Shown here: positions 1 through 64,000 of the stretch, in pieces
How positions within the stretch are numbered: position 1 is the first letter of the stretch
Layout: every line of letters starts with the position of its first letter
Made by a program: the position numbers and the translations under genes
Notes under the pieces: model-generated
What the model was told of the DNA's origin: nothing
What the model saw: the letters and a program-made list of their open reading frames with translations, nothing else
Database searches by the model: none
Origin: Hydrogenophaga sp.
Lineage (GTDB): Bacteria > Pseudomonadota > Gammaproteobacteria > Burkholderiales > Burkholderiaceae_C
Direction: 5' to 3'
NCBI RefSeq assembly: GCF_019264445.1
Contig: NZ_JAHVAB010000057.1
Span: 62,001-126,000 of the forward strand
Length of the DNA: 64,000 nt

Positions 1-378
1 TGCACCCTTGCGGGCCATGGCCGCCGCCTCCTGCAGCGGCAGCGCCACCCGCTGCAGAGTCGGGCCGATTTCGTTGTGAAACACCATCCGCGCCGCTTCC
101 GCCATGGCCCGGGTCTGTGTGTCCACAGTCCCCCGGGCCATTTCGTCGGCGCGGCGGGCGATGTGCCTGACCGCCTGCACCTTTGCGTTCTCGGTGATTT
201 CATTCATGCGTCTTGAGTACGCCTCGACCTGCTCACCCAATTCGGTGCTGGTTCGCAGCAACTCCATGCGACTCGCGTCGAGTTGGGGTGCCATGGTCTC
301 GATCCGATCCAGCAAGGCGCCCAGGTCGCCGATGGCCACCGCCATCAGCTCTTCGCGGGCGGTGACCAGGTCGCTCAC
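1..378 (-). CDS. stbC: StbC-like plasmid stability protein, partial (3' end outside window)
   Basis: An open frame runs from a GTG at 376-378 to the left edge of the window, giving at least 126 residues. The GTG overlaps the stbB stop codon as GTGA, so translation is probably coupled. The product is mostly charged and alpha-helical with no recognised catalytic motif, and looks like a coiled-coil protein. It is named by position and size: in plasmid R388 the order is stbA-stbB-stbC and StbC is about 128 residues. StbC has no established biochemical activity. The C-terminus is not seen, so true length is unknown. Confidence 0.55.
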   Translation of the reverse strand, partial: MSDLVTAREELMAVAIGDLGALLDRIETMAPQLDASRMELLRTSTELGEQVEAYSRRMNEITENAKVQAVRHIARRADEMARGTVDTQTRAMAEAARMVFHNEIGPTLQRVALPLQEAAAMARKGA

Positions 379-1118
379 TGCGCCTGCCGTGCCAGCGGCA
401 CCACGTTGTTGGCGGTGTTCTCTCCCAGTCCGAGCGCCGCAAAGCAGGCATCCAGCTCGGGCACCACGCCAAGAGCCAGCCGCCGGGTGGCCAGTTTCTG
501 GGCCAGGGTGAGCTTTTCTGCGGTGTCGCTGGCCTTGACGATCAAGGCCTTGTAGTCGGTCTCGTCTCGGGCCAAGGCGGTGAGGTCGGAGCCACTGCCC
601 CGGATCCGTCCATAGACCTCGTTAGCGCTCAGATGACAGGCGGCGCTCTCTGTGGCGATGGGCTTTGCCTTGAGGAAGGCCCGCACCAGGTCAAAGTGCG
701 CTGGGACATCAGCGGCGCTGTTCACCATGTTGAACACCAGTCGGACCTTGGACGGTGGCACCCCCAGCCGCGCCAGCTCGACCAGGGTGGCGATGGTGTC
801 CTGCTGCTGCTTGAGAGTCGGCACGCTCGGAACCACAAAGACGTCGAAGTCTTCCTGGCTGCCTCGGTACTTCTGCATCAGGTCGAGCAACTCCTCCACG
901 TTGCTGGCCCCGATGTCCACCACCGCGTTGTCGATGGTCTGCAGGTATTCCTGCAGCGCCCCGAACTGCCGGCCGCGCATCGCCTGACCTTCACCCTCGC
1001 CGGCATTCAGGCTCTCGACTGAAATCAGTTCCGCACCTTCGATCCGGGGCAGCAACAGGTGGCGGGCGACGGTGGTCTTGCCCACGTTGCCCGAGAAATT
1101 GATGACGGCGATTTTCAT
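375..1118 (-). CDS. stbB: StbB-like P-loop ATPase, plasmid stability
   Basis: This 247-residue protein starts with a beta-strand and a deviant Walker A loop (GNVGKTT, residues 10-16), as in ParA/MinD-type ATPases. A second conserved patch (VVDIGASNVEEL, about residues 66-77) fits the Walker A' or Walker B area. R388 StbB (about 230 residues) belongs to this class and, together with StbA, influences plasmid positioning and conjugation. The gene overlaps stbA at its start (ATGA) and stbC at its end (GTGA), so the three form one operon. A generic ParA-like partition ATPase is the alternative, but gene order and the repeat array next to stbA favour StbB. Confidence 0.75.
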   Translation of the reverse strand: MKIAVINFSGNVGKTTVARHLLLPRIEGAELISVESLNAGEGEGQAMRGRQFGALQEYLQTIDNAVVDIGASNVEELLDLMQKYRGSQEDFDVFVVPSVPTLKQQQDTIATLVELARLGVPPSKVRLVFNMVNSAADVPAHFDLVRAFLKAKPIATESAACHLSANEVYGRIRGSGSDLTALARDETDYKALIVKASDTAEKLTLAQKLATRRLALGVVPELDACFAALGLGENTANNVVPLARQAQ

Positions 1119-1534
1119 GGCATGTCCTTCGCGTTGAGCCTGGCGCGGGCCAGGGGGTTGGTGATCCGGCTGCTAGCGAACGCCTCGGCGATCTCTTTTC
1201 CGCTGCGCGCATCGGTCTCGATAGCGTCTTCGAGTGCTGGCGATGACACGGTGGTCGATTCAGGCGCTGCGGTAGGGGGCATGGGTGCAGGAGCCTTGAG
1301 TTCGTTCCCAGGTCGCAGCACTGAATCCGCCGCAAGCACAACGCCATGGCTCTTGGCTGCTCTGGCCACTTCGCGCTGGACCGTGGCGTTGCTCACATGC
1401 ACACCCACCGCGGCCAAAGCCATGCGGATCGCCTCAAAGGTGTAGCCCTGGGCGCGCAGCTCTCGCATGTCTTGCGCGAAGCGCCTCGCCTTGCGTGAGC
1501 TTCTACCGGGCGGATCGGTCGGAATCAGCTTCAT
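1115..1534 (-). CDS. stbA: StbA-like DNA-binding plasmid stability protein
   Basis: The 139-residue product has a basic N-terminus and a helix-turn-helix-like segment (about residues 30-60, containing GYTFEAIRMAL and VSNATVQREV), followed by a low-complexity Pro/Ala-rich stretch. R388 StbA (about 138 residues) has an N-terminal DNA-binding domain, binds an array of direct repeats just upstream of its own gene, represses the operon and is needed for stable inheritance. The same arrangement is visible here: the start codon at 1532-1534 lies only 11 bp from an 11-bp-periodic repeat array. The name rests on context, size and the array rather than close sequence recognition. Confidence 0.65.
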   Translation of the reverse strand: MKLIPTDPPGRSSRKARRFAQDMRELRAQGYTFEAIRMALAAVGVHVSNATVQREVARAAKSHGVVLAADSVLRPGNELKAPAPMPPTAAPESTTVSSPALEDAIETDARSGKEIAEAFASSRITNPLARARLNAKDMP

Positions 1535-1545
1535 CGTGTGGTTTC

Positions 1546-1675
1546 TGTTCAGTGGCTGTTCTGCAGGTGTTCAGGTGTTGACCGCGAGTTGGCCGCGAAA
1601 TGGTCAGTTCGTGCGGTGTCTGTTCACTGGCTGCTCACTTCCTGCTCTGGTTGTGCAATCGCTGTGCAAGGGTGG
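1546..1675. repeat. 11-bp-periodic direct-repeat array, probable StbA operator/centromere-like site
   Basis: Units beginning TG, mostly TGTTC, TGCTC or TGGTC, start at 1546, 1557, 1568, 1579, 1590, 1601 and 1612. After one 9-bp step they continue at 1621, 1632, 1643, 1654 and 1665. The best pair is 1544-1562 and 1619-1637, which match at all but three positions. This gives seven units, a phase slip and five units. R388 stbDRs are two sets of 9-bp repeats separated by 2 bp, which is also an 11-bp period. Unit sequence differs from R388, and several units are degenerate beyond the first five bases. Confidence 0.6.
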
Positions 1676-1849
1676 CAGCGGTGTCGTCATCTTCAACCCG
1701 CCAACGGCCTTTTCACGCGCTGGATTCGGGGTCGAATCCAGCCGCTCAAGAGCGTCGATTCAGACCAATACTGGGTTCATGGTGAGTGCAGAGATAGGCG
1801 GCTTGCCGCCGATTTCACAAGCGCTCCGCGCCCCTCCATTCGTCGGCCC
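1676..1849. other. Putative origin of transfer (oriT) region
   Basis: This non-coding stretch lies between the stb operon and the divergent mobC/relaxase genes, the usual place of oriT in MOBP-type elements. It holds an inverted repeat with 8-bp arms and a 6-bp loop (1720-1727 and 1734-1741, arm CTGGATTC). A second has 6-bp arms (GGCGGC, 1797-1802, and GCCGCC, 1805-1810). No nic site could be assigned by eye. The upstream in-frame extension of mobC through this region is judged non-coding. Confidence 0.4.
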
Positions 1850-2422
1850 ATGAACACCCCAACACATGACTTCGTCACGGTTGAAATGCGCGGCTTGAAG
1901 GCTGCGCTGGTGGCCCGTGCGCAGACGCAACGGGTCAGCGTGTCCGAACTGGTGCGCAGCGCTGTGGCGCGCGACCTGGGTCTTTCGGTGGCGAGTGATC
2001 CCGATTGTGGGGAGCTGCCCCCCAAGGCTGGGCGAACCGCTAGCGTCAAGTTGTCTATCCGCATGACGGCCGACGAGGCTTCACAACTGGTTGCGGGTGC
2101 CCGAGCCGCAGGCCTGTCGCGCGGTGCCTACCTGGCTGGGCTGTTGGCCAACGTGCCCGTGCTGTCTGACGGCGGCGGCCGGGCCGAACACATCGCGGCA
2201 CTCAGGGTTTCCAGCGCAGAACTGGCCACCCTCAGCCGAAACATCCACCGCCTCACCGTGCTGCTGCGCCAGGCCAACGTAGAGCCTGCGAGGTCCTACC
2301 GCGAGATGCTGGACACACTGGCCGGCGACGTGCGCTGCCACCTGGAGCTGGCCGCCCGTGCCTTAGCCGAACTGCAACCGCGCAGCCGGGGCGCAGGGTC
2401 AACCGCATCCCCCACCAAGTAG
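1850..2422 (+). CDS. mobC: MobC-family relaxosome accessory protein
   Basis: The 190-residue product has an N-terminal ribbon-helix-helix-like segment (about residues 8-45, with a SVSELVRSAVARDLGL helix). It is followed by the bacterial mobilisation protein signature (SVKLSIRM, then TRAD-like helices, then LSRNIHRLTVLL). MobC proteins bind oriT and help the relaxase nick DNA at the relaxosome. The ATG at 1850 is chosen because the open frame back to 1538 crosses the repeat and inverted-repeat region and has no family similarity. The relaxase gene starts 15 bp downstream, so the two are co-transcribed. Confidence 0.75.
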   Translation: MNTPTHDFVTVEMRGLKAALVARAQTQRVSVSELVRSAVARDLGLSVASDPDCGELPPKAGRTASVKLSIRMTADEASQLVAGARAAGLSRGAYLAGLLANVPVLSDGGGRAEHIAALRVSSAELATLSRNIHRLTVLLRQANVEPARSYREMLDTLAGDVRCHLELAARALAELQPRSRGAGSTASPTK

Positions 2423-2437
2423 CGAAAGGAGTTCGCC

Positions 2438-3466
2438 ATGGCTACCCCGGACAACCTGGACGGCATCATCATCACCTGGGGTGATCGACTGTTCTACCCC
2501 GGCAACCGCGTCGTGAAGGTGAGGCCTTCTCCCCGGTTGAGTGGGGACGCGGCACGGCAACGCGCGGCCGTCATCCGCCAGCGCATCGCGGCCACCGTGG
2601 TGCGTCGCGCGCCTCAGGTCATGGTAAAGGTGACGGGAGGAGGGCGCGGCCTGCGGGCCATCGCCGCCCACTTCCGCTACATCAGCAAGAACGGCCGACT
2701 GGAGATCGAAGACCAGCGCGGCGAAATCATGCGGGGCAAGGACGTCTTGCATGACTTGGCGGAGGAATGGCGATTCAGCGGCTCATACATACCCGACGGG
2801 GCAGAGCCGGGCCACCGGCGGCAGGCCTTCAACATCATGCTGTCGATGCCACGCGGCACCGACCCGCTGACCGTGCAGCGCGCCGCCCGGGAATTCGCTC
2901 AGGTTGAGCTGAGGGACCACAAGTACATCATGGTGTTGCACGACCACCAGGCCAATCCGCATGTGCACATCAGCGTGAGGGCCGAGTCGACGCTCGGCAA
3001 GCGCCTCAACCCTCGCAAGAGCGATCTGCACCGCTGGCGAGAGACCTTCGCCGAGAAGCTGCGCGGGCATGGCGTGGACGCGGAGGCTACCCGGCAGGCG
3101 ACACGTGGCCAACATCATCGGCCTGATCGGCTTTGGCGCCTGAAGGCACGGGAGGAAGGCCGCCTTCGCACCGCCAGGTCCACCAAGTACAGGGAGCCAA
3201 GAGGTCACCCTTCACAAGCCAAAGCTACAGAAGCTTGGCTACAACTGGGTCACGCACTGGCTGGCTCAAACGAGTCTACAGACCGAGAGCTAGCCTCCCA
3301 CGTATTTCGCTTCATCGGTGAAATAGGAGCTCGCAAGGGGAATGAACAGTCACGCGTACCGGTGCGTAGAGTCGATCGGCAGCAACAAACATCGGCGCCT
3401 TCGCTATCAGGAAAGGCCCCGCTACCGCTGATTGTCCAGCCTGATGACCGAGCCCAAGCAAGGTGA
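2438..3466 (+). CDS. VirD2/MobA-type relaxase (MOBP-like)
   Basis: The 342-residue protein would nick oriT and pilot the transferred strand through the type IV channel. A helical segment with LRAIAAHFRYISKNG (about residues 71-85) carries a candidate catalytic tyrosine in the family context. The metal-binding histidine motif is clear near residues 166-176 (HDHQANPHVHI). A basic C-terminal part (about 215-280) has the charged, helical character seen in plasmid relaxases. It lacks a C-terminal LPD7 domain, but a separate LPD7 protein is encoded on the minus strand at 20254-21393. The defence operon begins about 200 bp downstream. Confidence 0.8.
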   Translation: MATPDNLDGIIITWGDRLFYPGNRVVKVRPSPRLSGDAARQRAAVIRQRIAATVVRRAPQVMVKVTGGGRGLRAIAAHFRYISKNGRLEIEDQRGEIMRGKDVLHDLAEEWRFSGSYIPDGAEPGHRRQAFNIMLSMPRGTDPLTVQRAAREFAQVELRDHKYIMVLHDHQANPHVHISVRAESTLGKRLNPRKSDLHRWRETFAEKLRGHGVDAEATRQATRGQHHRPDRLWRLKAREEGRLRTARSTKYREPRGHPSQAKATEAWLQLGHALAGSNESTDRELASHVFRFIGEIGARKGNEQSRVPVRRVDRQQQTSAPSLSGKAPLPLIVQPDDRAQAR

Positions 3467-3638
3467 GGTTGGCCTTCCTGCCGACGTGAATTGGGCATTG
3501 GGGTAATGAACGAGAAGCGCCCGGATTGCAGATCACCGCAGAGACTTCTCTTCTTTTTCATACAACCAATCTGCAGTGTCGCCGTACGGTCATCTACCAG
3601 TGCCTCGGGTGCGTGTAAAACGCAGTACATTTGCAGGA

Positions 3639-3662
3639 CAAGACCAATTGGGTGCAAGACCA
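3639..3662 (+). promoter_or_regulatory. Direct repeats over the start of the RHH gene, candidate operator
   Basis: The octamer CAAGACCA occurs at 3639-3646 and 3655-3662 with a 16-bp period, ending on the first base of the RHH start codon. Ribbon-helix-helix repressors often bind short repeats at their own promoters, so this is a plausible autoregulatory site. The upstream 3467-3638 stretch shows no gene, and I could not place a convincing -35/-10 pair in it. Confidence 0.35.
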
Positions 3663-3871
3663 TGAAACGACTGAAGGATGAGGCCCTGTCTATCCGCACT
3701 TCAGCAGACATCAAGCAGTTGCTGAAGCTGGCGGCGGCACGGGAGCACCGTTCCGTCGCGTCCATGGTCGAGGTGCTGGTTCTGGCCTATGCGCAAGAGC
3801 ACGGCTTGGAAGCCGCGCCCGATGCGCCGGTTAACGCTGGGGAGCGGAAGAAGAAACATGGAACTGATTGA
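3662..3871 (+). CDS. Small ribbon-helix-helix (Arc/MetJ-like) protein
   Basis: This 69-residue product has an N-terminal strand (ALSIRTS, about residues 8-14) and two helices (DIKQLLKLAAAREH and SVASMVEVLVLAYAQEHGL), matching the RHH fold. A Lys-rich tail follows. Its last 14 bases overlap the start of the large helicase gene, indicating translational coupling. As first gene of the defence operon it probably controls its expression. An antitoxin role is an alternative, but the next gene is not a recognisable toxin. Confidence 0.6.
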   Translation: MKRLKDEALSIRTSADIKQLLKLAAAREHRSVASMVEVLVLAYAQEHGLEAAPDAPVNAGERKKKHGTD

Positions 3872-6800
3872 CAACATCACCCGGTTGCTGGGTGACGACA
3901 TCAAGGCGACGCTGAAGCCTAAGTCAAGACTCAAGATCGCAGCTTCGTGCTTTTCGATGTACGCCTTCGAGGCCTTGAAAGCCGAGCTGGAGAAGATCGA
4001 CGAGCTCAGTTTCATCTTCACCTCGCCCACCTTCACAGCCAGCGAGGTCACCGACAAGATTCGCAAAGAGCGCAAGGAATTCCACATCCCCAAGCTCGAT
4101 CGCGAGCGCAGCCTGTACGGCAGCGAGTTCGAGATTCAGCTGCGCAACAAGCTGACCCAGCGCGCCATTGCCAAAGAGTGCGCCGACTGGATGCGCCGCA
4201 AGGCCCGGTTCAAGAGCAACCGCACCAAGGCACCCATGCAGCCTTTCGCCGTTGTGCAGGCCAACGGCGCGGATACCGCCTACATGCCGCTCCACGGCTT
4301 CACCGCCGTAGACCTGGGCTACCAGCAAGGCAACGCGGTGTCCAACCTCGTCAACAAGATGGACGAGCCCGCCTTCGCCGCGACCTACCTCAGCCTGTTC
4401 GACCAAATTTGGAGCGACCCGGAAAAGCTGGAGGACGTGACCGCGCAGATTTGCGAGCACATTGCGTCCGTCTACCAGGAGAACTCGCCTGAGAGCATCT
4501 ACTTTCTGATGCTCTACAACATCTTCAACGAGTTCCTGGACGAGATCGACGAAGACGTACTCCCCAACGATCGCACCGGCTACCAGGACACGCTGATCTG
4601 GAACAAGCTCTTCAACTACCAGAAGGATGCGGCTACCGGCATCATCAACAAGCTGGAAACTTACAGCGGCTGCATCCTGGCCGACAGCGTGGGCCTGGGC
4701 AAAACCTTCACCGCCCTGGCCGTGGTCAAGTACTACGAGCTGCGCAACAAGTCCGTCCTCGTGCTGTGCCCCAAGAAGCTGGCCGACAACTGGCTCAACT
4801 ACAACCGCAACCTCAAGACCAACATCTTCGCCAAGGACCGCTTCAACTACGACGTCCTTTGCCACACCGACCTCAGCCGCACCAGCGGCGAATCCTTCGG
4901 CACGCCGCTGAACCGCATCAACTGGGGCAACTACGACCTCGTGGTCATCGACGAGTCCCACAACTTCCGGAACAACGACGCCTTCAAAGAGAAGGAAACG
5001 CGCTACCAGAAGCTGATGAACAAGGTCATCAAGGAAGGCGTGAAGACCAAAGTGCTGATGTTGTCAGCCACTCCGGTCAACAACCGGTTTGCCGACCTGC
5101 GCAACCAGCTAGCCCTGGCCTACGAAGGTGACTCGGAAAACCTGAGCAAGAAGCTCAAGACCGACAAGAGCGTCGAGGAAATCTTCCGTGGCGCGCAGAC
5201 CGCCTTCAACAGCTGGGCCAAGCTCCCCCCCGAAGAGCGCACGGCGAGGGCCATCCTCGACTCGCTGGACTTCGACTTCTTCGAGCTGCTGGACAGCGTG
5301 ACCATCGCGCGCTCGCGCAAGCACATCCAGACCTTCTACGACACCAAGGACATCGGGCAGTTTCCTGAACGCAGAAAGCCGTTGACCTTTCAGTGCCCAC
5401 TGACTGCCAGGTCCGATGTGCCGGGCTTCAACGGCATCTTTGAACAGCTCTCGCTGCTCAAGCTCGCGGTCTACGCCCCGATCAGCTACATCCTGCCCAG
5501 CCGCCTGAAAAAGTACGAAGACATGTACGACACCCAGGTGGGGTCGGGCAAAGGTACCTTGCGGCAGGTTGATCGCGAGCGCAGCCTGCAGGCACTCATG
5601 GTGACCAACCTGCTCAAGCGCCTGGAAAGCTCCGTGCAATCGTTCCGGCTCACGCTGGAGTCCCTGCGGGCCAACCACACGAACACGCTGGGCAAGATCA
5701 ACGCTTTCCAGCAAAACGGCCAAGCCATCTTGGTGGGTGACCTCACCGAGGCGCTGGAGGGCCTCGACGCCGAAGAAGACGACATCCCCTTCCAAGGTGA
5801 TGAAGAGATCGGTGGCAAGGTCAAGATCAACCTGGCGGACATGGACCTGCCATCGTGGAAACACGAACTGCAATCCGACCTGCAGGTGATCGAGGACCTT
5901 CTGGCCACCATGCACCTCGTCACACCCGAGGACGACGCCAAGCTCCAACACCTCAAAACCCACCTGCTGAATAAGATCGCCAACCCGATCAACCCCGGCA
6001 ACAAGAAGGTGCTGATCTTCACTGCCTTTGCGGACACGGCCGACTACCTCTACGCCAATCTCGCCCCCGCGCTGCAAGCCGCCCACGGCTTGCACACCGC
6101 CAAGGTGACCGGCAAGGGCGCGCCGAAGTCCACGCTGAAAAAGGGTTACGACTTCCAGGAGCTGCTCACGCTGTTTTCGCCACGCTCCAAGGAGAAGGCT
6201 GTGGTACTGCCGGGCGAGCCCGCCGAGGTGGACCTGCTGATCGGCACAGACTGCATTTCTGAAGGTCAAAACCTCCAGGACTGTGACTACCTCATCAACT
6301 ACGACATCCACTGGAACCCCGTCCGCATCATCCAGCGGTTTGGCCGAGTGGACCGCATCGGCTCACCCAACAGCAGCATCCAGCTGGTCAACTACTGGCC
6401 AGACATCACCCTCGACGAGTACATCAACCTCAAAGACCGGGTGGAGAGCCGCATGATGATTGCGGACGTGACGGCCACGGGCGACGACAACGTGCTGTCT
6501 GCACAGGCCAACGATGTGTCTTACCGCAAGGAGCAGCTGCGCCGCCTGCAAGAGGAAGTCATCGAGCTGGAAGACCTGAAGACCGGGGTGTCCATCACCG
6601 ACCTCGGCCTCAACGATTTCCGCATGGACTTGCTCAACTACGTCAAGGAACATGGCGAGCTGAAAAACGTGCCCAACGGCATGCATGCGGTGGTGCCTGC
6701 CAAGCCTGCCATGGGCTTGCGCCCTGGCGTCATCTTCACGCTGCGCAACCTCAACACGGGTGTCAACGTCAACCAGCACAACCGGCTTCACCCCTACTAC

Positions 6801-7130
6801 CTCGTCTACATCGACCAGACCGGCAACGTGGTTCACGACCACACCGAGGTCAAGCGTCTGTTGGACCTGGCGCGCACTTGCTGCAAGGGCCAGGACAAGC
6901 CCATTCCTAACGCCACCCAACTCTTCAACGAAGAGACGGCCGAAGGCCGACAGATGCAGGTGTACTCCGACCTGCTGGGCAAGGCCATTCGCTCCATGAT
7001 CGAGGTGAAGGAAGAGAAAGACCTGGACAGCTTGTTCACTGGCGGTAAGACCACCGCACTGACGAACACCATTTCCGGCCTGGATGACTTCGAACTCATC
7101 ACCTTCCTGGTGATTCAGGAGGCTGAGTGA
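3858..7130 (+). CDS. SNF2/superfamily 2 helicase of the defence operon
   Basis: The 1090-residue protein uses ATP to move along or remodel DNA. The N-terminal ~150 residues resemble the phospholipase-D-like domain found in such helicases. A linker follows, then motif I (SVGLGKT, about residue 278), a DESH motif II (VVIDESHNF, about 360) and SAT motif III (LSATPVNNR). The C-terminal RecA lobe ends with the motif VI segment QRFGRVDRIGS (about 827-837). The ATG at 3858 is used because the upstream extension overlaps the RHH gene in another frame. The stop overlaps the DUF4391 start (GTGA). Helicases of this type occur next to DUF4391 and type III-like modification genes in defence islands. Confidence 0.85.
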   Translation: MELIDNITRLLGDDIKATLKPKSRLKIAASCFSMYAFEALKAELEKIDELSFIFTSPTFTASEVTDKIRKERKEFHIPKLDRERSLYGSEFEIQLRNKLTQRAIAKECADWMRRKARFKSNRTKAPMQPFAVVQANGADTAYMPLHGFTAVDLGYQQGNAVSNLVNKMDEPAFAATYLSLFDQIWSDPEKLEDVTAQICEHIASVYQENSPESIYFLMLYNIFNEFLDEIDEDVLPNDRTGYQDTLIWNKLFNYQKDAATGIINKLETYSGCILADSVGLGKTFTALAVVKYYELRNKSVLVLCPKKLADNWLNYNRNLKTNIFAKDRFNYDVLCHTDLSRTSGESFGTPLNRINWGNYDLVVIDESHNFRNNDAFKEKETRYQKLMNKVIKEGVKTKVLMLSATPVNNRFADLRNQLALAYEGDSENLSKKLKTDKSVEEIFRGAQTAFNSWAKLPPEERTARAILDSLDFDFFELLDSVTIARSRKHIQTFYDTKDIGQFPERRKPLTFQCPLTARSDVPGFNGIFEQLSLLKLAVYAPISYILPSRLKKYEDMYDTQVGSGKGTLRQVDRERSLQALMVTNLLKRLESSVQSFRLTLESLRANHTNTLGKINAFQQNGQAILVGDLTEALEGLDAEEDDIPFQGDEEIGGKVKINLADMDLPSWKHELQSDLQVIEDLLATMHLVTPEDDAKLQHLKTHLLNKIANPINPGNKKVLIFTAFADTADYLYANLAPALQAAHGLHTAKVTGKGAPKSTLKKGYDFQELLTLFSPRSKEKAVVLPGEPAEVDLLIGTDCISEGQNLQDCDYLINYDIHWNPVRIIQRFGRVDRIGSPNSSIQLVNYWPDITLDEYINLKDRVESRMMIADVTATGDDNVLSAQANDVSYRKEQLRRLQEEVIELEDLKTGVSITDLGLNDFRMDLLNYVKEHGELKNVPNGMHAVVPAKPAMGLRPGVIFTLRNLNTGVNVNQHNRLHPYYLVYIDQTGNVVHDHTEVKRLLDLARTCCKGQDKPIPNATQLFNEETAEGRQMQVYSDLLGKAIRSMIEVKEEKDLDSLFTGGKTTALTNTISGLDDFELITFLVIQEAE

Positions 7131-7816
7131 GTTCGCAGCCCAGTGCATTGTTCGCCTACCCCAAGCAAGCAGAGTTCGCTCGCCCGCTACCCAAGAACAA
7201 GATTTACGAGCGCAGCGGTGCCAACAGCCGCTTGAAAGACCTGTTCGTGGAGCAGGTAGAGCAGATCGTCTGGCGCTACAAGCTGGCACCCGAGACCATC
7301 AACCTGCCAACAAAGCCGGGCGTGCCGGAGATTCAAGTCTTCGCGATCCAATTGAAGACACAAGATCTGCACCGTGACGTGCTCCGGTGCATCGACGGCG
7401 CAGTGCAATACCCCATCATCTTTGAACTGACTCAAGGCCAAGGAGCCGAGGCCAGAACGCAGGTCGTTGCTGCCTACAAGCGCCCCAGCGAAGCCGATGC
7501 TGCCAGTTGGGTTTGCTCCGACTACTTCGAGTCTGACTGGACTCCCTCTACGACCGAGCGCATCCCCTTGCCACTGGCACTAGACCTCGGCGGGCTTTAT
7601 GAGCAGTTGCTTCGTCGACTTGTGCCCGTAGCTGCCAGACCCAGTGAGTCTTTGGGCGTTCAAGTCATTCGAGCCGAACAGGTCAGGGCCAAGGAGCGCG
7701 AAGTCGCTCAGGCTCAGGTGCGCCTTGCCAAAGAGAAGCAATTCAATCGCAAAGTGGAAATCAACTCCACGCTGCGTCAACTCAAAGCTGAACTTAAATC
7801 ATTAACTTCACAATAG
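7127..7816 (+). CDS. DUF4391 domain protein
   Basis: This 229-residue protein starts at a GTG overlapping the helicase stop. It has the DUF4391 pattern: an N-terminal KNKIYERSG segment (about residues 24-32), a central IQVFAIQLK strand and a C-terminal coiled coil rich in Lys, Glu and Gln (about 175-225). The biochemical function of the family is not known to me. It recurs between SNF2-like helicases and site-specific methyltransferases in bacterial defence loci, so a coupling or nuclease-related subunit role is inferred. Confidence 0.75.
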   Translation: MSSQPSALFAYPKQAEFARPLPKNKIYERSGANSRLKDLFVEQVEQIVWRYKLAPETINLPTKPGVPEIQVFAIQLKTQDLHRDVLRCIDGAVQYPIIFELTQGQGAEARTQVVAAYKRPSEADAASWVCSDYFESDWTPSTTERIPLPLALDLGGLYEQLLRRLVPVAARPSESLGVQVIRAEQVRAKEREVAQAQVRLAKEKQFNRKVEINSTLRQLKAELKSLTSQ

Positions 7817-7832
7817 CAGAGGAGGAATCGAG

Positions 7833-9248
7833 ATGACTGAAGGAATTGATGCGACAAATGTGACTCATGCTGCTGAAGTGGCGCCGGAATTCAAAAATAT
7901 AGTGAAGGTTCGAGATGATCCAATTCCAGCATGGTTTTCTGGAAGCAATGGGAAATACAAGCTCAAGGAACACACTGAAGTTTCATGGCTGAGCAAGAAC
8001 GAATTCAGCAATAAAGATCTTCGCCAACGTATTGAGCCGTGGCTGACATCGCTGTTTCAATCTGAGCATCTCTCACTCCTAGCCGGCTCGGGTCTGACCC
8101 ATGCAGTGCACTACTTGGCCGCCCAGAAAGGCGCTGCTGGCATGGGTGCCTTGACGTTGAGCAACCATCAAGCCGTAATCAATCAGGCTGCTGAAAAGGC
8201 TTCTGTTGCGGCCGGGCGTAAGAAGGGCAACTTGGAAGATCAACTTCGAGTTGCCAACGAGTTGCTGCGAGGTCTTGAGATTCTGCAGAAGAACGATGAG
8301 GCCAAAGCCCTGTGCAAGGAACTTCAGACTGGCATGCTGGCTTTCGCTCAATCAATCCTAGCGAGCGAAGCGGGCATTGCCGCTTCAGGTCACGAGCAGC
8401 GTGAGCATGCCTTCAACACCCTCGTCACTTTCCTGATGAGTTTCGCCAGCCGCACTGGCGTGCGCGATCGCCTGAACATATTCACCACCAACTACGACCG
8501 GCTGATCGAGGCTGGGGCCGAGTTGGCCGGGCTGCACCTGCTGGACAGATTCCTGGGCAAGCTGATGCCGGTCTTTCGCTCTTCGCGCCTGGATCTGGAC
8601 ATGCACTACAACCCGCCCGGCATTCGTGGCGAGCCGCGCTATTTGGAAGGTGTGGCCCGCTACACCAAACTGCACGGCTCGGTGGACTGGGTGCAGACAG
8701 ACAAAGACATTCGCCGTATCGGATTGCCGTTTGGGGCTGCCAGTGTTGAACCCTATTTGCAAGCACCGGGCCTGTGTGGTGTGTCAGCGCACGAACTGAT
8801 GATCTACCCCAACGCAGCAAAGGACAGGGAAACGGCTGACTACCCCTATGTGGAGTTATTCCGCGACCTCGCAGCTGCGGTGTGCCGACCGAACAGCACA
8901 CTGGTGACCTACGGCTACAGCTTTGGCGATGAGCACATCAACCGAGTCATCCGTGACATGCTCACTATCCCATCGACGCATCTGGTGGTGATCTCGTATG
9001 ACGACCCATTGGGCCGGATCATGCAGACCTACCAAGAGCTGGGCCGGCCCTCTCAGATCAGCCTGTTGATCGGCCCGGCATTGGCAGACTTGACCATGCT
9101 GACCGAGCATTACCTGCCCAAGCCGGCCATCGACAAGACCACTTTCCGCATGAGCGAGCTGCTCAAGCAGCGCATGGGGACAGAGCCGAAAACTGCCAAT
9201 GGTATAGCTCCGGACGCAGGTGCCTCAGATGGGAGTGACCTCGTATGA
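7833..9248 (+). CDS. SIR2-family protein, predicted NAD-degrading defence effector
   Basis: The 471-residue protein has SIR2-type signatures: an N-terminal nucleotide-binding loop (LLAGSGLTHAVH, about residues 80-91), a central TTNYDRLIEAG motif (about 219-229), a KLHGSVDW motif (about 280-287) and a C-terminal YGYSFGDEHIN segment (about 362-372). SIR2-domain defence proteins deplete NAD+ on infection. It has its own strong Shine-Dalgarno (GGAGG at 7821) and overlaps herA by ATGA. A SIR2-HerA pair is a described anti-phage system (Nezha), so these two genes probably form a working unit inside the larger operon. Confidence 0.8.
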   Translation: MTEGIDATNVTHAAEVAPEFKNIVKVRDDPIPAWFSGSNGKYKLKEHTEVSWLSKNEFSNKDLRQRIEPWLTSLFQSEHLSLLAGSGLTHAVHYLAAQKGAAGMGALTLSNHQAVINQAAEKASVAAGRKKGNLEDQLRVANELLRGLEILQKNDEAKALCKELQTGMLAFAQSILASEAGIAASGHEQREHAFNTLVTFLMSFASRTGVRDRLNIFTTNYDRLIEAGAELAGLHLLDRFLGKLMPVFRSSRLDLDMHYNPPGIRGEPRYLEGVARYTKLHGSVDWVQTDKDIRRIGLPFGAASVEPYLQAPGLCGVSAHELMIYPNAAKDRETADYPYVELFRDLAAAVCRPNSTLVTYGYSFGDEHINRVIRDMLTIPSTHLVVISYDDPLGRIMQTYQELGRPSQISLLIGPALADLTMLTEHYLPKPAIDKTTFRMSELLKQRMGTEPKTANGIAPDAGASDGSDLV

Positions 9249-11365
9249 GCATGTCCCCCCTGGCGTATGCCGACTCATTGCGCATCGGCACCATCGACTT
9301 TGTCTCGCCCGACGAAATCAAAGTGCTGCTCGACATCGAGGCGCCCGATGGCGTGGCACTCAATACCGGCACGCCGCGCCCCTTCCCTCGCATCAACGGC
9401 TATGTGCTGATTCCCAGTGACGAAGGGCATTTGGTCGCCCAGGTTGAGTGGATCACCATCGAACGTTCTCAATACCCCAAGCGCAAAGGCATGCAGGACT
9501 TCGGTCTGGTGGACTTGCCCTATCCGCTGCGCAAGATGAGTCTTAACCCGCTAGGGGTGCTCACCTATGAGAGCGAAGACGCAAACGGCGGCGACGTATA
9601 TCGCTTTCGGCGCGGTGTCGAAAGTTATCCGACAGTTGGCGATGCAGTGCTGCTGCCCACACAAAATCAGCTGCGTGCCATCGTCGAGTCAGGCGAAAAC
9701 CGCCATGTGCTGATCGGCACGAGCCCATTGGCCGCCAATGCAGAGGTCAAGATTGACCCGGATCGGCTGTTCGGCCGCCATCTGGCCGTGCTGGGTAACA
9801 CAGGCAGTGGCAAGTCATGCTCTGTTGCAGGCTTGATCCGTTGGTCGATGGACGAGGCTCGCAAAGCTCGTGGCGGCGCAGACCCCAATGCCCGCTTCAT
9901 CGTGCTTGACCCCAATGGCGAATACGCCAACACCTTCCGCGACATGAGCAAGGTGCGGGTATTCGCCGTGGAGCCCAGCGAAGGCGTGGGGCAACTGCAA
10001 ATCCCGCTGTGGTTCTGGAACAGCGCCGAATGGAGTGCGTTTACGCAGGCCAGCGCAAAGACCCAGCGACCAACCTTAGTACAGGCGTTGCGATCAGTCC
10101 GTGACGGGGTGTTCGGCGCCACGGTCACGCCTAGCCATGAAATGCGGCGCTATCTACGCACCCTGGTCAGTATCTTACAACTAGAGCGCAACGCCGGTAG
10201 TCCTTGGGGTAAGTTTCCACAGCCCAAAGGCTTCTTTGAAAAACTGAAGAAGTGGCAGGAGGGTTTAGCTTCTCAGGACTCATTCTCAGACGGCGAAAAA
10301 GCGTCACTCAGTGCTGTCCGAGACGAGCTCACCGGCTTGATCAATGCGCGTGCCGGTCAATACCCGACCTACGAGTTCACGCGTAGCGAAGTTAGCCAAC
10401 TCTTGTCGTTGATCCAGTCCGCGCACGCCAATTTCGGCGGCAGCGACACCGACATCCTGCCCATTGACGCCGATGTACCGCGTCCGTTTACCGGCGACCA
10501 GCTTCTCCGCAGCGTCGAAGGCACAGCTGAGCTGCTCGGCGTCTCCGAGTACGTAGAGACCATGCAGATGCGCATTCGTACTTTGCTGTCAGACAACCGC
10601 ATGAAGGTCGTCTCGGGTACCGCCCAGGACCTCACGCTGGATAACTGGCTGGGCAGCTACATCGGTGACGACCAGGCATCCAACGGCTCAGTCACCATCA
10701 TCGACCTCTCGTTGGTACCCGCCGAGGTGGTGCACATCATCACGTCCGTGATCGCCCGCATGACGTTGGAGGCGCTTCAACGCTATCGCAAACTACATCA
10801 TGGCAAGACCTTGCCTACCGTGCTGGTGATGGAAGAAGCACACACCTTCATCAAGCGTTACCACGACGACGCAGAAAACCAGAACTCGGCTGCTATTTGT
10901 TGTCAGGTATTCGAGAAGATCGCCCGAGAAGGGCGCAAGTTTGGACTCGGTCTGGTGCTGTCATCCCAGCGTCCAAGCGAGCTATCACCTACCGTGCTGT
11001 CCCAGTGCAACAGCTATCTGCTGCACCGAATCAGCAACGACCGGGACCAGGAGCTTGTCCACAAACTGGTGCCGGACAACCTGCGTGGGCTGCTCCGCGA
11101 TTTGCCGTCTTTGCCGTCCCGCCATGCCATCCTGCTTGGCTGGGCGTCGGAGCTGCCCGTACTGGTGCAGATGATCGCGCTGCCTGATCAACATCGTCCG
11201 AAGTCCGACGACCCAGATTTCTGGGCAGTCTGGTCAGGCAAGAGCCGCGATGGTGAGGCGATTGAGCGTGGCGTCAACTGGAAGGCTATCGCGGATGACT
11301 GGCAACAAATGTCGGCAACACAACCAGTAGCCGCTACGGCGAAAAGTGAGGAGCAACCCAAATGA
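9245..11365 (+). CDS. herA: HerA-like hexameric ATPase/translocase
   Basis: The 706-residue protein has an N-terminal HAS-barrel-like beta domain (residues ~1-110), then a FtsK/HerA ATPase core. Walker A is LGNTGSGKS (about residues 183-191), Walker B is [10 protein letters not shown] (about 527-536), and there is a conserved [12 protein letters not shown] segment (about 569-580). HerA enzymes translocate DNA and associate with nucleases or SIR2 proteins. The start overlaps the SIR2 stop, and the stop overlaps the DUF2130 start. Partnership with the SIR2 protein is well supported by family precedent; any interaction with DUF2130 is inference. Confidence 0.85.
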
Positions 11366-12768
11366 ATGAAATCATCTGTCCCCACTGCCACAAAGCCTTC
11401 AAGATTGACGAGGCCGGCTATGCCGACATCCTGAAGCAAGTACGCGACAGCGCATTTGAGCAGCAGCTGCACGAGCGGCTGGAGCTGGCCGAGAAGGACA
11501 AGCAAAGTGCGGTCGAGCTGGCCAAGGCACAGTTGACCACCGAGCTGCAAAAAGCTGCCGCAGCCAAGGATGCTGAAATCCAGGCCCTGCAGGCCAAGGT
11601 GACCTCAGCCAACCAGGAGCAACAACTTGCGGTGGCCCAGGCACTGAGCAGTGCCGAAAAAGAGCGCGACGCGCTGGCCCACCAGTTGGAGCAGGCCAAG
11701 CGCGACAACCAAGCCGCCGCCGCCCTCGCGCAAGCCCAACGGATGGCCGATCTGCAGCAGGCGGCTGCTACCAGCGCAGCGGAAATACAAGCCCTGCGGG
11801 CCCAACTGGACGCCGCCACAAAAGACCAGCAACTGGCCGTTACCCAGGCGCTGAGCACGGTTGAACGTGAGCGCGACGAGTTCAAAAACCGCTTTGAACA
11901 AGCTCAGCTTGAAAAGCGCCTGGCCGAACAGTCACTCAAAGACCGCTACGAAACCCAGATCAAAGACCGGGACGAAGCCATCGAACGCCTGAAGGACCTC
12001 AAGGCCAAGCTCTCCACCAAGATGGTGGGCGAAACCCTGGAACAGCACTGCGAGACCGAGTTCAATCGCCTGCGCGCCACTGCCTTCCCCCGCGCTTACT
12101 TTGAAAAGGACAACGACGCCAGCAGCGGCAGCAAGGGCGACTTCATCTTCAAAGACACCGACGAAGCAGGTACCGAAATCGTCTCGATCATGTTCGAGAT
12201 GAAGAATGAAAGTGACACCACCGCCACCAAGAAGAAGAACGAAGACTTCTTCAAGGAACTGGACAAAGACCGCTCCGAGAAGGGATGCGAATACGCCGTT
12301 CTGGTCTCACTGCTGGAGCCAGAGAGTGAGCTCTACAACACCGGCATCGTGGATGTGTCGCACCGCTACCCCAAGATGTACGTAGTGCGCCCGCAGTTCT
12401 TCATCCCCATCATCACGCTGCTGCGCAACGCGGCCCTGAACTCGCTCAAGTACAAGACCGAGCTGGCCTTGGTCAAGTCGCAAAACATCGACATCACCAA
12501 CTTTGAGAACCAGCTGGAAGGCTTCAAGGAAGCCTTTGGCAAAAACTACGACCTGGCATCACGCCGTTTTCAAACGGCCATCGACGAAATCGACAAGTCG
12601 ATAGACCACTTACAGAAAACGAAAGACGCCTTGCTGGGCGCCGACCGCAACCTGCGGCTGGCCAACGACAAGGCCCAGGATGTGACGATCAAGAAACTGA
12701 CCCGCGGCAACCCCACCATGGCGGCCAAGTTCGCGGAACTCAAGCAAGCCGCCAAAGACACGGAATAA
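11362..12768 (+). CDS. DUF2130 protein: zinc motif, coiled coil and PD-(D/E)XK-like core
   Basis: The 468-residue protein opens with a CPHCH zinc-ribbon-like motif (residues 6-10). A long coiled coil follows (about 30-225), inside which a 69-residue unit is tandemly duplicated (EIQAL at 72 and again at 141). The globular C-terminal half has GDFIF and, about 20 residues later, FEMKNE, which together look like a PD-(D/E)XK nuclease signature. DUF2130 proteins are found with restriction-modification and defence genes. It lies between HerA and Mod with only 4 bp to mod, so it is part of the same transcript. Confidence 0.75.
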
Positions 12769-12772
12769 CAAG

Positions 12773-14770
12773 ATGGAAAAACTGAAGATGCATTCGGCCA
12801 ATCTCGCACAGGACAACATCGCCCGCATCCGCGATCTGTTTCCGGGCTGCGTCACCGAAGCCAAGGGCGAGGATGGCAGTGTGAAGCTGGCGGTGGATTT
12901 CGACCAGTTGCGGCAAGAGCTTGCTGAGTTGATTGTGGAAGGACCGCAGGAGCGCTACCACCTGAACTGGCCAGGAAAGCGTGAGGCATTGTTGGCTGCC
13001 AACGCGCCGATTGCCAAGACGCTGCGCCCTTGCCGCGAGGAGAGTGTGAACTTCGATAGCACAAAGAACCTGTTCATTGAAGGCGACAACCTCGATGCGC
13101 TGAAGCTTTTGCAGGAGGCTTATCTCGGCCAGATTAAGTTGATCTATCTTGATCCTCCATACAACCGGAAAAAAGGTAACAACCTTGTCTACCGAGACGA
13201 TTTTGTTGGGAACACCTACGAGTATCTGACGCAAAGCAATCAGTCCGACGAGCATGGAAATCGCCTTGTTGCCAACACCGAATCTAACGGAAGGTTCCAT
13301 TCCGACTGGCTTGGCATGATGTATCAGCGGCTAAGAGTCGCACGAAACCTTTTGGCTCCTGCGGGTGTAATTGCCATCTCCATTGATGACGCTGAAACAG
13401 CGAATGTTCTCCATCTTTGTTATGAAGTGTTTGGGGAGTCGAATTTTCTTGGCACCCTGATATGGAAAAACGTTACCGACAATAATCCAAGCAATATCGC
13501 CATTGAGCACGAAAGCATTCACGTTTTTGCTCGAAGCAAAAGCGACCTTGAAGGTGTCTGGAAAAGTTCCGTCTCGGACGTCAAGGATGTTGTTGTGAAA
13601 ATCGGCACTGAGCTTATTGAAAAATATTCAAATCCATCTGAGCTGCAGTCTGCCTATACCGCTTGGTATCGCGAAAACAAGGCGCAGCTTGGGCCGTTGG
13701 CCGACTATAAATTCATCGACAAGGGTGGGGTGTACGCCGGAAGCCGTAGCGTTCACAACCCTGGCAAGGAGGGATACCGATATGACGTTATTCATCCTGA
13801 GACTGGCAAGCCTTGTGTTCAACCACTTATGGGCTATCGGTTTCCAGAAGAGAGCATGAAACGCTTGCTTGAACAGAAACGGGTTCTGTTTGGAGATGAC
13901 GAGACCAAGCTTGTTGAGCTGAAGGTCTATGCATGGGAGTATGAAGATAAGCTGTCTAGCGTTTTCGATTTAGATGGAAGGTCTGGCCCATACGACTTGA
14001 AGACGTTATTCCCTGAAGGTAAGAAAGTGTTTTCGAATCCCAAACCCGTTCTATTGATGGAGCGCCTCATTTCCTTTATGACAGGCCCCAAAGACATCTG
14101 TCTTGACTTGTTTGCCGGGTCGTCCACCCTCGCGCACGCAACGATGGAAATCAACCGACGCGAAGGAGGCAGTCGTCGCTTCATCAGCGTGCAGTTTCCC
14201 GAGTCGATTGGCCAAGACAGCAAGGATGCGAAGGAGGCGTTCCAATTCTGCACGCAGGTGGGCCTGAAGCCCTTTATTTCGGAGATCTCGAAGGAACGTA
14301 CTCGTCGCGCCGGATCAGCTGTGCGCCAGAAAGATGGAGCGGAAGGATGGGGGCGAGACACCGGTTTCCGCGTTCTCAAAATCGACACATCCAACATGGC
14401 CGACATTTACTACGCGCCCGATGCGCTCGACAAGGCCAAGTTCGACCTTTTCGTCGACAACATCAAGCCCGACCGGACGCCTGAAGATCTGCTGTTCCAA
14501 GTGATGCTCGACTGGGGGGTTGACCTTGCTCTGCCCATCGCCAAGCAGACCATTCGAGGCAAAGATGTGTTTCGGGTGGACGGCAATGCACTGGCGGCTT
14601 GCTTCGACGCGCACGGCGGCATTGATGAGGACTTCGTGAAAGAGCTGGCCAAGGTGCAACCACTGCGCGCTTTGTTCCGCGACGCGGGCTTCAAAGACAG
14701 CTCGGTCAAGATCAACGTGGAGCAAATCTTTAAGCTACTGTCGCCTGCCACCGAAGTGAAGTGCATCTGA
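12773..14770 (+). CDS. mod: Type III-like site-specific DNA methyltransferase (Mod)
   Basis: The 665-residue protein carries the adenine methyltransferase motif DPPY ([12 protein letters not shown], about residues 124-135). The AdoMet-binding motif I lies C-terminal to it ([12 protein letters not shown], about 444-455), which is the beta-class order typical of type III Mod subunits. A variable region between them (about 190-330) would be the target-recognition domain. It should methylate a specific adenine to protect host DNA and direct the Res partner encoded 10 bp downstream. The target sequence cannot be read from the protein. Confidence 0.88.
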
Positions 14771-14780
14771 AGGGCTGGCG

Positions 14781-17700
14781 ATGAAACTTAAGTTCAAGAC
14801 CCAGGCCTACCAGTCTGCAGCGGTGCAAGCCGTGGTGGATTGCCTCAAGGGCCAGCCCCCTGCATCAGCGGAGGCCATTTCCTATCGCATAGACCCCGGT
14901 CGGGCTGCACGCGGGCAAACCTTGGGCAGTACGCTGGGCACCGATGACGGCTTCAAGAACGCGGACCTGGCGCTGACCGATTCAGCCTTGCTGGAGAACA
15001 TCCAGCAAGTGCAGCGCGGCCAGAACCTGCCCGTGTCCGACACGCTGGTGAAGCACAAGGTCGCCCGCGTCAACCTTGACGTGGAGATGGAAACGGGCAC
15101 GGGCAAGACCTACTGCTACATCAAGACGATCTTCGAGCTCAACCGCCGCTATGGCTGGAGCAAGTTCATCATCGTCGTGCCCAGCATCGCCATCCGCGAG
15201 GGCGTGGCCAAGTCACTGGAGATCACTGCCGAGCACTTCCTGGAGACCTACCAGAAGAAAGCGCGCTTCTTCATCTACAACTCCAAGCAGCTGCACCACC
15301 TGGAGAGCTTTTCGTCGGATGCGGGCATCAACGTCATGGTCATCAACGTGCAGGCCTTTGCCGCCCGTGGTGCCGACAACCGCCGTATCTACGAGGTGCT
15401 GGACGACTTCCAGTCTCGCCGCCCGATTGATGTCATCAGCGCGAACCGGCCCATCCTGATCCTGGACGAGCCGCAGAAGATGGAAGGCGCACAGACCTTG
15501 AAGTCCTTGGAGGAGTTCAAGGCCTTGATGGTGCTGCGTTACTCGGCCACGCACAAGACAACGCACAACAAGATTCACCGCCTGGACGCGCTGGACGCCT
15601 ACAACCAGAAGCTGGTGAAGAAGATCGCCGTGCGAGGCATCGCGGTGAAGGGGCTCGCGGGCACTGCCGGCTACCTGTACCTGCAATCCATCGAGATTTC
15701 GAGCAAGAAGCCGCCCGAGGCCCGCGTCGAGTTTGAGCAGAAACTGGCGGGCGGCAATATCAAGCGCGTGGTCAGGAAGCTGTCGAAGGGCGACAACCTC
15801 TTTTCTGACGGCTTTTCAAACGGACTGGACCAGTACCGCGACGGCTTCGTGGTGTCGGATATCAATGCGAACACCGACACGCTGAGCTTCACAAACGGGC
15901 TGCAGTTGACTGTGGGTGACGCCACCGGCGACGTGACCGAGGCGGCACTGCGCCGCATTCAGATTCGCGAAGCGATCAAGGCCCACTTCGACAAGGAGCA
16001 GGCCTTGTTCCAGCAAGGCGTGAAGGTCCTGACGCTGTACTTCATCGACGAGGTGGCCAAGTACCGCGACTACTCGCAGCCAGACGAAAAAGGCGAGTAC
16101 GCCCGCATTTTCGAAGAGGAATACAACCTGTACCTCAACGAGATGCTGGACCTGGATGAGACACCCTACGTCAAGTACCTCAAGGGCATCACCGCCGAGA
16201 AGACCCACAGCGGCTACTTTTCTATCGACAAGAAGACCAAGCGCGACGTTGACCCGGACATCGAGAAGCGCGGCGAGAACGCCGGGCTGTCGAATGACGT
16301 TGAGGCATACGACCTCATCCTGAAGAACAAGGAGCGTCTGCTCTCGCTGGACGAGCCGGTGCGCTTCATCTTCTCGCACTCGGCCCTGCGCGAGGGCTGG
16401 GACAACCCCAACGTGTTCGTCATCTGCGCGCTCAAGCACAGCGACAACACGATCTCACGCCGCCAGGAAGTCGGCCGCGGCCTGCGCTTATCCGTCAATC
16501 AGCACGGCGACCGCATGGATCATCCTGCCATCGTCCATGATGTGAACGTGCTGACCGTAGTGGCGAGTGAGAGCTACAAGGACTTCGTCGCCGCGCTGCA
16601 GAAGGACATCAGCGACTCGCTGTCTGCCCGTCCGAAGGTGGCCGATGAAGCCTTCTTCACGGGCAAGGTGTTGAAGGCAGCCGCCGGCGATGTAGAAGTC
16701 ACGCCGCAGCTGGCGAAGCAGATCTACAAGTACCTGCTCAAGAACGACTACACCGACGATGCCGACCGCATCACTGGTGCGTATCACGACGCGAAGAAGG
16801 CCGAGACGTTGGCCGAGCTGCCGCCAGAGCTGAAGCCGTATGCGGCCCAGGTCTACCAGCTGATCGACAGCGTGTTCAGCGCCAGCCAGCTGCCCGAGAT
16901 TGGTGACGACCGCCGCCCCAAGAAGAACCCGCTCAACGCCAACTTCGACAAGCAAGAGTTCAAGGCCCTGTGGAGCCGCATCAACCGCAAGGCGGCCTAC
17001 AGCGTCAGTTTTGAAGAGGCCGAGTTGGTGCAGAAGGCCGTTACCGTGCTGAACGACAAGGATGCAGGCCTTCGAGTCACCCCGTTGCAGTACACGATCC
17101 AGCGCGGCGAGCAGGCCGACGTTGCCACCTACGACGGCATCAAGTCGGGCGAAGCGTTCAAGCTCAAGGCCACGGAAACTGAGGTCAACCGTTTGTCGGT
17201 GCACTCGGCCGTCAAGTACGACCTGATCGGCAAGCTGGCCGAAGGCACGCAGCTCACCCGCCGCACGATTGCTGAAATCCTGAAGGGCATGAACGTCGCG
17301 GTCTTCGCGCAGTTCAAGACCAACCCCGAGAGCTTCATCGCCGAAGCCATCCGCTTGATTAACGAACAGAAGGCCACGGTCATCATCGAGCACTTGGCCT
17401 ATGACCCCGTGGAAGACAAGTTCGACCTCGACATCTTCACGGCGGGCCTGACCAAGCAGGACTTCAGCAAGGCCGGCGACAAGCTGCAACGCCACATCTA
17501 CGACTACGTTCTGACCGACTCCAACATCGAACGCCAGTTCGTGAAGGAGCTGGACACCAGCGGCGATGTCGTGGTCTACGCCAAGCTGCCACGCGGGTTC
17601 CTGATCCCCACGCCGGTGGGTGACTACAACCCCGACTGGGCCATTTCATTCAAGGAAGGTGCGGTCAAGCACGTCTACTTCGTGGCCGAGACCAAGGGCA

Positions 17701-17855
17701 CCATGTCCTCCATGGAACTGCGCGAGATCGAGAGAACCAAGATCAAATGCGCCCGCAAGTTCTTCGACGACATCAATCAGAAGTTTGCCCCGGAACAGGT
17801 CAAGTACGACGTAGTGGACAGCTTCGGCAAGTTGATGGAATTGGTGAAGCAATGA
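14781..17855 (+). CDS. res: Type III-like restriction endonuclease subunit (Res)
   Basis: The 1024-residue protein has an N-terminal superfamily 2 helicase core: motif [10 protein letters not shown] (about residues 101-109) and a DEPQ motif II (LILDEPQKM, about 227-235). Motif VI-like [11 protein letters not shown] follows near 560. The C-terminal nuclease has a PDW...ETKG pattern (about 952-974), matching the PD-(D/E)XK endonuclease of type III Res. It would cleave unmodified DNA together with Mod. The last four bases overlap the start of the membrane coiled-coil gene (ATGA). Confidence 0.88.
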
Positions 17856-18946
17856 CCACGGATAGCGAATCGGGAGACCGCGAGGGGGATGAGCCCAAGA
17901 AGAAGGGATTTGATTTCAGCAGCCTCTTGAAGCATGTTGCTGAAGTCGATACCGCCATCGGGAAGCTGTATCTGTTCCCTTTGCGTACTTCAGACCTTCA
18001 AGCTTTCAGTGCGCTGCACGCCACAACTCACGTTGACCGCGCGAGGCAGTTTTTACCGTGCATTGCCAGTCTGTACCCTGACTACGGGTTGAAGCACGAG
18101 CGTGTTGGCATCACGTCGGAACAGGCCTCCAGTCTGTCCGACGAAATGGTCGAAGCCATCGCGGAGGCCTTTGTCTCGTCGAATGGTCTTCGATCCGCCC
18201 GCGAAGGTGGAAAGGACCGTGCGCCCATCGTGAGGGAAGAGGACGAACATGCGACGGCATACCTGGACCGGCTCATGCGCAGTGAGGTTGAAGAAGAGGC
18301 GAACCAATTCAAGAAGCTGCGTGAACAGGTTCTCGGCTCAACGCATGGCATCTTCGATCAGATGCGGAAGGCCAGCCAAGCACTCGGCGATACCCGGCAG
18401 CAGTTTGAGCGACTGACACGGGCCAGCGCTTTTCCCTCCACTGGTATTCCGCCATCGATAGAAGCCAGGTCACTGGAGTTGAACAACCACATGGTCGAAC
18501 ACAGCGCTAGATTGGCGCGTGAACGGTCTGAAGATCGCGAGATGGTGAGATTGACTGGGCAGATGACAGCCCAGTCGGCTGAGACCCTCCAAGAGCTCGC
18601 TGCTGCGGCCAGCACGATGCTTGAGAAACTCGACCAACGTGACGAAGAGTCCAAACGAACGACCAAAATTCAGCTTTGGATTGCTGTGGGATCCGTGGCA
18701 GTCGCTGCCGCGCTAGCCGGCGCCTCTTTCCTTCAAGATTGGTTCAACAACAAGTCGGGCGATGACTGGCAAGCGCAAGTACTGGATGAGTTGAAGGTAT
18801 CCAACTTGCGATCCTCAAAGCTGGAAGGCGAGAATGCCGACCTGCGGCAAAAGGTGGAAGACTTGAGCTCGGCCGTGAGAGCGCTGGAAAGCAAACCCGC
18901 GTTGTCGCAGACTTCACCTTCGAAAAATACGACGAAAAAGAAATGA
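17852..18946 (+). CDS. Membrane-anchored coiled-coil protein of unknown function
   Basis: The 364-residue product is not recognised. The N-terminus is acidic/basic and polar, followed by a short globular region with [14 protein letters not shown] (about residues 39-52). A long helical region (about 130-280) follows, then one clear transmembrane helix near residues 285-306 and a C-terminal coiled coil with a Lys/Thr-rich end. The start overlaps the Res stop, so it belongs to the defence operon. A sensor or membrane-docking role is inference. Its gene ends 22 bp from the convergent DUF1173 gene. Confidence 0.7.
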
Positions 18947-18968
18947 CACGACCGGCAAGGTGAGCCAC

Positions 18969-20243
18969 CTATGGGGGGATGCCGACGGTTGTAGTGGGCA
19001 AGTGCTTCTTCGGTAGCGGTGGCATGGCTTCGGCTTCCGGATACCAGATCCAGCTCCGCGTCGGGTACGGTCGGGCACTTGATTCGATGTGTTCCGACAC
19101 ATCTACCGCAGTCCTCGCTTCGCGCGATATTCGGAGGAGACAGGGGTCGTCGCCTGTATCAATGAGAGTAGCGTTGACCACCGGAATCACAGCGGGGAGG
19201 TTGTATCGCAGGCCCTTTCTGAACGTGCGACCCTGATTCACCAAGCGGTCCACGAGCTGTTCGTCAAATGCGTTTTCCACAGGCAGCCAGTGCTGCGTGA
19301 CCGGCATCAGAGACAGTTCCGCGACGGCGGGGACTCCAGTCTCAGCGATGCTGAATGTGGCGATGATGATCATGTGCATTTGCTCGCAGGCCCCCCAGAG
19401 CGCAAGCTCCGTCTCGAAGTGCCTGCCAAGTCGTCGGTAGAGCTGCTGATCGATTGAAAAAGCCTGGTCCGGAAGATGTTTCACCACAACCTTGAAGCCA
19501 TATCGAGCCGGTGCGATTTCTTTGACTTCACCAATCAGCAGCATCAAGCGCTGTGGCTTGCCGGGAGCTGAGAGTGCTTGTAACCATTGCGCGGATCGCC
19601 TGCCGGTGATCGCTTCGCGCTGGTCGAGGAAGAACGTCTCTGGGATGTATAGGCGCGAGCGCAGCGAGTCGCCACGTGCAATCTTGCCCTCAGACGCCAA
19701 TAGCAATTGCCTGCGCACTGTGCCCCAGGTTCGTTTGCCCGCGAAGCCCGGATGCCACTTCGTCAGTTCGGCCTGGTCCCACAGGTAGTGGAGCAGGCCG
19801 CGGAGGGAGAGCTTGGTGCCGTCGGTGCAGACACTTTTACTTTCGCCGCCTGCCGGTGGCATCTGTGAGCGACCGGGTAACTTGGTCAAAGAAAAGCCCA
19901 GCCGCAAGCTGGTCTGACCGGTGGCGGGGTCTTCGGTGATTGCAGCGCCCAGTACCTGGCCCAGGCCTGAGAGATCGGCCGCTGGCTCGTGGGACGGACA
20001 GTCGCAGGCATGGCGACAGCCGGTGTCCGGCATGCGTTTGACGATATAGCCCCCGTGCGGCCCCGCCAGCCGCGCCACATACATCTCGACGCCTTCTGGG
20101 GTGCACAAGCAGCGTGGTCGCTGACGGGCGGCGTGGGCACTGGCGATGGAAGCTGCAAACCCACTGGACGCGACCTCAACCCGCTGGCCTCCGATCTCGT
20201 AGGCTGTTCCAGACGCTGAAACGCCTTCGGCCGACACTTCCAC
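18969..20243 (-). CDS. DUF1173 plasmid protein
   Basis: The 424-residue product (GTG start at 20243; GTG at 20237 also possible) has the DUF1173 N-terminal signature: a short EIGGQ segment, AHAARQRPRCLC, EMYVARL and IVKRMPDTG..H.CDCPS, with conserved cysteines suggesting metal binding. DUF1173 proteins are common on conjugative plasmids near type IV secretion genes but have no assigned function. The open frame extends to 20537, but that part overlaps the LPD7 gene in another frame and lacks family similarity. Last gene of the conjugation operon. Confidence 0.7.
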   Translation of the reverse strand: MEVSAEGVSASGTAYEIGGQRVEVASSGFAASIASAHAARQRPRCLCTPEGVEMYVARLAGPHGGYIVKRMPDTGCRHACDCPSHEPAADLSGLGQVLGAAITEDPATGQTSLRLGFSLTKLPGRSQMPPAGGESKSVCTDGTKLSLRGLLHYLWDQAELTKWHPGFAGKRTWGTVRRQLLLASEGKIARGDSLRSRLYIPETFFLDQREAITGRRSAQWLQALSAPGKPQRLMLLIGEVKEIAPARYGFKVVVKHLPDQAFSIDQQLYRRLGRHFETELALWGACEQMHMIIIATFSIAETGVPAVAELSLMPVTQHWLPVENAFDEQLVDRLVNQGRTFRKGLRYNLPAVIPVVNATLIDTGDDPCLLRISREARTAVDVSEHIESSARPYPTRSWIWYPEAEAMPPLPKKHLPTTTVGIPP

Positions 20244-20253
20244 GGAGGCGGCC

Positions 20254-21393
20254 TCAACGGGCGGGCGCAGGCATGGCCCGGTCGCGCGAGCGTTGCCTTT
20301 CGGGCGTTGGCACTGCGACGGTTCGCCGTGATGGCGCCGCCTTGTCATAGACCTTGACCTTGGGTGCCTGGCCGTTTCGGATGCGCTGGGCCAGCTTTTC
20401 TTCTGCCGCCACCATGATGGCTTCCCGCCGCTTCTCAGGCACGCGATTGGCCACGAGGATGGCTTCGATCGCAGCGAGCACGGCTTTTCGGCCGCCGCTA
20501 CCACGGCCAGTGGGTTTGTCTGCGGCGGCTGCACCATGTGTTGAGCTGGCGTCGCGCGTGGGTTCGATACGGTTGATCTGGCGCGCCTCGCGCTCCACCT
20601 TGAGGCGTTCCAGGTCGGCTGGGTTGGGTTCGTAGCCGAGCGTCTTCACGCCGCGTGCGGCGGCTTCCAGCCACACCAGCCGTTTGAAGTCTTCGCTGCC
20701 GCTGATTCGCAGGGATTGCCAGTTGCGGGCCTCGGCCACATCGACCATTGAGCGGGCGATGGAGGGGCTGTTGGTGTCGGTGGCCAGCCGGAAGGTGGAT
20801 TCGGTGAAGGCCACGCGCGAGGTGTCACCGCGGAACCGGTATTCCGTGAGGCCGATACTGACGTCACCCACGGTGACCGGCGCGCGCTTGATGATGTAGC
20901 GATCATTCAGCGACGCCTCCAGCCGGGCAACGAGGGCTTCACGTTCGGCCTGAGCGTCTATGCGGGCGGTTGCCTGCAGCGCTGAGTGATCGGGCGCTTC
21001 GGCGCTTTTGTCCTTGGCTGGAGGAGGAATGACGTTCGAGTCTGCCTTTGGGCGGACGGTTTCTGGTTGGGCGTCCCGTGTTGGCTCGCGTTGCCACTGT
21101 CCATCGATCTTGTGAACGAACGACTTCTGCCCCCTTGCATCAAGGACGACAAAGCGGTTCGCGCCCAGTTGGTCGGCCTTGGCAATCATGTCCTGGTACC
21201 GGTCGCTGCGGTAGGTGAGGTCGGCAAAAGGGTCGCGCAGCTCAAACCGTTCACCAGGCTCCGGTTCTGGCGTCTGGAAGGTTCGGATGGCGACCCGTGC
21301 CCGATCAGCGGGTTCCACCGTGCCGCCCAAGGACGCATTGGCGTCAGATGCGGATCGACTCACGCGTTGGGCTGGCGCAGATTTCTCGTCCAT
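20254..21393 (-). CDS. LPD7-domain protein (relaxase-associated large polyvalent domain)
   Basis: This 379-residue protein starts at an ATG preceded by an AGGAGAG ribosome-binding site. A core of about residues 135-255 has the LPD7 pattern: KLEAS-like ARLEASLNDRYIIKR, then VGLTEYRFRGD-like strands, VAFTES, and the ARSMVDVAEARNW..LRISGSEDFKRLVWLEAAARGVKTLGY stretch. In many plasmids LPD7 is fused to the relaxase C-terminus. Here it is a separate gene on the opposite strand to the relaxase. A role in relaxosome assembly or recruitment to VirD4 is inference from that fusion. Confidence 0.7.
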   Translation of the reverse strand: MDEKSAPAQRVSRSASDANASLGGTVEPADRARVAIRTFQTPEPEPGERFELRDPFADLTYRSDRYQDMIAKADQLGANRFVVLDARGQKSFVHKIDGQWQREPTRDAQPETVRPKADSNVIPPPAKDKSAEAPDHSALQATARIDAQAEREALVARLEASLNDRYIIKRAPVTVGDVSIGLTEYRFRGDTSRVAFTESTFRLATDTNSPSIARSMVDVAEARNWQSLRISGSEDFKRLVWLEAAARGVKTLGYEPNPADLERLKVEREARQINRIEPTRDASSTHGAAAADKPTGRGSGGRKAVLAAIEAILVANRVPEKRREAIMVAAEEKLAQRIRNGQAPKVKVYDKAAPSRRTVAVPTPERQRSRDRAMPAPAR

Positions 21394-21429
21394 GGGTCTC
21401 TCCTTGATCGGTGTTTGCACAGGGCAGGG

Positions 21430-22065
21430 TCAGGGTTGCGGAGGCGCAGACACCTGAGGGGACAACGGGAGAACCCGATAGACCTCAATCTCGACGCGGC
21501 GGTTGAGGTTTCTGCCTCGCACGCTGCGGTTGTCGGCCAGGTGGTCGCCGCTGGGCTGGTGGGTGGTGCGAATCCGGGAGGGGTCCACCCCGGACGCAAC
21601 CAGATAGTCGCGGACCGCATGGGCTCTGGCCTGCGCGATGCGGCTTTCGGCAGATGAGTCGCTGGTACCGTCTGTGCGACCCCTGAGGACCACTAACGGG
21701 GCGGATTTGGCTTCTTCCACCAAGGCCGTTGCCTCTTCCGACGGAATCGACACCCGGGCGCTGTTGAAGCCGAAATGGACGATGCGCATGCTGTTGGCCA
21801 CCGATTTCTCCTGAATCGATGCCATCAGCTGCTGTCGTGCAGCCATGTGCGCCAGGGTGGCAGCCGTGGTTTCAACCAAGCGACTGGATTCGGTGGCCAG
21901 GATTCGGGTGTTCTGGAGGTCGTTCTTGCAGACTTGCAGCTCGATGGCCATTTGCGAGTTGACGGGGCGCTTCTGTGACTCGTCGACGGTGGGCGGCTTA
22001 GGTGGCGAGCTGCAGGCAGTGAGCAGAATGAACAATGGTGCGGTAAAGGCGATGTAGGCGCGCAT
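21430..22065 (-). CDS. OmpA-family outer-membrane lipoprotein of the conjugation operon
   Basis: The 211-residue protein has a lipoprotein signal peptide with lipobox LTAC (residues 15-18), a short Pro-rich linker and a helical region. The C-terminal OmpA/MotB peptidoglycan-binding domain (about 100-205) contains VVLRGRTDGTSD, ARAHAVRDYLVASGVDPSRI and RGRNLNRRVEIEVY. It should sit in the outer membrane and hold peptidoglycan. It follows virD4 by 16 bp. No small VirB7-type lipoprotein was found in the operon, so this protein might partly fill that role; this is speculative. Confidence 0.75.
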   Translation of the reverse strand: MRAYIAFTAPLFILLTACSSPPKPPTVDESQKRPVNSQMAIELQVCKNDLQNTRILATESSRLVETTAATLAHMAARQQLMASIQEKSVANSMRIVHFGFNSARVSIPSEEATALVEEAKSAPLVVLRGRTDGTSDSSAESRIAQARAHAVRDYLVASGVDPSRIRTTHQPSGDHLADNRSVRGRNLNRRVEIEVYRVLPLSPQVSAPPQP

Positions 22066-22081
22066 GGTGGTGCTCCAGGTG

Positions 22082-24091
22082 TCAGGTGATGTCGCCGCGT
22101 TCGATTTCGTTGGGCTTGGTGATCAGCACCCCGTCCTCGTCAGGCAGGGGTTCGATCGCGCCGCCGGGTGCGCCCTCGCCAGGCTTCGGACCCACGAGGA
22201 AGTCCAGGACGGACTCAGCGACGTCCTCGGCCGGTCCTTCTTGCAGATCGGGTAGCTGGCCTATGTCGTAGACCAGTTGCTCAACGTCCAGGTCATCGCA
22301 CGTTCCAAGCTCGTCGTCGGCGTAGCGCCAACGCTGCTGCACTTTCGCGAGGTGAAGGTCGGTGTTCATCCGGGGTACCACCGGGGCAGGCAAGAGGCGA
22401 GCCCTGAACACCTTGTCTCGGTGGTAGCGGATCTTTTCGCCCAGGATCGGTTTGCAGTTCTCGCAGATCACCACCAGCCGTTCGGAGCCCAGCTCCTTGA
22501 ACTCCTGAGGCAGGAGCAGGGATCTGCGTTGCTCGCTCACGTTGCGGCTGACCGAGCTGTGGCCGTGCCCGCTGAAAGAGCGACTGCGTCCACGGGTGGT
22601 GACCCGTTCCGTGAAGTGGCCCAACATGGCGCTGTACTCGTCGGCGTCACGCTGTTCGCGCGGGGCGAAGAGGATCTGCAGGCCGTGGTTGGTGGCGAAG
22701 GTGCGGGCTTCCTTGTCCCCATAGACCGCGTCCAGCTGCGACATGGCCTGCACCACCGTGAGCAGGCGCAGGTTGTAGCCGGCCAGGAAGGCAGCAGAGT
22801 GGGTGATGACCCCCACCCGGCCCATGGCGGTGAACTCGTCGTTGACCAGCAGGCACTGGTACTTGATTGATTTGTCGTGCTCTGGCAGGTGCTGCGTGTT
22901 GAGGCTGACGAGCTGGGAGAAGAACAGGGTGAGCAGCGGCCGGGCATTGGCCAGACGGTGCGGCGGAATACGCACATAGACCGACATGCGTTGGCGCCGC
23001 AAGTCTTCAAGCCGAAAGTCGTCGGCGCTGGTGGCCGCATCAACCACGGTATCGGCAAATATCGTCAAGGGCGCATGGAAGGTGGCCACGACGCTCGCCA
23101 GGGTGTTCTCCGAATTGCCCAGAAGGCGCTGCAAGGCGTCGGTGCATTCGTCTGACAGTGGCTTGCCGGACTTGGCGCGCTGTGTGATCCGCTGGTTCAA
23201 GTGGTCCTTCAGCGGCTGCCCTTGTCCGGACGACTGGCGGAGCATTTCACCGACAGTGCGGGGCAGGTCGGGTGTTTCGAGCAACAGCAAACCCAAACCC
23301 AGGAAGAGATTGCGGGCCTGGTCGTTGAAAAAGGCCTCGGACGAGGTGCCGCCGCCGTCGTTGGGGAAGAACACCTGACCGATGCCCAGCAGGTCACCCA
23401 CGCGGTGCAGGGGATTGGTGCGCACGGCAGTGAGCGGATTCCAGCGGTGGCTGCGGGCTTCTTCGTCGAATGGGGAAAAGGCGAAGACTGCTTGGCCGTG
23501 GGCGGCGCGGTAGCCTGCCGTGATGGCATGGTTCTCACCCTTGATGTCGAGCACCACCACGGAGTCCGGCCAGTTCAGCAGGTTCGGGATCACCACACCC
23601 ACACCCTTGCCGCTGCGGGTGGGGGCGGAGAGCATGACGGACAGCTGGCCGGGCAGGGCCAGGAACTGGCTTCGGAAGCGGCCGATCAGAACGCTCGGGG
23701 TGTTGGTGTTCTGGTCGGTCAGCAAGAGTCCGGCGCGCTTGACTTCAGCGGTTGAGGCGAAACGGGCGTCGCCGTGCAAGGCGCGGCGCGGGCGGCTGGC
23801 GGCGTACAAGGCGCCTGGGAAAGCGATCAGCGTGGCGAATCCGGCCATGCCTATGGCCACGACCAACCGCCGCCGAAGCACCGGCACATCGGCATAGAGC
23901 AGCCAGTAGTCAAGGATGCTGTTCCAGCCCGCAAGTCTGGGGTTTGCCTTGCTGAAGACCAGGAAGAGCACGGCCGACAGGTACAGCGCGGCCATCACCA
24001 ATGCAGCGAAGCCGATCACTGTGAACAAGAGGGCCGCCACTTTGCGCGCGGTCGGCCACGATGCCATGGGCAGCGTCAGAACGGTGCTCAT
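22082..24091 (-). CDS. virD4: VirD4-type coupling protein
   Basis: The 669-residue inner-membrane ATPase would connect the relaxosome to the secretion channel. The N-terminal third has two transmembrane helices (about residues 15-45 and 65-90). Walker A is SAPTRSGKGVG (about 155-165) and a Walker B-like LLVNDEFTAMG lies near 411-421. A C-terminal extension (about 590-669) is acidic, and such tails can take part in substrate selection. The start overlaps the virB11 stop by 4 bp. Confidence 0.9.
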   Translation of the reverse strand: MSTVLTLPMASWPTARKVAALLFTVIGFAALVMAALYLSAVLFLVFSKANPRLAGWNSILDYWLLYADVPVLRRRLVVAIGMAGFATLIAFPGALYAASRPRRALHGDARFASTAEVKRAGLLLTDQNTNTPSVLIGRFRSQFLALPGQLSVMLSAPTRSGKGVGVVIPNLLNWPDSVVVLDIKGENHAITAGYRAAHGQAVFAFSPFDEEARSHRWNPLTAVRTNPLHRVGDLLGIGQVFFPNDGGGTSSEAFFNDQARNLFLGLGLLLLETPDLPRTVGEMLRQSSGQGQPLKDHLNQRITQRAKSGKPLSDECTDALQRLLGNSENTLASVVATFHAPLTIFADTVVDAATSADDFRLEDLRRQRMSVYVRIPPHRLANARPLLTLFFSQLVSLNTQHLPEHDKSIKYQCLLVNDEFTAMGRVGVITHSAAFLAGYNLRLLTVVQAMSQLDAVYGDKEARTFATNHGLQILFAPREQRDADEYSAMLGHFTERVTTRGRSRSFSGHGHSSVSRNVSEQRRSLLLPQEFKELGSERLVVICENCKPILGEKIRYHRDKVFRARLLPAPVVPRMNTDLHLAKVQQRWRYADDELGTCDDLDVEQLVYDIGQLPDLQEGPAEDVAESVLDFLVGPKPGEGAPGGAIEPLPDEDGVLITKPNEIERGDIT

Positions 24092-25218
24092 GTCGGCGCC
24101 CCGTCAAACAGACTGGCTTGCGCATCGGGTGCGCCCCGCAGGCTGTTGTCGTCGATGGCAAGACGCTTGCGGCGCGGTTCGTAGGCGATCTCGGAAATAA
24201 AGCGGCCCCGTTCGTCGCAGCCGAACTGCACGATGACATCGATCACGATGCCCAGAAGGCCCTTGATTTCGTCCAGACGCAAACCGCCACCGGCACCGCT
24301 TTCGCGGATCATGAGCGACATCTGCTCCAGCGCCAGGGCACAGCTGCCCGCGTGCACACTGGTAATGCTGCCGGGGTGGCCGGAAGCCGCCAAGCGGATG
24401 AAGGAGAAACACTCCTCACCGCGCAGCTCGGCCAGGAATATGCGGTCGGGCTTCATGCGCAGGCAGGCTTCCAGCAGGGACTTGGCCGTGACGCGTGCCG
24501 TGCCCTGGGCGTCCTTGCTGTAGTACAGGTGCACCACGTTTGGGTGGTTGGGCAGGGTGAGTTCGGCCGTGTCCTGGATGGTGATCAGGCGCTCGTGGTG
24601 CGGGACTTCCTCGACCAGGCCTTTCATGAAGGTGGTCTTGCCAGAACCGGTCTTGCCGCTGACCACGATGGTCTGGTGCTTCTGCACCGCGAGGCGAAGA
24701 AACTCCGCATAACGACCGGCCGCTTTCAACGCAAGCAGCTGCTTCTCAAAAGGCTGAAGGCCGTCGTCATCGGCGCCCATTTCAGCGCGCTCATCGATTC
24801 GGTTGAACAGGCCATCGCGGTCGAAGTCGTCCAAGCGCTTGATCAGCTCCGATGGCTTGCGCACCGTAATCGACACGGTGCCGCGCGTCACGGCCGGTGG
24901 AATGACGAACTGGATCCGCTCCCCACTGGGCAGTGTGGCCGACAGCAGCGGCCGTTCCTGGTTGATCTGCTGGTCGCAGTAGGTGGCCACGGCCGTGGCC
25001 AGCGACAGGCAGCGCTCTTGCGTCATTTTGGGTGCGTCCACCTGTTGCCAGCCCTGCACGGTCTCCACCTGGAGCACGCCGGGGCGGTTCACGCAGACTT
25101 CCAGTACGCCCGGTGCATCCAGCTGCTCGCGCAGCGGGCGCAGGAACTCGACCACCGAGGTGGCGTCGCCGCACCAGCCGTCCGGTTGGGCGTCATCGGT
25201 GAAGGGCAGGGCGTTCAT
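24088..25218 (-). CDS. virB11: VirB11-type secretion ATPase
   Basis: The 376-residue hexameric ATPase has an N-terminal domain, then Walker A (GKTGSGKTTFM, about residues 190-200), an Asp box/Glu finger and Walker B region (LRGEECFSFIR), and a C-terminal HPGSITSVHAGS His box. It powers pilus assembly and substrate transfer with VirB4 and VirD4. It overlaps virB10 upstream and virD4 downstream by 4 bp each. Confidence 0.92.
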   Translation of the reverse strand: MNALPFTDDAQPDGWCGDATSVVEFLRPLREQLDAPGVLEVCVNRPGVLQVETVQGWQQVDAPKMTQERCLSLATAVATYCDQQINQERPLLSATLPSGERIQFVIPPAVTRGTVSITVRKPSELIKRLDDFDRDGLFNRIDERAEMGADDDGLQPFEKQLLALKAAGRYAEFLRLAVQKHQTIVVSGKTGSGKTTFMKGLVEEVPHHERLITIQDTAELTLPNHPNVVHLYYSKDAQGTARVTAKSLLEACLRMKPDRIFLAELRGEECFSFIRLAASGHPGSITSVHAGSCALALEQMSLMIRESGAGGGLRLDEIKGLLGIVIDVIVQFGCDERGRFISEIAYEPRRKRLAIDDNSLRGAPDAQASLFDGAPT

Positions 25219-26534
25219 CGCTCGACCGGCTGCAGGGCGTAGACCGACGAGAAGTCCACGTCGCGGGCCACGTAGATGCCCACAATGCCGCCCTGGTTCT
25301 GGTAGATGAGTGGCGGGATGTTGATGGTGCTGTCCAGCACCTTTTCCGCCAGCTTGCTGGTGTTCTCGGTGGTGGACGGCAGAACGATGGTGTCCGCTTC
25401 ACGGTCCTGCATCTGGTTCTGGATGACCAGCTTGACCGAGTCGTCGATCAGGGAGAGCAGCATGGCGGCGCCGATGCGGTCCCCCCACCGGTTGTCCACA
25501 TGGCCGTCGATGCCCGACTCGCCCAGTTGCCCCGTGCCCGGCGACTCAACATCCACTGTGACGCCGTGCGGAGTGCGGATGCGGGTCCACAGCACCGGTA
25601 TGCGAACCGAGCCGGGTCGTACCGACGCGATGCGGTACTCGCCGTCCAGGTGCGATCCGCGCTCGATCAGCAGCACCCGGCCGTTGTCGCTGTACACGTC
25701 GCGTTGCACCTGGCAGCCGACCAGGCCCGAGGTGGCGCTGATGACTCTGGTTTTAAGCGCACAGGTGAAAGCGGTTCCCTTGGGCAGGGTGAGGCTGCGG
25801 TCGCCCAGCGTGGTGGCCTTGACCCGGGGTGTGGCCGAGCCCTGCAACTCGCCGCCGAACAGACCAGTTGCCTCAGAGCGCAGGTTTGGCCCGATATCTG
25901 GTGAGGCCGTCGGCTCGGTGGCTGAAGCACCGATACCTGCCGGCAAGGCGTTGCCCTGGGTCAGGTTGTCCAGTAGCCCTTGCAACCGGCGCTGGTAGTC
26001 CTGCAGTTGCTTGGCGGTGGATGCGGCCGGATCGTTGGGCAACTGCGAGGCGTCGCTGTTTGCGCCAGCTGCACCACCTGGCCGGGATGACACCACCAGT
26101 ACCGGTGCATCGTCCGGTGAGGGGGCTTTGGGTCCGGACGGTGTGGCCGTGCCAGCGTTCCGCAGCCCAATGGGGTCGGCCGCTTCTGCAGGCGTTGGAA
26201 TCAACGCAGGCACACGGGGAGGAGCTGGCTGGGTCATGTCCAGCTGCCGGGTGCCAGCGCCCGCTGCCGATGGGCGGTCTCTCTGCAGCGACTTGTCTTT
26301 GTCTGCATCGCTGTTGTGGTCGATGAAGCGGTACAGGTACAGGCCGCTCATGCCTGCGACCATGGTCACCACCAGGCCAATGACCGAAATGTTCTTCCAG
26401 GACAGGTTGAGTGGCTGTCGGCGGGCCACGTTGGGAATGCCCGCTTCGCCAGGCAGGGGGTTGATGGTGTTGCCGCTGTCCTGGGGCGATGGATCATCGT
26501 TTGGTGCCGACGAGCCTTGAGGTCGATCAGTCAT
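25215..26534 (-). CDS. virB10: VirB10-type channel protein
   Basis: The 439-residue protein has a short cytoplasmic N-terminus, one transmembrane helix (about residues 48-68), a long Pro/Ala-rich periplasmic linker (about 95-215) and the C-terminal TrbI/VirB10 beta-barrel domain. The domain carries GTAFTCALKTRVISATSGLVGCQV and later ESPGTGQLGESGIDGHVDNRWGDRIG signatures. VirB10 spans both membranes and transmits ATPase energy to the outer-membrane pore. Overlaps virB9 and virB11 by 4 bp. Confidence 0.9.
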   Translation of the reverse strand: MTDRPQGSSAPNDDPSPQDSGNTINPLPGEAGIPNVARRQPLNLSWKNISVIGLVVTMVAGMSGLYLYRFIDHNSDADKDKSLQRDRPSAAGAGTRQLDMTQPAPPRVPALIPTPAEAADPIGLRNAGTATPSGPKAPSPDDAPVLVVSSRPGGAAGANSDASQLPNDPAASTAKQLQDYQRRLQGLLDNLTQGNALPAGIGASATEPTASPDIGPNLRSEATGLFGGELQGSATPRVKATTLGDRSLTLPKGTAFTCALKTRVISATSGLVGCQVQRDVYSDNGRVLLIERGSHLDGEYRIASVRPGSVRIPVLWTRIRTPHGVTVDVESPGTGQLGESGIDGHVDNRWGDRIGAAMLLSLIDDSVKLVIQNQMQDREADTIVLPSTTENTSKLAEKVLDSTINIPPLIYQNQGGIVGIYVARDVDFSSVYALQPVER

Positions 26535-27448
26535 GGCTGTGCTCCCTTGCTTGAGGTCGATTCAGACGAATCGGACTTCAGGACCCGCTTCACACCCGGC
26601 ACCGTGGTGGAGCCTGTGGCCGGCGATCCCTCCAGATCAAAGGCTTCGTTCCAGATGCCCACCACAGCCAACCCCGCCCGCAGCATCAGGCGGCGGCTGA
26701 CACGGTCCACCACCAACGTGTCGTCTTCCATGCGGGCGTTGACCAAGGTTTCGCTGCCGTTACCGAGCACATGGAAGACGGCGGGTACCTCGCGGTTGCC
26801 AGGGAACCTCAAATAGGTGAACCGTCCGTCGTCGTAGATTAGGGTGGGGACGATGTCCGCCGAGCCGGCGCCTTCTGCCAATGCGTACTGGGTGTTGACC
26901 AGAGTGGGTTTGGCCGCCAGGCGCTCCGCCAAGATCTGCTGGGCCGTGGGCGGGGGCGGAATCGGCGGCAGGCTCGCCAGCGCCGCCAGTTCTCTCTCCG
27001 CCAGACTGGGCGGAGCCGCTGCGGGTTTGGGGGATCGGATGGCCAGGCGATAGACCGGCGTCTGGCGGTCACTGTCCGAAAGGACCACGAAGCGCAGCGT
27101 GTGTGAGCGTCGGTCGGTGATGACAGCCAGGTTGTTGGGCGCATTGGCGGTGCTTTTGGCCTTGACGTACAGGTGGCGTCCGCCCGGTTGGGCGGCCACG
27201 CACCAGGCAGCATCGGGTTTGCTGCAGTCACCGCCCTGGCCCACGGCCACCTCGGTGATGAATTCGCCTTTGTCGAATTCGACCAGTGTCACCATGCCGC
27301 GCTTGACGGGGACGGTGACCACCGCGTTGGCGTCGTAGACCACCTCGCGCAGGCGCGGATCGGATTTGTCGCTGGGCTGAGCCGCAGAAGCCGGCATGAG
27401 TGGCATGGACAACGACACCAGCGCCAAGGGCAGAACAAGCACGTTCAT
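26531..27448 (-). CDS. virB9: VirB9-type outer-membrane core protein
   Basis: The 305-residue protein has a signal peptide ending near residue 22 (ASAA), an N-terminal VirB9/TrbG/CagX beta domain (about 30-145, starting DPRLREVVYDANAVVTVPVKRGMVTLVEF) and a C-terminal domain (about 195-285) with DDGRFTYLRFPGNREVPAVF. It forms the periplasmic/outer-membrane ring with VirB7 and VirB10. It overlaps virB8 and virB10 by 4 bp. Confidence 0.9.
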   Translation of the reverse strand: MNVLVLPLALVSLSMPLMPASAAQPSDKSDPRLREVVYDANAVVTVPVKRGMVTLVEFDKGEFITEVAVGQGGDCSKPDAAWCVAAQPGGRHLYVKAKSTANAPNNLAVITDRRSHTLRFVVLSDSDRQTPVYRLAIRSPKPAAAPPSLAERELAALASLPPIPPPPTAQQILAERLAAKPTLVNTQYALAEGAGSADIVPTLIYDDGRFTYLRFPGNREVPAVFHVLGNGSETLVNARMEDDTLVVDRVSRRLMLRAGLAVVGIWNEAFDLEGSPATGSTTVPGVKRVLKSDSSESTSSKGAQP

Positions 27449-28215
27449 GGCTTCGCTCTAGTGGAAGGGGTGTTGATCTCGGGGTCGGAGCGGTAGGCCG
27501 TGACCACGAAGCCGAACGGGTTCTCCAGGCGATCTGACTCTTTGGCCAGCACCTTGGGTTGGTACTGGTAGACCACGCTGGCCACGTGCCGGGTGGTCAC
27601 ATCCGGCAGGTTGCGGTCGGTCATGCGCACGACCTTGTCGTAAGTGACGGTGGCGTCGCTCTGGTTGCCGCTGCGCCCCGATGCGCGCAGCCGCACGCCG
27701 ACGATGTTGATGCGCCACTCCTCGGTGGAGCCCACTTTCTTCTGCAGTGCGCCGTCGCCTTCGAACTGCCGGTTATATTCCGAGAACACGGCGGGTACCG
27801 CCATGCGGGCCACCTGGTCAAAGTCCCGTTGCAGGAACATCCAGCTGTAGGCCTCGCGTGAACGCACGAAGGTGGCCAGGTTGTGCTTGTCCAGCGCCTC
27901 CATGGCGGGAATGGTTTCTTCGCTCAGGCGCTGCTGGATGGTCGTTTCGCCGGTGACCCGGTCCACCACGATGGGGATTTCCACCACCTTGCGCAGCGGA
28001 CCCTGGACGAAAACGGCGGCGATGCCGATCAAGCCAATCGCGAGACCGGCAGCAGCGGCCGCCCAGGCCCGGCGCTCGGAGCGCTCCAGCATCAGGGTTC
28101 GGTCGATTTCCCAGTCCCGGTTGGTCTGCAGCGACGGGGCTTCAGGTGCAGTAGGGCGCGTTTTCGGCTGTTTCGGCCATGCGGCGGCCTCACCCGACAA
28201 CAGGATGGCACTCAT
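27445..28215 (-). CDS. virB8: VirB8-type inner-membrane assembly factor
   Basis: The 256-residue protein has a cytoplasmic N-terminus, one transmembrane helix (about residues 49-70, GLAIGLIGIAAVF) and a periplasmic NTF2-like VirB8 domain. The domain holds the VRSREAYSWMFLQRDFDQVARM stretch and a conserved NPFGF motif near the C-terminus (about 234-238). It nucleates assembly of the channel. It overlaps virB9 by 4 bp; virB5 lies 23 bp upstream. Confidence 0.9.
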   Translation of the reverse strand: MSAILLSGEAAAWPKQPKTRPTAPEAPSLQTNRDWEIDRTLMLERSERRAWAAAAAGLAIGLIGIAAVFVQGPLRKVVEIPIVVDRVTGETTIQQRLSEETIPAMEALDKHNLATFVRSREAYSWMFLQRDFDQVARMAVPAVFSEYNRQFEGDGALQKKVGSTEEWRINIVGVRLRASGRSGNQSDATVTYDKVVRMTDRNLPDVTTRHVASVVYQYQPKVLAKESDRLENPFGFVVTAYRSDPEINTPSTRAKP

Positions 28216-28238
28216 GGGGGACTCCGGTGAGGTGGTGG

Positions 28239-28937
28239 TTACGGCAGGAAGTCGGAGACCTTTCCGGTCCGGCCCAGCATCTCGTACTGGCGTTCGCGCT
28301 CACGAGACCGGGCAATGCGCTCCTCGCTGTCGGCCATGCCTTGCAGCATCTGGATTTGCGAAGACTCATGCGCCAGCAGGGCGTTCTCAGCCCCGATGCG
28401 GGCCTGAATCTCCTGCACCGACTTCTGGTCGGTGGTGGCGTTGATCTGTGTCATCAGCGACTGGATCTGCTCCAGCCGCAGGGCAGCCGACTTCATGGCG
28501 TCCTGCAGCAAGCCTTTCTGCTGGTACGGCTGTGCCAGGGTGGCCTGGCATTCGGTGCGCGCTTCACCGCTGCGGTCCATGCAGTTGTAGAGCATCCCGA
28601 CATCGCGCAGCACCTTGGCCGTGGCATTGAGGCCGCTGTACCCCGAGCTGTTGATGGCGTTGAGGTAGGTGTAGGCCTCGGCCGGGATGTAGTTCTTGAG
28701 CAGCGGGTTGTTGAAAACATCGCCCAGGTTGCGCATGCCATTGATGCTCTCGATCTGGGTCTGCAGCTGTCGGATCTGCTGGATCTGGTTGTTGATCTGG
28801 GTGATGTCGTTGATCACCTGCTGCACTGCCTGGAACAGGTTGGCGACATCGATCACAGGGATGCCGGTGGCGCGCGCGTGGCTGGCGCCCAACGTTATCA
28901 ACACGGCGGCGGCGACCTTGAGACGAAACGGCTTCAT
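28239..28937 (-). CDS. virB5: VirB5-type minor pilin
   Basis: The 232-residue protein has a signal peptide (cleavage near residue 23) and an almost wholly alpha-helical mature part beginning GIPVIDVANLFQAVQQV, typical of VirB5/TraC pilus-tip proteins. The ATG at 28937 has a GGAG-type ribosome-binding site; the longer frame overlaps virB6 and is rejected. It lies after virB6 rather than before it, unlike the Agrobacterium order. Confidence 0.85.
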   Translation of the reverse strand: MKPFRLKVAAAVLITLGASHARATGIPVIDVANLFQAVQQVINDITQINNQIQQIRQLQTQIESINGMRNLGDVFNNPLLKNYIPAEAYTYLNAINSSGYSGLNATAKVLRDVGMLYNCMDRSGEARTECQATLAQPYQQKGLLQDAMKSAALRLEQIQSLMTQINATTDQKSVQEIQARIGAENALLAHESSQIQMLQGMADSEERIARSRERERQYEMLGRTGKVSDFLP

Positions 28938-28962
28938 GGTGTGCTCCTTGGCAAGTTGGAGA

Positions 28963-30030
28963 TCAAGACCGGCCGCGCAGAGCGGCAAGTCGGTATGCCG
29001 CAGACCGTGCGGCTCCGTAGCCCCTGCGGGCCATGTTTCCGGCGTAACGACCCGTGGCCGCTGCGGCGGCGCCCGCCGTGGCAGCCGCACCAGCGCCTGA
29101 ACGGATCACGCCCCCGGCACCTGTACCGATGGCGGCTGATCGGGCTGAGGAGGCAGAGCGCAGGCCCGAAACCATCATGGCGTTCTGGATCATCTGCACG
29201 CCTTGTTGAATGGCGGCGCCACCGGTCAGGGCCGAGGCGAGGCTGGGCGCCTGGAAGCAGAGGATGGCCATGAGGATCATGAGCACGCAGTAGCGGGTGG
29301 CTTCACCCAGCACGTTGAAGGTGCTGCCGAGGAAGCCTCCACCGTCGTTGATGGCCTTGAACATGGCGGCGCCCATGTAGGCGCTCAGGCCAAGTGCAAA
29401 GAAGGCGAACCACGTCAGCACCACCGCGTTCAACACCATGGACAACCAACTGTCGAAGAAACGTGCCGTGGGGCGCCAGGCCAGGCACAGGATGAACAGT
29501 GGCCCGATGGCGATCACGAAGGTCAGGAACAGCTTGGCCAGCGTGACGACGAAGAGCGCGATGCAGAGAAAGAAGACGGTGCCGATGGAGAAGATGCCGC
29601 CGGCCAGCAGCAGATCCAGCCGGAGCACGCTGGCTTCTTTCATGATGTCGGCCACCTGCGCGCTGGCGTCATCGTTGAACTTGTCGAGCAACGCATAGGG
29701 TGAACTGATCGTGGCAGGGTCCACGCCGGAAGGCAGAAAGGTGCTGGCCACGCCCATGGCCAGCGCATTGGCGGTGTCCGACACGTTGCCGATGTAGAAC
29801 CCTGACTGCAGCGCGAAGGCCAGTACGAGCCCGATCTTGAACACCTTCCACACGAAGGTGGGCACGGTCTCCTGTACTTCGTTTCGCAGCACGGCCCAGC
29901 CATAAAGGGCGACCCATACCGTCATCGCTGACAGTGCGATCGGCGTGATCGCCGACATGAGCGAGGACACAACGCCGAGCACATAGGTGCTCAGAATCGC
30001 ATCGAAGTTGGAACCGACCCAGGCGAACAT
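28963..30030 (-). CDS. virB6: VirB6/TrbL-type polytopic channel protein
   Basis: The 355-residue protein has about five or six hydrophobic helices between residues 15 and 270. These include VVSSLMSAITPIALSAMTVW and the conserved family core around LFLTFVIAIGPLFILCLAW (about 175-193). The C-terminal 70 residues are Ala/Gly/Arg-rich and soluble. VirB6 forms part of the inner-membrane channel. A 12-bp gap separates it from the hypothetical gene upstream. Confidence 0.88.
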   Translation of the reverse strand: MFAWVGSNFDAILSTYVLGVVSSLMSAITPIALSAMTVWVALYGWAVLRNEVQETVPTFVWKVFKIGLVLAFALQSGFYIGNVSDTANALAMGVASTFLPSGVDPATISSPYALLDKFNDDASAQVADIMKEASVLRLDLLLAGGIFSIGTVFFLCIALFVVTLAKLFLTFVIAIGPLFILCLAWRPTARFFDSWLSMVLNAVVLTWFAFFALGLSAYMGAAMFKAINDGGGFLGSTFNVLGEATRYCVLMILMAILCFQAPSLASALTGGAAIQQGVQMIQNAMMVSGLRSASSARSAAIGTGAGGVIRSGAGAAATAGAAAAATGRYAGNMARRGYGAARSAAYRLAALRGRS

Positions 30031-30042
30031 GACATCGCTCCC

Positions 30043-30471
30043 CTATTGAAAGGCCGGGTAGGGCAGGTTGGTCGGGGGCGGCGCGAAGACCTTGACGCAC
30101 TTGCTGCCCAGATCGGGAAACTGGCACTGCGACCATTGGCCGCCAGCCTTCACCACCCAGATGCGCGAGAGCTTGTTGGTGCCGTAGCTGGAGGGGCGGC
30201 AGGTACCCGCGCGTGCATAGACCTCGGTGCACTCCACCAGACCTTCTCGCGTTTCCACCATGTGCCAGGGACCTGCGTGGCATCCCGCTTGAGCCAGGCA
30301 TGGCTTGGTCTTGCGGATGGGCCCCGAGCTGGGCAGCGGAGCCAGCTCGACCAGACGCTCACCAGTGGTTGAGACGCGAACCGCTTCGTTGCCTTTGACG
30401 AATTGGGCGCTGGCGCTCGCGCTGAACACGGCAAACGTCAGCGCGACGAGCAAGGTGTGAGATCGGTTCAT
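30043..30471 (-). CDS. Secreted cysteine-containing conjugation-operon protein, unknown
   Basis: The 142-residue product has a signal peptide (cleavage near residue 22, SASAQF) and a mature part with six cysteines (KPCLAQAGCHAG, VECTEV, GTCRPSS, QCQFPD, SKCVK), suggesting a disulfide-bonded periplasmic protein. It overlaps virB4 by 4 bp and precedes virB6. No lipobox is present, so it is not an obvious VirB7. Entry exclusion or pilus-related roles are possible for a gene in this position but not shown by sequence. Confidence 0.7.
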   Translation of the reverse strand: MNRSHTLLVALTFAVFSASASAQFVKGNEAVRVSTTGERLVELAPLPSSGPIRKTKPCLAQAGCHAGPWHMVETREGLVECTEVYARAGTCRPSSYGTNKLSRIWVVKAGGQWSQCQFPDLGSKCVKVFAPPPTNLPYPAFQ

Positions 30472-32978
30472 GTCGCTCTCCTGGAGTTGCGGGATTTGCG
30501 ATCCTGAACCTCACGCAGCAGCACGGGAAGCCACTGCAACGGATCGTTACCGTGCTGTTCACGAACGGTGTCCAGCAGGGCGACGTTGTCGGTCGTGGCC
30601 GAAAGCACGGTCACAAAGTCCTGCAAGTTGCTGAGGTCCAGCTCGCAGATGGCGCTGCTGTGCCCCTGCTTGACCAGAAAGCGCCGTCCGCCCTGCGTGC
30701 CCAAGCTGCGAACGATGCCGAACTCGGCTTCACTGAGCCCGAAGCCTTCGACGTATTCCTCGCGCACGGCTTCTGGGTTGGCCAGGAAGATCTTGGTCAC
30801 GCTCTGCTCCACCATCGTGCGGCCAATAGGATGGCGCAGCACGTCGGACGGGCTCTGGGTGTCGAAGATGCCCAGACCGTTCTGCTTGCGGATCGTCTTC
30901 TGCTTCTGTTTGGCGAAGTCGCTGAAGATCTCGTGGTCCAGCGCTTTCCAGAACTCCGAGATCACGTAGATGAGCCGCTCGCCGTTGACTAGCTCTTCCA
31001 TCACCTGGAGCAGGTATAGCATGACCGGCGTCCGGACCTCGGGCAGGTCGAGAAACTCGGTGGTGTCGAAGGCGATGACCGAGGCGGACTGGAGGTCCGT
31101 AAGCTTGTCGTTGGCTTGGTCAAACACCCAGCCCAATGCGCCGCCCTCACACCAGCGGCCCAGGCGCTCGTACAGGCTGTTCTCGCCAGACTTGGGCAGG
31201 TTCTGGCGAATCGTCGAGAAGCGGCGCAAGGCGGTCGGCATCGTCGCCACTGTCTTCACGGCGTCGGCGATGGCGCGCTCGTCTGCTGGCAACAATGGCA
31301 GTGCGGGGGTGGCGATACAGATGCGGATCAACTGTTCCCAGAACTGGATGCGGGCCGGCGTGGGGTCGCGTTGCAATGGGTTCAGGTTTGTGGGCTTGCC
31401 CGCTTCAAGCGTGAAGTACCGACCGTTCATGGCCCGGATGGCAATTTCGCAACCCCGGTCCAGATCGAACAGCACCAGCCTAGGTGCCGGGTCCCACTTG
31501 CGCGTCAACGTCAGCAGGAACATTTCCAGCGTGGTTTTACCGACCCCAGTGGATCCGATGATGATGGTGTTGCCGGGCAGCTTTTTGTCGGCTGAGTCTT
31601 CGCCCTCCGGACTGCTGTGCAGGTTCAGATAGAACGGCTGGCCGGACGGTGTGCGCAGCAGAGCCAGCGCTTCTCCCCAAGGGTTGCCGTCGCGCTTGCC
31701 GCGGGCGAAGTTGTGCCCGCTGGCCAGGGCCGCGAAGGCACGGGAAGACAGCTTGGCATCGCGCGGACGCCATTGCCAGTTGCCGGGCATCTGGGCGAAC
31801 CAAGCGGCGTCGGCCACCAGGTCCACCGGTGACATCTGAAGACTTGACGACTCACCCACGGCGCCGATGGCCTGCGCAGCACGGCGGCCGGCATCGGCCA
31901 GACTGTCTTCGCCCGGGTTGCCGAAGACCACCAGGCTGTAGTGGTACTCACCCATGCAGAACTGACCATCGCCCAGCTCGTTCAGAGCTTCGTCCATGTC
32001 CGCGATCTGGCTGGCCACCACGTCGTCGCTGGCAATCAGCTGATCGCGCTGCAGTTCCAGGGCGCGGGTGGCCTCGCGGCGCGGCAGGATCGAAAAGCTC
32101 TGGGTCTCGATGAATTCGCTGTCTTCGTACAGCAAGGCATTGAGGATGCCCGGTTCGACGGCGTCGGAGTATTCCTTGATATCCACCAGGGCCGCGCAGC
32201 GGCGCTGATCACCATCTCGCAATTCCAGCTTGTCGCCTCCAAACGAAAGACGGGTTGAGGGAAGGGTGCGGTGCAGCGGTCCAGCCGTGAACGGTACGGG
32301 TTTCCAATACCCGTTGACCAAATAGCCCAGAAACTCGGCGACTTCCGAATAGAGACCCCCCCGCTTTTCACGTACGCCGAGCAGTTGCGGGCCAAAACCC
32401 CGCAGCACCCGGTGCAAGAACGCGGTGCGCTCTTCCATCACCCGCAGCGCTTCGGCATGCGCTTCAGCGATGGCGGTCTTGGACCGCTGCGGCGACTGCA
32501 ACGCTCGGCTGATGCGGGAGGTGGTGGGCCTGTAGACCAAGGTCAGGTACAGCTCGTTGCTCATCATCGCCCGCTGGTTCAGGTGCGCCTGGTAGGCCCG
32601 GGACAGGTCTTTGGCAAACCCGTCTTCAGCTGGGTTGGACAACGCATCCTGAATCTTGCGGTGCAGCCGGTGGGTCCAGATGGCCCACTGGCCACCCGAG
32701 AGATTGCGCAGCAGGCTACAAAGCGCTTCGTGGCGTTCTGTAACCAGGTAGTCGTCGGCGCACTCGAATGCCACGCCGTCGAGCCTCCACACCCGCAGGA
32801 AATCGCCACCACGGGTGATCACATCGTGGTCGCTCACCAGTGACGAGAAGGGCACGAACCTGGTCAAGGGGTTTTCTGCCAGAGCCTGCGACCAGTGACG
32901 AGGCTGAAGACCACCCATCACAGGGCGTCGCTTCGCGCGGCTTGAGCCCTTGCCCAGTTGGTCAAAGATGCCAGACAT
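30468..32978 (-). CDS. virB4: VirB4-type secretion ATPase
   Basis: The 836-residue protein has an N-terminal VirB4/CagE domain (to about residue 400) and a C-terminal ATPase core. Walker A is IIIGSTGVGKTT (about 473-484) and a Walker B-like SVIAFDTTEF lies near 635-644. It drives pilus biogenesis and substrate transfer. The ATG at 32978 (MSGIFDQLG) is preferred; the frame extends to 33095 but overlaps virB3. With this start, it still overlaps virB3 by 17 bp. Confidence 0.92.
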   Translation of the reverse strand: MSGIFDQLGKGSSRAKRRPVMGGLQPRHWSQALAENPLTRFVPFSSLVSDHDVITRGGDFLRVWRLDGVAFECADDYLVTERHEALCSLLRNLSGGQWAIWTHRLHRKIQDALSNPAEDGFAKDLSRAYQAHLNQRAMMSNELYLTLVYRPTTSRISRALQSPQRSKTAIAEAHAEALRVMEERTAFLHRVLRGFGPQLLGVREKRGGLYSEVAEFLGYLVNGYWKPVPFTAGPLHRTLPSTRLSFGGDKLELRDGDQRRCAALVDIKEYSDAVEPGILNALLYEDSEFIETQSFSILPRREATRALELQRDQLIASDDVVASQIADMDEALNELGDGQFCMGEYHYSLVVFGNPGEDSLADAGRRAAQAIGAVGESSSLQMSPVDLVADAAWFAQMPGNWQWRPRDAKLSSRAFAALASGHNFARGKRDGNPWGEALALLRTPSGQPFYLNLHSSPEGEDSADKKLPGNTIIIGSTGVGKTTLEMFLLTLTRKWDPAPRLVLFDLDRGCEIAIRAMNGRYFTLEAGKPTNLNPLQRDPTPARIQFWEQLIRICIATPALPLLPADERAIADAVKTVATMPTALRRFSTIRQNLPKSGENSLYERLGRWCEGGALGWVFDQANDKLTDLQSASVIAFDTTEFLDLPEVRTPVMLYLLQVMEELVNGERLIYVISEFWKALDHEIFSDFAKQKQKTIRKQNGLGIFDTQSPSDVLRHPIGRTMVEQSVTKIFLANPEAVREEYVEGFGLSEAEFGIVRSLGTQGGRRFLVKQGHSSAICELDLSNLQDFVTVLSATTDNVALLDTVREQHGNDPLQWLPVLLREVQDRKSRNSRRAT

Positions 32979-33294
32979 CGGACGCTCCCCGGAATAGGGT
33001 GGGTGAGTAGCTGCGTGCGCGCCAGAACCGTCGGTTGCGGTCGTGCAGACGCAGCTTGAGTGCAATGAAGATTTGTCGAAACCGCTGGTCGTCACGCGAT
33101 GTCACCCAGCGCATCCAGAAGAGGGTGGGGACGAAGGACATCAACACCCCAAGCGCAATCCACCAGCTCACCAGAATGCCGCCCCACATCATCAGCAGCA
33201 TCCCGATGCCGAAGAGCACCACCAGCGGCACCAGCGGAATGCCCAGCTTCATGGCCGGGCGGGTTGCGCCCTTGTAGATGGTTTCAGCTTCCAT
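32962..33294 (-). CDS. virB3: VirB3-type inner-membrane protein
   Basis: The 110-residue protein begins with a YKGATRPAMKLGIPLVPL motif characteristic of VirB3. Two adjacent transmembrane helices follow (about residues 17-36 and 41-60), then a basic C-terminal tail. VirB3 helps VirB4 in pilus assembly. It lies between virB2 and virB4. Confidence 0.88.
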   Translation of the reverse strand: MEAETIYKGATRPAMKLGIPLVPLVVLFGIGMLLMMWGGILVSWWIALGVLMSFVPTLFWMRWVTSRDDQRFRQIFIALKLRLHDRNRRFWRARSYSPTLFRGASDVWHL

Positions 33295-33312
33295 GGTGGG
33301 GGCCTGCTGAGG

Positions 33313-33597
33313 TCAGCTGACGATGTAGCTGGCAAAAGCCGCTGCGCCACCGACCAGGGTTCCACCGATCAGGATGTTGGCCACATCCGCCAGCCGGGCA
33401 CCCTGGAAGATCATCTTGAAGCCGGCCCAGATGATGGCAATCGTCACCACAGCCACAGAGATCGTCACCAGGATGGCGTTGACGTTGGTGACGGTTGTGT
33501 TCACCTTGTCGAAGCCTTGCGCCCAGACCTGGGGAGGCAGCAACATCAACAGGCTGAGGGCGCAGACCTGACCTTGAGAAAGTTTCGGGCGATTCAT
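33313..33597 (-). CDS. virB2: VirB2-type major pilin
   Basis: The 94-residue prepilin has a signal peptide ending near residue 26 (VWAQ) and two hydrophobic segments (about 42-62 and 72-93) separated by a short FQGARLADV loop, the TrbC/VirB2 pattern. The mature form would build the conjugative pilus. Its start overlaps the virB1 stop by 4 bp. Confidence 0.88.
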   Translation of the reverse strand: MNRPKLSQGQVCALSLLMLLPPQVWAQGFDKVNTTVTNVNAILVTISVAVVTIAIIWAGFKMIFQGARLADVANILIGGTLVGGAAAFASYIVS

Positions 33598-34103
33598 GAC
33601 GGCTCCTTGGATGACGGGTTGAAACGAGAGCGAGGCAGCGAGCGCGCGGCGGCGACGACCTTCTGCACATAGCCATGGCGGAAGCCGGTCGAGAAGTTGC
33701 CGCTGTAGTAGCAGGAGAGGGCCTTGCGCAGGGCGGACTGCTCGGTGTCAGCGCGACTGCGTGTCGGGCCTGATCGGTCGAAACATTCCGTCAACACGGA
33801 CTGCATGGCCGACAGGTTGTGGCAGGGATCGAAGGCACTGCTGGTGTTCAACCCCAGACGCGGGAAGTTGCCCACGTTGATCTGCCCAAGGCCAACGCTG
33901 AAGTTGCGCCCGTCGCGCAACAACTGGTGGGCTGTGGCCAGCGCTTCATCACGGTTGCGGGGCTGGCGGCGCAACGCACCACCCACGACACCAATGGCCC
34001 AAGGGTTGAAGGCGCTTTCGACAGAGACAAGCGCAAGTGCAGTGGTCGGGTGGACCTGTGGTGCGCAGACCAGGGCCAGCGCTGCAAACGTGGAGGCGTC
34101 CAT
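33594..34103 (-). CDS. virB1: VirB1-type lytic transglycosylase
   Basis: The 169-residue protein has a transglycosylase fold with a catalytic glutamate in ALVSVESAFNPWAIG (Glu near residue 29) and downstream SVGLGQINVGNF and LSCYYSGNF motifs. It opens peptidoglycan for channel assembly. The ATG at 34103 is chosen over the longer frame, which overlaps the upstream gene. No strong signal peptide is visible with this start, which is a point of doubt; CAPQVHP resembles family N-termini. Confidence 0.85.
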   Translation of the reverse strand: MDASTFAALALVCAPQVHPTTALALVSVESAFNPWAIGVVGGALRRQPRNRDEALATAHQLLRDGRNFSVGLGQINVGNFPRLGLNTSSAFDPCHNLSAMQSVLTECFDRSGPTRSRADTEQSALRKALSCYYSGNFSTGFRHGYVQKVVAAARSLPRSRFNPSSKEPS

Positions 34104-34113
34104 GGCACAGCCC

Positions 34114-34683
34114 TCAGGGACGTGAGCGCTGCCAGGCAGCCCGGTCGTCGTCGTACTTGGTGTCCCAAGATCCAAGTTGGGACTTGGCCACGGGGCTGAA
34201 GTCCGTCACCGTGTCGCCACCCATGTCCCACCAGGTGCGTGTGAACGGCTTGCCGTCAATACTGACAGTGATTGCACCGGTGTAGTCGCAGGTGTAAATC
34301 GGACCGCTTTCGGTCTCGTGCACCCGGGTGTACTGGGGTGGGCAATTGCCCGGTGCACGGGCCCACGCGTGCCAGGCGGAATTGCCAGTGCCGGACATCC
34401 CGCACGTGGGAAACGCCTTGCCTCGGGCCAGATCCCGGAGCACTTGCCGAATCGGCGGCACGCATTGGGGGATCGACTTCCAGCTCGGTGCCGCGAAGCA
34501 CAGCAACACCAGGCAACCGTCCACCGCGTGCGCGGCCGTGGGGGCAAGAAGGCTCAGCGAAAGCACCGCAGCAGACGCCACTGCCGAGCCGAGCGTCGGG
34601 TCGGTGCCCGCTGCTCGCGTTGTTCCGTAGCGCAAGGGAAAGCGCCGATTTTTTGAAAGGATGAAGTCCACCAGACACCTCAC
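34114..34683 (-). CDS. Secreted conjugation-operon protein of unknown function
   Basis: The 189-residue product (GTG start at 34683, uncertain) has a signal-peptide-like hydrophobic segment (about residues 33-52, ending AAHAVDG). The mature region has several Cys and Trp residues (CLVLLC, PQCVPP, PTCGMSG, NCPPQY, YTCDYTG). It is first in the virB operon, 10 bp upstream of virB1. Proteins like this are found at the head of plasmid virB operons but I know of no defined role. Confidence 0.6.
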   Translation of the reverse strand: MRCLVDFILSKNRRFPLRYGTTRAAGTDPTLGSAVASAAVLSLSLLAPTAAHAVDGCLVLLCFAAPSWKSIPQCVPPIRQVLRDLARGKAFPTCGMSGTGNSAWHAWARAPGNCPPQYTRVHETESGPIYTCDYTGAITVSIDGKPFTRTWWDMGGDTVTDFSPVAKSQLGSWDTKYDDDRAAWQRSRP

Positions 34684-35067
34684 AGTTCCCGCATCCGCTG
34701 GAGGTGAAGGTCACTTCATCTCGCTGGGTGCTGTGAGGTCAATGTAGGACTGAGCGGAGCCTGTTCTGCTGCTGGATTTGGGCTGATTTCCAGCGGAATC
34801 GTGCTTTGCAGAACACTGGGCCCATCAGGCAATCCCAAAAAAGAACGCCCGGCGCGAGGGCCGGGCAAATCAAAGTCGCTGTCACACGACTTTTCAGGGA
34901 GGAGGGCCGACTGTTCAGGCCGACCCGGGAGCATTATTGATCCACGCAGTTCCAAACGTCTATGAAAAAACTGCATCCTGTGGCTGTAGGGTGGAGTTCA
35001 TCTGGGGTTTGGAGTTACCCCATCGCCAGTCGGTAAAGCGTGAGTGGACATTCGGCAAAATGCGCAG
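34684..35067. other. Divergent intergenic/leader region between virB operon and Wadjet genes
   Basis: This 384-bp stretch separates the leftward conjugation operon from the rightward jet genes and should hold promoters for both. It contains a clear minus-strand intrinsic terminator (34837-34866). It also has an inverted repeat AAAGTCG/CGACTTT near 34872-34893 and a repeated CCGAC pair near 34906-34922. No convincing gene was seen; a minus-strand frame crosses the terminator and lacks family character. Confidence 0.5.
34837..34866 (-). terminator. Rho-independent terminator or attenuator ahead of the virB operon
   Basis: Read on the minus strand, GCCCGGC (34866-34860) pairs across a 6-nt loop with GCCGGGC (34853-34847). 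This is followed by GTTC and a run of six T (34842-34837). The stem is perfect and GC-rich. It lies about 150 bp upstream of the first virB operon gene and points the same way, so it would stop or attenuate transcription entering the operon from further right. Confidence 0.75.
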
Positions 35068-36423
35068 ATGGATCTACAAAACGAACAAGAGCATGAGGGG
35101 GCCAGTTTTGAGGCTTACTTCCGCGATCCTGCTTCAGCCGCAGACTCGCCATTAGCCTGGGCAGTCAGTCAGAGGTCGGCCGTCCTGGATGCTTTGCGGG
35201 GGCTGTTCAGCGGCCCACCTGCCGTGGTGCAGCTGCGGGTGTGGTGCTTCATGGAGTTGGTCAGCGTGCCGCATGGCCGGATTACCCGTGAGGATCTCAA
35301 CCAGCTGTTCCATCTGCTGCTGCCGCAGGCATTGGACAACGTCCTCAAGCGCTTCCGTGATGTGGGGCTGCTGGTATGGGATGCCACCTCGCAAGACTAC
35401 AGCCTCTCGATCCTGGCGCGACAGGTTCACGGGTTGCTCGCTCCCCTGACGCAAGCCACGGGTGACGATGATGACTTGGCACCTTTGCTGGCGCAGGTGG
35501 CTGGTGCTCAAGCACTTGGTCTGGCAGACCCGAGCCAGTTACGGCACCTGCACGCGCAGCTGGCGCGGCTGCACGACGACTTCGCCGAGGCCATTACCAG
35601 TGGTTCCGAAGCGCGGTTACGGCAGGCCCAGCCGCGCTTCGAGCGAGCCCTGTCCTTGGTCGATAAGGCCGGTCACGCGCTGACAGCGCTCATTCGCACC
35701 GAGACCGATGACCCTCGCCTCGAAAAGGAGGCCCGCGCTCTGGGGTACGCACAAGCGCGCCTGCTCTCGATGGCCAGCCAGTTCACGCGAGCCATGCAGC
35801 AGGCTGATCGACAGCGCGTGACGCTCGGGAGTGCAGGCGTGACCAGTTCAGACGTACGAATGTGGCTGCAAAGTCAGGATGCGCTGCATGCCCTTCTGGC
35901 TGATGCCCTTTCAACCGGCGTGGCGCCCGTGTTCATCAGCCAGCACGATTTGCTGGACGTGGCTGAAGGCGAGTTTGAGCGCGACAGACCTGACCCCCAG
36001 CGGACGACGGGTTTACCTCCGCCCAATGAGGCAAGCAGCGGCCAGCTGGAGGTGCCCAGTATGCCGCCTGAGTTGGGCGGACTCATCGCACAACTGGCTC
36101 AGTGGAGCAGTGAGCAGGCCACCTCCGCTAAGACTGAAATGCCGCTGGATGAGATTGTTCTTGGCGGGCGCTTCGCGCAAGCCGCGTATCGCATGCAGTT
36201 GCTGCCCTTGTTGGGTGATGTACAGGCCCAGACGCTGAAGGGCCAGACTGGCGAGTTGGCCCGCTCAGGATGGCAAGCCGTTCTCAGCACCGCAGTCAAG
36301 GTGCAGGATGACCCGCATGTGCTGGCCATGAGCGATGGCCATCTCGTATTGGCTGCGGTCGAAGACCCTATCGCGGGTGCGCTGCGTAAACCCGAACCCC
36401 AGGATGACCATGAACACCCCTGA
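35068..36423 (+). CDS. jetA: Wadjet JetA-like (kleisin-type) subunit
   Basis: The 451-residue, mostly helical protein has a winged-helix-like N-terminus (about residues 20-120) and a helical middle (about 150-270). It is identified mainly from its place as first of four genes whose third and fourth are clearly JetC and JetD. In Wadjet, JetA is the MukF/kleisin-like bridge of an SMC complex that detects and restricts circular plasmids. The ATG at 35068 is preferred over the GTG at 35044. It overlaps jetB by 20 bp. Confidence 0.7.
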   Translation: MDLQNEQEHEGASFEAYFRDPASAADSPLAWAVSQRSAVLDALRGLFSGPPAVVQLRVWCFMELVSVPHGRITREDLNQLFHLLLPQALDNVLKRFRDVGLLVWDATSQDYSLSILARQVHGLLAPLTQATGDDDDLAPLLAQVAGAQALGLADPSQLRHLHAQLARLHDDFAEAITSGSEARLRQAQPRFERALSLVDKAGHALTALIRTETDDPRLEKEARALGYAQARLLSMASQFTRAMQQADRQRVTLGSAGVTSSDVRMWLQSQDALHALLADALSTGVAPVFISQHDLLDVAEGEFERDRPDPQRTTGLPPPNEASSGQLEVPSMPPELGGLIAQLAQWSSEQATSAKTEMPLDEIVLGGRFAQAAYRMQLLPLLGDVQAQTLKGQTGELARSGWQAVLSTAVKVQDDPHVLAMSDGHLVLAAVEDPIAGALRKPEPQDDHEHP

Positions 36424-37141
36424 TGAAGCTGCCTTGTTGGCGGCAGAACTGCTGGCACGCCGCTGGTTGCCCCGACAGCACCCTAAGGTCAAGCGCGCCC
36501 TCGTGGACGCTGACCTTTGGCAAGCTGTGCAAGACCGTCTGGCCCAAGTGGGTCTGCGGCTTGTGGATAACATCCACGCCGACAACGTCACCACCGCCAT
36601 GGTGCGCACCGTCGAACACGCGGTCTTTGGCGAAGCGGCGCTCAACAGCCACAACAACATCGACTTGCCGCGCGATGCGGTGTCACTGCTGGTGGTGCTG
36701 TGGTCGCTGATCGTCCTGCCCAAGCGAGAGCGACAAGCTGCTCGCGATGCGAGCGCTGAGGGCGACCTGCAGGACGAGATGTTCAGCGCCGAGCGTCCCA
36801 TGCCCCGCGCAGAGTCCGTCAGTCCAATGGTTTCATACAAGGCACTGCTGGCCGACTTTGGCGTGCAGCTGGGCAAGAAGACGCGATTGGACGGCAACCT
36901 GAGGCGCCTGGAGAACCATGGATTCATCGTCCGAAAGGGCGAGGACATTGGCGAAGGCCCTTTGCTAGACCTTCTTCTTGATTACGACGTGCTCGCGCCC
37001 CGCATACTCGATGGCACGCTAAGCGAAGTTCTGGCTCGCACACGTGCACAAAAGGATGCCAAGGCTGCCGACGACAAGGTCATCGAAGCGTCCGACGCAG
37101 CCACGACCGCAGAAGAAAAACACACAGGCGAGGACAACTGA
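36404..37141 (+). CDS. jetB: Wadjet JetB-like (MukE-type, DUF4194) subunit
   Basis: The 245-residue protein has a helical N-terminal region with RALVDADLWQAVQDRLAQVG and a winged-helix C-terminal region. The latter includes YKALLADFGVQLGKKTRLDGNLRRLENHGFI (about residues 145-175), as in DUF4194/MukE-like proteins. It would bind JetA and JetC in the SMC complex. Start at ATG 36404 (ATG 36410 also possible), overlapping jetA; jetC follows 4 bp after its stop. The tail is charged and low-complexity. Confidence 0.75.
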   Translation: MTMNTPDEAALLAAELLARRWLPRQHPKVKRALVDADLWQAVQDRLAQVGLRLVDNIHADNVTTAMVRTVEHAVFGEAALNSHNNIDLPRDAVSLLVVLWSLIVLPKRERQAARDASAEGDLQDEMFSAERPMPRAESVSPMVSYKALLADFGVQLGKKTRLDGNLRRLENHGFIVRKGEDIGEGPLLDLLLDYDVLAPRILDGTLSEVLARTRAQKDAKAADDKVIEASDAATTAEEKHTGEDN

Positions 37142-37145
37142 AGAC

Positions 37146-39956
37146 ATGTTCCATCTCCAAAGCCTTGAACTGCTGCATTGGGACTACTGCCAACGACTGA
37201 CCCTGCCATTGGATGGTTCGATCATCACGGTTGCAGGCCCCAACGGCTCAGGTAAGACCACGCTGTTAGATGCCATGCGCACCTTGCTGGGTCTGGATTG
37301 TTCGGGCGGGCGCAGCTACAAAACCTACGCACGCCACGCCAACGCCGACTCCGCCTGGCTGCGCGCTACGGTGGACAACCGAGCCCACGGCCGGCAAAGC
37401 TCCAGTCGCCCTTTTGCTCGCTGCCTTCTCTACAGTGACCAGGTAACGCTGGCCTGCCGAATCGAGCGCAACGGCGGCGACTGGCAACGGCGCTATCACA
37501 TGGCGGATGGAGACATCTCCATCGAGGCACTGACCCAAGTCCCTGAGAAAGACTGGCTGGGCATCGAAAACTGGCGCAAGCGCCTGGAAGGTGCTGGCCT
37601 GTCTCGTGCCATTGCCCGTGTGTTGGCGCTGGAACAAGGTCAAACAGATCGCTTGTGCGAATACTCGCCCAAGGAGCTCCTGCGTCTGGTCTTTGATGTT
37701 TTCGGAGACCAGGAGGTTCTGGACCGCTACGAAGAGGCCCGACGGCACCAAAAAGAAGTGGCCGAAGAGATGGAGATGGCCAAGCGCGAACTGGGTCATG
37801 GGGAGACCCAACTGGCCCAGCTTGAGGCGCGCGTTAACCTATACCGCCAATACCAGAACAAGTTGCGGGAGAAGGAGCGGCTCTGGACCGAAGTTATTCC
37901 CGTTCTCGCATGGAGCGAGGAACGCCTGGACGTGGCCAGTAAGCTTCGCGAGCTTCACCGGCAGCGTGTCCACCATGCCGCCACACTGCGACAACAAGCA
38001 ACAGATCGGGCGCGGCTGTTGCAACTGTCAAGGCAAAAGGAAGAGGCCAAGACAGAAGCGCTGCAGCTGGGCGAAGCCAAAGCAAGCGCACAAGCAGCCC
38101 TGCAGGAGGCGAGCGCCAACGAGCGCCCCGTTGAGCTGTTGGTCAAACATGCCAACGAATTGCTGGAACTGGCCAAGGTTGAAGGGGATGCGGAGCAGTT
38201 GACGTCTCGGCTTCAGACGTTACAGGCGGAGAAGTCACGACTCGACGGCCGCTGGCACGAGGTGAAGTCTGACCGCGATCGGGCACAGGCCTCGCTCGAC
38301 CAGCTGCAAGGCCAGCGGCAAGCGCCACCACCTGAGGATGTGTCGCGCTTTCTGCGCGTGCTTCGACAAGCGGATATCGCCCACCATGTGCTGGCCGATG
38401 TGATCGAAATCACCGACCCGCAGTGGCGTGATGCGGCTGAAGGGGTGCTGCGCAGCTCGCGCTGGGTTGTGGTGCTGAAAGATGCGGGTGACGAAGTCAA
38501 AGCCATGGAGCTGGCTGAGCGTGAGCGATACCGGCACTATGTGGTGGCCCAGGCTGCGGAGGCGCCTAAATCTCCAGACCCGGCGAGCCTGCTGGCAGTG
38601 CTGCGATTTGCAGGCACCGCGCCGACATGGCTATTGCGTCAGCTCGAACAGATTCGGCGTGTGGCCAATCCAGCCGAGGGGACGAAAAGGGGTGGTGAAT
38701 GGATCACGCCCAAAGCATTTTGGCGCGATAGCCGGGGCGGGCGCAGTGTGTGGGTTGACCCGAGCCAGCACCAATTCGGCGCGGCCGCCGTGGCGGCACG
38801 ACGCGAGTCCATCGAGAAGCGTTTGGCGGACCTCGACAAGCAGTTGGGCCAAGTGGCGAAAGACCAGGCAACCAATACCCGTCAGCTAAAGGCAGCCGAA
38901 GATGCAGCCAAGGGCGTCAGCGCCGCTTCTGAGTTGGTCCGTCGCAGCGATGAGTTTGAACAGGCGCGTCAGCAACTGCCACACCTTGTACAGGCGCGTA
39001 AGTCTGCCGCACATCGCTGGCAGACGCTGGATACTGAGCACGGAGCAGCGAATAAGCGGGAATCGGCTCTGGAAGCCGATTACAAGCGCGTCCAGAACGC
39101 GCTGGAGGAAAGTGAACGGAACGCACGGCGGTACGTGGGCGAGTGGGAAGACAAACGCTCTGCATTGCGTCAGCGCTCCAGTGAATCAGCTACAGCAAAG
39201 AAAAAGTTTCCTGCCCGATGGCTTCGAACTGAAGCGCTTGAAGCGCTGCGAAAGACATATCAAAACGCCACTCAGGCGCGGCTGCGCGGCGAAGCCGTAG
39301 AGAAGGATCTGACAGAAGGCTCCTGGGAAACTGATCCAACCGTCGAAGAAAAGCACACTCTGATGGCCGCCACTGTCGAAGGCCAGAAGCAGGTGCTGCA
39401 GCAGCGTGAAGCGAGCAACAACAGCGCGAGCATTGCGGTGAACAACGCTCGCGAGCGCTACATCGACGTGTTGCGGTCCACAGTGCGTCGCTACAGAAAG
39501 AACATCGTCGAACTGGGGCAGTTGGCTGGCGTTGAGGTCAGCGCCGATCTTCCGCACCTAGACAATGACGACACCGTACTCCGCCAAGCCGAACTCAAGG
39601 TCAATTTCAACTTCGACGGCAAGGGCCAGATCGGTCTGAACGACGGAGAGGCCTCGGGCGGACAGCAGGTCATCAAGTCGCTCATTTTGTTGGTCGGCCT
39701 GCTTAAGGATGAGGAAACGCCGGGCGGCTTCGTGTTCATCGACGAACCATTCGCTCACCTCGACGTGAGGAACATTCAGCTGGTGGGCCACTTCCTGAAG
39801 TCCACCCGCGCGCAATACGTCTTGACCACACCGATCACCCACAACGTAGAGGTGTTCGAGCCAGCAGATGTGACTCTGGTGACCTCCAAAAAGCCAGCAG
39901 GTGCACGCTGGGCACCTCCGATTGGCGTGCTGAAGCGACGCGTTGCGCAACCGTGA
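37146..39956 (+). CDS. jetC: Wadjet JetC-like SMC/MukB-type ATPase
   Basis: The 936-residue protein has the SMC plan: Walker A GPNGSGKTT (residues 31-39), an early Q-loop region, two long coiled-coil arms (about 220-400 and 560-750) around a hinge-like middle, and a C-terminal ABC signature (SGGQQ, about 836-840). Walker B follows (FVFIDEPFAHLD, about 862-873). JetC hydrolyses ATP to extrude DNA loops and present closed circular plasmids to JetD. The ATG at 37146 is used; the upstream extension overlaps jetB. Confidence 0.88.
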   Translation: MFHLQSLELLHWDYCQRLTLPLDGSIITVAGPNGSGKTTLLDAMRTLLGLDCSGGRSYKTYARHANADSAWLRATVDNRAHGRQSSSRPFARCLLYSDQVTLACRIERNGGDWQRRYHMADGDISIEALTQVPEKDWLGIENWRKRLEGAGLSRAIARVLALEQGQTDRLCEYSPKELLRLVFDVFGDQEVLDRYEEARRHQKEVAEEMEMAKRELGHGETQLAQLEARVNLYRQYQNKLREKERLWTEVIPVLAWSEERLDVASKLRELHRQRVHHAATLRQQATDRARLLQLSRQKEEAKTEALQLGEAKASAQAALQEASANERPVELLVKHANELLELAKVEGDAEQLTSRLQTLQAEKSRLDGRWHEVKSDRDRAQASLDQLQGQRQAPPPEDVSRFLRVLRQADIAHHVLADVIEITDPQWRDAAEGVLRSSRWVVVLKDAGDEVKAMELAERERYRHYVVAQAAEAPKSPDPASLLAVLRFAGTAPTWLLRQLEQIRRVANPAEGTKRGGEWITPKAFWRDSRGGRSVWVDPSQHQFGAAAVAARRESIEKRLADLDKQLGQVAKDQATNTRQLKAAEDAAKGVSAASELVRRSDEFEQARQQLPHLVQARKSAAHRWQTLDTEHGAANKRESALEADYKRVQNALEESERNARRYVGEWEDKRSALRQRSSESATAKKKFPARWLRTEALEALRKTYQNATQARLRGEAVEKDLTEGSWETDPTVEEKHTLMAATVEGQKQVLQQREASNNSASIAVNNARERYIDVLRSTVRRYRKNIVELGQLAGVEVSADLPHLDNDDTVLRQAELKVNFNFDGKGQIGLNDGEASGGQQVIKSLILLVGLLKDEETPGGFVFIDEPFAHLDVRNIQLVGHFLKSTRAQYVLTTPITHNVEVFEPADVTLVTSKKPAGARWAPPIGVLKRRVAQP

Positions 39957-39967
39957 GGGGTTCACCA

Positions 39968-41188
39968 ATGGAGTGGGTGGATGTTCAGATACGACGAGGT
40001 GTGCGTGAGCGTTCCGCCGCTAAAACAACGCCCTCCGAATTGGGGCTACTGCCGGTTGAGCAACGTGAGCTACTCACCCTCTGGGTACGCAAGGACAACG
40101 CATCCCGTGGACGCGATTCGCTCCTGAAGGAGGGTGGTCAGCATCGCATCGAGCTTTCCGAAGCCCTGTGCGATTGGCTGTTGCGCGAGGGGTGGATCAA
40201 CCGGAAAGAAAAGCTCATAGGCGGTCACTGGCAATGGGATGCATTGACCTGGCGGGACCTTCACACCTTGAAGCAACTGCTTGGTGTGGGTAGTAGAACT
40301 CAGCGCAATGAAAGTCGGGCCTTGTTGTTGGAGGATTTGCGGCAGTGGCTTAGTGGACTTGAAGCGACTGATCTGCCTTCACAACACAGAGGTTTGCTCG
40401 ACGACTTGACCCACGCACTATCCAGTTTGGAACAGGACGCCGCGCAGCGAGTCGAGGTGCTGGAAGCGCGTGATCGTTGGATCAGGGCTTTATATAGCTG
40501 GTGCCTAGACGAGCGACAAGGAACGCGCCGCGACTTCGCGTTGCATGCCGGCGAACACACCAAGTCCATTGGCGCTGGTGACTGGAAATGGCTGGAAGAG
40601 CACTTCGATCTGGAGCGGTACGGAGTGAGCCACTTCACTCCAATGATGTGGGTAGCGGGGCAGGGTGTGTTGCATTGGGACGAGCGCACCGTCGACCTGA
40701 ATGCGGTGAGCTTTCTGGCGCTGCCATTGGATGACGTTCTGCGAGTGAAAGCAGTCACCGCTGCTCCAGCGCATTGGTGGCTCATCGAGAACCGCACCAG
40801 CTTTGAACGACAGGCGCAGCAGCTGGCGGACGGTGTCCTGCTGGCGTGGATGCCCGGGAGGCCTTCTACCGCATGGCTTGCGGCCATTGAGCACTTCGCT
40901 CAATTCGCACCTGCACCCTTGCGGGTAAGTGCAGACGCCGATCCCGCGGGCGTGGACATAGCCTGGGGTATGGGCCGGGTTTGGGAGCGCCTAGGCTTGC
41001 CGTGGGAGCCATTTCAAATGGGGGTTGATGAACTGCGTGCGGCACAACAACCGTGGGCCTTGAACGCTCACGACAAAGCCTTGATCTCCCGACTGTTGGC
41101 GTCGCCGGATCTGCCGCAAGCGTTGCACCAAATCTGCCTGGCTATGCAGCGCGATGGGTTCAAAGCGGAACAGGAGGGCTGGTTGTAG
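39968..41188 (+). CDS. jetD: Wadjet JetD-like Toprim nuclease
   Basis: The 406-residue protein has an N-terminal DUF3322-like helical region and a C-terminal DUF2220/Toprim domain. The Toprim metal site is visible as DADPAGVDIA (about residues 324-333), with an upstream WWLIENRTSFE segment carrying a conserved Glu. JetD cuts DNA held by the JetABC motor. It lies 11 bp after jetC and closes the operon. The gene set and order match Wadjet; I do not assign a Wadjet subtype. Confidence 0.85.
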   Translation: MEWVDVQIRRGVRERSAAKTTPSELGLLPVEQRELLTLWVRKDNASRGRDSLLKEGGQHRIELSEALCDWLLREGWINRKEKLIGGHWQWDALTWRDLHTLKQLLGVGSRTQRNESRALLLEDLRQWLSGLEATDLPSQHRGLLDDLTHALSSLEQDAAQRVEVLEARDRWIRALYSWCLDERQGTRRDFALHAGEHTKSIGAGDWKWLEEHFDLERYGVSHFTPMMWVAGQGVLHWDERTVDLNAVSFLALPLDDVLRVKAVTAAPAHWWLIENRTSFERQAQQLADGVLLAWMPGRPSTAWLAAIEHFAQFAPAPLRVSADADPAGVDIAWGMGRVWERLGLPWEPFQMGVDELRAAQQPWALNAHDKALISRLLASPDLPQALHQICLAMQRDGFKAEQEGWL

Positions 41189-41286
41189 CGCGCAGGCGAC
41201 GCTTGACTGCGCGGCATTCCAGCAATTGAGTGGCGAACGAGCGTCGTTTGGAGTAATCCGCGGCAATCGATCCTGGCACCCCCCTG

Positions 41287-41302
41287 ATCCGCCTGAGCGG
41301 AT
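41287..41302. repeat. Short inverted repeat between convergent jetD and lodB-like genes
   Basis: ATCCGC and GCGGAT pair across a CTGA loop in the 126-bp gap between the two convergent genes. There is no strong T-run on either side, so it is at best a weak bidirectional terminator. Confidence 0.35.
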
Positions 41303-41314
41303 ACCCAAAATAGC

Positions 41315-42445
41315 TCAATCGTTATCGTCGATAGCGCTTTCCAAAACTTCGAACTTGTGGCGACGCGTCCAAAACACAGCATCTGGCCAGCGCCTCTCAA
41401 GAGCGTAGAAATGGCAGCGTTGCAGGAGGTAGGCTGCAAGAATGACCTGCACTCTTGAATCCCAATCTGCGAGTGACTCTTTCGTTCCCCGAATGTAGGC
41501 AAGCACGGATGCGGCAGCTTCTTGTGCCGTTACTAGTGCATGAAGAAGACCTTGCGAAGCCAATGGATCGAAGGCCAAGCACGCGTCGCCTACCGCAAGC
41601 CAGTCAAGACCAGATGCCGGCGTCGCCCACTGCTCATGGGCTGGCGCAACGTGCAGCGCCCCGGATGCTACGCATCCAGAGATTCGCGAGCTGATCAGTC
41701 TCGTGTCGCGTGCTAGATCTAGCAATTGCCTTGCGTTGCGCGGCCGTCCGCAATCAAGATCGCTATCTGTATGCCAAGCAACCACGCACGAAGAGTTCGA
41801 TACGTCCGCGCTGTACCACCAACCGTATGGTGCGGATTCGATGAGAGTCGCCCCAATGTGTTCTTGAGTGCATTCATCGAACCAAGCGTAGAAGCAGACC
41901 ATCTTGCTTCGGCGCTTGGCTCTTGCTCCCACCCGGCGGACAACACTGGCTGATCGCCCTGAAGCGTCGACTATCACTCGACTGTAGATAACCTGTAGGC
42001 CGGATGCAGTTTCCACTTCGCATCGCCAGCGTCGGGATTTGTCTCCCTCACAGTAGTGCAGTCTGCGCAGCCATGCAGAGTCGCCATATTCGACGCCACT
42101 ACTTAGAGCCGAATCGAACAGCATGCTGTCAAAGCGGTCCCTGTCTAGATGCCAACCAGCACCGTCAGGATCGAGGATCGAGTCCCTTTCAAACACATCT
42201 GGCCCACCCCAGACCGAGCGCCGAAACCACGACCGCCGATGGCCAGCCGCTTCGAACTCTTCCCACATGCGCAAGTCTGTCAGGATCCTCCTTGCGGCAG
42301 CGGGTAGAGATTCGCCGATTCGGCGGCAGCTCTGAGTCGGTCTACCTATGAGTCCGACTCGGCAATGCCGCGCAAGCTCCTTGGCTAGGACCGAGCCAGA
42401 TGGCCCGGTGCCGACCACGAGGACGTCGAAGTCCTTGAGTTGCAT
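41315..42445 (-). CDS. LodB-like FAD-dependent monooxygenase, predicted quinone-cofactor maturase
   Basis: The 376-residue flavoprotein has an N-terminal Rossmann motif (VVGTGPSGSVLAKELA, about residues 10-25), a DASGRSASVVRR segment (about 165-176) and a C-terminal GDACLAFDPLASQG motif (about 288-301). These are features of the tryptophan-halogenase/p-hydroxybenzoate-hydroxylase-like group to which LodB belongs. LodB hydroxylates the tryptophan that becomes cysteine tryptophylquinone (CTQ) in LodA. The gene lies 40 bp after the lodA-like gene on the same strand, which strongly supports this role. A general flavin oxygenase is the alternative. Confidence 0.75.
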   Translation of the reverse strand: MQLKDFDVLVVGTGPSGSVLAKELARHCRVGLIGRPTQSCRRIGESLPAAARRILTDLRMWEEFEAAGHRRSWFRRSVWGGPDVFERDSILDPDGAGWHLDRDRFDSMLFDSALSSGVEYGDSAWLRRLHYCEGDKSRRWRCEVETASGLQVIYSRVIVDASGRSASVVRRVGARAKRRSKMVCFYAWFDECTQEHIGATLIESAPYGWWYSADVSNSSCVVAWHTDSDLDCGRPRNARQLLDLARDTRLISSRISGCVASGALHVAPAHEQWATPASGLDWLAVGDACLAFDPLASQGLLHALVTAQEAAASVLAYIRGTKESLADWDSRVQVILAAYLLQRCHFYALERRWPDAVFWTRRHKFEVLESAIDDND

Positions 42446-42485
42446 TACGGGTAGCTAAGAGATCACCAACGCGGTGGGGTCTTCA

Positions 42486-44375
42486 TCATTGCTCGGAGCC
42501 ACCAATGGCTCTGAATGTCCGCAGAGAGGCTTCGTTCTCGGAATTGAAGGGTTCGATATGATCTTCCAACGGTGCGTGAGCTGCGCCAGCCGCGGGATCG
42601 GGTGCAACTCGGTTCTCTACCTGCATAACCGGGGGAAGGTCTTTGTCGCCAGGAATCCCGGGACGGGACTCGATGATGCCCATATCAGCAAAGTTCGAGA
42701 TCATCCGGTTGATCTGGCTTTCGTATCCGCCAGGGCCTAGCGTCCTAAACCACGACTCTCTCTTTGCGAAGGCTGAGATCCTTTCCTCCCGGCCTAGGCC
42801 TGGATCGATTGCTCTCTGATAGGCCTCTTCTGTTAGGACTTGGTTCGGCACGCGCGCAGGCCAGAACGTGGGGAGGTACGGGTCATATCGCGGGCCGTAC
42901 CCAGCGTAGTAGCCGCCACGGCAGCTCGCCGTATCTGTCTGCCACGGTACCGCCATCCATCGCGTGAGGTCTCCAGCCGTTTGCGCATACAACGGCCCAT
43001 CGATCGATAGCGCGGACTCCTGAGTTAGCTGTGCACCGTACTTTGCCGTGCTTGCTGCCCCGGCGGACGCTTCTCGAATTCGAAACGGAGCACGAAACAA
43101 GGTGGCATGGCGCATTGGCCAAGTGAGTTCACACCCTGGATGAAAGGCGTCAGCAAGACAGTTGTCCATTGCAGCTTCGTCAAGCATCGTTGGCTGCAAC
43201 GAAAGCGGCGTCTTCTCCAAGTCCACAGGTGGCAAAACTGTTGGATCCCAATCATTGGTGAAGCGCCCTGCAGCCCAATGTTCGAGCATTCTCAGTTGGG
43301 TCCTCGTGAGTGTTGAATGCTGCCTTGGGGTGTTTGCCGGAGGCACGTCCATAGCATCGCCATACAGCCAGGGCCATGGCTGCGGAGATGTGCCGTCGCG
43401 CTCATACCGTCGGAACGAATTCGCTACCTGCTGGCGAAGCTCGGCCCATGTATCTCCCGGACTGCTGAGCTTAGCAATCCACTCCAAGTTGTCAGCGCAA
43501 GCCGTACCTCCCCAGCCAAACTGGGCTGCGAAGCCCTTGTTCGCCCATTGCAGGCTTGTCTGCCGCGAGAGGATGGGAAGAATGTGCTCGGTGAATGAGA
43601 CCGAACCGGGGAACGACATCATTCCTGCTTGGACGTAGACATCCTCGAGCAAGTCTTTCATCGTTCGTACCGACTTCATTTCAGGGCCATAGTTGGGTGG
43701 AGCTACCACCACCCAAGCCGATTCAACCGGGATTGAGACCCCATTGCTGGTAACGCGTGCTCGTACTGGCCCGTCCGATGTGTCGTCGTACCAGCCATCG
43801 TTGTTTGCGAAAGTGGTCGCCGGCGTTCCATCTACTGACGCCGATACCCCACGCCCACCGAGTACCAGAAGACGTCCATGATCGTCCGTGCGAACCTCCC
43901 CGAGGTATACCGATTTGCCTGCGAAAGTTCCGCTGTCAAAGCGATAGGCAGCGCCGTGTTGGCCAACACCGGATATGCGTCGCAAGCCTGGTCGGATCGC
44001 GAGCCTATCGCGGTCTAATATGTTCGGATTTCGAAGGAGACTCGGGGCTGCAGACACGGCTTCAGGAACATCCAAAGCGATCTGGAACTGGTACCAGGCG
44101 GATTTCGAGTTCGCCAGCTCAACCTCCCATTCGACGGTCGCATTAGAAGCAGTAATCTCCTGTACCACTTGCCCCGTCGCGTTATACCCATAGATCCTGA
44201 AGCGTGCAGCCTCCCGCTTGAGCGCCCCTGACGAATCTCGCAGGAATCCACGAGGCATGGGTGGAGGGTGACGAACTTCGGGCGCGACAACGAAGTCATC
44301 GAGACTGTTTCCGACTCGTGCAACGCCAATCCCAGGATGGATGGATGCACGAACGATTGTCAAATCTAGAGCCAT
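42486..44375 (-). CDS. LodA-like quinoprotein amine/amino-acid oxidase
   Basis: The 629-residue protein begins with the family motif IHPGIGVARVGNS (about residues 10-22). LodA of Marinomonas is an L-lysine epsilon-oxidase with a CTQ cofactor from Cys516 and Trp581; relatives oxidise other amino acids or modified substrates. Here Cys415 (HPGCELTW) and Trp478 (VPWQTD) are 63 residues apart and fit those positions; Trp505 (FWPARVPNQV) lies in another conserved patch. The ATG at 44375 puts the family motif near the N-terminus; the longer frame to 44426 is less likely. No signal peptide is seen. Substrate cannot be told from sequence. Confidence 0.8.
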   Translation of the reverse strand: MALDLTIVRASIHPGIGVARVGNSLDDFVVAPEVRHPPPMPRGFLRDSSGALKREAARFRIYGYNATGQVVQEITASNATVEWEVELANSKSAWYQFQIALDVPEAVSAAPSLLRNPNILDRDRLAIRPGLRRISGVGQHGAAYRFDSGTFAGKSVYLGEVRTDDHGRLLVLGGRGVSASVDGTPATTFANNDGWYDDTSDGPVRARVTSNGVSIPVESAWVVVAPPNYGPEMKSVRTMKDLLEDVYVQAGMMSFPGSVSFTEHILPILSRQTSLQWANKGFAAQFGWGGTACADNLEWIAKLSSPGDTWAELRQQVANSFRRYERDGTSPQPWPWLYGDAMDVPPANTPRQHSTLTRTQLRMLEHWAAGRFTNDWDPTVLPPVDLEKTPLSLQPTMLDEAAMDNCLADAFHPGCELTWPMRHATLFRAPFRIREASAGAASTAKYGAQLTQESALSIDGPLYAQTAGDLTRWMAVPWQTDTASCRGGYYAGYGPRYDPYLPTFWPARVPNQVLTEEAYQRAIDPGLGREERISAFAKRESWFRTLGPGGYESQINRMISNFADMGIIESRPGIPGDKDLPPVMQVENRVAPDPAAGAAHAPLEDHIEPFNSENEASLRTFRAIGGSEQ

Positions 44376-44436
44376 GTTATCGCTCCCGAAACGCCACACA
44401 CTCACAAATTGCGTGAAGCATACCAATCGGCGGTGC

Positions 44437-44465
44437 TTGCCGGAGCTGTGCCTTAAAACTATACT
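44437..44465 (+). promoter_or_regulatory. Probable sigma-70 promoter for the peptide-radical SAM genes
   Basis: TTGCCG (44437-44442) and TATACT (44460-44465) are separated by 17 bp, close to the -35/-10 consensus. The pair lies 87 bp upstream of the 65-residue peptide start, within the divergent gap to the lodA-like gene. Confidence 0.55.
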
Positions 44466-44552
44466 GAGTCTGCCACGGGTTCGGCGGGAGGAGCGAGGCC
44501 AAAGCAGGACTTGTGTGGCTCATTCAATCAACGTGATCGAAAGGAAGAAGCT

Positions 44553-44750
44553 ATGTCATGGCCTAGAGATGGACATATGGCTCTTGTGCTCGAGGTGAAA
44601 GCGCTGAAGAAGGAGTTGCTGGCACTCAAGAAGAGCTACGCGGCACTCGCCAAAGAGGTGGCTTCAATCAAGACTAAGCTTGCAAAAGCTCCTGCAAAGA
44701 CTGCACCTGCAAAGAAGAAGCCTGCCGCCAAGAAGGTTACGAAGAGCTAG
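44553..44750 (+). CDS. 65-residue lysine-rich peptide, possible substrate or precursor
   Basis: The ATG at 44553 follows a purine-rich ribosome-binding site (AAGGAAGAAG). The peptide has a short N-terminus with Trp3 and His8, a heptad-like helix (about residues 13-45, many Leu/Ala/Lys) and a C-terminal tail of Lys/Ala/Pro repeats like histone-H1-type proteins. Sixteen of 65 residues are lysine; there is no cysteine. It sits 23 bp upstream of the radical SAM gene and divergent to the LodA-like oxidase. It may be a modified peptide, or simply a small nucleic-acid-binding protein; no family was recognised. Confidence 0.6.
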   Translation: MSWPRDGHMALVLEVKALKKELLALKKSYAALAKEVASIKTKLAKAPAKTAPAKKKPAAKKVTKS

Positions 44751-44773
44751 TACCTAAGAGCTGGGCGGCTGCC

Positions 44774-45931
44774 GTGAAATCGTTGAACGCCCAGCTAGGT
44801 CTCTTTGATGTGGACCTGAACGTCACAGCGCGATGTAACCTGCGTTGTGACTTCTGTTCCGTTCCCGTCAAGACGGTAACAGAGCGATGTGATGAGTTGA
44901 GCTTGGACGAGATCAGAGATGTCCTCGCACAGCTTGATCGTTTGGGCACACAGGTAGTTCGAGTAGTCGGAGGCGAGCCATTTGTTCGTCGCGACATCGA
45001 GGGCATCCTGCAGGCTCTTGGAGGTCATGGCTTCTTCAGCTCGGTGCTAACTAACGCTACAGTGCTGAAGGCCCGACATCTCGACGTCGTTCGCGAATGC
45101 GGAGTGGACGCGATATCCTTTAGTGTTGACGGGCACACCGCCGAGCTGCATGACGCTTCACGCGGGATGCCGCGTGCTTTCGAGCGGCTGACAGCAATGG
45201 TGGAGAAGTGCAACAGCCTCGACATACGTCATCGCATGATGACCGCGGTCACATCTGCAACATTGCCTCACTTGAAAGCGCTTTGCCAGTTTGCGTCACA
45301 GCAGGGGTTTGAATCCCTCAGCTTCATCCTGTTAGGTATGGGCGGGGCGGCGAACTCAGCCCCTACGAGATTCCCTACCTATGTGGAATGGTCTGCAGCC
45401 ATTGTGGATCTCACGCGCTTCCTCGCAACCGATCCCTTGCCTGCCCTCTCCGTGTCGTTATTGTTTCCACATGAAGATCCGACACCAGTCGAGCTGCAAG
45501 AGCCGCTGGAGCGCGCTGGCTTACTAGAGCAGATGCAGTCGGTGTGGCGGATTGCACCGGATTCGAATGCACGTTGGGGACGAAGTATGTGCCTAGCTGG
45601 TCGAAGAAGCATTGCGATCATGCCCAATGGGGACGTTTTCGGGTGCGACTTAATGCGAGAGTTGCCCGATATGTGCGCCGGCAATGTGCGCCGACAGTCT
45701 ATCGAGTCGATCTTCAAACGCTCACCGGTTTTACTGGCCCTGCGAGACAGCCCGGAAGTTCAGGGGTGCGGTTCGCCAAGCGCAAAAGACTGGAGCTTCT
45801 CGTGTGGTCAGTGCCGGGCAGGTCTCCGACATATGCAAGCGCAAGCCCGTCAAGCGCGGCCAGGTGTTAGCGTTTCCGTCCACGCACCATTGCCAAGATT
45901 AACGCGTCGAACCATCGACCTCCCTCCTTAA
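44774..45931 (+). CDS. Radical SAM/SPASM-domain enzyme
   Basis: The 385-residue protein has the radical SAM cluster motif CNLRCDFC (Cys21, 25 and 28). A conserved VGGEPFVRRDI segment (about 56-66) follows, with a C-terminal SPASM-like domain rich in cysteines: a CLAG, IAIMPNGDVFGCDLM, MCAGNVR and VQGCGSP...SCGQC series (about 272-357). SPASM enzymes often modify ribosomal peptides or mature quinone cofactors. The GTG start at 44774 keeps the motif near the N-terminus and lies 23 bp after the lysine-rich peptide gene. Its 3' end overlaps the opposite-strand GNAT gene by 65 bp. Confidence 0.82.
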   Translation: MKSLNAQLGLFDVDLNVTARCNLRCDFCSVPVKTVTERCDELSLDEIRDVLAQLDRLGTQVVRVVGGEPFVRRDIEGILQALGGHGFFSSVLTNATVLKARHLDVVRECGVDAISFSVDGHTAELHDASRGMPRAFERLTAMVEKCNSLDIRHRMMTAVTSATLPHLKALCQFASQQGFESLSFILLGMGGAANSAPTRFPTYVEWSAAIVDLTRFLATDPLPALSVSLLFPHEDPTPVELQEPLERAGLLEQMQSVWRIAPDSNARWGRSMCLAGRRSIAIMPNGDVFGCDLMRELPDMCAGNVRRQSIESIFKRSPVLLALRDSPEVQGCGSPSAKDWSFSCGQCRAGLRHMQAQARQARPGVSVSVHAPLPRLTRRTIDLPP

Positions 45932-46424
45932 ATCGACCTGCGCTCGTTCCTTCCTCCTGAAACCCAATAGATTTGCACATGTGAATCGACATGGCATTTT
46001 CGGGACGAGCTTGCCCTTCTATGCGGTGCAGATGGAGCCTGCGAAACCCGAACCGAATCAATCCGCGTAAAGCTTCGCTTGCATACCCTTGGCGCCGATA
46101 TGCAGTGTGTACTATGGCGCCGATACTAGCCATCTGTCGGTTGCCGCGGAGAACGTCGAAGAGCATCACTTCCCCGATGAACTCCCCTGTGCGCGCTACG
46201 AAGACGCCGAATCGATAGCTCCGATCCTCTAGCATTTGATCCAATCGGTAGTCGGTCATGCGCCCGAACTCCGCTCGATCAGACAAGGACACGGCAAGTG
46301 AGCCACCTTCCATCTCCGCCTTCGAAAGCTGCGATCGCCCACGCGTGCGCATACAAGCCTCGTAATCCGTCGGCTCAAGCGGCCTCACCCAGAGTCTCTT
46401 CGTTTTGAATTCGAACTCAAGCAT
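45867..46424 (-). CDS. GNAT-family N-acetyltransferase (RimJ/RimL-like)
   Basis: The 185-residue protein has the RimJ/RimL-type N-terminus (TKRLWVRPLEPTDYEACM, about residues 8-25). The acetyl-CoA site follows (IVHTAYRRQGYASEALRGLI, about 107-126) and then RPENAMSIHMCKSIGFQEEG. It should acetylate an amine on a small molecule or protein N-terminus. It is divergent from the deiminase-like gene, with starts about 17 bp apart, and convergent with the radical SAM gene. Confidence 0.8.
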   Translation of the reverse strand: MLEFEFKTKRLWVRPLEPTDYEACMRTRGRSQLSKAEMEGGSLAVSLSDRAEFGRMTDYRLDQMLEDRSYRFGVFVARTGEFIGEVMLFDVLRGNRQMASIGAIVHTAYRRQGYASEALRGLIRFGFRRLHLHRIEGQARPENAMSIHMCKSIGFQEEGTSAGRFKEGGRWFDALILAMVRGRKR

Positions 46425-46440
46425 GCGAGGAATTCTAGTT

Positions 46441-47319
46441 ATGGCTGGTCAGTGGAACACTGCTCCGGCGGCGGCGTCTCGACAGGCTTCGCTTCGGCTG
46501 TTACTTGCTCGAGTTGACGTCGACCTTAGGTTTCTCTATCCCGCTGTCTGCGCGAGCGCCCCACCCATTGCCCTACATGCAGCGGAAAAACTGGAGCAGC
46601 TTGACAACAGCAGTGTGCTTCGCATTCCGGCCAGGAACGACTTGGAAGCATACCGCCTGCGTTGGCCCAAGGACGCGGTCCAAGCCTACGAAGGGAGCGT
46701 TGCAATAGCGCGGTCCGCTGCTGCCCGACAAATTGCTCAACGATGCGGAACGCAGAAAGTCTGTGTCTCGCCTTGGTGCGAGGGTGGAATGGTCGTTAAG
46801 GTAGGGCAGTCTCTTCTGGTGTCTTCTGAACTATTGGCCAAGCCTGATCTCCCACCAGCACCCGGAAGTTACAGAATAATCTCAATACCTGCGCCGCTCG
46901 GGCGTTCGCGACGCGGACCAGCACACATTGATCTGGACTGTGCTGTTGCACGGACGCAGAGTGGTAGCACGCTGTTGCTTGTTTCACCGCGACTAGTGGA
47001 GATCGGCCGCGCCGATGTCGAAGCAGCGTCTCGCGCGCTCGGTGCCGAGCTGTTCGTCGCGCCACTGAACGAGGTTCGTAGACGGGCACTCAACTTTGTT
47101 TACCTTCACCCGGGGTCTGTCCTAATGCCAGCCGGATGTCTGCAAACACAGACGCTTCTTGCGAGCCGTCTTGGGGTGGAAAACGTTTTGACCGTTCGCA
47201 TCGATCGAAGCTTCAACTACAACGGGGGTTTCGGTGGGCTGGGCTGCATGTCTACTTTTCTCCCCCGAGAGATCTTGGTTGACGGGGGATCAAGAACTCC
47301 AAGCTCAGCTAAGCGATGA
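46441..47319 (+). CDS. Agmatine/arginine deiminase-like guanidine-modifying enzyme
   Basis: The 292-residue protein shows the pentein/guanidine-modifying pattern: an Asp-containing RWPKDAVQAYEG region (about residues 76-87), CEGGM (about 112-116), HIDLD with catalytic-type His162, and a C-terminal NGGFGGLGCMS with catalytic-type Cys269. Members hydrolyse or transfer the guanidine group of arginine, agmatine or peptidyl arginine. It is shorter than agmatine deiminase (about 360). Substrate is unknown; peptidyl-arginine deiminase-like activity on a peptide is possible in this context. The 3' end overlaps the opposite-strand dioxygenase gene by 103 bp. Confidence 0.65.
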   Translation: MAGQWNTAPAAASRQASLRLLLARVDVDLRFLYPAVCASAPPIALHAAEKLEQLDNSSVLRIPARNDLEAYRLRWPKDAVQAYEGSVAIARSAAARQIAQRCGTQKVCVSPWCEGGMVVKVGQSLLVSSELLAKPDLPPAPGSYRIISIPAPLGRSRRGPAHIDLDCAVARTQSGSTLLLVSPRLVEIGRADVEAASRALGAELFVAPLNEVRRRALNFVYLHPGSVLMPAGCLQTQTLLASRLGVENVLTVRIDRSFNYNGGFGGLGCMSTFLPREILVDGGSRTPSSAKR

Positions 47320-48059
47320 ATCCAGCGACTCTGTTCCGAATGCTCTGACGCTCTCCACGAAAGAGGGTACATGCGAACCCCAGCCTCGCGAGCAGCGCGG
47401 TGATTCATCTGCATTTGTGCGTAGAAGGCACGTTCCTCCATTGGATTGCGTGGGTCGGCATAGTAGTTGATCTCAACCATCCGCCGCCCCTGTCGCCCGT
47501 TAAACGAAGCGTGCCAAAGAGGGTGTGCGAAGGCGATAACATCGCCAGGATTCGTGTGTAACACCTGCGCCGGCAGTTCACTACCGGTGAGGCCAAACGA
47601 GTCAAGGGGGGCATAGCACATGAGTCGGTCGCTGCGACCTGCTTGCCGATGAGATCCCGGAAGTACACGCAAGGCGCCATTGCGGGCATCAAGTGCATCG
47701 AGGTACATCAAAAACTTCACGCCCTTGTAGGGAAGGCTTAGGTTGTCGCTGTGCCACTGGGTGTCACCGACATGGCTAGTCCCAGCCACTTGAACGCAAA
47801 TTGTGGACCTGCCGAGCAAGATGCTGGAGACTTCACACAGACGTCGATCAATTGCTAGCGAACCTAACGCCGGACTGTCTTCATCCATCAACAGGCGAAT
47901 CAAGCGACGCTGTTTGCTCGCTCCAGAACGACTCGCCAACCCCATGCACTCGTCAAACTCCGTTGATAGCAGCGCCATCTCTTGCGGTGAGAATAGATTG
48001 CGGAACAATGCATAGCCAAAGGCGCTGAAGAATCGGCGATATTGCTGCTGTGTCTTCAT
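47217..48059 (-). CDS. Phytanoyl-CoA dioxygenase (PhyH)-like Fe(II)/2-oxoglutarate oxygenase
   Basis: The 280-residue protein has the PhyH fold signatures: HSD iron ligands in WHSDNLSLPYKGVK (about residues 102-115), LRVLPGSHRQAG (about 129-140), and a distal His in FAHPLWHASFNGRQGRRM (about 175-192), whose arginines could bind 2-oxoglutarate. Such enzymes hydroxylate small molecules or amino acids. It is the last gene of the alternating-strand cluster. Confidence 0.78.
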   Translation of the reverse strand: MKTQQQYRRFFSAFGYALFRNLFSPQEMALLSTEFDECMGLASRSGASKQRRLIRLLMDEDSPALGSLAIDRRLCEVSSILLGRSTICVQVAGTSHVGDTQWHSDNLSLPYKGVKFLMYLDALDARNGALRVLPGSHRQAGRSDRLMCYAPLDSFGLTGSELPAQVLHTNPGDVIAFAHPLWHASFNGRQGRRMVEINYYADPRNPMEERAFYAQMQMNHRAAREAGVRMYPLSWRASEHSEQSRWIHRLAELGVLDPPSTKISRGRKVDMQPSPPKPPL

Positions 48060-48208
48060 GGGAATCTCGAAATTTCCGATGTCATCCTAGCTCAGCCCGA
48101 GCGCCTTGTCCGCCCAACAGACCCGGGAGTGCGTTTGCTCCGACGTGGGCATCTGCCAAAAAGTGATCTGGAAGGTTCGATCAATGATTCGCATCGACCG
48201 CATCCAGC

Positions 48209-48931
48209 CTACAGAATTCCGTAGAGACGGGCGATGCGGACGGCTGAACGCCGGTCAGGCACCCCCAGCTTGGCATTGAGCCGCTGAAACCGACAGTCGA
48301 TGGTTTTGGCCTCCACATTCATGGTGGCGCCGATGACTTTGCTGCTGTGGCCGGCAGCCTCATGACGCAAGAGGTGCAGGTCGACTTCCGTAAGGCGCAC
48401 TCCTTGGAGTAACTCTTCACGCATGGACTTTGCGATCCACTGATGCAGCTCCATGGCGAGCGCACGCGCCAGCACCCGAACTTGTGGGTAGTTCTCGCCG
48501 CCAAACCTGCCTGAATCAGCTGATCCCAGGCATAGGACGCCCACCCGGGAAAGGCCAACGGGGCTAGGGGCAGGGGCAACCAGGGTAGAGGAGAAGCTGT
48601 GCTCCGCGGCTGCGCGGATGAAGGCATTTTCTTCGGTTGATGAGCAGACCAGGTCGCTGGAGCGGATTGGTTCTGCGTCGGTTGACGCATGCCGTAGCCA
48701 GGGATCGTGTTCGAACCTCCGTTGAGACGCGTAGTCCGCAGCCCACGATGGATCGCAAGCCCACAGGGATCGAAGGGAGGTTCGCGTTGCATCGTCTCGA
48801 AGGCAACTCAGGAAGACGCCGGCATCAGCACCAAGACCTTCCACTGCCTCGTGAAACAGGCTTATCACTTCTCCAGTGGACCCCGCCTCTGCGATCAGCG
48901 GAAGCAGCTGTAAAACGCGAATGTCGTTCAT
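48209..48931 (-). CDS. LuxR-family regulator with autoinducer-binding-like domain
   Basis: The 240-residue protein has an N-terminal domain (about 10-165) of the autoinducer-binding type, containing WAADYASQRRFEHDPWLRHA. The C-terminal LuxR HTH (about 175-240) contains LTEVDLHLLRHEAAGHSSKVIGATMNV and a recognition-helix region VEAKTIDCRFQRLNAKLGV. No LuxI synthase is present in the window, so it is a LuxR solo here. It follows the 145-residue unknown gene by 34 bp. It could control the 41-48 kb cluster or the desaturase genes. Confidence 0.78.
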   Translation of the reverse strand: MNDIRVLQLLPLIAEAGSTGEVISLFHEAVEGLGADAGVFLSCLRDDATRTSLRSLWACDPSWAADYASQRRFEHDPWLRHASTDAEPIRSSDLVCSSTEENAFIRAAAEHSFSSTLVAPAPSPVGLSRVGVLCLGSADSGRFGGENYPQVRVLARALAMELHQWIAKSMREELLQGVRLTEVDLHLLRHEAAGHSSKVIGATMNVEAKTIDCRFQRLNAKLGVPDRRSAVRIARLYGIL

Positions 48932-48965
48932 GGCTGCATGCTCGCTCGACCGATATCCGCTGCCT

Positions 48966-49403
48966 TCAGCGATAGTCTGCGAATGCTGCATGACCTGCGC
49001 GAACCAGCTTGCTGAATAGCAGGCCATCTTCAAAGCGAAGTGGCTCAACCGCACACCAGTGGTCGAAGGTCTTCACGTCACCAAACACCATCGTCTGCAC
49101 CAGCCGCATGCCCACACCTTGACGTTGGGTGCGCTCCATCAACAGACCGTAGTTGGTGGCGCGCAGCAGGATGGATACAGCGCCATCAACGGTGGCCAGC
49201 AACGTATCTCCCGGCGCTGCAATTGCAGCATTTCGGTTCCGAGTCAAAACGGAAGAATCAGCACGCTTTGCGACCAGCGCCGAGCGCTTGGCACCCAGAG
49301 GGCGAGCGGGCGCGTCGATGGGATCGATGCGGCGTTTGACCGAGGTTCTGGACAACACGGTTGGTGCTAATGCCATCACCATGGGAGTCTGAAAATTGTT
49401 CAT
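48966..49403 (-). CDS. Unknown 145-residue protein upstream of luxR
   Basis: The ATG at 49403 gives a protein with a basic N-terminal half (KRRIDPIDAPARPLGAKRSALVAKR) and a hydrophobic-charged C-terminal half (ATVDGAVSILLRATNYGLLMERT and MVFGDVKTFDHWCAVEPLRFEDGLLFS). It is not LuxI-like: it lacks the conserved residues and is too short. Tight linkage to luxR suggests a shared function. No family recognised. Confidence 0.55.
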   Translation of the reverse strand: MNNFQTPMVMALAPTVLSRTSVKRRIDPIDAPARPLGAKRSALVAKRADSSVLTRNRNAAIAAPGDTLLATVDGAVSILLRATNYGLLMERTQRQGVGMRLVQTMVFGDVKTFDHWCAVEPLRFEDGLLFSKLVRAGHAAFADYR

Positions 49404-49441
49404 CTCCGCCCCTGCAGATCGGGTTGACCGACAGGCCACGC

Positions 49442-49453
49442 GGTGCTGGCACC
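49442..49453. promoter_or_regulatory. Palindrome upstream of the luxR operon, candidate operator
   Basis: GGTGC and GCACC flank a TG spacer about 39 bp upstream of the 49403 start codon, where an operator could lie. It is short and could be chance; it does not match the canonical 20-bp lux box. Confidence 0.3.
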
Positions 49454-49603
49454 GAGTGACCCCCGCTTCAAGTCTCAACTGACTGGATAGAGGGGAGGGT
49501 AGACAAACGCGTCGCGCGATGTCAAAGGAAATCCGGTCAGGGTGATCAAATCTGCAGCTGGGTCAATCCCGCTAAACGACGACTACCCAATGCACGCGGC
49601 TCG

Positions 49604-50017
49604 TCAAATCACTGCGGGTGCGCTGCTTTGGCTCAAAGCCTCCAGCAACATAAACGCATCGTCGGCCCGATTCACGGGGATGAACAGGTGATCGTGGTGA
49701 AAGGCGGCGACCGCATTGCAAGGGATGCCTGCTCTGGCCAGGGCTGTGGCGATCATGGCCAGAAAGCCGATGGCTTCCAGCGACGAATGCACGGTGAGCG
49801 TGATGAGTTTGGCCTCGAAGATGTAGGGCACTTTGGCCTGAACTGCTTGGGAGCGTTCCACGATGGCCGTCAGTCCTTCTGATTCCCTGAAGGTGCAGAT
49901 GGGAGAGAAGTCAACAGGGAGGCAGTGATCCTGGAAGGTGCAGTAGACGTAGGTCTCTGGCCGAAGCTCAGGGGCCATCAATTTCTGCAGCCGAACTTGG
50001 TCTTTTTCTCCGCTCAT
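49604..50017 (-). CDS. ACT-domain protein
   Basis: The 137-residue protein has the two-part ACT arrangement of the DUF2241/ACT_7 type. LRPETYVYCTFQ and ICTFRESEGLTAIVER lie in the first half. KLITLTVHSSLEAIGFLAMIATALARAGIPCNAVAAFHHDHLFIPV lies in the second. ACT domains bind amino acids and regulate metabolism. The ATG at 50017 is used; the longer frame has no family similarity. It is divergent from the desaturase gene with a 266-bp gap. Confidence 0.78.
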   Translation of the reverse strand: MSGEKDQVRLQKLMAPELRPETYVYCTFQDHCLPVDFSPICTFRESEGLTAIVERSQAVQAKVPYIFEAKLITLTVHSSLEAIGFLAMIATALARAGIPCNAVAAFHHDHLFIPVNRADDAFMLLEALSQSSAPAVI

Positions 50018-50283
50018 CCGATGGTCTCCTGCGCACGGCAATGGTGTTGGCTTTCGGTACTGATTATGGGCGGCTGGCGTTCGTCCGGCACATGCACAAG
50101 TGCGCAGTTGCGCCACCGAATGGGTCGGTTTAGCTGAATTGACGCACGGCCAAAGTTCCTAAACTCCGGCGTCCAAGAGGGATCTGCTGCTACCGTCTGG
50201 CGCAGCCTGGAACAGTCTCCCGCCAACCACTGCTTTGACCGCCGGGCATCACACGGCAAAGCACAGTGAGAAGGAGTGTCCAC

Positions 50284-51228
50284 ATGGCACCGACTTCCGA
50301 AGTCCTCGTGGACATGGCCGATCTTCGAGACCAATTGAGGCAGCAGGGCAGCCCCTACAGCGAATTGTTCAAGCTGCGTCCTGCGCGGGTGCTGCTCGAT
50401 ATTGCGTTCGATTGGGCCTTGATTCTGGGCGCAGTCGCCGCTGTCGTTTGGATCGATGCCGTGCTTGCGCCGTTGTCCGCGCTGGTGATCGCCAATCGGC
50501 AAAGGGCACTGGGCAACATCCTGCACGACGCGGGTCACCGGAATATCTTGCGAGAAAAAGGTCGGAACGATCTTGTCGCTCGTGCACTGGTGGCGCCAAT
50601 GCTGTTTGCCAGCCTCTCCCGATATCGGGAAACACATTTCCAGCACCACCTGGAGTTGGGCCGCACGCAAGGTGACCCCGACCTGATACCGGGGCAGGAA
50701 AATCTGCCATCGCTTTGGGTGGTCAGTTTCACCAGGTGCTTGCTCTCATGGCCTACCTGGCTAGGCTCACTGAGCGGTCACCTGTTCCTGAAGGAGGTCA
50801 GCGTGCGGAGCAAAGCCTTCATCTTGGGATGGTGGGTAGGCCTCCTCGGTGTCCTGGCCCTGTTGGGTGGTGGCGATTTTGCGTTGGCTTTTGTGTTGCT
50901 ATGGCTAATTGCGCGGGCGACGTTCTTCCATTGCATCACCACCTTTCGCGAGATGTGCGATCACTTCGGACTGCAGCCGGGTGGGGTGTTTGGCTTCACT
51001 CGTGACATGGTCTGTCACGGCCCCTGGCGCTGGACCATTCATCCGCGCAACAACGGCTACCACCTCACCCACCATCTGTTGCCAGCGGTTCCGTACTACC
51101 GACTTCCCGAAGCTCACGCACTGCTGTGTCAGTTGCCCATGTTCGAGGATCGATCACACATCTGCCGCGCCTACTTTCGCACCGCGAATGCGGTGATAGC
51201 CGATTGGCAGAGCAGGGCGGCGAAGTGA
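50284..51228 (+). CDS. Membrane fatty-acid desaturase/hydroxylase-like enzyme
   Basis: The 314-residue integral membrane protein has three histidine boxes: HDAGH (about residues 80-84), HFQHH (about 118-122) and HLTHH (about 260-264). These bind the diiron centre of desaturases and related hydroxylases. Hydrophobic helices lie between the boxes (about 40-75 and 180-215). A strong Shine-Dalgarno (AAGGAG at 50271) precedes the ATG at 50284. The stop overlaps the transporter start (ATGA), so the two are co-translated. Substrate could be a lipid or a small organic molecule. Confidence 0.78.
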   Translation: MAPTSEVLVDMADLRDQLRQQGSPYSELFKLRPARVLLDIAFDWALILGAVAAVVWIDAVLAPLSALVIANRQRALGNILHDAGHRNILREKGRNDLVARALVAPMLFASLSRYRETHFQHHLELGRTQGDPDLIPGQENLPSLWVVSFTRCLLSWPTWLGSLSGHLFLKEVSVRSKAFILGWWVGLLGVLALLGGGDFALAFVLLWLIARATFFHCITTFREMCDHFGLQPGGVFGFTRDMVCHGPWRWTIHPRNNGYHLTHHLLPAVPYYRLPEAHALLCQLPMFEDRSHICRAYFRTANAVIADWQSRAAK

Positions 51229-52490
51229 TGGATCGCGTCCTGAGCAGCGTCCAGATCGCGGCGTTGTTGGTGTCGGCCAGCTACGGCATCGGCTTCTTGT
51301 TCGGCTCTGGGGAGCTGGCCCTGACCCACGGGATGGCAGGAAGCATCTACGGCATTGCCACTGGGTTCGGCATGCTCGCACTTGCACTGGTGGCAAAGCC
51401 TTTGTGGAGGTCTGGCTTGTCAGTGTGGGACTTGTTTGGGCGTGCCTACGGCACACAACTGCGCGGCTTGGTGGCGGCGCTGTCTCTGGTCTGGATGGCA
51501 GGTGTGCTCGCCGCACAGATTCATGGCGGAGTGGCTGTCGCCCGCTTGCTGGGAGTACCCGATCCGCATGGACTGATCGTCGTGCTGGGGCTGATCTACG
51601 CTGCAGCACAGATGAGCTTGCGCATCGCGTCGGGCGTCTTTGCTGGATGTCTCCTGTTGAGCGGGTTGGTTCTGGTGTACGCGCTCGTAGCTGCTGATGG
51701 GCTGGCACTCTACCTGGGGGCAGTACCTAGATTTGTGGAGGATCTGGATACCTTCAGTCCAACACAACTGGGCACCATGTCGCTCGCCGTTTGCCTACTG
51801 GTTGTCACGGGGGCCGACTATCACCAGTTCGTGATGTCTGGTCGAACCGCCCGGAACGCCGTGGTCGGGTGCGCCATGGCCGGACTGGCGCTGATTCTCA
51901 TTGGGTTCTTGCCAGCGGCTGTTGTGATGGCCATGCAGTCAGGCGGTGTGCTGGCGGACATGCCAGATGGCAAGCAAGTCATCCCCTGGGCGTTGTCCCA
52001 CGCCGTAGGCGGCCTTGCTGGGGGACTGGGAGCCGGCATGTTGGTCGCACTGTCTCTTGCTGCGCTGGGTTCGGGTGCGGCGATTCTGCGGGCCATGGCA
52101 TCCGCGATGAGTACGACCCCGACGGGCAAGAGCCGACCCAGGCTTGCTTCGGCCGCAGCACTCTTCATCGGCGCTGCACTTGCCTCGCGAGATCAGGGCA
52201 TCGTAGAAACCATGGTGTCGGTCAACATCATTTACCTGGCCAGCGTCGGTGTTTGCTTTGCTGCGCTGCTGGCAGATATCAGCCTCACGCACCAGCGTGC
52301 CAGGGCCACCGTTGTCGCGGGGCTTGTCGTGTCTGGATGCGTTTATGCAGCAAGTTGGCTGGGTCTGTTGGCCCCGCAGGCTGACGCTCTCTCGCTGGGC
52401 GCCGGACTTGCAGCATCAATGGGTGTTGCAGTCGGCTTTGGCCTTGTCGCTGGCCACCAGCGGGCTGACGTGACGAAGTCTTGTCGCTGA
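51228..52490 (+). CDS. LeuT-fold transporter (sodium:solute symporter-like)
   Basis: The 420-residue protein has about 12 hydrophobic helices and an N-terminal SASYGIGFLFGSGELALTHG motif (about residues 16-35) typical of sodium:solute/NCS1-type LeuT-fold carriers. It likely moves a small organic substrate across the inner membrane. Coupled to the desaturase gene by a 4-bp overlap. Its 3' end overlaps the convergent LysR gene by 75 bp. Confidence 0.65.
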   Translation: MDRVLSSVQIAALLVSASYGIGFLFGSGELALTHGMAGSIYGIATGFGMLALALVAKPLWRSGLSVWDLFGRAYGTQLRGLVAALSLVWMAGVLAAQIHGGVAVARLLGVPDPHGLIVVLGLIYAAAQMSLRIASGVFAGCLLLSGLVLVYALVAADGLALYLGAVPRFVEDLDTFSPTQLGTMSLAVCLLVVTGADYHQFVMSGRTARNAVVGCAMAGLALILIGFLPAAVVMAMQSGGVLADMPDGKQVIPWALSHAVGGLAGGLGAGMLVALSLAALGSGAAILRAMASAMSTTPTGKSRPRLASAAALFIGAALASRDQGIVETMVSVNIIYLASVGVCFAALLADISLTHQRARATVVAGLVVSGCVYAASWLGLLAPQADALSLGAGLAASMGVAVGFGLVAGHQRADVTKSCR

Positions 52491-53426
52491 GTCGCCCGAC
52501 CCTGCCACCACCTCCACAGAATCGTCAACTGCGCGCGAAACCAGCTCTCGCTGAGCCACCTTGACGATCAGCGCAGTGATGTCGTGAGCCAAAGGCGGTT
52601 CGAGTTCCCAGTGGTGCCAGTAGAGATCGACCATGACCCCGTGGTTGGGGCACAGGTCAATGAGCCGTCCACTGTCGACCAATGCTTGGGCCTGGGTGCT
52701 CGGTATCAGGCCATAGCCAGCACCCATTGCCACTCCCTCCAGCAAGGCCACTGGCGAAGGTAGAAAGTGTTTCGCGTACCGGTCAATCGAAAACCCGAAT
52801 CGGCTTTTCAGGAAGTCGTCATGCAGAGAATCTTTTCGATTGAAGAGAACGGCAGGTGCAGCGAGAACCGACGGAACAGTCAATCCGTCTGGAAAGGCGC
52901 TCTGCGCGAATTCAGACGTTGAATAGCAGCGGTACTCCATGGCGCCGAGACATTCGGCCACGAAGCCGTCGGCTGCTTTGGGACTGGTCGATATGCACCC
53001 AATGACTTCGCCACGTGAAAGCAACTGAGAAGTGTGATCCTGGTCGTCTGCAATCACTTCCAGGGCCACAAGCTGGCTCAGAAGGAGTTCCTTCAACACC
53101 TCTGGAAACCATGTGGCCAATGAATCAGCATTGACAGCAATGGACAGGGGTACAGGGGCATGTGGTTTGGGTCGAGGCACCAGCTCCTGCAAGGCCGAGC
53201 CTTCCAAAATCCGCAACGCCTTCACGTGGCGGAGGAGCACTTCTCCCGCTGGGGTGGGGGACACTGGCCGATCCCGAAGCACCAGAACTGTAGACAACGA
53301 TTCTTCGAGTGCCTTGATTCGTTGGGAGACGGCACCCCTTGTGATGCTCAATGCAGTTGCCGCTTTTTCAAAGCTCTGCTGCTCAATCACCACAGCAAAA
53401 GTTTCCAACTGATCACGATCCAGCAT
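52416..53426 (-). CDS. LysR-family regulator, ArgP/IciA-like
   Basis: The 336-residue protein has the ArgP-type N-terminal HTH (MLDRDQLETFAVVIEQQSFEKAA... SQRIKALEE, residues 1-60). The effector-binding domain contains the IciA-like IAVNADSLATWFPEVL segment (about residues 95-110). ArgP-type regulators sense basic amino acids and often control exporters. Here the convergent neighbour is a transporter, and the ACT protein also suggests amino-acid sensing. The ATG at 53426 is preferred. Confidence 0.82.
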   Translation of the reverse strand: MLDRDQLETFAVVIEQQSFEKAATALSITRGAVSQRIKALEESLSTVLVLRDRPVSPTPAGEVLLRHVKALRILEGSALQELVPRPKPHAPVPLSIAVNADSLATWFPEVLKELLLSQLVALEVIADDQDHTSQLLSRGEVIGCISTSPKAADGFVAECLGAMEYRCYSTSEFAQSAFPDGLTVPSVLAAPAVLFNRKDSLHDDFLKSRFGFSIDRYAKHFLPSPVALLEGVAMGAGYGLIPSTQAQALVDSGRLIDLCPNHGVMVDLYWHHWELEPPLAHDITALIVKVAQRELVSRAVDDSVEVVAGSGDSATRLRHVSPLVASDKAKADCNTH

Positions 53427-53672
53427 GGGTATCTCCCGATGTCTGGCTGACGCGGTTGCCAACCTGCGCCATTTAGGGGGTCAAGCAGAAAATGTGTCGA
53501 TGGCTTTCAGGTGTCAATCGCTTCCGACAAGTTACGAGCGGTATCGAGTATTTGCCGATTCAAGACGGAAAGGCCAAATGGTGGTGCACAAAAATTACAC
53601 TCGGTTGCCGTGCGGACTGAATCGTTTAGCGCGAAGTGGCACTCTTGAGCGACCAGATGAAGGAGGTGCTCC

Positions 53673-53972
53673 ATGTGGCTTTTGGTCGCTCGTGAACCGA
53701 GACAAGATGCCCCCCATTGGCCGGGCAGAACAAGTCTTGCTGCGCTGGACGCGGTTGCGTGGCCTCTGGCCGCCGTTTTCTCGATCCTGCTGTCGAATCA
53801 GCCGCTCGGAGTCGTCGGCCCTGTGTTGACCGTCGCGGCTTTAGCGCTATCGGCGGTCCGGCTTCGCAGCGCCATCTCTTTCAACCACCGGTACCACTTC
53901 ACCACCTGGCGATGGGGTGGGGTAGTTATCGGTCTGCTGATGATGGGCTTTGCCCTCAGGCTTGCCGCTTGA
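53673..53972 (+). CDS. Small two-helix membrane protein, plasmid type
   Basis: The 99-residue product has a hydrophilic N-terminus with REPRQDAPHWPG, two hydrophobic segments (about residues 27-60 and 82-97) and a conserved-looking NHRYHFTTWRWG stretch between them. Its 3' half overlaps the opposite-strand gene at 53847-54224. I have no defined function for it; a plasmid-backbone membrane protein is inferred. Confidence 0.5.
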   Translation: MWLLVAREPRQDAPHWPGRTSLAALDAVAWPLAAVFSILLSNQPLGVVGPVLTVAALALSAVRLRSAISFNHRYHFTTWRWGGVVIGLLMMGFALRLAA

Positions 53973-54224
53973 GGGCTGAGAGAGGCGGGGGGCGCTGATT
54001 CCGAAGCGGGCCGGATCATGAAGCCACTCAATCGTGTTGCGCCAGACCTTTCGGCGCCACGGGCGTGGCTGGGCCCAAGGGAAGGCGTATCGGGTTCGAA
54101 AGGCACCGGTAGCGTCTTGTCCCAATACGATCATGAGCATGTCCGCGCGCTTGGCGTCTGAATCGTGGATGACCAGATCGCCTGGCTGCCACTGTGTGGT
54201 GTTCGGATCGTGAATCAGGCCCAT
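53847..54224 (-). CDS. Hypothetical plasmid/ICE protein downstream of alpA-like gene
   Basis: The 125-residue product begins with a compact domain: WQPGDLVIHDSDAKRADMLMIVLGQD (about residues 10-35). The rest is basic, with the tail low-complexity. It follows the AlpA-like gene by 24 bp and is probably co-transcribed with it. No defined function. Confidence 0.55.
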   Translation of the reverse strand: MGLIHDPNTTQWQPGDLVIHDSDAKRADMLMIVLGQDATGAFRTRYAFPWAQPRPWRRKVWRNTIEWLHDPARFGISAPRLSQPSSGKPEGKAHHQQTDNYPTPSPGGEVVPVVERDGAAKPDRR

Positions 54225-54248
54225 GCCACCCCCCACTCAGTGTTTCAC

Positions 54249-54479
54249 TCAGTGAGCCGCCATCGGACGGCTCTCGCTCCACGCTTCAATGTCGGTGCTC
54301 CGCCATGCGATGGCATGGGAAGTCAGGCGCACCGGGCTGGGAAACTGTTTGCTTGCGATCAACCTGTAGATGGTTGACCGTCCAAGCCCCGTGATCTTCA
54401 TGACCGCGTGCATTCGCAAGAAGACAAGCGCAGGCTGATCTCGATGGTCGGTCAATGAGCTTGTTTGAAGATGTTGCAT
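54249..54479 (-). CDS. AlpA-like MerR-type HTH regulator
   Basis: The 76-residue protein is an excisionase/AlpA-like DNA-binding protein: FLRMHAVMKITGLGRSTIYRLIASKQFPSPVRL (about residues 20-52) followed by WRSTDIEAW (about 60-68). Such proteins control mobile-element genes and excision. An integrase was not found in the window, so a regulatory role is preferred. Confidence 0.8.
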   Translation of the reverse strand: MQHLQTSSLTDHRDQPALVFLRMHAVMKITGLGRSTIYRLIASKQFPSPVRLTSHAIAWRSTDIEAWSESRPMAAH

Positions 54480-54606
54480 GGCGCACCCCTGATAGAAGCG
54501 ACGCCTTCACTATGGGGCAGAGAATCCGGCGCTGGCCGCTGGATTCAGCCGAAAATCATGCAGCCAAGTGGCTCTCGACGACTGTTCGATGATGCGTATA
54601 AGCGGG

Positions 54607-56907
54607 TCACTGGCAGGCAAGGAGACCTTGACCCTGCATCGCCAGGCCATCATTTCCGATCTCATCCCACACGGCACCTGCTTCTATGACCTTCACGAAG
54701 CGCTCCGCACTGAATCCGTCGGGGTACATCGTCGTCCTGCTGTGTGACTCGTCTTGATCATGGGATTCGGTGAGTTCTGGTGATGCAGTCCGAAACTCAG
54801 AGAGGTCTTTCAGAAGGTGGCGATCATCGCGAAGGGCGATGAGAATTTCCTCGACCGAGATCTTTAGGAAACCGGAGAAGCGTTGGTGATCGCTTTCGAT
54901 GGACGTGTCGACGATCCACCCATGGTGATGCGTGATGCTCTGGCCGTCATTCAGACCAATGGCCATGCGGAACTCGGCGGAGCTTTCGACTGCGCGCAAC
55001 ACAGCTGCCATCTTGCGTTGCAACTGCAATCCGGCTTTCCTCAACGTCGTTGTGGCGTGCACCCAGGCATCACGTTGTGACTGGCGCATGAAGGTCGATT
55101 TCACCTCCAGCACGAACAGGTGACCGTCGCGTGCTGCGATCACGTCCACTTCGCCAGGATCGTCGAGTGCCTCTTCGCGCGGGGGCTGCCAGTTGAGCAA
55201 GACCCGAAATCCACGGGATTCGAGCGCCTTGGCCAGGCTGGCTTCGATCCGTTGAGTCTCTTCCTGGACATTGCCGCGCCGGGAGCCCAGCCGCCGCAGG
55301 TTGTTGATGGCCGCGGTGCTGTTGTTCTGCATACCGACAATCCAAGGCAACTGGACGAGCGTGGCGCCGAACTTCAGTACCGGGCGTTCAAACAGGTGGG
55401 GCTGAAGTCCTGGCTCGCGTTGTTGCAACCGTGCCGCCTGGACCGCCATGTCGTAGGTCCAGAAGTCCAGGATCGCAGACGCCATCCTGGGACTTCCCTT
55501 GGGCAGGGAGCTGGTGACCGTCCAGCCGGTGATGTTGGTGATCTTTGCTTCGCGCCCCGACCAGGTGATGGGCAGGCGGTTCTGCATCCCGTTGAGGAAA
55601 CCCTCCATGGTCATCTTCTGGAGCGCAGAACGCCAGTCGCCGGTGGAGCCGAGTCGATCGGTGAAGGCCACGAGGAAATCGCGTTCGAAGAATGCCGACA
55701 TGAGGTTGAGCGACAGCAGTGCTTGGAACACGTCGACAGACTCACCCAAGTCCGATGTCACTTCATCCGCAATACCGTAGACCTCTTGAAGTCGAAGCTT
55801 GGCTTGCAGGGCGCGGAGCCAGGCCATCCGGTTGGCATCGGCGTTTTCTGGTCGTCCGATTTCCCATCGACCTTGGTCAGCCGCGACATACTCGACGAAC
55901 TCGTCCATCGCGCGGTGAAACCAGTAGTCGTGCAAACGCCTGAGCTTCCGGCCGTCGTTCTGCCAGGCGGTCCGAGCTGCTGGATCAATCTCCACGATCT
56001 CCAGGCGATCTTCGTGTCGCACAAACCTGATGGAATCGTCGTAGCAGAAGGCATCCGCAGACCGACTGATGAACTCGTTCAGCTCGACCTGCGCATCTAA
56101 CAGCGCGTGGAATGCATGGAAGGTCTGCACTGCCTCGCTGGCACCAACACGTCCCTCATCAAACAGAATGGGACGGAGATGTCGGGCGACTGACAGGCCT
56201 ATGCTGGCATCGTTCAGTTTCAATGACGACTCATCTGCCGTTTCCAGCTTCCAGGCTAGTAAATCATTGATGGCATGCCAGGCAAGTTCGGTGCGGCTTT
56301 CAGTCGCTTGCCCGGCCTTCATGGCTGCGATTTCTTTGCCCACCAGGCATTCGAAGGCGTAAAGGCTCGCATAGAGCAGGAAGTCAAAGGCCGATAGGTG
56401 GGTCAATCGATTCTTTTCGGCCTGCACAGCGTCCACTCGAAGCCGATGCGCCTGATCAAAGATGTCCAGCACGCGGCACAGCTCTCTGACTGCTGGGCAG
56501 CTTGCTCCCGCCAGCGTGAGTTCCGCTCGCCGGGGCGATTGCTGGTTCAGGACCAGCCCGGAGTACCTGACCGCCCGGATCAGCGCATCGGGCGCGATTT
56601 GAGCGACCGCATTGATCAGGCCTTCGACCGCAAGTTGCTCCTGACTGAGGTACCGGGCCAGGGCTAGGACCATGGGTTCGGTGGACCAGGCACTGGTGGG
56701 GCAGTCCTTCACCGCGCGACTCAACCAGAACAGTTTGTCGCGTTCCTTTTTGGCGAGCTTGTGTTTCCCCTGTGTCGCAGGCTTGCCATCCAGATAGGCG
56801 CTTGCAGCCCGTTCGATCGCCTCTTCAAGGGGATGGCCTTGGCCCAAGGCGCGCGTCGCCAGATCGTCGTAGTAGTTGCGTTGTGTGTTGGTGTCAGACG
56901 CTTCCAT
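54607..56907 (-). CDS. Large protein with a C-terminal PD-(D/E)XK nuclease-like domain
   Basis: The 766-residue product is not a recognised family. The first ~550 residues are largely helical. Near residues 570-605 a nuclease-like core is seen: RVLLNWQ, GEVDVIAARDGHLFVLEVKST (Glu/Asp, then E-V-K about 15 residues later), followed by a helix. This matches PD-(D/E)XK/NERD-like nucleases. It stands alone between plasmid genes. It could be a defence effector or a DNA-processing factor. Whether the long frame starts exactly at 56907 is uncertain. Confidence 0.65.
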   Translation of the reverse strand: MEASDTNTQRNYYDDLATRALGQGHPLEEAIERAASAYLDGKPATQGKHKLAKKERDKLFWLSRAVKDCPTSAWSTEPMVLALARYLSQEQLAVEGLINAVAQIAPDALIRAVRYSGLVLNQQSPRRAELTLAGASCPAVRELCRVLDIFDQAHRLRVDAVQAEKNRLTHLSAFDFLLYASLYAFECLVGKEIAAMKAGQATESRTELAWHAINDLLAWKLETADESSLKLNDASIGLSVARHLRPILFDEGRVGASEAVQTFHAFHALLDAQVELNEFISRSADAFCYDDSIRFVRHEDRLEIVEIDPAARTAWQNDGRKLRRLHDYWFHRAMDEFVEYVAADQGRWEIGRPENADANRMAWLRALQAKLRLQEVYGIADEVTSDLGESVDVFQALLSLNLMSAFFERDFLVAFTDRLGSTGDWRSALQKMTMEGFLNGMQNRLPITWSGREAKITNITGWTVTSSLPKGSPRMASAILDFWTYDMAVQAARLQQREPGLQPHLFERPVLKFGATLVQLPWIVGMQNNSTAAINNLRRLGSRRGNVQEETQRIEASLAKALESRGFRVLLNWQPPREEALDDPGEVDVIAARDGHLFVLEVKSTFMRQSQRDAWVHATTTLRKAGLQLQRKMAAVLRAVESSAEFRMAIGLNDGQSITHHHGWIVDTSIESDHQRFSGFLKISVEEILIALRDDRHLLKDLSEFRTASPELTESHDQDESHSRTTMYPDGFSAERFVKVIEAGAVWDEIGNDGLAMQGQGLLACQ

Positions 56908-57213
56908 ATGCCGATCATCCTAGGTCTTGCGCCGGTTTCGACGAGGAAGCGTTGGGCCGTGAGCGCTGGGGCGATTTTCTGGCTTGATGCGTGAGGGCAG
57001 GGTACGTCTCTGGGCGGGGCGACGTGAATCGATGGGCCGTCTTGCCAGGTCGACTGGATGGATGTTTTTCTTGCGACAGTTGTCCTCCTGGGTCAACTGC
57101 GGCGATTTTTTTATGCGGATAGGTGTACCTGGCGTGGACCAATCCCGGAGTTCGTTTGTTCCAATATCGCGTTAATTACTTTCATTCGACGAAATAAAGG
57201 AACATACTGCGGC
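56908..57213. other. Intergenic region with a probable promoter for the AbiEi remnant
   Basis: No gene seen. It holds A/T-rich sequence near 57165-57205 (containing TTAATTACTTTCATTCGACGAAA), a likely promoter/operator with a TTTC/GAAA inverted element for the following AbiEi-like fragment. Confidence 0.35.
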
Positions 57214-57348
57214 ATGCCTTCCGAAACCCATAGCCAGCGTGTCCTTGATCTGGCCGGTCAGAGGGGCCTCCTGCGCGCCAGTGACCTGGATGCCATCGGT
57301 GCAGGGGTCATCTCGGTTTTTAGGGAATCGTCGACAAAATTCCCTTGA
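57214..57348 (+). pseudogene. Truncated AbiEi-type antitoxin remnant
   Basis: The first 30 residues (MPSETHSQRVLDLAGQRGLL, then RASDLDAIGA) match the N-terminal winged-helix pattern of AbiEi antitoxins from AbiE type IV toxin-antitoxin systems, whose full length is about 200 residues or more. Similarity ends near 57304 and the frame stops after 14 unrelated residues. The break coincides with the inverted repeat AGGGAAT/ATTCCCT (57322-57328, 57339-57345). No AbiEii toxin follows. The gene is broken. Confidence 0.5.
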
Positions 57349-57352
57349 CCGG

Positions 57353-57366
57353 GCCTGACGTCAGGC
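57353..57366. repeat. Perfect 14-bp palindrome next to the H-NS-like stop codon
   Basis: GCCTGACGTCAGGC is its own reverse complement and abuts the stop codon of the H-NS-like gene at 57367. It may be a protein-binding site or a weak terminator; no T-run follows. Confidence 0.45.
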
Positions 57367-57681
57367 TCAGCCGCCGTACGCGGGATTCCTAAAGTCTTCG
57401 AGTGCGGCGCCGGCCTCGATCGCCTCGACGAGCCAAGTCGGCCGCCTCCCCCTGCCGGCCCAGGTGTTGCCGGCTCGGTCGCAGTACGGTATTGACTCGT
57501 CCACCGGGTCCGGCGAAAGTGCCGCCCCGAGTTCATCCTCTGAGAACACATCCATTGGCTTCAAGTCGTACATTTCGATCGCCTGCCGAATCAGTTCGAT
57601 CACCTCTTCCTGCTCAGCAAGATCACTGAGCGATTCCTGGAGGCGCTGCTTCATGGCGGTGACGGGCTTGACCTTCGGCAT
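57367..57681 (-). CDS. H-NS-family nucleoid/silencing protein
   Basis: The 104-residue protein has a helical N-terminal oligomerisation part (about residues 5-45) and a C-terminal DNA-binding motif CDRAGNTWAGRGRRPTWL (about 73-90) typical of H-NS histone-family proteins. It probably silences A/T-rich plasmid cargo. The ATG at 57681 is preferred over upstream starts because the extra N-terminus is not H-NS-like. Confidence 0.82.
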   Translation of the reverse strand: MPKVKPVTAMKQRLQESLSDLAEQEEVIELIRQAIEMYDLKPMDVFSEDELGAALSPDPVDESIPYCDRAGNTWAGRGRRPTWLVEAIEAGAALEDFRNPAYGG

Positions 57682-57829
57682 CGTGTGGTACTTCCGTTTG
57701 GCTTCAGGATGGTAGGTTACCGACGATCGACCGAGTAGCTGGTCCACGGCAACGGAGTCAGTCTAACCAGCACTGGCGCAGTGGTTCCAGTGAGGACCAC
57801 AGATTGAATTCGCGGCTGGTCCAAGGGAA

Positions 57830-57925
57830 TTTCCGCCGCATTTTGAGAAAAAAAGAAATGCAGCATCCACAGGCACGAGCTAAGTCATTGATTCTTGGTC
57901 GACTTTCCGCCGCTTTTTGAGAAAA
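57830..57925. repeat. Pair of 22-bp direct repeats, candidate plasmid maintenance site
   Basis: TTTCCGCCGCATTTTGAGAAAA (57830-57851) recurs at 57904-57925 with a single base changed, 74 bp apart. Both are preceded by GGTC within 14 bp. They lie in a gene-free 370-bp stretch (57682-58051) between the H-NS-like gene and kfrA. This could be a centromere-like or iteron-like site or a regulator target. No other structure was recognised in that stretch. Confidence 0.5.
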
Positions 57926-58051
57926 TCCAGAAACGACCGTAGCCTGAGAACTGCCCGCAACGTCAATGCATGTTGGGCAACCGTGCCAAGGCATCGGGGA
58001 TGCGTTGGAGGGTCGGCAGGCAGGCATGTAAAAGAAACCGCAGAAACAAGC

Positions 58052-59152
58052 TTAAGTCCCGGTCCCCGTTGACTTTTTTGACTCTCTCTTGACTGATCGA
58101 CTGGCCACGTCATCCGAGTTTTTCACTGCCAACTCAGGACCAAGATCCGTCGCACTGAATCGCTCCAGCATGGTGGCGACGACGTGTTCCTGCGCCGTGA
58201 CGGATGCCCTGGCCGTCGCCAGCGTCAGTTCCAGCTGCTGATTCGCAGTGAGCAGTCCATCGACCTTGGCCTGCAACTTCTCGTTCGTGGTGCTGAGCTG
58301 CAGGACAGCAGCATCCTGCTCCACCAGGCGCCAGCCCAACTCCTCGATGCGCCTCTGCGCAAACCCCAGTTCCTCCTTGAGCGGCCGCAGGCCTCGCATC
58401 TCTTCCTGCGCTTGGTTCAGATCGCCTTGGGCGCGCGCCAAGTCGCCCAGCAGGCGCGCGTTGTCCTGCAGGGCGTGGACGGCTTCCTGCTGTTTGGCCG
58501 CCAAGGTCTCGTTCACGGCGCGCAGCTCGGCCTGCAGGTACTGCACCTGCTGCTCGTGCTTGCGCTGGTCCTGCTCGCGCTGCTCCTTGCTGGATTGCCG
58601 GAAATGCTCCAGCGCCTGGCGCGCATGCTGGTGCTTTTCTTCCAGGGATTGGCGATGGCGCTCTTCGGCCGCGAGGCGCTCCTGCAGGTCGGCCACCTGC
58701 TGCGTGAGCTGGATGCATTCAAGAAACTTGCCGCTCAGCGTTTCGCTGGTTTTGCTGTGAGCGGTTTTTTCCTCGGCCAAGGTGCGCTGGGTGTGCTCCA
58801 GTTGCTGGCGGGTGGACTGCGCCTCGGTTTTCAGGGCCGCGGCGGCTTGCTGCTGCTGGCTCAGCTGGTCGGCGTGCCTGGCCTGCGCCGTGGTAACCCG
58901 CTCTTCCGCTTCCTCGTTGACGCGGGCGGCCAGGCGGCCCACCAGGTCCTGGATTGCCTCGCTGACGGCCACGCGGCTGCCGGTGGCTGGCCCTTCCTCT
59001 TCCTCGATTTCCTTCAGGTAGCGATGGATGGTGGTTTTGGAGCCGCTGCCCAGCTCTTCGCGTACCGCATCGATGGATGGATTGCGCCCCGTGGCCCGCA
59101 ATTTATCACGGGCGCGCAGCACTTCAGACTTGTAGATTCCGGCTCTGGCCAT
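58052..59152 (-). CDS. kfrA: KfrA-like plasmid DNA-binding coiled-coil protein
   Basis: The 366-residue protein has an N-terminal KfrA_N DNA-binding region (about residues 8-52, including RDKLRATGRNPSIDAVREELGSGSKTTIHRYL). A very long Gln/Glu/Ala-rich coiled coil follows (about 75-335). KfrA proteins form filament-like assemblies, help plasmid segregation and repress their own promoter. Palindromic sites lie just upstream of the start. Confidence 0.88.
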   Translation of the reverse strand: MARAGIYKSEVLRARDKLRATGRNPSIDAVREELGSGSKTTIHRYLKEIEEEEGPATGSRVAVSEAIQDLVGRLAARVNEEAEERVTTAQARHADQLSQQQQAAAALKTEAQSTRQQLEHTQRTLAEEKTAHSKTSETLSGKFLECIQLTQQVADLQERLAAEERHRQSLEEKHQHARQALEHFRQSSKEQREQDQRKHEQQVQYLQAELRAVNETLAAKQQEAVHALQDNARLLGDLARAQGDLNQAQEEMRGLRPLKEELGFAQRRIEELGWRLVEQDAAVLQLSTTNEKLQAKVDGLLTANQQLELTLATARASVTAQEHVVATMLERFSATDLGPELAVKNSDDVASRSVKRESKKSTGTGT

Positions 59153-59175
59153 GGATCACCTCTTTATTTCGTCCT

Positions 59176-59189
59176 ATGGTATGTACCAT
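59176..59189. promoter_or_regulatory. Palindromic operator upstream of kfrA
   Basis: ATGGTA and TACCAT flank a TG spacer 24 bp from the kfrA start. An imperfect larger inverted repeat (TATGGTATGTA with TACATACTAT) spans 59175-59204. KfrA autoregulates by binding such palindromes at its promoter. Confidence 0.55.
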
Positions 59190-59243
59190 GATATTACATA
59201 CTATTTATGAGGGCGGTAAATTGAGTTTTTAGGTAAAATTAAC

Positions 59244-59268
59244 ATTGGGTAATGGGAGATTATCCAAT
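59244..59268. promoter_or_regulatory. Second inverted repeat upstream of kfrA
   Basis: Arms ATTGGGTAAT (59244-59253) and ATTATCCAAT (59259-59268) differ from perfect complementarity at one position and flank a GGGAG spacer. It lies about 90 bp upstream of kfrA in A/T-rich DNA and is a possible operator or segregation site. Confidence 0.45.
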
Positions 59269-59756
59269 TTGATGTCATTTTTCAGTGGATGCGGGCTGAT
59301 ACGCATGGCACGCTGCTTTCGACGCCTATCTGGCGCCACTGTCTTGCCGGTGATTATTGCGAGCGCGCAAGCTCGTCGATCAGGTGGCGTTGGCTCCACC
59401 CTGCCAAGCGCGACCTAAACACCACGCCGTGTGCAGTTGGCTCTTGAATGCATGAGGAATGCGCGACTGTTCGTGAACTTTTTGTTGGGCGGATGAGCCA
59501 TCGATGCACGAGTTGGGGATGGTCACAGCAACATGAAACACAGTAACCACGCTTGTTGCAGCAGCGCGTCTAAATCTGCGCGTGGAGCCGCTCCAACCAA
59601 CCGCCGTCCATCTTCGAAAATCGTCGTCGAGGTACCGGTTATTCGGTGCTTCTTGGAGAATTCAACACTCTTGGAGCAGGAACGGCCACGGAGGGCATCG
59701 CAGCCATTCGCAGGACTCCGAGCGCACTCTCAACAACATGAAATAGGCGGATCAAC
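59269..59756. other. Intergenic region between kfrA and copA
   Basis: No confident gene is seen. A short frame at 59533-59757 begins with a His/Cys-rich segment (MKHSNHACCSSAS) that resembles N-termini of some copper ATPases but has no continuing family similarity; it may be a decayed fragment. The promoter of copA should lie here; no CueR-like operator was identified with confidence. Confidence 0.35.
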
Positions 59757-62087
59757 ATGAATGCACACCAACATCACGGCAACACCGCGCTGTCCAGATC
59801 GGCCTCGACAACGGGGCTGAAGGACCCTGTCTGTGGCATGACCGTCACCGCGAAGTCGGATCACAAGTTGACCCACGAAGGCCGCACCTTCTATTTCTGC
59901 AGTGCCAAGTGCCAGGGCAAGTTCGCTGCGAACCCGCTTCAATACCTCGCGCCCGAGCCACCCGCAGAGACCTCTTCAGCGGTGGCCGGTGCGATCTACA
60001 CCTGTCCGATGCACCCTGAGATTCGCCAGGACCATCCGGGCAACTGTCCCAAGTGCGGCATGGCGCTCGAGCCCTTGCTGCCTGACCTTGACGACGATGA
60101 CAACCCCGAGTTGCGGGATTTCCAGCGCCGCTTCTGGTGGACGCTGCCGCTCACGGGTGTGGTGTTCGTGCTCGCGATGTTCGGTCATCGCCTGGAGTGG
60201 TTCGACATGGGCACCCAGAGCTGGATTGAACTTGTGCTGTCGGTACCCATCGTGCTCTGGGCCGGGTGGCCGTTCTTCGTGCGCGGCGCACAGTCTGTGG
60301 TGAACCGCAGTCCCAACATGTGGACCTTGATCGGCCTGGGCACGGGTGCAGCTTTTCTCTACAGTGTGGTTGCCACGATCACGCCACAGGTGTTCCCGGA
60401 CTCGTTCATTTCCATGGGCCGCGTCGCCGTTTACTTTGAAGCCGCCGCCGTGATCATCTCGCTCACGCTGTTGGGGCAGGTGCTCGAACTCAAGGCCCGG
60501 TCACAGACCTCGGCGGCCATCAAATCATTGCTGCGTCTGGCGCCAAAAACCGCCCGGCGCATCCGGGAAGACGGCACCGAAGAGGATGTGCCACTGACCC
60601 ATGTCCATGTAGGCGACTTGTTGCGGGTGCGCCCCGGCGAAAAAGTCCCGGTGGACGGCGAGGTGACGGAGGGGGGCAGTTCAATCGATGAATCCATGCT
60701 AACGGGCGAGCCGATGCCCGTCAGCAAACGCGTGGGCGACAAGGTGATCGGCGCCACGCTGAACACCAGTGGCGCGCTGGTGATGCGATCTGAGCGCGTC
60801 GGCGCGTCCACCATGCTGTCGCAGATCGTGCAGATGGTGGCCCAGGCCCAGCGTTCCAAAGCTCCGATGCAGCGCATGGCCGACGTGGTGGCGGGCTACT
60901 TCGTCCTCGCTGTGGTGGGCATTGCCTTGTTGACTTTCTTTGGCTGGGGTCTGTTCGGTCCCGAGCCGAGTTGGGTGTTCGGTCTGATCAACGCGGTGGC
61001 CGTGCTGATCATTGCCTGTCCTTGCGCGCTGGGCCTGGCCACGCCCATGTCCATCATGGTCGCCACGGGTCGGGGCGCCACACACGGTGTGCTGTTCCGA
61101 GACGCCGCAGCCATCGAGAACATGCGCAAGATCAACACCCTGATCATCGACAAGACCGGAACGCTGACCGAAGGTCGCCCGACGTTCGAGCGTGTCGTCC
61201 CTGCGCCCGGCTTTGATGCTGATGAGGTGCTGCGCCTGGCTGCCAGCCTTGACCAGGGCAGCGAACACCCACTGGCCGAAACCATCGTGCGCGCCGCCCG
61301 CGAGCGCGGCATGTCGCTGGACAAACCCGAGAACTTCGAATCCGGCTCGGGCATCGGCGTTCGTGGGCAGGTGGCCGGACGTCAGATCGCGTTGGGCAAC
61401 ACCACGCTGATGGAGCAGATCGGTGTATCGGTCGGTGCTCTGGTGTCGCAGGCCGAAGCACTGCGCGCAGAAGGTGCCAGCGTGATGCACCTGGCGGTTG
61501 ATGGACAGCTGATGGGCTTGTTGGCGGTGTCTGATCCGGTCAAGGCCAGCACGCCGGAAGCCTTGGCCACGCTCAAGGCATCCGGCCTGCGAATCGTGAT
61601 GGCAACAGGCGACGGACTGACCACGGCCAAGGCTGTTGCAGCCCGCTTGGGCATCGACGAGGTGCACGGCGAAGTCAAACCGGCCGACAAGCTGCTGCTG
61701 GTGGAAAGGCTGCAAAAGGAAGGCCGCGTGGTGGCCATGGCAGGTGATGGCATCAACGATGCACCGGCACTGGCCAAGGCCGATGTGGGGGTGGCCATGG
61801 GGACCGGGACCGACGTGGCGATGAACAGCGCGCAGATCACTTTGGTCAAGGGTGACCTGCGCGGGATTGCGATTGCGCGCGCGCTGTCCGAAGCGACGGT
61901 GGGCAACATGAAGCAAAACTTGGTGTTTGCCTTTTTGTACAACGCGCTGGGCATTCCGATTGCGGCTGGTGTGCTGTATCCCCTTACAGGCTGGCTGCTG
62001 TCGCCGTTGATTGCCGCGCTGGCCATGAGCTTGAGCTCGGTGTCGGTGATTGGCAATGCGCTGCGTTTGCGGCGCGGCAAACCATGA
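59757..62087 (+). CDS. copA: Copper-exporting P1B-type ATPase
   Basis: The 776-residue inner-membrane ATPase pumps Cu(I) out of the cytoplasm. It has a His-rich N-terminus (HQHHGN), a YHS domain ([10 protein letters not shown], about residues 21-30) and a heavy-metal-binding motif ([26 protein letters not shown], about 81-106). Then come the TM metal site CPC in [12 protein letters not shown] (about 421-432), the phosphorylation site DKTGTLTEG (about 464-472) and the hinge [10 protein letters not shown] (about 663-672). No CxxC heavy-metal-associated N-terminal domain is seen. It is convergent with copK. Confidence 0.92.
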
Positions 62088-62292
62088 CGCGTCGGCTCTG
62101 CGACGGCTTGGCTTGGCGTCGTTGCGTCAAGAGAACACGCTCAAGCATGCTCCTGCGCCGGGCGAGGCCCGATGTCGGCATGGATCGCTGGTGTGAGTTC
62201 GGTCTCAATGACCGGCAATGAACAGCACCCGCGTGGCGCTTTGCATGTACGCAGGGGTCGCTGTGCAACTGGTGTCCAGCACACTGCCCCAC

Positions 62293-62330
62293 AAAAAAGG
62301 AAAGCCCTCTCGCCGATATCGGTGAGAGGG
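62293..62330 (-). terminator. Rho-independent terminator after copK
   Basis: CCCTCTC(A)CCGAT and ATCGG(C)GAGAGGG arms (62330-62318 and 62317-62305 on the minus strand, one mismatch) form a 13-bp stem. The minus-strand read-out ends in CTTTCCTTTTTT over 62304-62293. It lies 53 bp after the copK stop. Confidence 0.85.
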
Positions 62331-62383
62331 ACTGTGCGGTCAGGGTCCGTTCGACCGTCGCCGGCTGAAGAAATCGCCGAGGA

Positions 62384-62668
62384 TCAGTGGCTGTGGCCTT
62401 TGTTCAACAGGTACGAAAGACGCGCAACTTCATTGCCCATCGTCGTGATGCTTTTGCCGTCGGCGGTCTGGACGACCTCACCCTTGCTGAGGTGGGTCAC
62501 GCTGCCGAACTTGCTTTCCTTTGCCATCAGACCGTCTTTGAAAACGTAGAGCGTTTCACCGTTTTGCAGTGCGATGACCTGCTTGGCCTCGGACCTGGCT
62601 GCGTCCATCGCAAATGCCGGGGCCAATGCGGCCATTGAAAGGACGAGGATGCTGAGTTTGCGAATCAT
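62384..62668 (-). CDS. copK: CopK periplasmic copper-binding protein
   Basis: The 94-residue protein has a signal peptide (cleavage after AFA, about residue 20). The methionine-containing mature part has ETLYVFKDGLMAKESKFGS and a GHSH C-terminus, as in CopK of Cupriavidus copper clusters. CopK binds Cu(I) and Cu(II) in the periplasm. It has a strong ribosome-binding site (AAGGAG) and is convergent with copA. The 62088-62292 gap holds no gene; the region from 62669 to 62802 holds its promoter and the IS boundary. Confidence 0.88.
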   Translation of the reverse strand: MIRKLSILVLSMAALAPAFAMDAARSEAKQVIALQNGETLYVFKDGLMAKESKFGSVTHLSKGEVVQTADGKSITTMGNEVARLSYLLNKGHSH

Positions 62669-62802
62669 GGAGGGCTCCTTTGAGAACAAATCACATTGTT
62701 CGACTGAATCAATGTGGCACGAGGTACAAGCTCAATGTAGTGGGGCGCCCCTGACCGGCAGCTTGCGAATGCATTACATCGGCGGCCCTGAAATATTCGT
62801 TT

Positions 62803-64000
62803 TCAGCCAGCGGTCAGTCGTGGTGCCGGCTCTCTGATTGCGTTGACGGCGAGGTTGCGCAGCATGCGAGGCCAGTTGGGCGATAGGGCTGCGGCTTGGC
62901 ACAGGCGCAAATAAAGCCGCCGCAAGAAGGGCACCCCCTTCTTGGCAATCATCCGAAGCAGCCAGCGGATGTTGTAGCCCGCCGCGCACAGCACCGCGTG
63001 CAGTCTGTCCCCTTGTTCGCCTTTGAGATGGCACCGATCCATGCGGTGGTCCGCCTTCAAATGCCCGATGATCGGCTCGATCGCCTGGCGCCTCTTGAGC
63101 AGCTTTCTCTCCTGGGTCGTGAGCGTCTTGTACTTGCCCCGGTGCTTGATGGCCACCCCTGGGTTGTCCGCATCCACGCCCCGGTAACCCAGGTCCACAT
63201 ACGCCGTGGCGGGCTTCACCCCCGTGTCTTGCATCAGGATGGCTGCCTGCTCCAGCTGGGTGCTCAGCGTGTGGCCGTCGTATGGGTTGCCGGTGAACGC
63301 CCTGGCCCCCACGATCAGGTTGTGCTTCAAGGTCGCGGCAATGCCCACCTTCACCCCGAACTCGTAGGGCGTCCTGCTCTTGCCCTTGGCAATGCACTCC
63401 ACTTCGGGAGCGTGCCAAGCGTAGAGCTTGGATGATCCGCTGGTGTTCTTGCGGCTGCGCGATTGATCGGCAATGCGCTGCGCCTTGCCCAGCACACCGT
63501 CCAAGGCTTGGCGCACCGCTGTGCTCAACCCATTGGCCTTGCGCTCGATCTCACGCACCAGGCGGCCCACCACCGTGCTCTGGCGCTTGATCACGCGGCG
63601 CATGCGCTTGAACTGTCTGGCGTGCGCGTACCGCCCGGCCTTGAAGCGCAGCAGCTGGCCCTCTTTGGCGAAGGTCTGCTTGAGCTCGATGCCAACTCCT
63701 TGCGCGGCTTCCACCAGCTTGGCACGCGCCGTCTCCAGAAGCTTGGAGTCCGTGGGGTGCGCCACCGCCTTCTCCTGCACGGTGGAGTCCACCACCACGG
63801 TGGCCAGCGCGGACGCCGGAATCAGCTTGAGCGAGACGGCCAGGTTCACGGTCTGTGCGAGCAACTCCTCTACGCCTTCCTCACCGAGCAGGCGGCGGAA
63901 CTTGACCAGGGTGGTGGCGTCGCATGGCAGGCGGGGTTCAAAGTAGGCCTGACCCGAGAAGAACTGGAAGTTGGGCGAATCGCTCCAGCGCTCGACCACG
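62803..64000 (-). mobile_element. IS5-type insertion sequence transposase, partial at window edge
   Basis: About 399 residues of a DDE transposase are present; the N-terminus continues beyond the window. Visible features are the N-terminal FSGQAYFEPRLPCDATTLVKFR segment, the first Asp in TVVVDSTVQEKAV, the second in TAYVDLGYRGVD and the Glu in RQAIEPIIGHLKADHRMDR. These place it in the IS5/IS1182-like group. The frame is intact, so the element may be active. The right-hand terminal inverted repeat should lie between about 62669 and 62802 but was not identified. Confidence 0.85.

Follow-up and report, generated by a model that had tools for sequence, protein, structure and literature searches.

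The seven-gene block analysed here is best explained, with about even confidence, as a self-contained H2O2-producing oxidase that was co-transferred with an orphan peptide/radical-SAM locus, and it is probably not one pathway. According to this model, a foreign block of ~6.7 kb would have been inserted with its seven genes in a conjugative-type island. LodB, using FAD, would build the cysteine tryptophylquinone (CTQ) cofactor in LodA, and LodA would oxidise an amino acid or an amine with release of H2O2 and ammonia; since LodA is GoxA-like, its substrate is possibly glycine. The most likely substrate of the radical SAM/SPASM enzyme is the 65-aa peptide, whose ORF lies 23 bp upstream; the PhyH-type oxygenase, the acetyltransferase and the deiminase-like enzyme are candidate tailoring enzymes. 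Both halves would have moved together, perhaps since both serve competition.

Layout of the block and its probable island on the chromosome

All seven ORFs claimed in a preliminary description were found in the window, a stretch of 64,000 nucleotides from Hydrogenophaga sp. (Table 1). Profile searches confirmed the identities of LodA, LodB, the radical SAM/SPASM enzyme, the GNAT acetyltransferase and the PhyH oxygenase, whereas the deiminase is recognised by motifs only and had no profile match. A single cluster, as described before, was not confirmed: the strands run - - + + - + -, which rules out the seven genes as one operon, and gene ends overlap convergently by 65 bp (GNAT and radical SAM) and by 103 bp (PhyH and deiminase-like). 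LodB is encoded downstream of LodA after a gap of 40 bp, and the ORFs of the peptide and the radical SAM enzyme lie on the same strand. The LodA gene has an ATG start at 44375, and its frame stays open as far as a TTG at 44426. A promoter-like site at 44437-44465, in the gap between LodA and the peptide gene, faces the peptide gene; since it was the only such site in 41100-50300 and 3.4 were expected by chance, it is no evidence of function. Codon scoring, in which the six frames of each ORF were compared with a codon table built from other window genes, did not rank the true or presumed frame of the LodB, radical SAM and deiminase-like genes as best of six, and two further frames of its DNA outscored the deiminase-like frame. 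Since the LodB and radical SAM genes fail too, this scoring says little in the block.

Table 1 Features of the seven-gene block and the adjoining regulator gene
Feature	Position	Strand	Length	Basis
LodB/GoxB-like FAD maturase	41315..42445	-	376 aa	profiles, directly downstream of LodA
LodA/GoxA-family CTQ oxidase	42486..44375	-	629 aa	PF17990, PF18417
Divergent gap, LodA / peptide gene	44376..44552	.	177 bp	
Lys/Ala-rich small protein, possible precursor peptide	44553..44750	+	65 aa	no family over cut-off
Radical SAM/SPASM enzyme	44774..45931	+	385 aa	PF04055, PF13186
GNAT acetyltransferase	45867..46424	-	185 aa	PF13302
Probable divergent guanidine-modifying (deiminase-like) enzyme	46441..47319	+	292 aa	motifs only
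PhyH-type Fe(II)/2OG oxygenase	47217..48059	-	280 aa	PF05721
LuxR-type regulator (autoinducer-binding domain), adjoining but not part of block	48209..48937	-		PF03472, PF00196

The block is flanked by Wadjet-like defence genes on one side and by the LuxR-type regulator gene on the other (Pfam search; PF03472 with 36.6 bits, PF00196 with 25.2 bits). The plasmid location assumed earlier was ruled out by thrS, pheT and ccoN, chromosomal housekeeping genes that the contig also carries. The region has the look of a conjugative-type island integrated into the chromosome: it is a mosaic of defence, transfer and metabolic genes, among them those for a relaxase domain and for VirB4-, VirB6-, VirB10-, VirB11- and VirD4-like proteins. 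A tRNA-Pro(ggg) is located upstream. An integrase lies at about 7 kb on the same contig, beyond thrS/pheT, and none is among the genes identified inside the window. No second copy of the tRNA-Pro end as attachment repeat was present in the window or in the last 14 kb of the contig, and no clear flanking repeat was seen at the block edges among the matches listed. Megablast against plasmids gave no match for 18000-42900; 41200-64000 matched 21 records, of which the best 12 of 21 match only from 58008 onward.

The seven block genes had GC3 values of 0.546-0.602 vs 0.614-0.856 in 30 other genes, which were chosen by hand and from the window only, and these seven consecutive genes are the seven lowest of the 37 compared. 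The LuxR-type gene has a GC3 of 0.642 and a desaturase-fold gene at 50284-51228 one of 0.702. The block is not uniquely low in GC3: values of <=0.600 were also seen outside it, in five ORFs out of 52 that were picked mechanically (17747-18946, 29203-29703, 29669-30301, 33043-33672 and 53425-53829), two of which overlie the TrbL gene, and ORF 17747-18946 reaches 0.638 when begun at an inner ATG. Because all seven genes have low GC3, they probably arrived as one block; several arrivals out of similar donors can give similar GC3.

The LodA/LodB pair and its relatives

LodA matched two domains over the Pfam cut-offs (PF17990, 274.5 bits, cut-off 26.3; PF18417, 130.2 bits, cut-off 25), and its matches in the PDB were GoxA (6byw) and L-lysine 6-oxidase (2ymw, 3weu). 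It scored 414.1 bits against NF038173 GoxA (cut-off 750) and 169.4 bits against the NCBI LodA equivalog, L-lysine oxidase (cut-off 600); since both equivalog cut-offs were missed, the substrate cannot be named. LodB gave 226 bits with NF038174 GoxB and 208.2 bits with NF038171 LodB, the cut-off being 400 for both, and 154.1 bits with the QhpG model, also under cut-off. The pair has in common with LodA/LodB and GoxA/GoxB the LodA_N and LodA_C domains, the positions of the CTQ-forming Cys and Trp and a LodB-type flavoprotein directly downstream, but it differs in the sub-cut-off equivalog scores and in its neighbours.

An alignment showed D481, C485 and W542 of LodA to be conserved in 80 of 80 relatives, which had been retrieved by patterns that take in the stretch just before D481. 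This upstream Asp presumably has the role of D512 of LodA. C485 and W542 were matched to C516 and W581 of LodA (from an excerpt of PMC4417212) by motif and spacing, not by direct alignment. In the same excerpt, those members of the LodA family whose activity is known are said to be amino-acid oxidases and, by analogy to the family, the LodA-like oxidase is likely to yield H2O2 as by-product, in agreement with what had been proposed before.

A LodB homologue adjoined LodA in 78 of the 80 relatives, and in the two loci without it the sequence ends at or just past LodA; LodA/LodB of the window is an ordinary conserved pair. The neighbours are different. Within 10 kb on each side of the five closest relatives (67-70% identity; three from Delftia, one each from Acidovorax and Ramlibacter) only LodB was found, the other five genes of the block being absent at 1e-5, and genes for the peptide, the deiminase-like enzyme and PhyH were located near LodA in none of the 80 relatives. 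Radical SAM and GNAT genes were nearly absent beside LodA as well. LodA with a radical SAM enzyme, put forward in the preliminary description as a combination whose conserved co-occurrence could be looked up, did not recur: a radical SAM gene was near LodA in 1/80 loci, and it belonged to a different radical SAM family. For LodA plus radical SAM, this is the outcome that the preliminary description had named as refuting its idea. A LodA relative was also present in 36 plasmid records; in the six whose annotation was examined, the PLSDB gene table, which is incomplete, listed no radical SAM gene within 7 kb of LodA. One of these six, from Paraburkholderia caribensis, also shows a phytanoyl-CoA dioxygenase gene.

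The radical SAM/SPASM enzyme, the peptide and the candidate tailoring enzymes

The radical SAM enzyme matched PF04055 (88.6 bits) and the SPASM domain PF13186 (31.5 bits) over cut-off and contains CxxxCxxC at residues 21-28 and six Cys between 273 and 347; it thus has the hallmark of radical SAM/SPASM peptide maturases, a CxxxCxxC core and a C-terminal Cys-rich SPASM domain. The best NCBIfam match was WgkB (NF050035, residues 13-351), but membership was rejected at 135.8 bits vs a cut-off of 650. The full-length profile match and the small peptide upstream resemble WgkB RaS-RiPP maturases; the peptide differs in that it lacks the WGK motif, which we take to be the motif of WgkB peptides, and has just one Trp, close to its start. 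Membership of TIGR03913 was rejected too, with 92.6 bits vs 591.75 and a peptide that is not DUF1843, although the GDL/DUF1843 systems of this family are alike in having a small peptide gene just upstream of the radical SAM/SPASM gene. A MAG locus (L116), in which a related radical SAM enzyme (TIGR03913, 640.9 bits, over cut-off) directly follows a DUF1843 peptide, shows that this arrangement is a known one.

Another system with a CTQ enzyme, a LodB-like flavoprotein, a radical SAM/SPASM enzyme and a small protein is that of quinohemoprotein amine dehydrogenase (qhp), where these parts are the flavoprotein QhpG, the radical SAM enzyme QhpD and the peptide QhpC. There, CTQ and radical SAM enzyme are known to be linked only in the building of the enzyme itself, and the thioether cross-links of QhpC require Cys. 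A qhp-like system was dropped because the 65-aa peptide is without Cys; the window also differs from the quinohemoprotein amine dehydrogenase, whose maturation is described in an excerpt of PMC7876137, in that the CTQ residues sit in LodA itself. In a tblastn search of plasmids the radical SAM enzyme had matches in 390 records, the best 20 of 390 with 25-29% identity, and a scan of viral contigs gave nine loci with weak and mostly short matches. Neither the radical SAM enzyme nor the peptide, the deiminase-like enzyme or PhyH had a close homologue outside its own genome in the genomes sampled.

The peptide contains 16 Lys, 14 Ala and no Cys in 65 residues, R5 is its only Arg, and AAGGAAG is located five bases upstream of its ATG. 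It matched no family over cut-off in Pfam and NCBIfam, DUF1843 included, and 1/230 family genomes carries it, its own. The plasmid tblastn, run with the low-complexity filter on, found no match for the peptide, the deiminase-like enzyme or PhyH, and the last two had no relative in the viral-contig scans. No known precursor is similar to the peptide, whose Lys/Ala/Pro tail could simply serve to bind nucleic acid.

The acetyltransferase matched PF13302 with 76.1 bits. PhyH matched PF05721 with 46 bits, has HSD at 103-105 and H183, and gave a weak match to ectoine hydroxylase (4mhr, E 0.0021). The deiminase-like ORF had no match in Pfam at E 10, in NCBIfam at 0.01 or in the PDB at E 1, and profiles of ADI and DDAH found nothing in its genome. 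It contains WPKD (75-78), EGG (114-116), HID (162-164) and CMS (269-271), some of whose residues we assume to be catalytic; the order and rough spacing of [FWY]x[RK]D, EGG, HxD and C[MIV][ST] are as in real arginine deiminase. With spacing ranges chosen after both this sequence and an arginine deiminase (L096) had been seen, the pattern occurred in 0 of 20,000 shuffles and, among 2,482 ORFs of at least 200 aa, only in that arginine deiminase and two copies of the same window gene. In a pairwise comparison with arginine deiminase, an equally high score was reached by 245 of 1,000 shuffles, and AlphaFold2 without alignment gave a mean pLDDT of 34.5, unusable for judging the alpha/beta-propeller fold of the guanidine-modifying superfamily. 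Judged by its motifs, which resemble those of arginine deiminase and DDAH (with CM(S/T) as the last), and by the lack of significant sequence or profile similarity to them, the protein is at best a very divergent guanidine-modifying enzyme.

One pathway or two halves

A single pathway, in which the radical SAM, PhyH, acetyltransferase and deiminase-like enzymes mature the peptide, LodA deaminates Lys in its side chains or as a released residue, and the LuxR-type protein exerts quorum-sensing control, appears rather unlikely to us. The low GC3 common to all seven genes keeps a joint role possible, and the divergent gap between LodA and the peptide gene together with the adjoining LuxR gene could mean co-regulated halves, which would argue for one pathway. 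Indeed, a GDL-type radical SAM/DUF1843 operon of Chromobacterium is described as quorum-sensing induced in an excerpt of PMC12114271, and in an unrelated LodA locus of a Sulfitobacter MAG (L077), LodA-LodB is followed by a DUF1843-like peptide, then by a radical SAM/SPASM gene and another three peptides of the same kind. However, this is the one locus in 80 with such an enzyme near LodA. Its radical SAM gene lies on the LodB side and not on the LodA side as in the window, goes with TIGR03913 (501.7 bits, below the cut-off of 591.75), which the window enzyme matches so poorly, and is without a match at 1e-40 in the further 57 genomes of its genus that were sampled. Furthermore, the strands in the window alternate, and the characterised enzymes of the LodA family are amino-acid oxidases in the excerpt of PMC4417212. 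A new peptide natural-product locus under quorum-sensing regulation, with the radical SAM/SPASM enzyme and the CTQ oxidase acting on the same Lys-rich peptide, the latter deaminating peptidyl lysines oxidatively to give aldehydes, plus deimination of the one Arg, hydroxylation and acetylation, is very doubtful.

Alternating orientations, convergently overlapping ends, the lack of a conserved neighbourhood and the mosaic nature of the island would also fit genes that came together independently in a hot spot of the island and share neither origin nor function. A few other window ORFs are equally low in GC3, but seven consecutive genes with the seven lowest values of 37 speak against such chance neighbours, which we consider improbable. 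It is also highly unlikely that the radical SAM, PhyH, deiminase-like and acetyltransferase enzymes make an arginine-like, amino-acid-derived metabolite and that the 65-aa ORF codes for a basic protein unrelated to them. The peptide belongs to no recognised precursor family, and the desaturase-fold protein, whose best NCBIfam match is GntB (118.5 bits, cut-off 380), might contribute to such a small-molecule pathway; its gene, however, differs in GC3, and the peptide ORF, which is like the block in composition, immediately precedes the radical SAM gene. Two co-transferred halves remain our preferred explanation.

A locus that joins a LodA-type oxidase with a radical-SAM-matured peptide was not found in the open-access literature, among the matches listed. 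If the halves cooperate, this would be the first LodA-type CTQ oxidase known to us in the making of a radical-SAM-matured peptide product. If they are separate, the block would still offer a radical SAM enzyme paired with a peptide, plus a divergent guanidine-type enzyme, neither with close relatives among the sampled genomes, next to a LodA-family oxidase that is carried on a mobile island.

Genomic setting and identity of the seven genes

The contig, which comprises 140,263 bases and of which the window takes up positions 62001-126000, carries ccoN, thrS, pheT and tRNA-Pro before the window and is therefore chromosomal; the plasmid location proposed in the preliminary description was not borne out. 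The region looks like an integrated conjugative element, but its right end was not located: a second tRNA-Pro(ggg) attachment copy was found neither in the window nor in the last 14 kb of the contig.

Features of the region and of two other LodA loci
Feature	Position	Strand	Support or remark
Conjugative-type island	fetched locus L125, 9732-13000; window, 1-64000		after tRNA-Pro(ggg), downstream of thrS-pheT
RadC and DUF932 genes	after tRNA-Pro, before window
StbB	window
Relaxase domain	window
HerA and type III restriction system	window
Defence segment with this HerA and type III system	window, 3789-17855		HKD/Snf2 helicase, HerA, type III restriction-modification pair; same island
VirB/VirD4-like transfer genes	window
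Wadjet-like JetC and JetD	window, before block
Divergent Wadjet-type system of four genes with these JetC and JetD	window, 35044-41188		adjoins block; PADLOC: SMC/MukB-like JetC (79.9 bits), JetD-like protein (58.2 bits); first two genes without model match at 1e-5
LodB	within 41315-48059	-	Pfam, NCBIfam
LodA	within 41315-48059	-	Pfam, NCBIfam
65-residue peptide	within 41315-48059	+
Radical SAM/SPASM enzyme	within 41315-48059	+	Pfam, NCBIfam
GNAT	within 41315-48059	-	Pfam, NCBIfam
Deiminase-like protein	within 41315-48059	+	motifs only
PhyH oxygenase	within 41315-48059	-	Pfam
LuxR regulator	after block
FA_desaturase-fold protein and overlapping permease-like gene	window, 50284-52490		former: top NCBIfam match GntB arginine hydroxylase (118.5 bits, cut-off 380); latter: no Pfam hit
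Segment 86.9% identical to Variovorax plasmid NZ_LR594663.1	window, 58008-59282		underlies features named DNA-binding protein and integrase
KfrA, heavy-metal ATPase, IS5 transposase	further on
Sulfitobacter MAG locus	L077, 1-5779 (contig CALKXT010000113.1)		LodA with radical SAM gene
Paraburkholderia caribensis plasmid 2 locus	L130 (NZ_CP013105.1)		another unusual LodA neighbourhood: LodA-LodB near methyltransferase, two octopine/nopaline dehydrogenase genes, phytanoyl-CoA dioxygenase

The seven open reading frames of the block lie on alternating strands, and profile searches upheld the identities proposed for LodA, LodB, the radical SAM/SPASM enzyme, GNAT and PhyH. The deiminase identity stood in part: four arginine-deiminase motifs were present in order, but profile searches gave no match, and the ADI and DDAH profiles had zero matches in the host genome. 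Order and rough spacing of the motifs were as in a true arginine deiminase from a relative's genome; a regular expression of them, with spacing ranges chosen after both proteins had been inspected, had no hit in 20,000 shuffles, and in a set of 2,482 ORFs its hits were confined to this arginine deiminase and two fetched copies of the deiminase-like gene. Since the spacing was chosen post hoc and the pairwise alignment of the two proteins was no better than chance, the assignment as a putative deiminase is one by motifs. Its own genome aside, the protein had no match in 66 genus genomes at 1e-3 or in a sample of 398 family genomes at 1e-4.

LodA and its neighbours in other genomes

With the window LodA, the GoxA model gave 414.1 bits and the LodA model 169.4 bits, below their cut-offs of 750 and 600; in the PDB it matched chains of GoxA and of L-lysine 6-oxidase. 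Scanning the genome_contigs collection by pattern turned up 363 relatives, and the best 80 were retained for comparison. D481, C485 and W542 were conserved in all 80; LodB adjoined LodA in 78, and the remaining two loci stop at or just after LodA. This agrees with the survey of Campillo-Brocal et al. (2015, PMC4417212), in which every genome but one had a lodB-like gene close to lodA. LodA and LodB of the window are an ordinary pair. Within the same bacterial family LodA is rare: of the 149 other genomes searched at 1e-40, a single one has it.

The other five genes were searched for in the 80 loci by tblastn at 1e-5, with at least 4 kb available upstream of LodA, the side of the five genes in the window, in 69 loci and downstream in 72. 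The radical SAM protein was matched in one locus (L077) and GNAT in two (L065 and L071); peptide, deiminase-like protein and PhyH were matched in none. The five closest LodA relatives (67-70%) had none of the five genes within 10 kb on each side, and a two-sequence radical SAM profile added only a weak match (L031, E 5.4e-4). When 47 of the 80 LodA-bearing genomes were searched whole, 32 had some radical SAM match at 1e-10, but the best reached only 2.7e-24 and 30% identity, so a close relative is absent from them. LodA and the radical SAM enzyme, combined in the preliminary description, therefore do not form a recurring set in the loci and genomes searched, an outcome that this description named as refuting it.

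The single exception, the Sulfitobacter locus, has the order LodA, LodB, DUF1843-like peptide, radical SAM gene, a 72-residue ORF with four Cys and three further similar peptides; two of the four peptides were scanned, and both matched DUF1843, at 17.3 and 16.0 bits, under the cut-off of 23.3. In this locus LodB, not LodA, faces the radical SAM gene, the sequence covering only 78 bases upstream of the LodA match. By its score of 501.7 bits (cut-off 591.75), the enzyme belongs with TIGR03913, the maturase of GDL-motif peptides; unlike it, the window enzyme (92.6 bits) is not of this type. A sample of 57 other genomes of the genus contained no match to the Sulfitobacter enzyme at 1e-40. In another MAG (L116) a related radical SAM gene, over the TIGR03913 cut-off, directly follows a DUF1843 peptide, also over its cut-off. 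From these two layouts, a small peptide beside this type of radical SAM enzyme is a known arrangement. A quorum-sensing-induced DUF1842/DUF1843/GDL radical SAM operon is described in PMC12114271. The Sulfitobacter locus is a LodA locus fused with a GDL-peptide maturase locus; LodA has thus been set beside such a pair at least once independently. One radical SAM locus per 80 LodA loci is, by rough estimate rather than computation, no more than chance.

Origin and possible working of the block

Relatives of the radical SAM protein, the peptide and PhyH were sought in samples of larger groups, the own genome set aside for the first two. The radical SAM protein was without a match both in 149 genomes of the family (at 1e-40) and in 397 of the phylum (at 1e-25); a search of 229 family genomes for the peptide at 1e-3 was likewise negative. 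For PhyH, 359 genomes of the class gave a single weak match at 1e-8 (29%, 2.5e-13). The seven block genes had GC3 values of 0.546-0.602, against 0.614-0.856 in 30 hand-picked other window genes, and this common low GC3 argues for one donor. Five of 52 mechanically picked ORFs also had GC3 of 0.600 or less outside the block; two of them lie over the TrbL gene, and another reaches 0.638 from an inner ATG. Similar donors could mimic a single one. Among the repeats listed, none clearly marks the block edges.

The seven genes might encode one pathway, both halves making one product; with LodA and the radical SAM enzyme together in a single one of 80 loci, we regard this as rather improbable. The nearest known case in which CTQ is tied to a radical SAM enzyme is quinohemoprotein amine dehydrogenase. 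The subject of PMC7876137 is a flavoprotein required to form the CTQ of this dehydrogenase. No LodA-radical SAM-peptide locus appeared among the open-access papers listed in the literature searches, which does not prove its absence.

There is about an even chance that two functions, LodA/LodB and the half with peptide and radical SAM enzyme, were transferred together. In this enzyme family LodB builds the CTQ cofactor of LodA, which oxidises an amino acid with release of H2O2; the window pair would work likewise. The probable substrate of the radical SAM enzyme is the peptide whose gene lies 23 bp upstream, and GNAT, the deiminase-like protein and PhyH may tailor this peptide.
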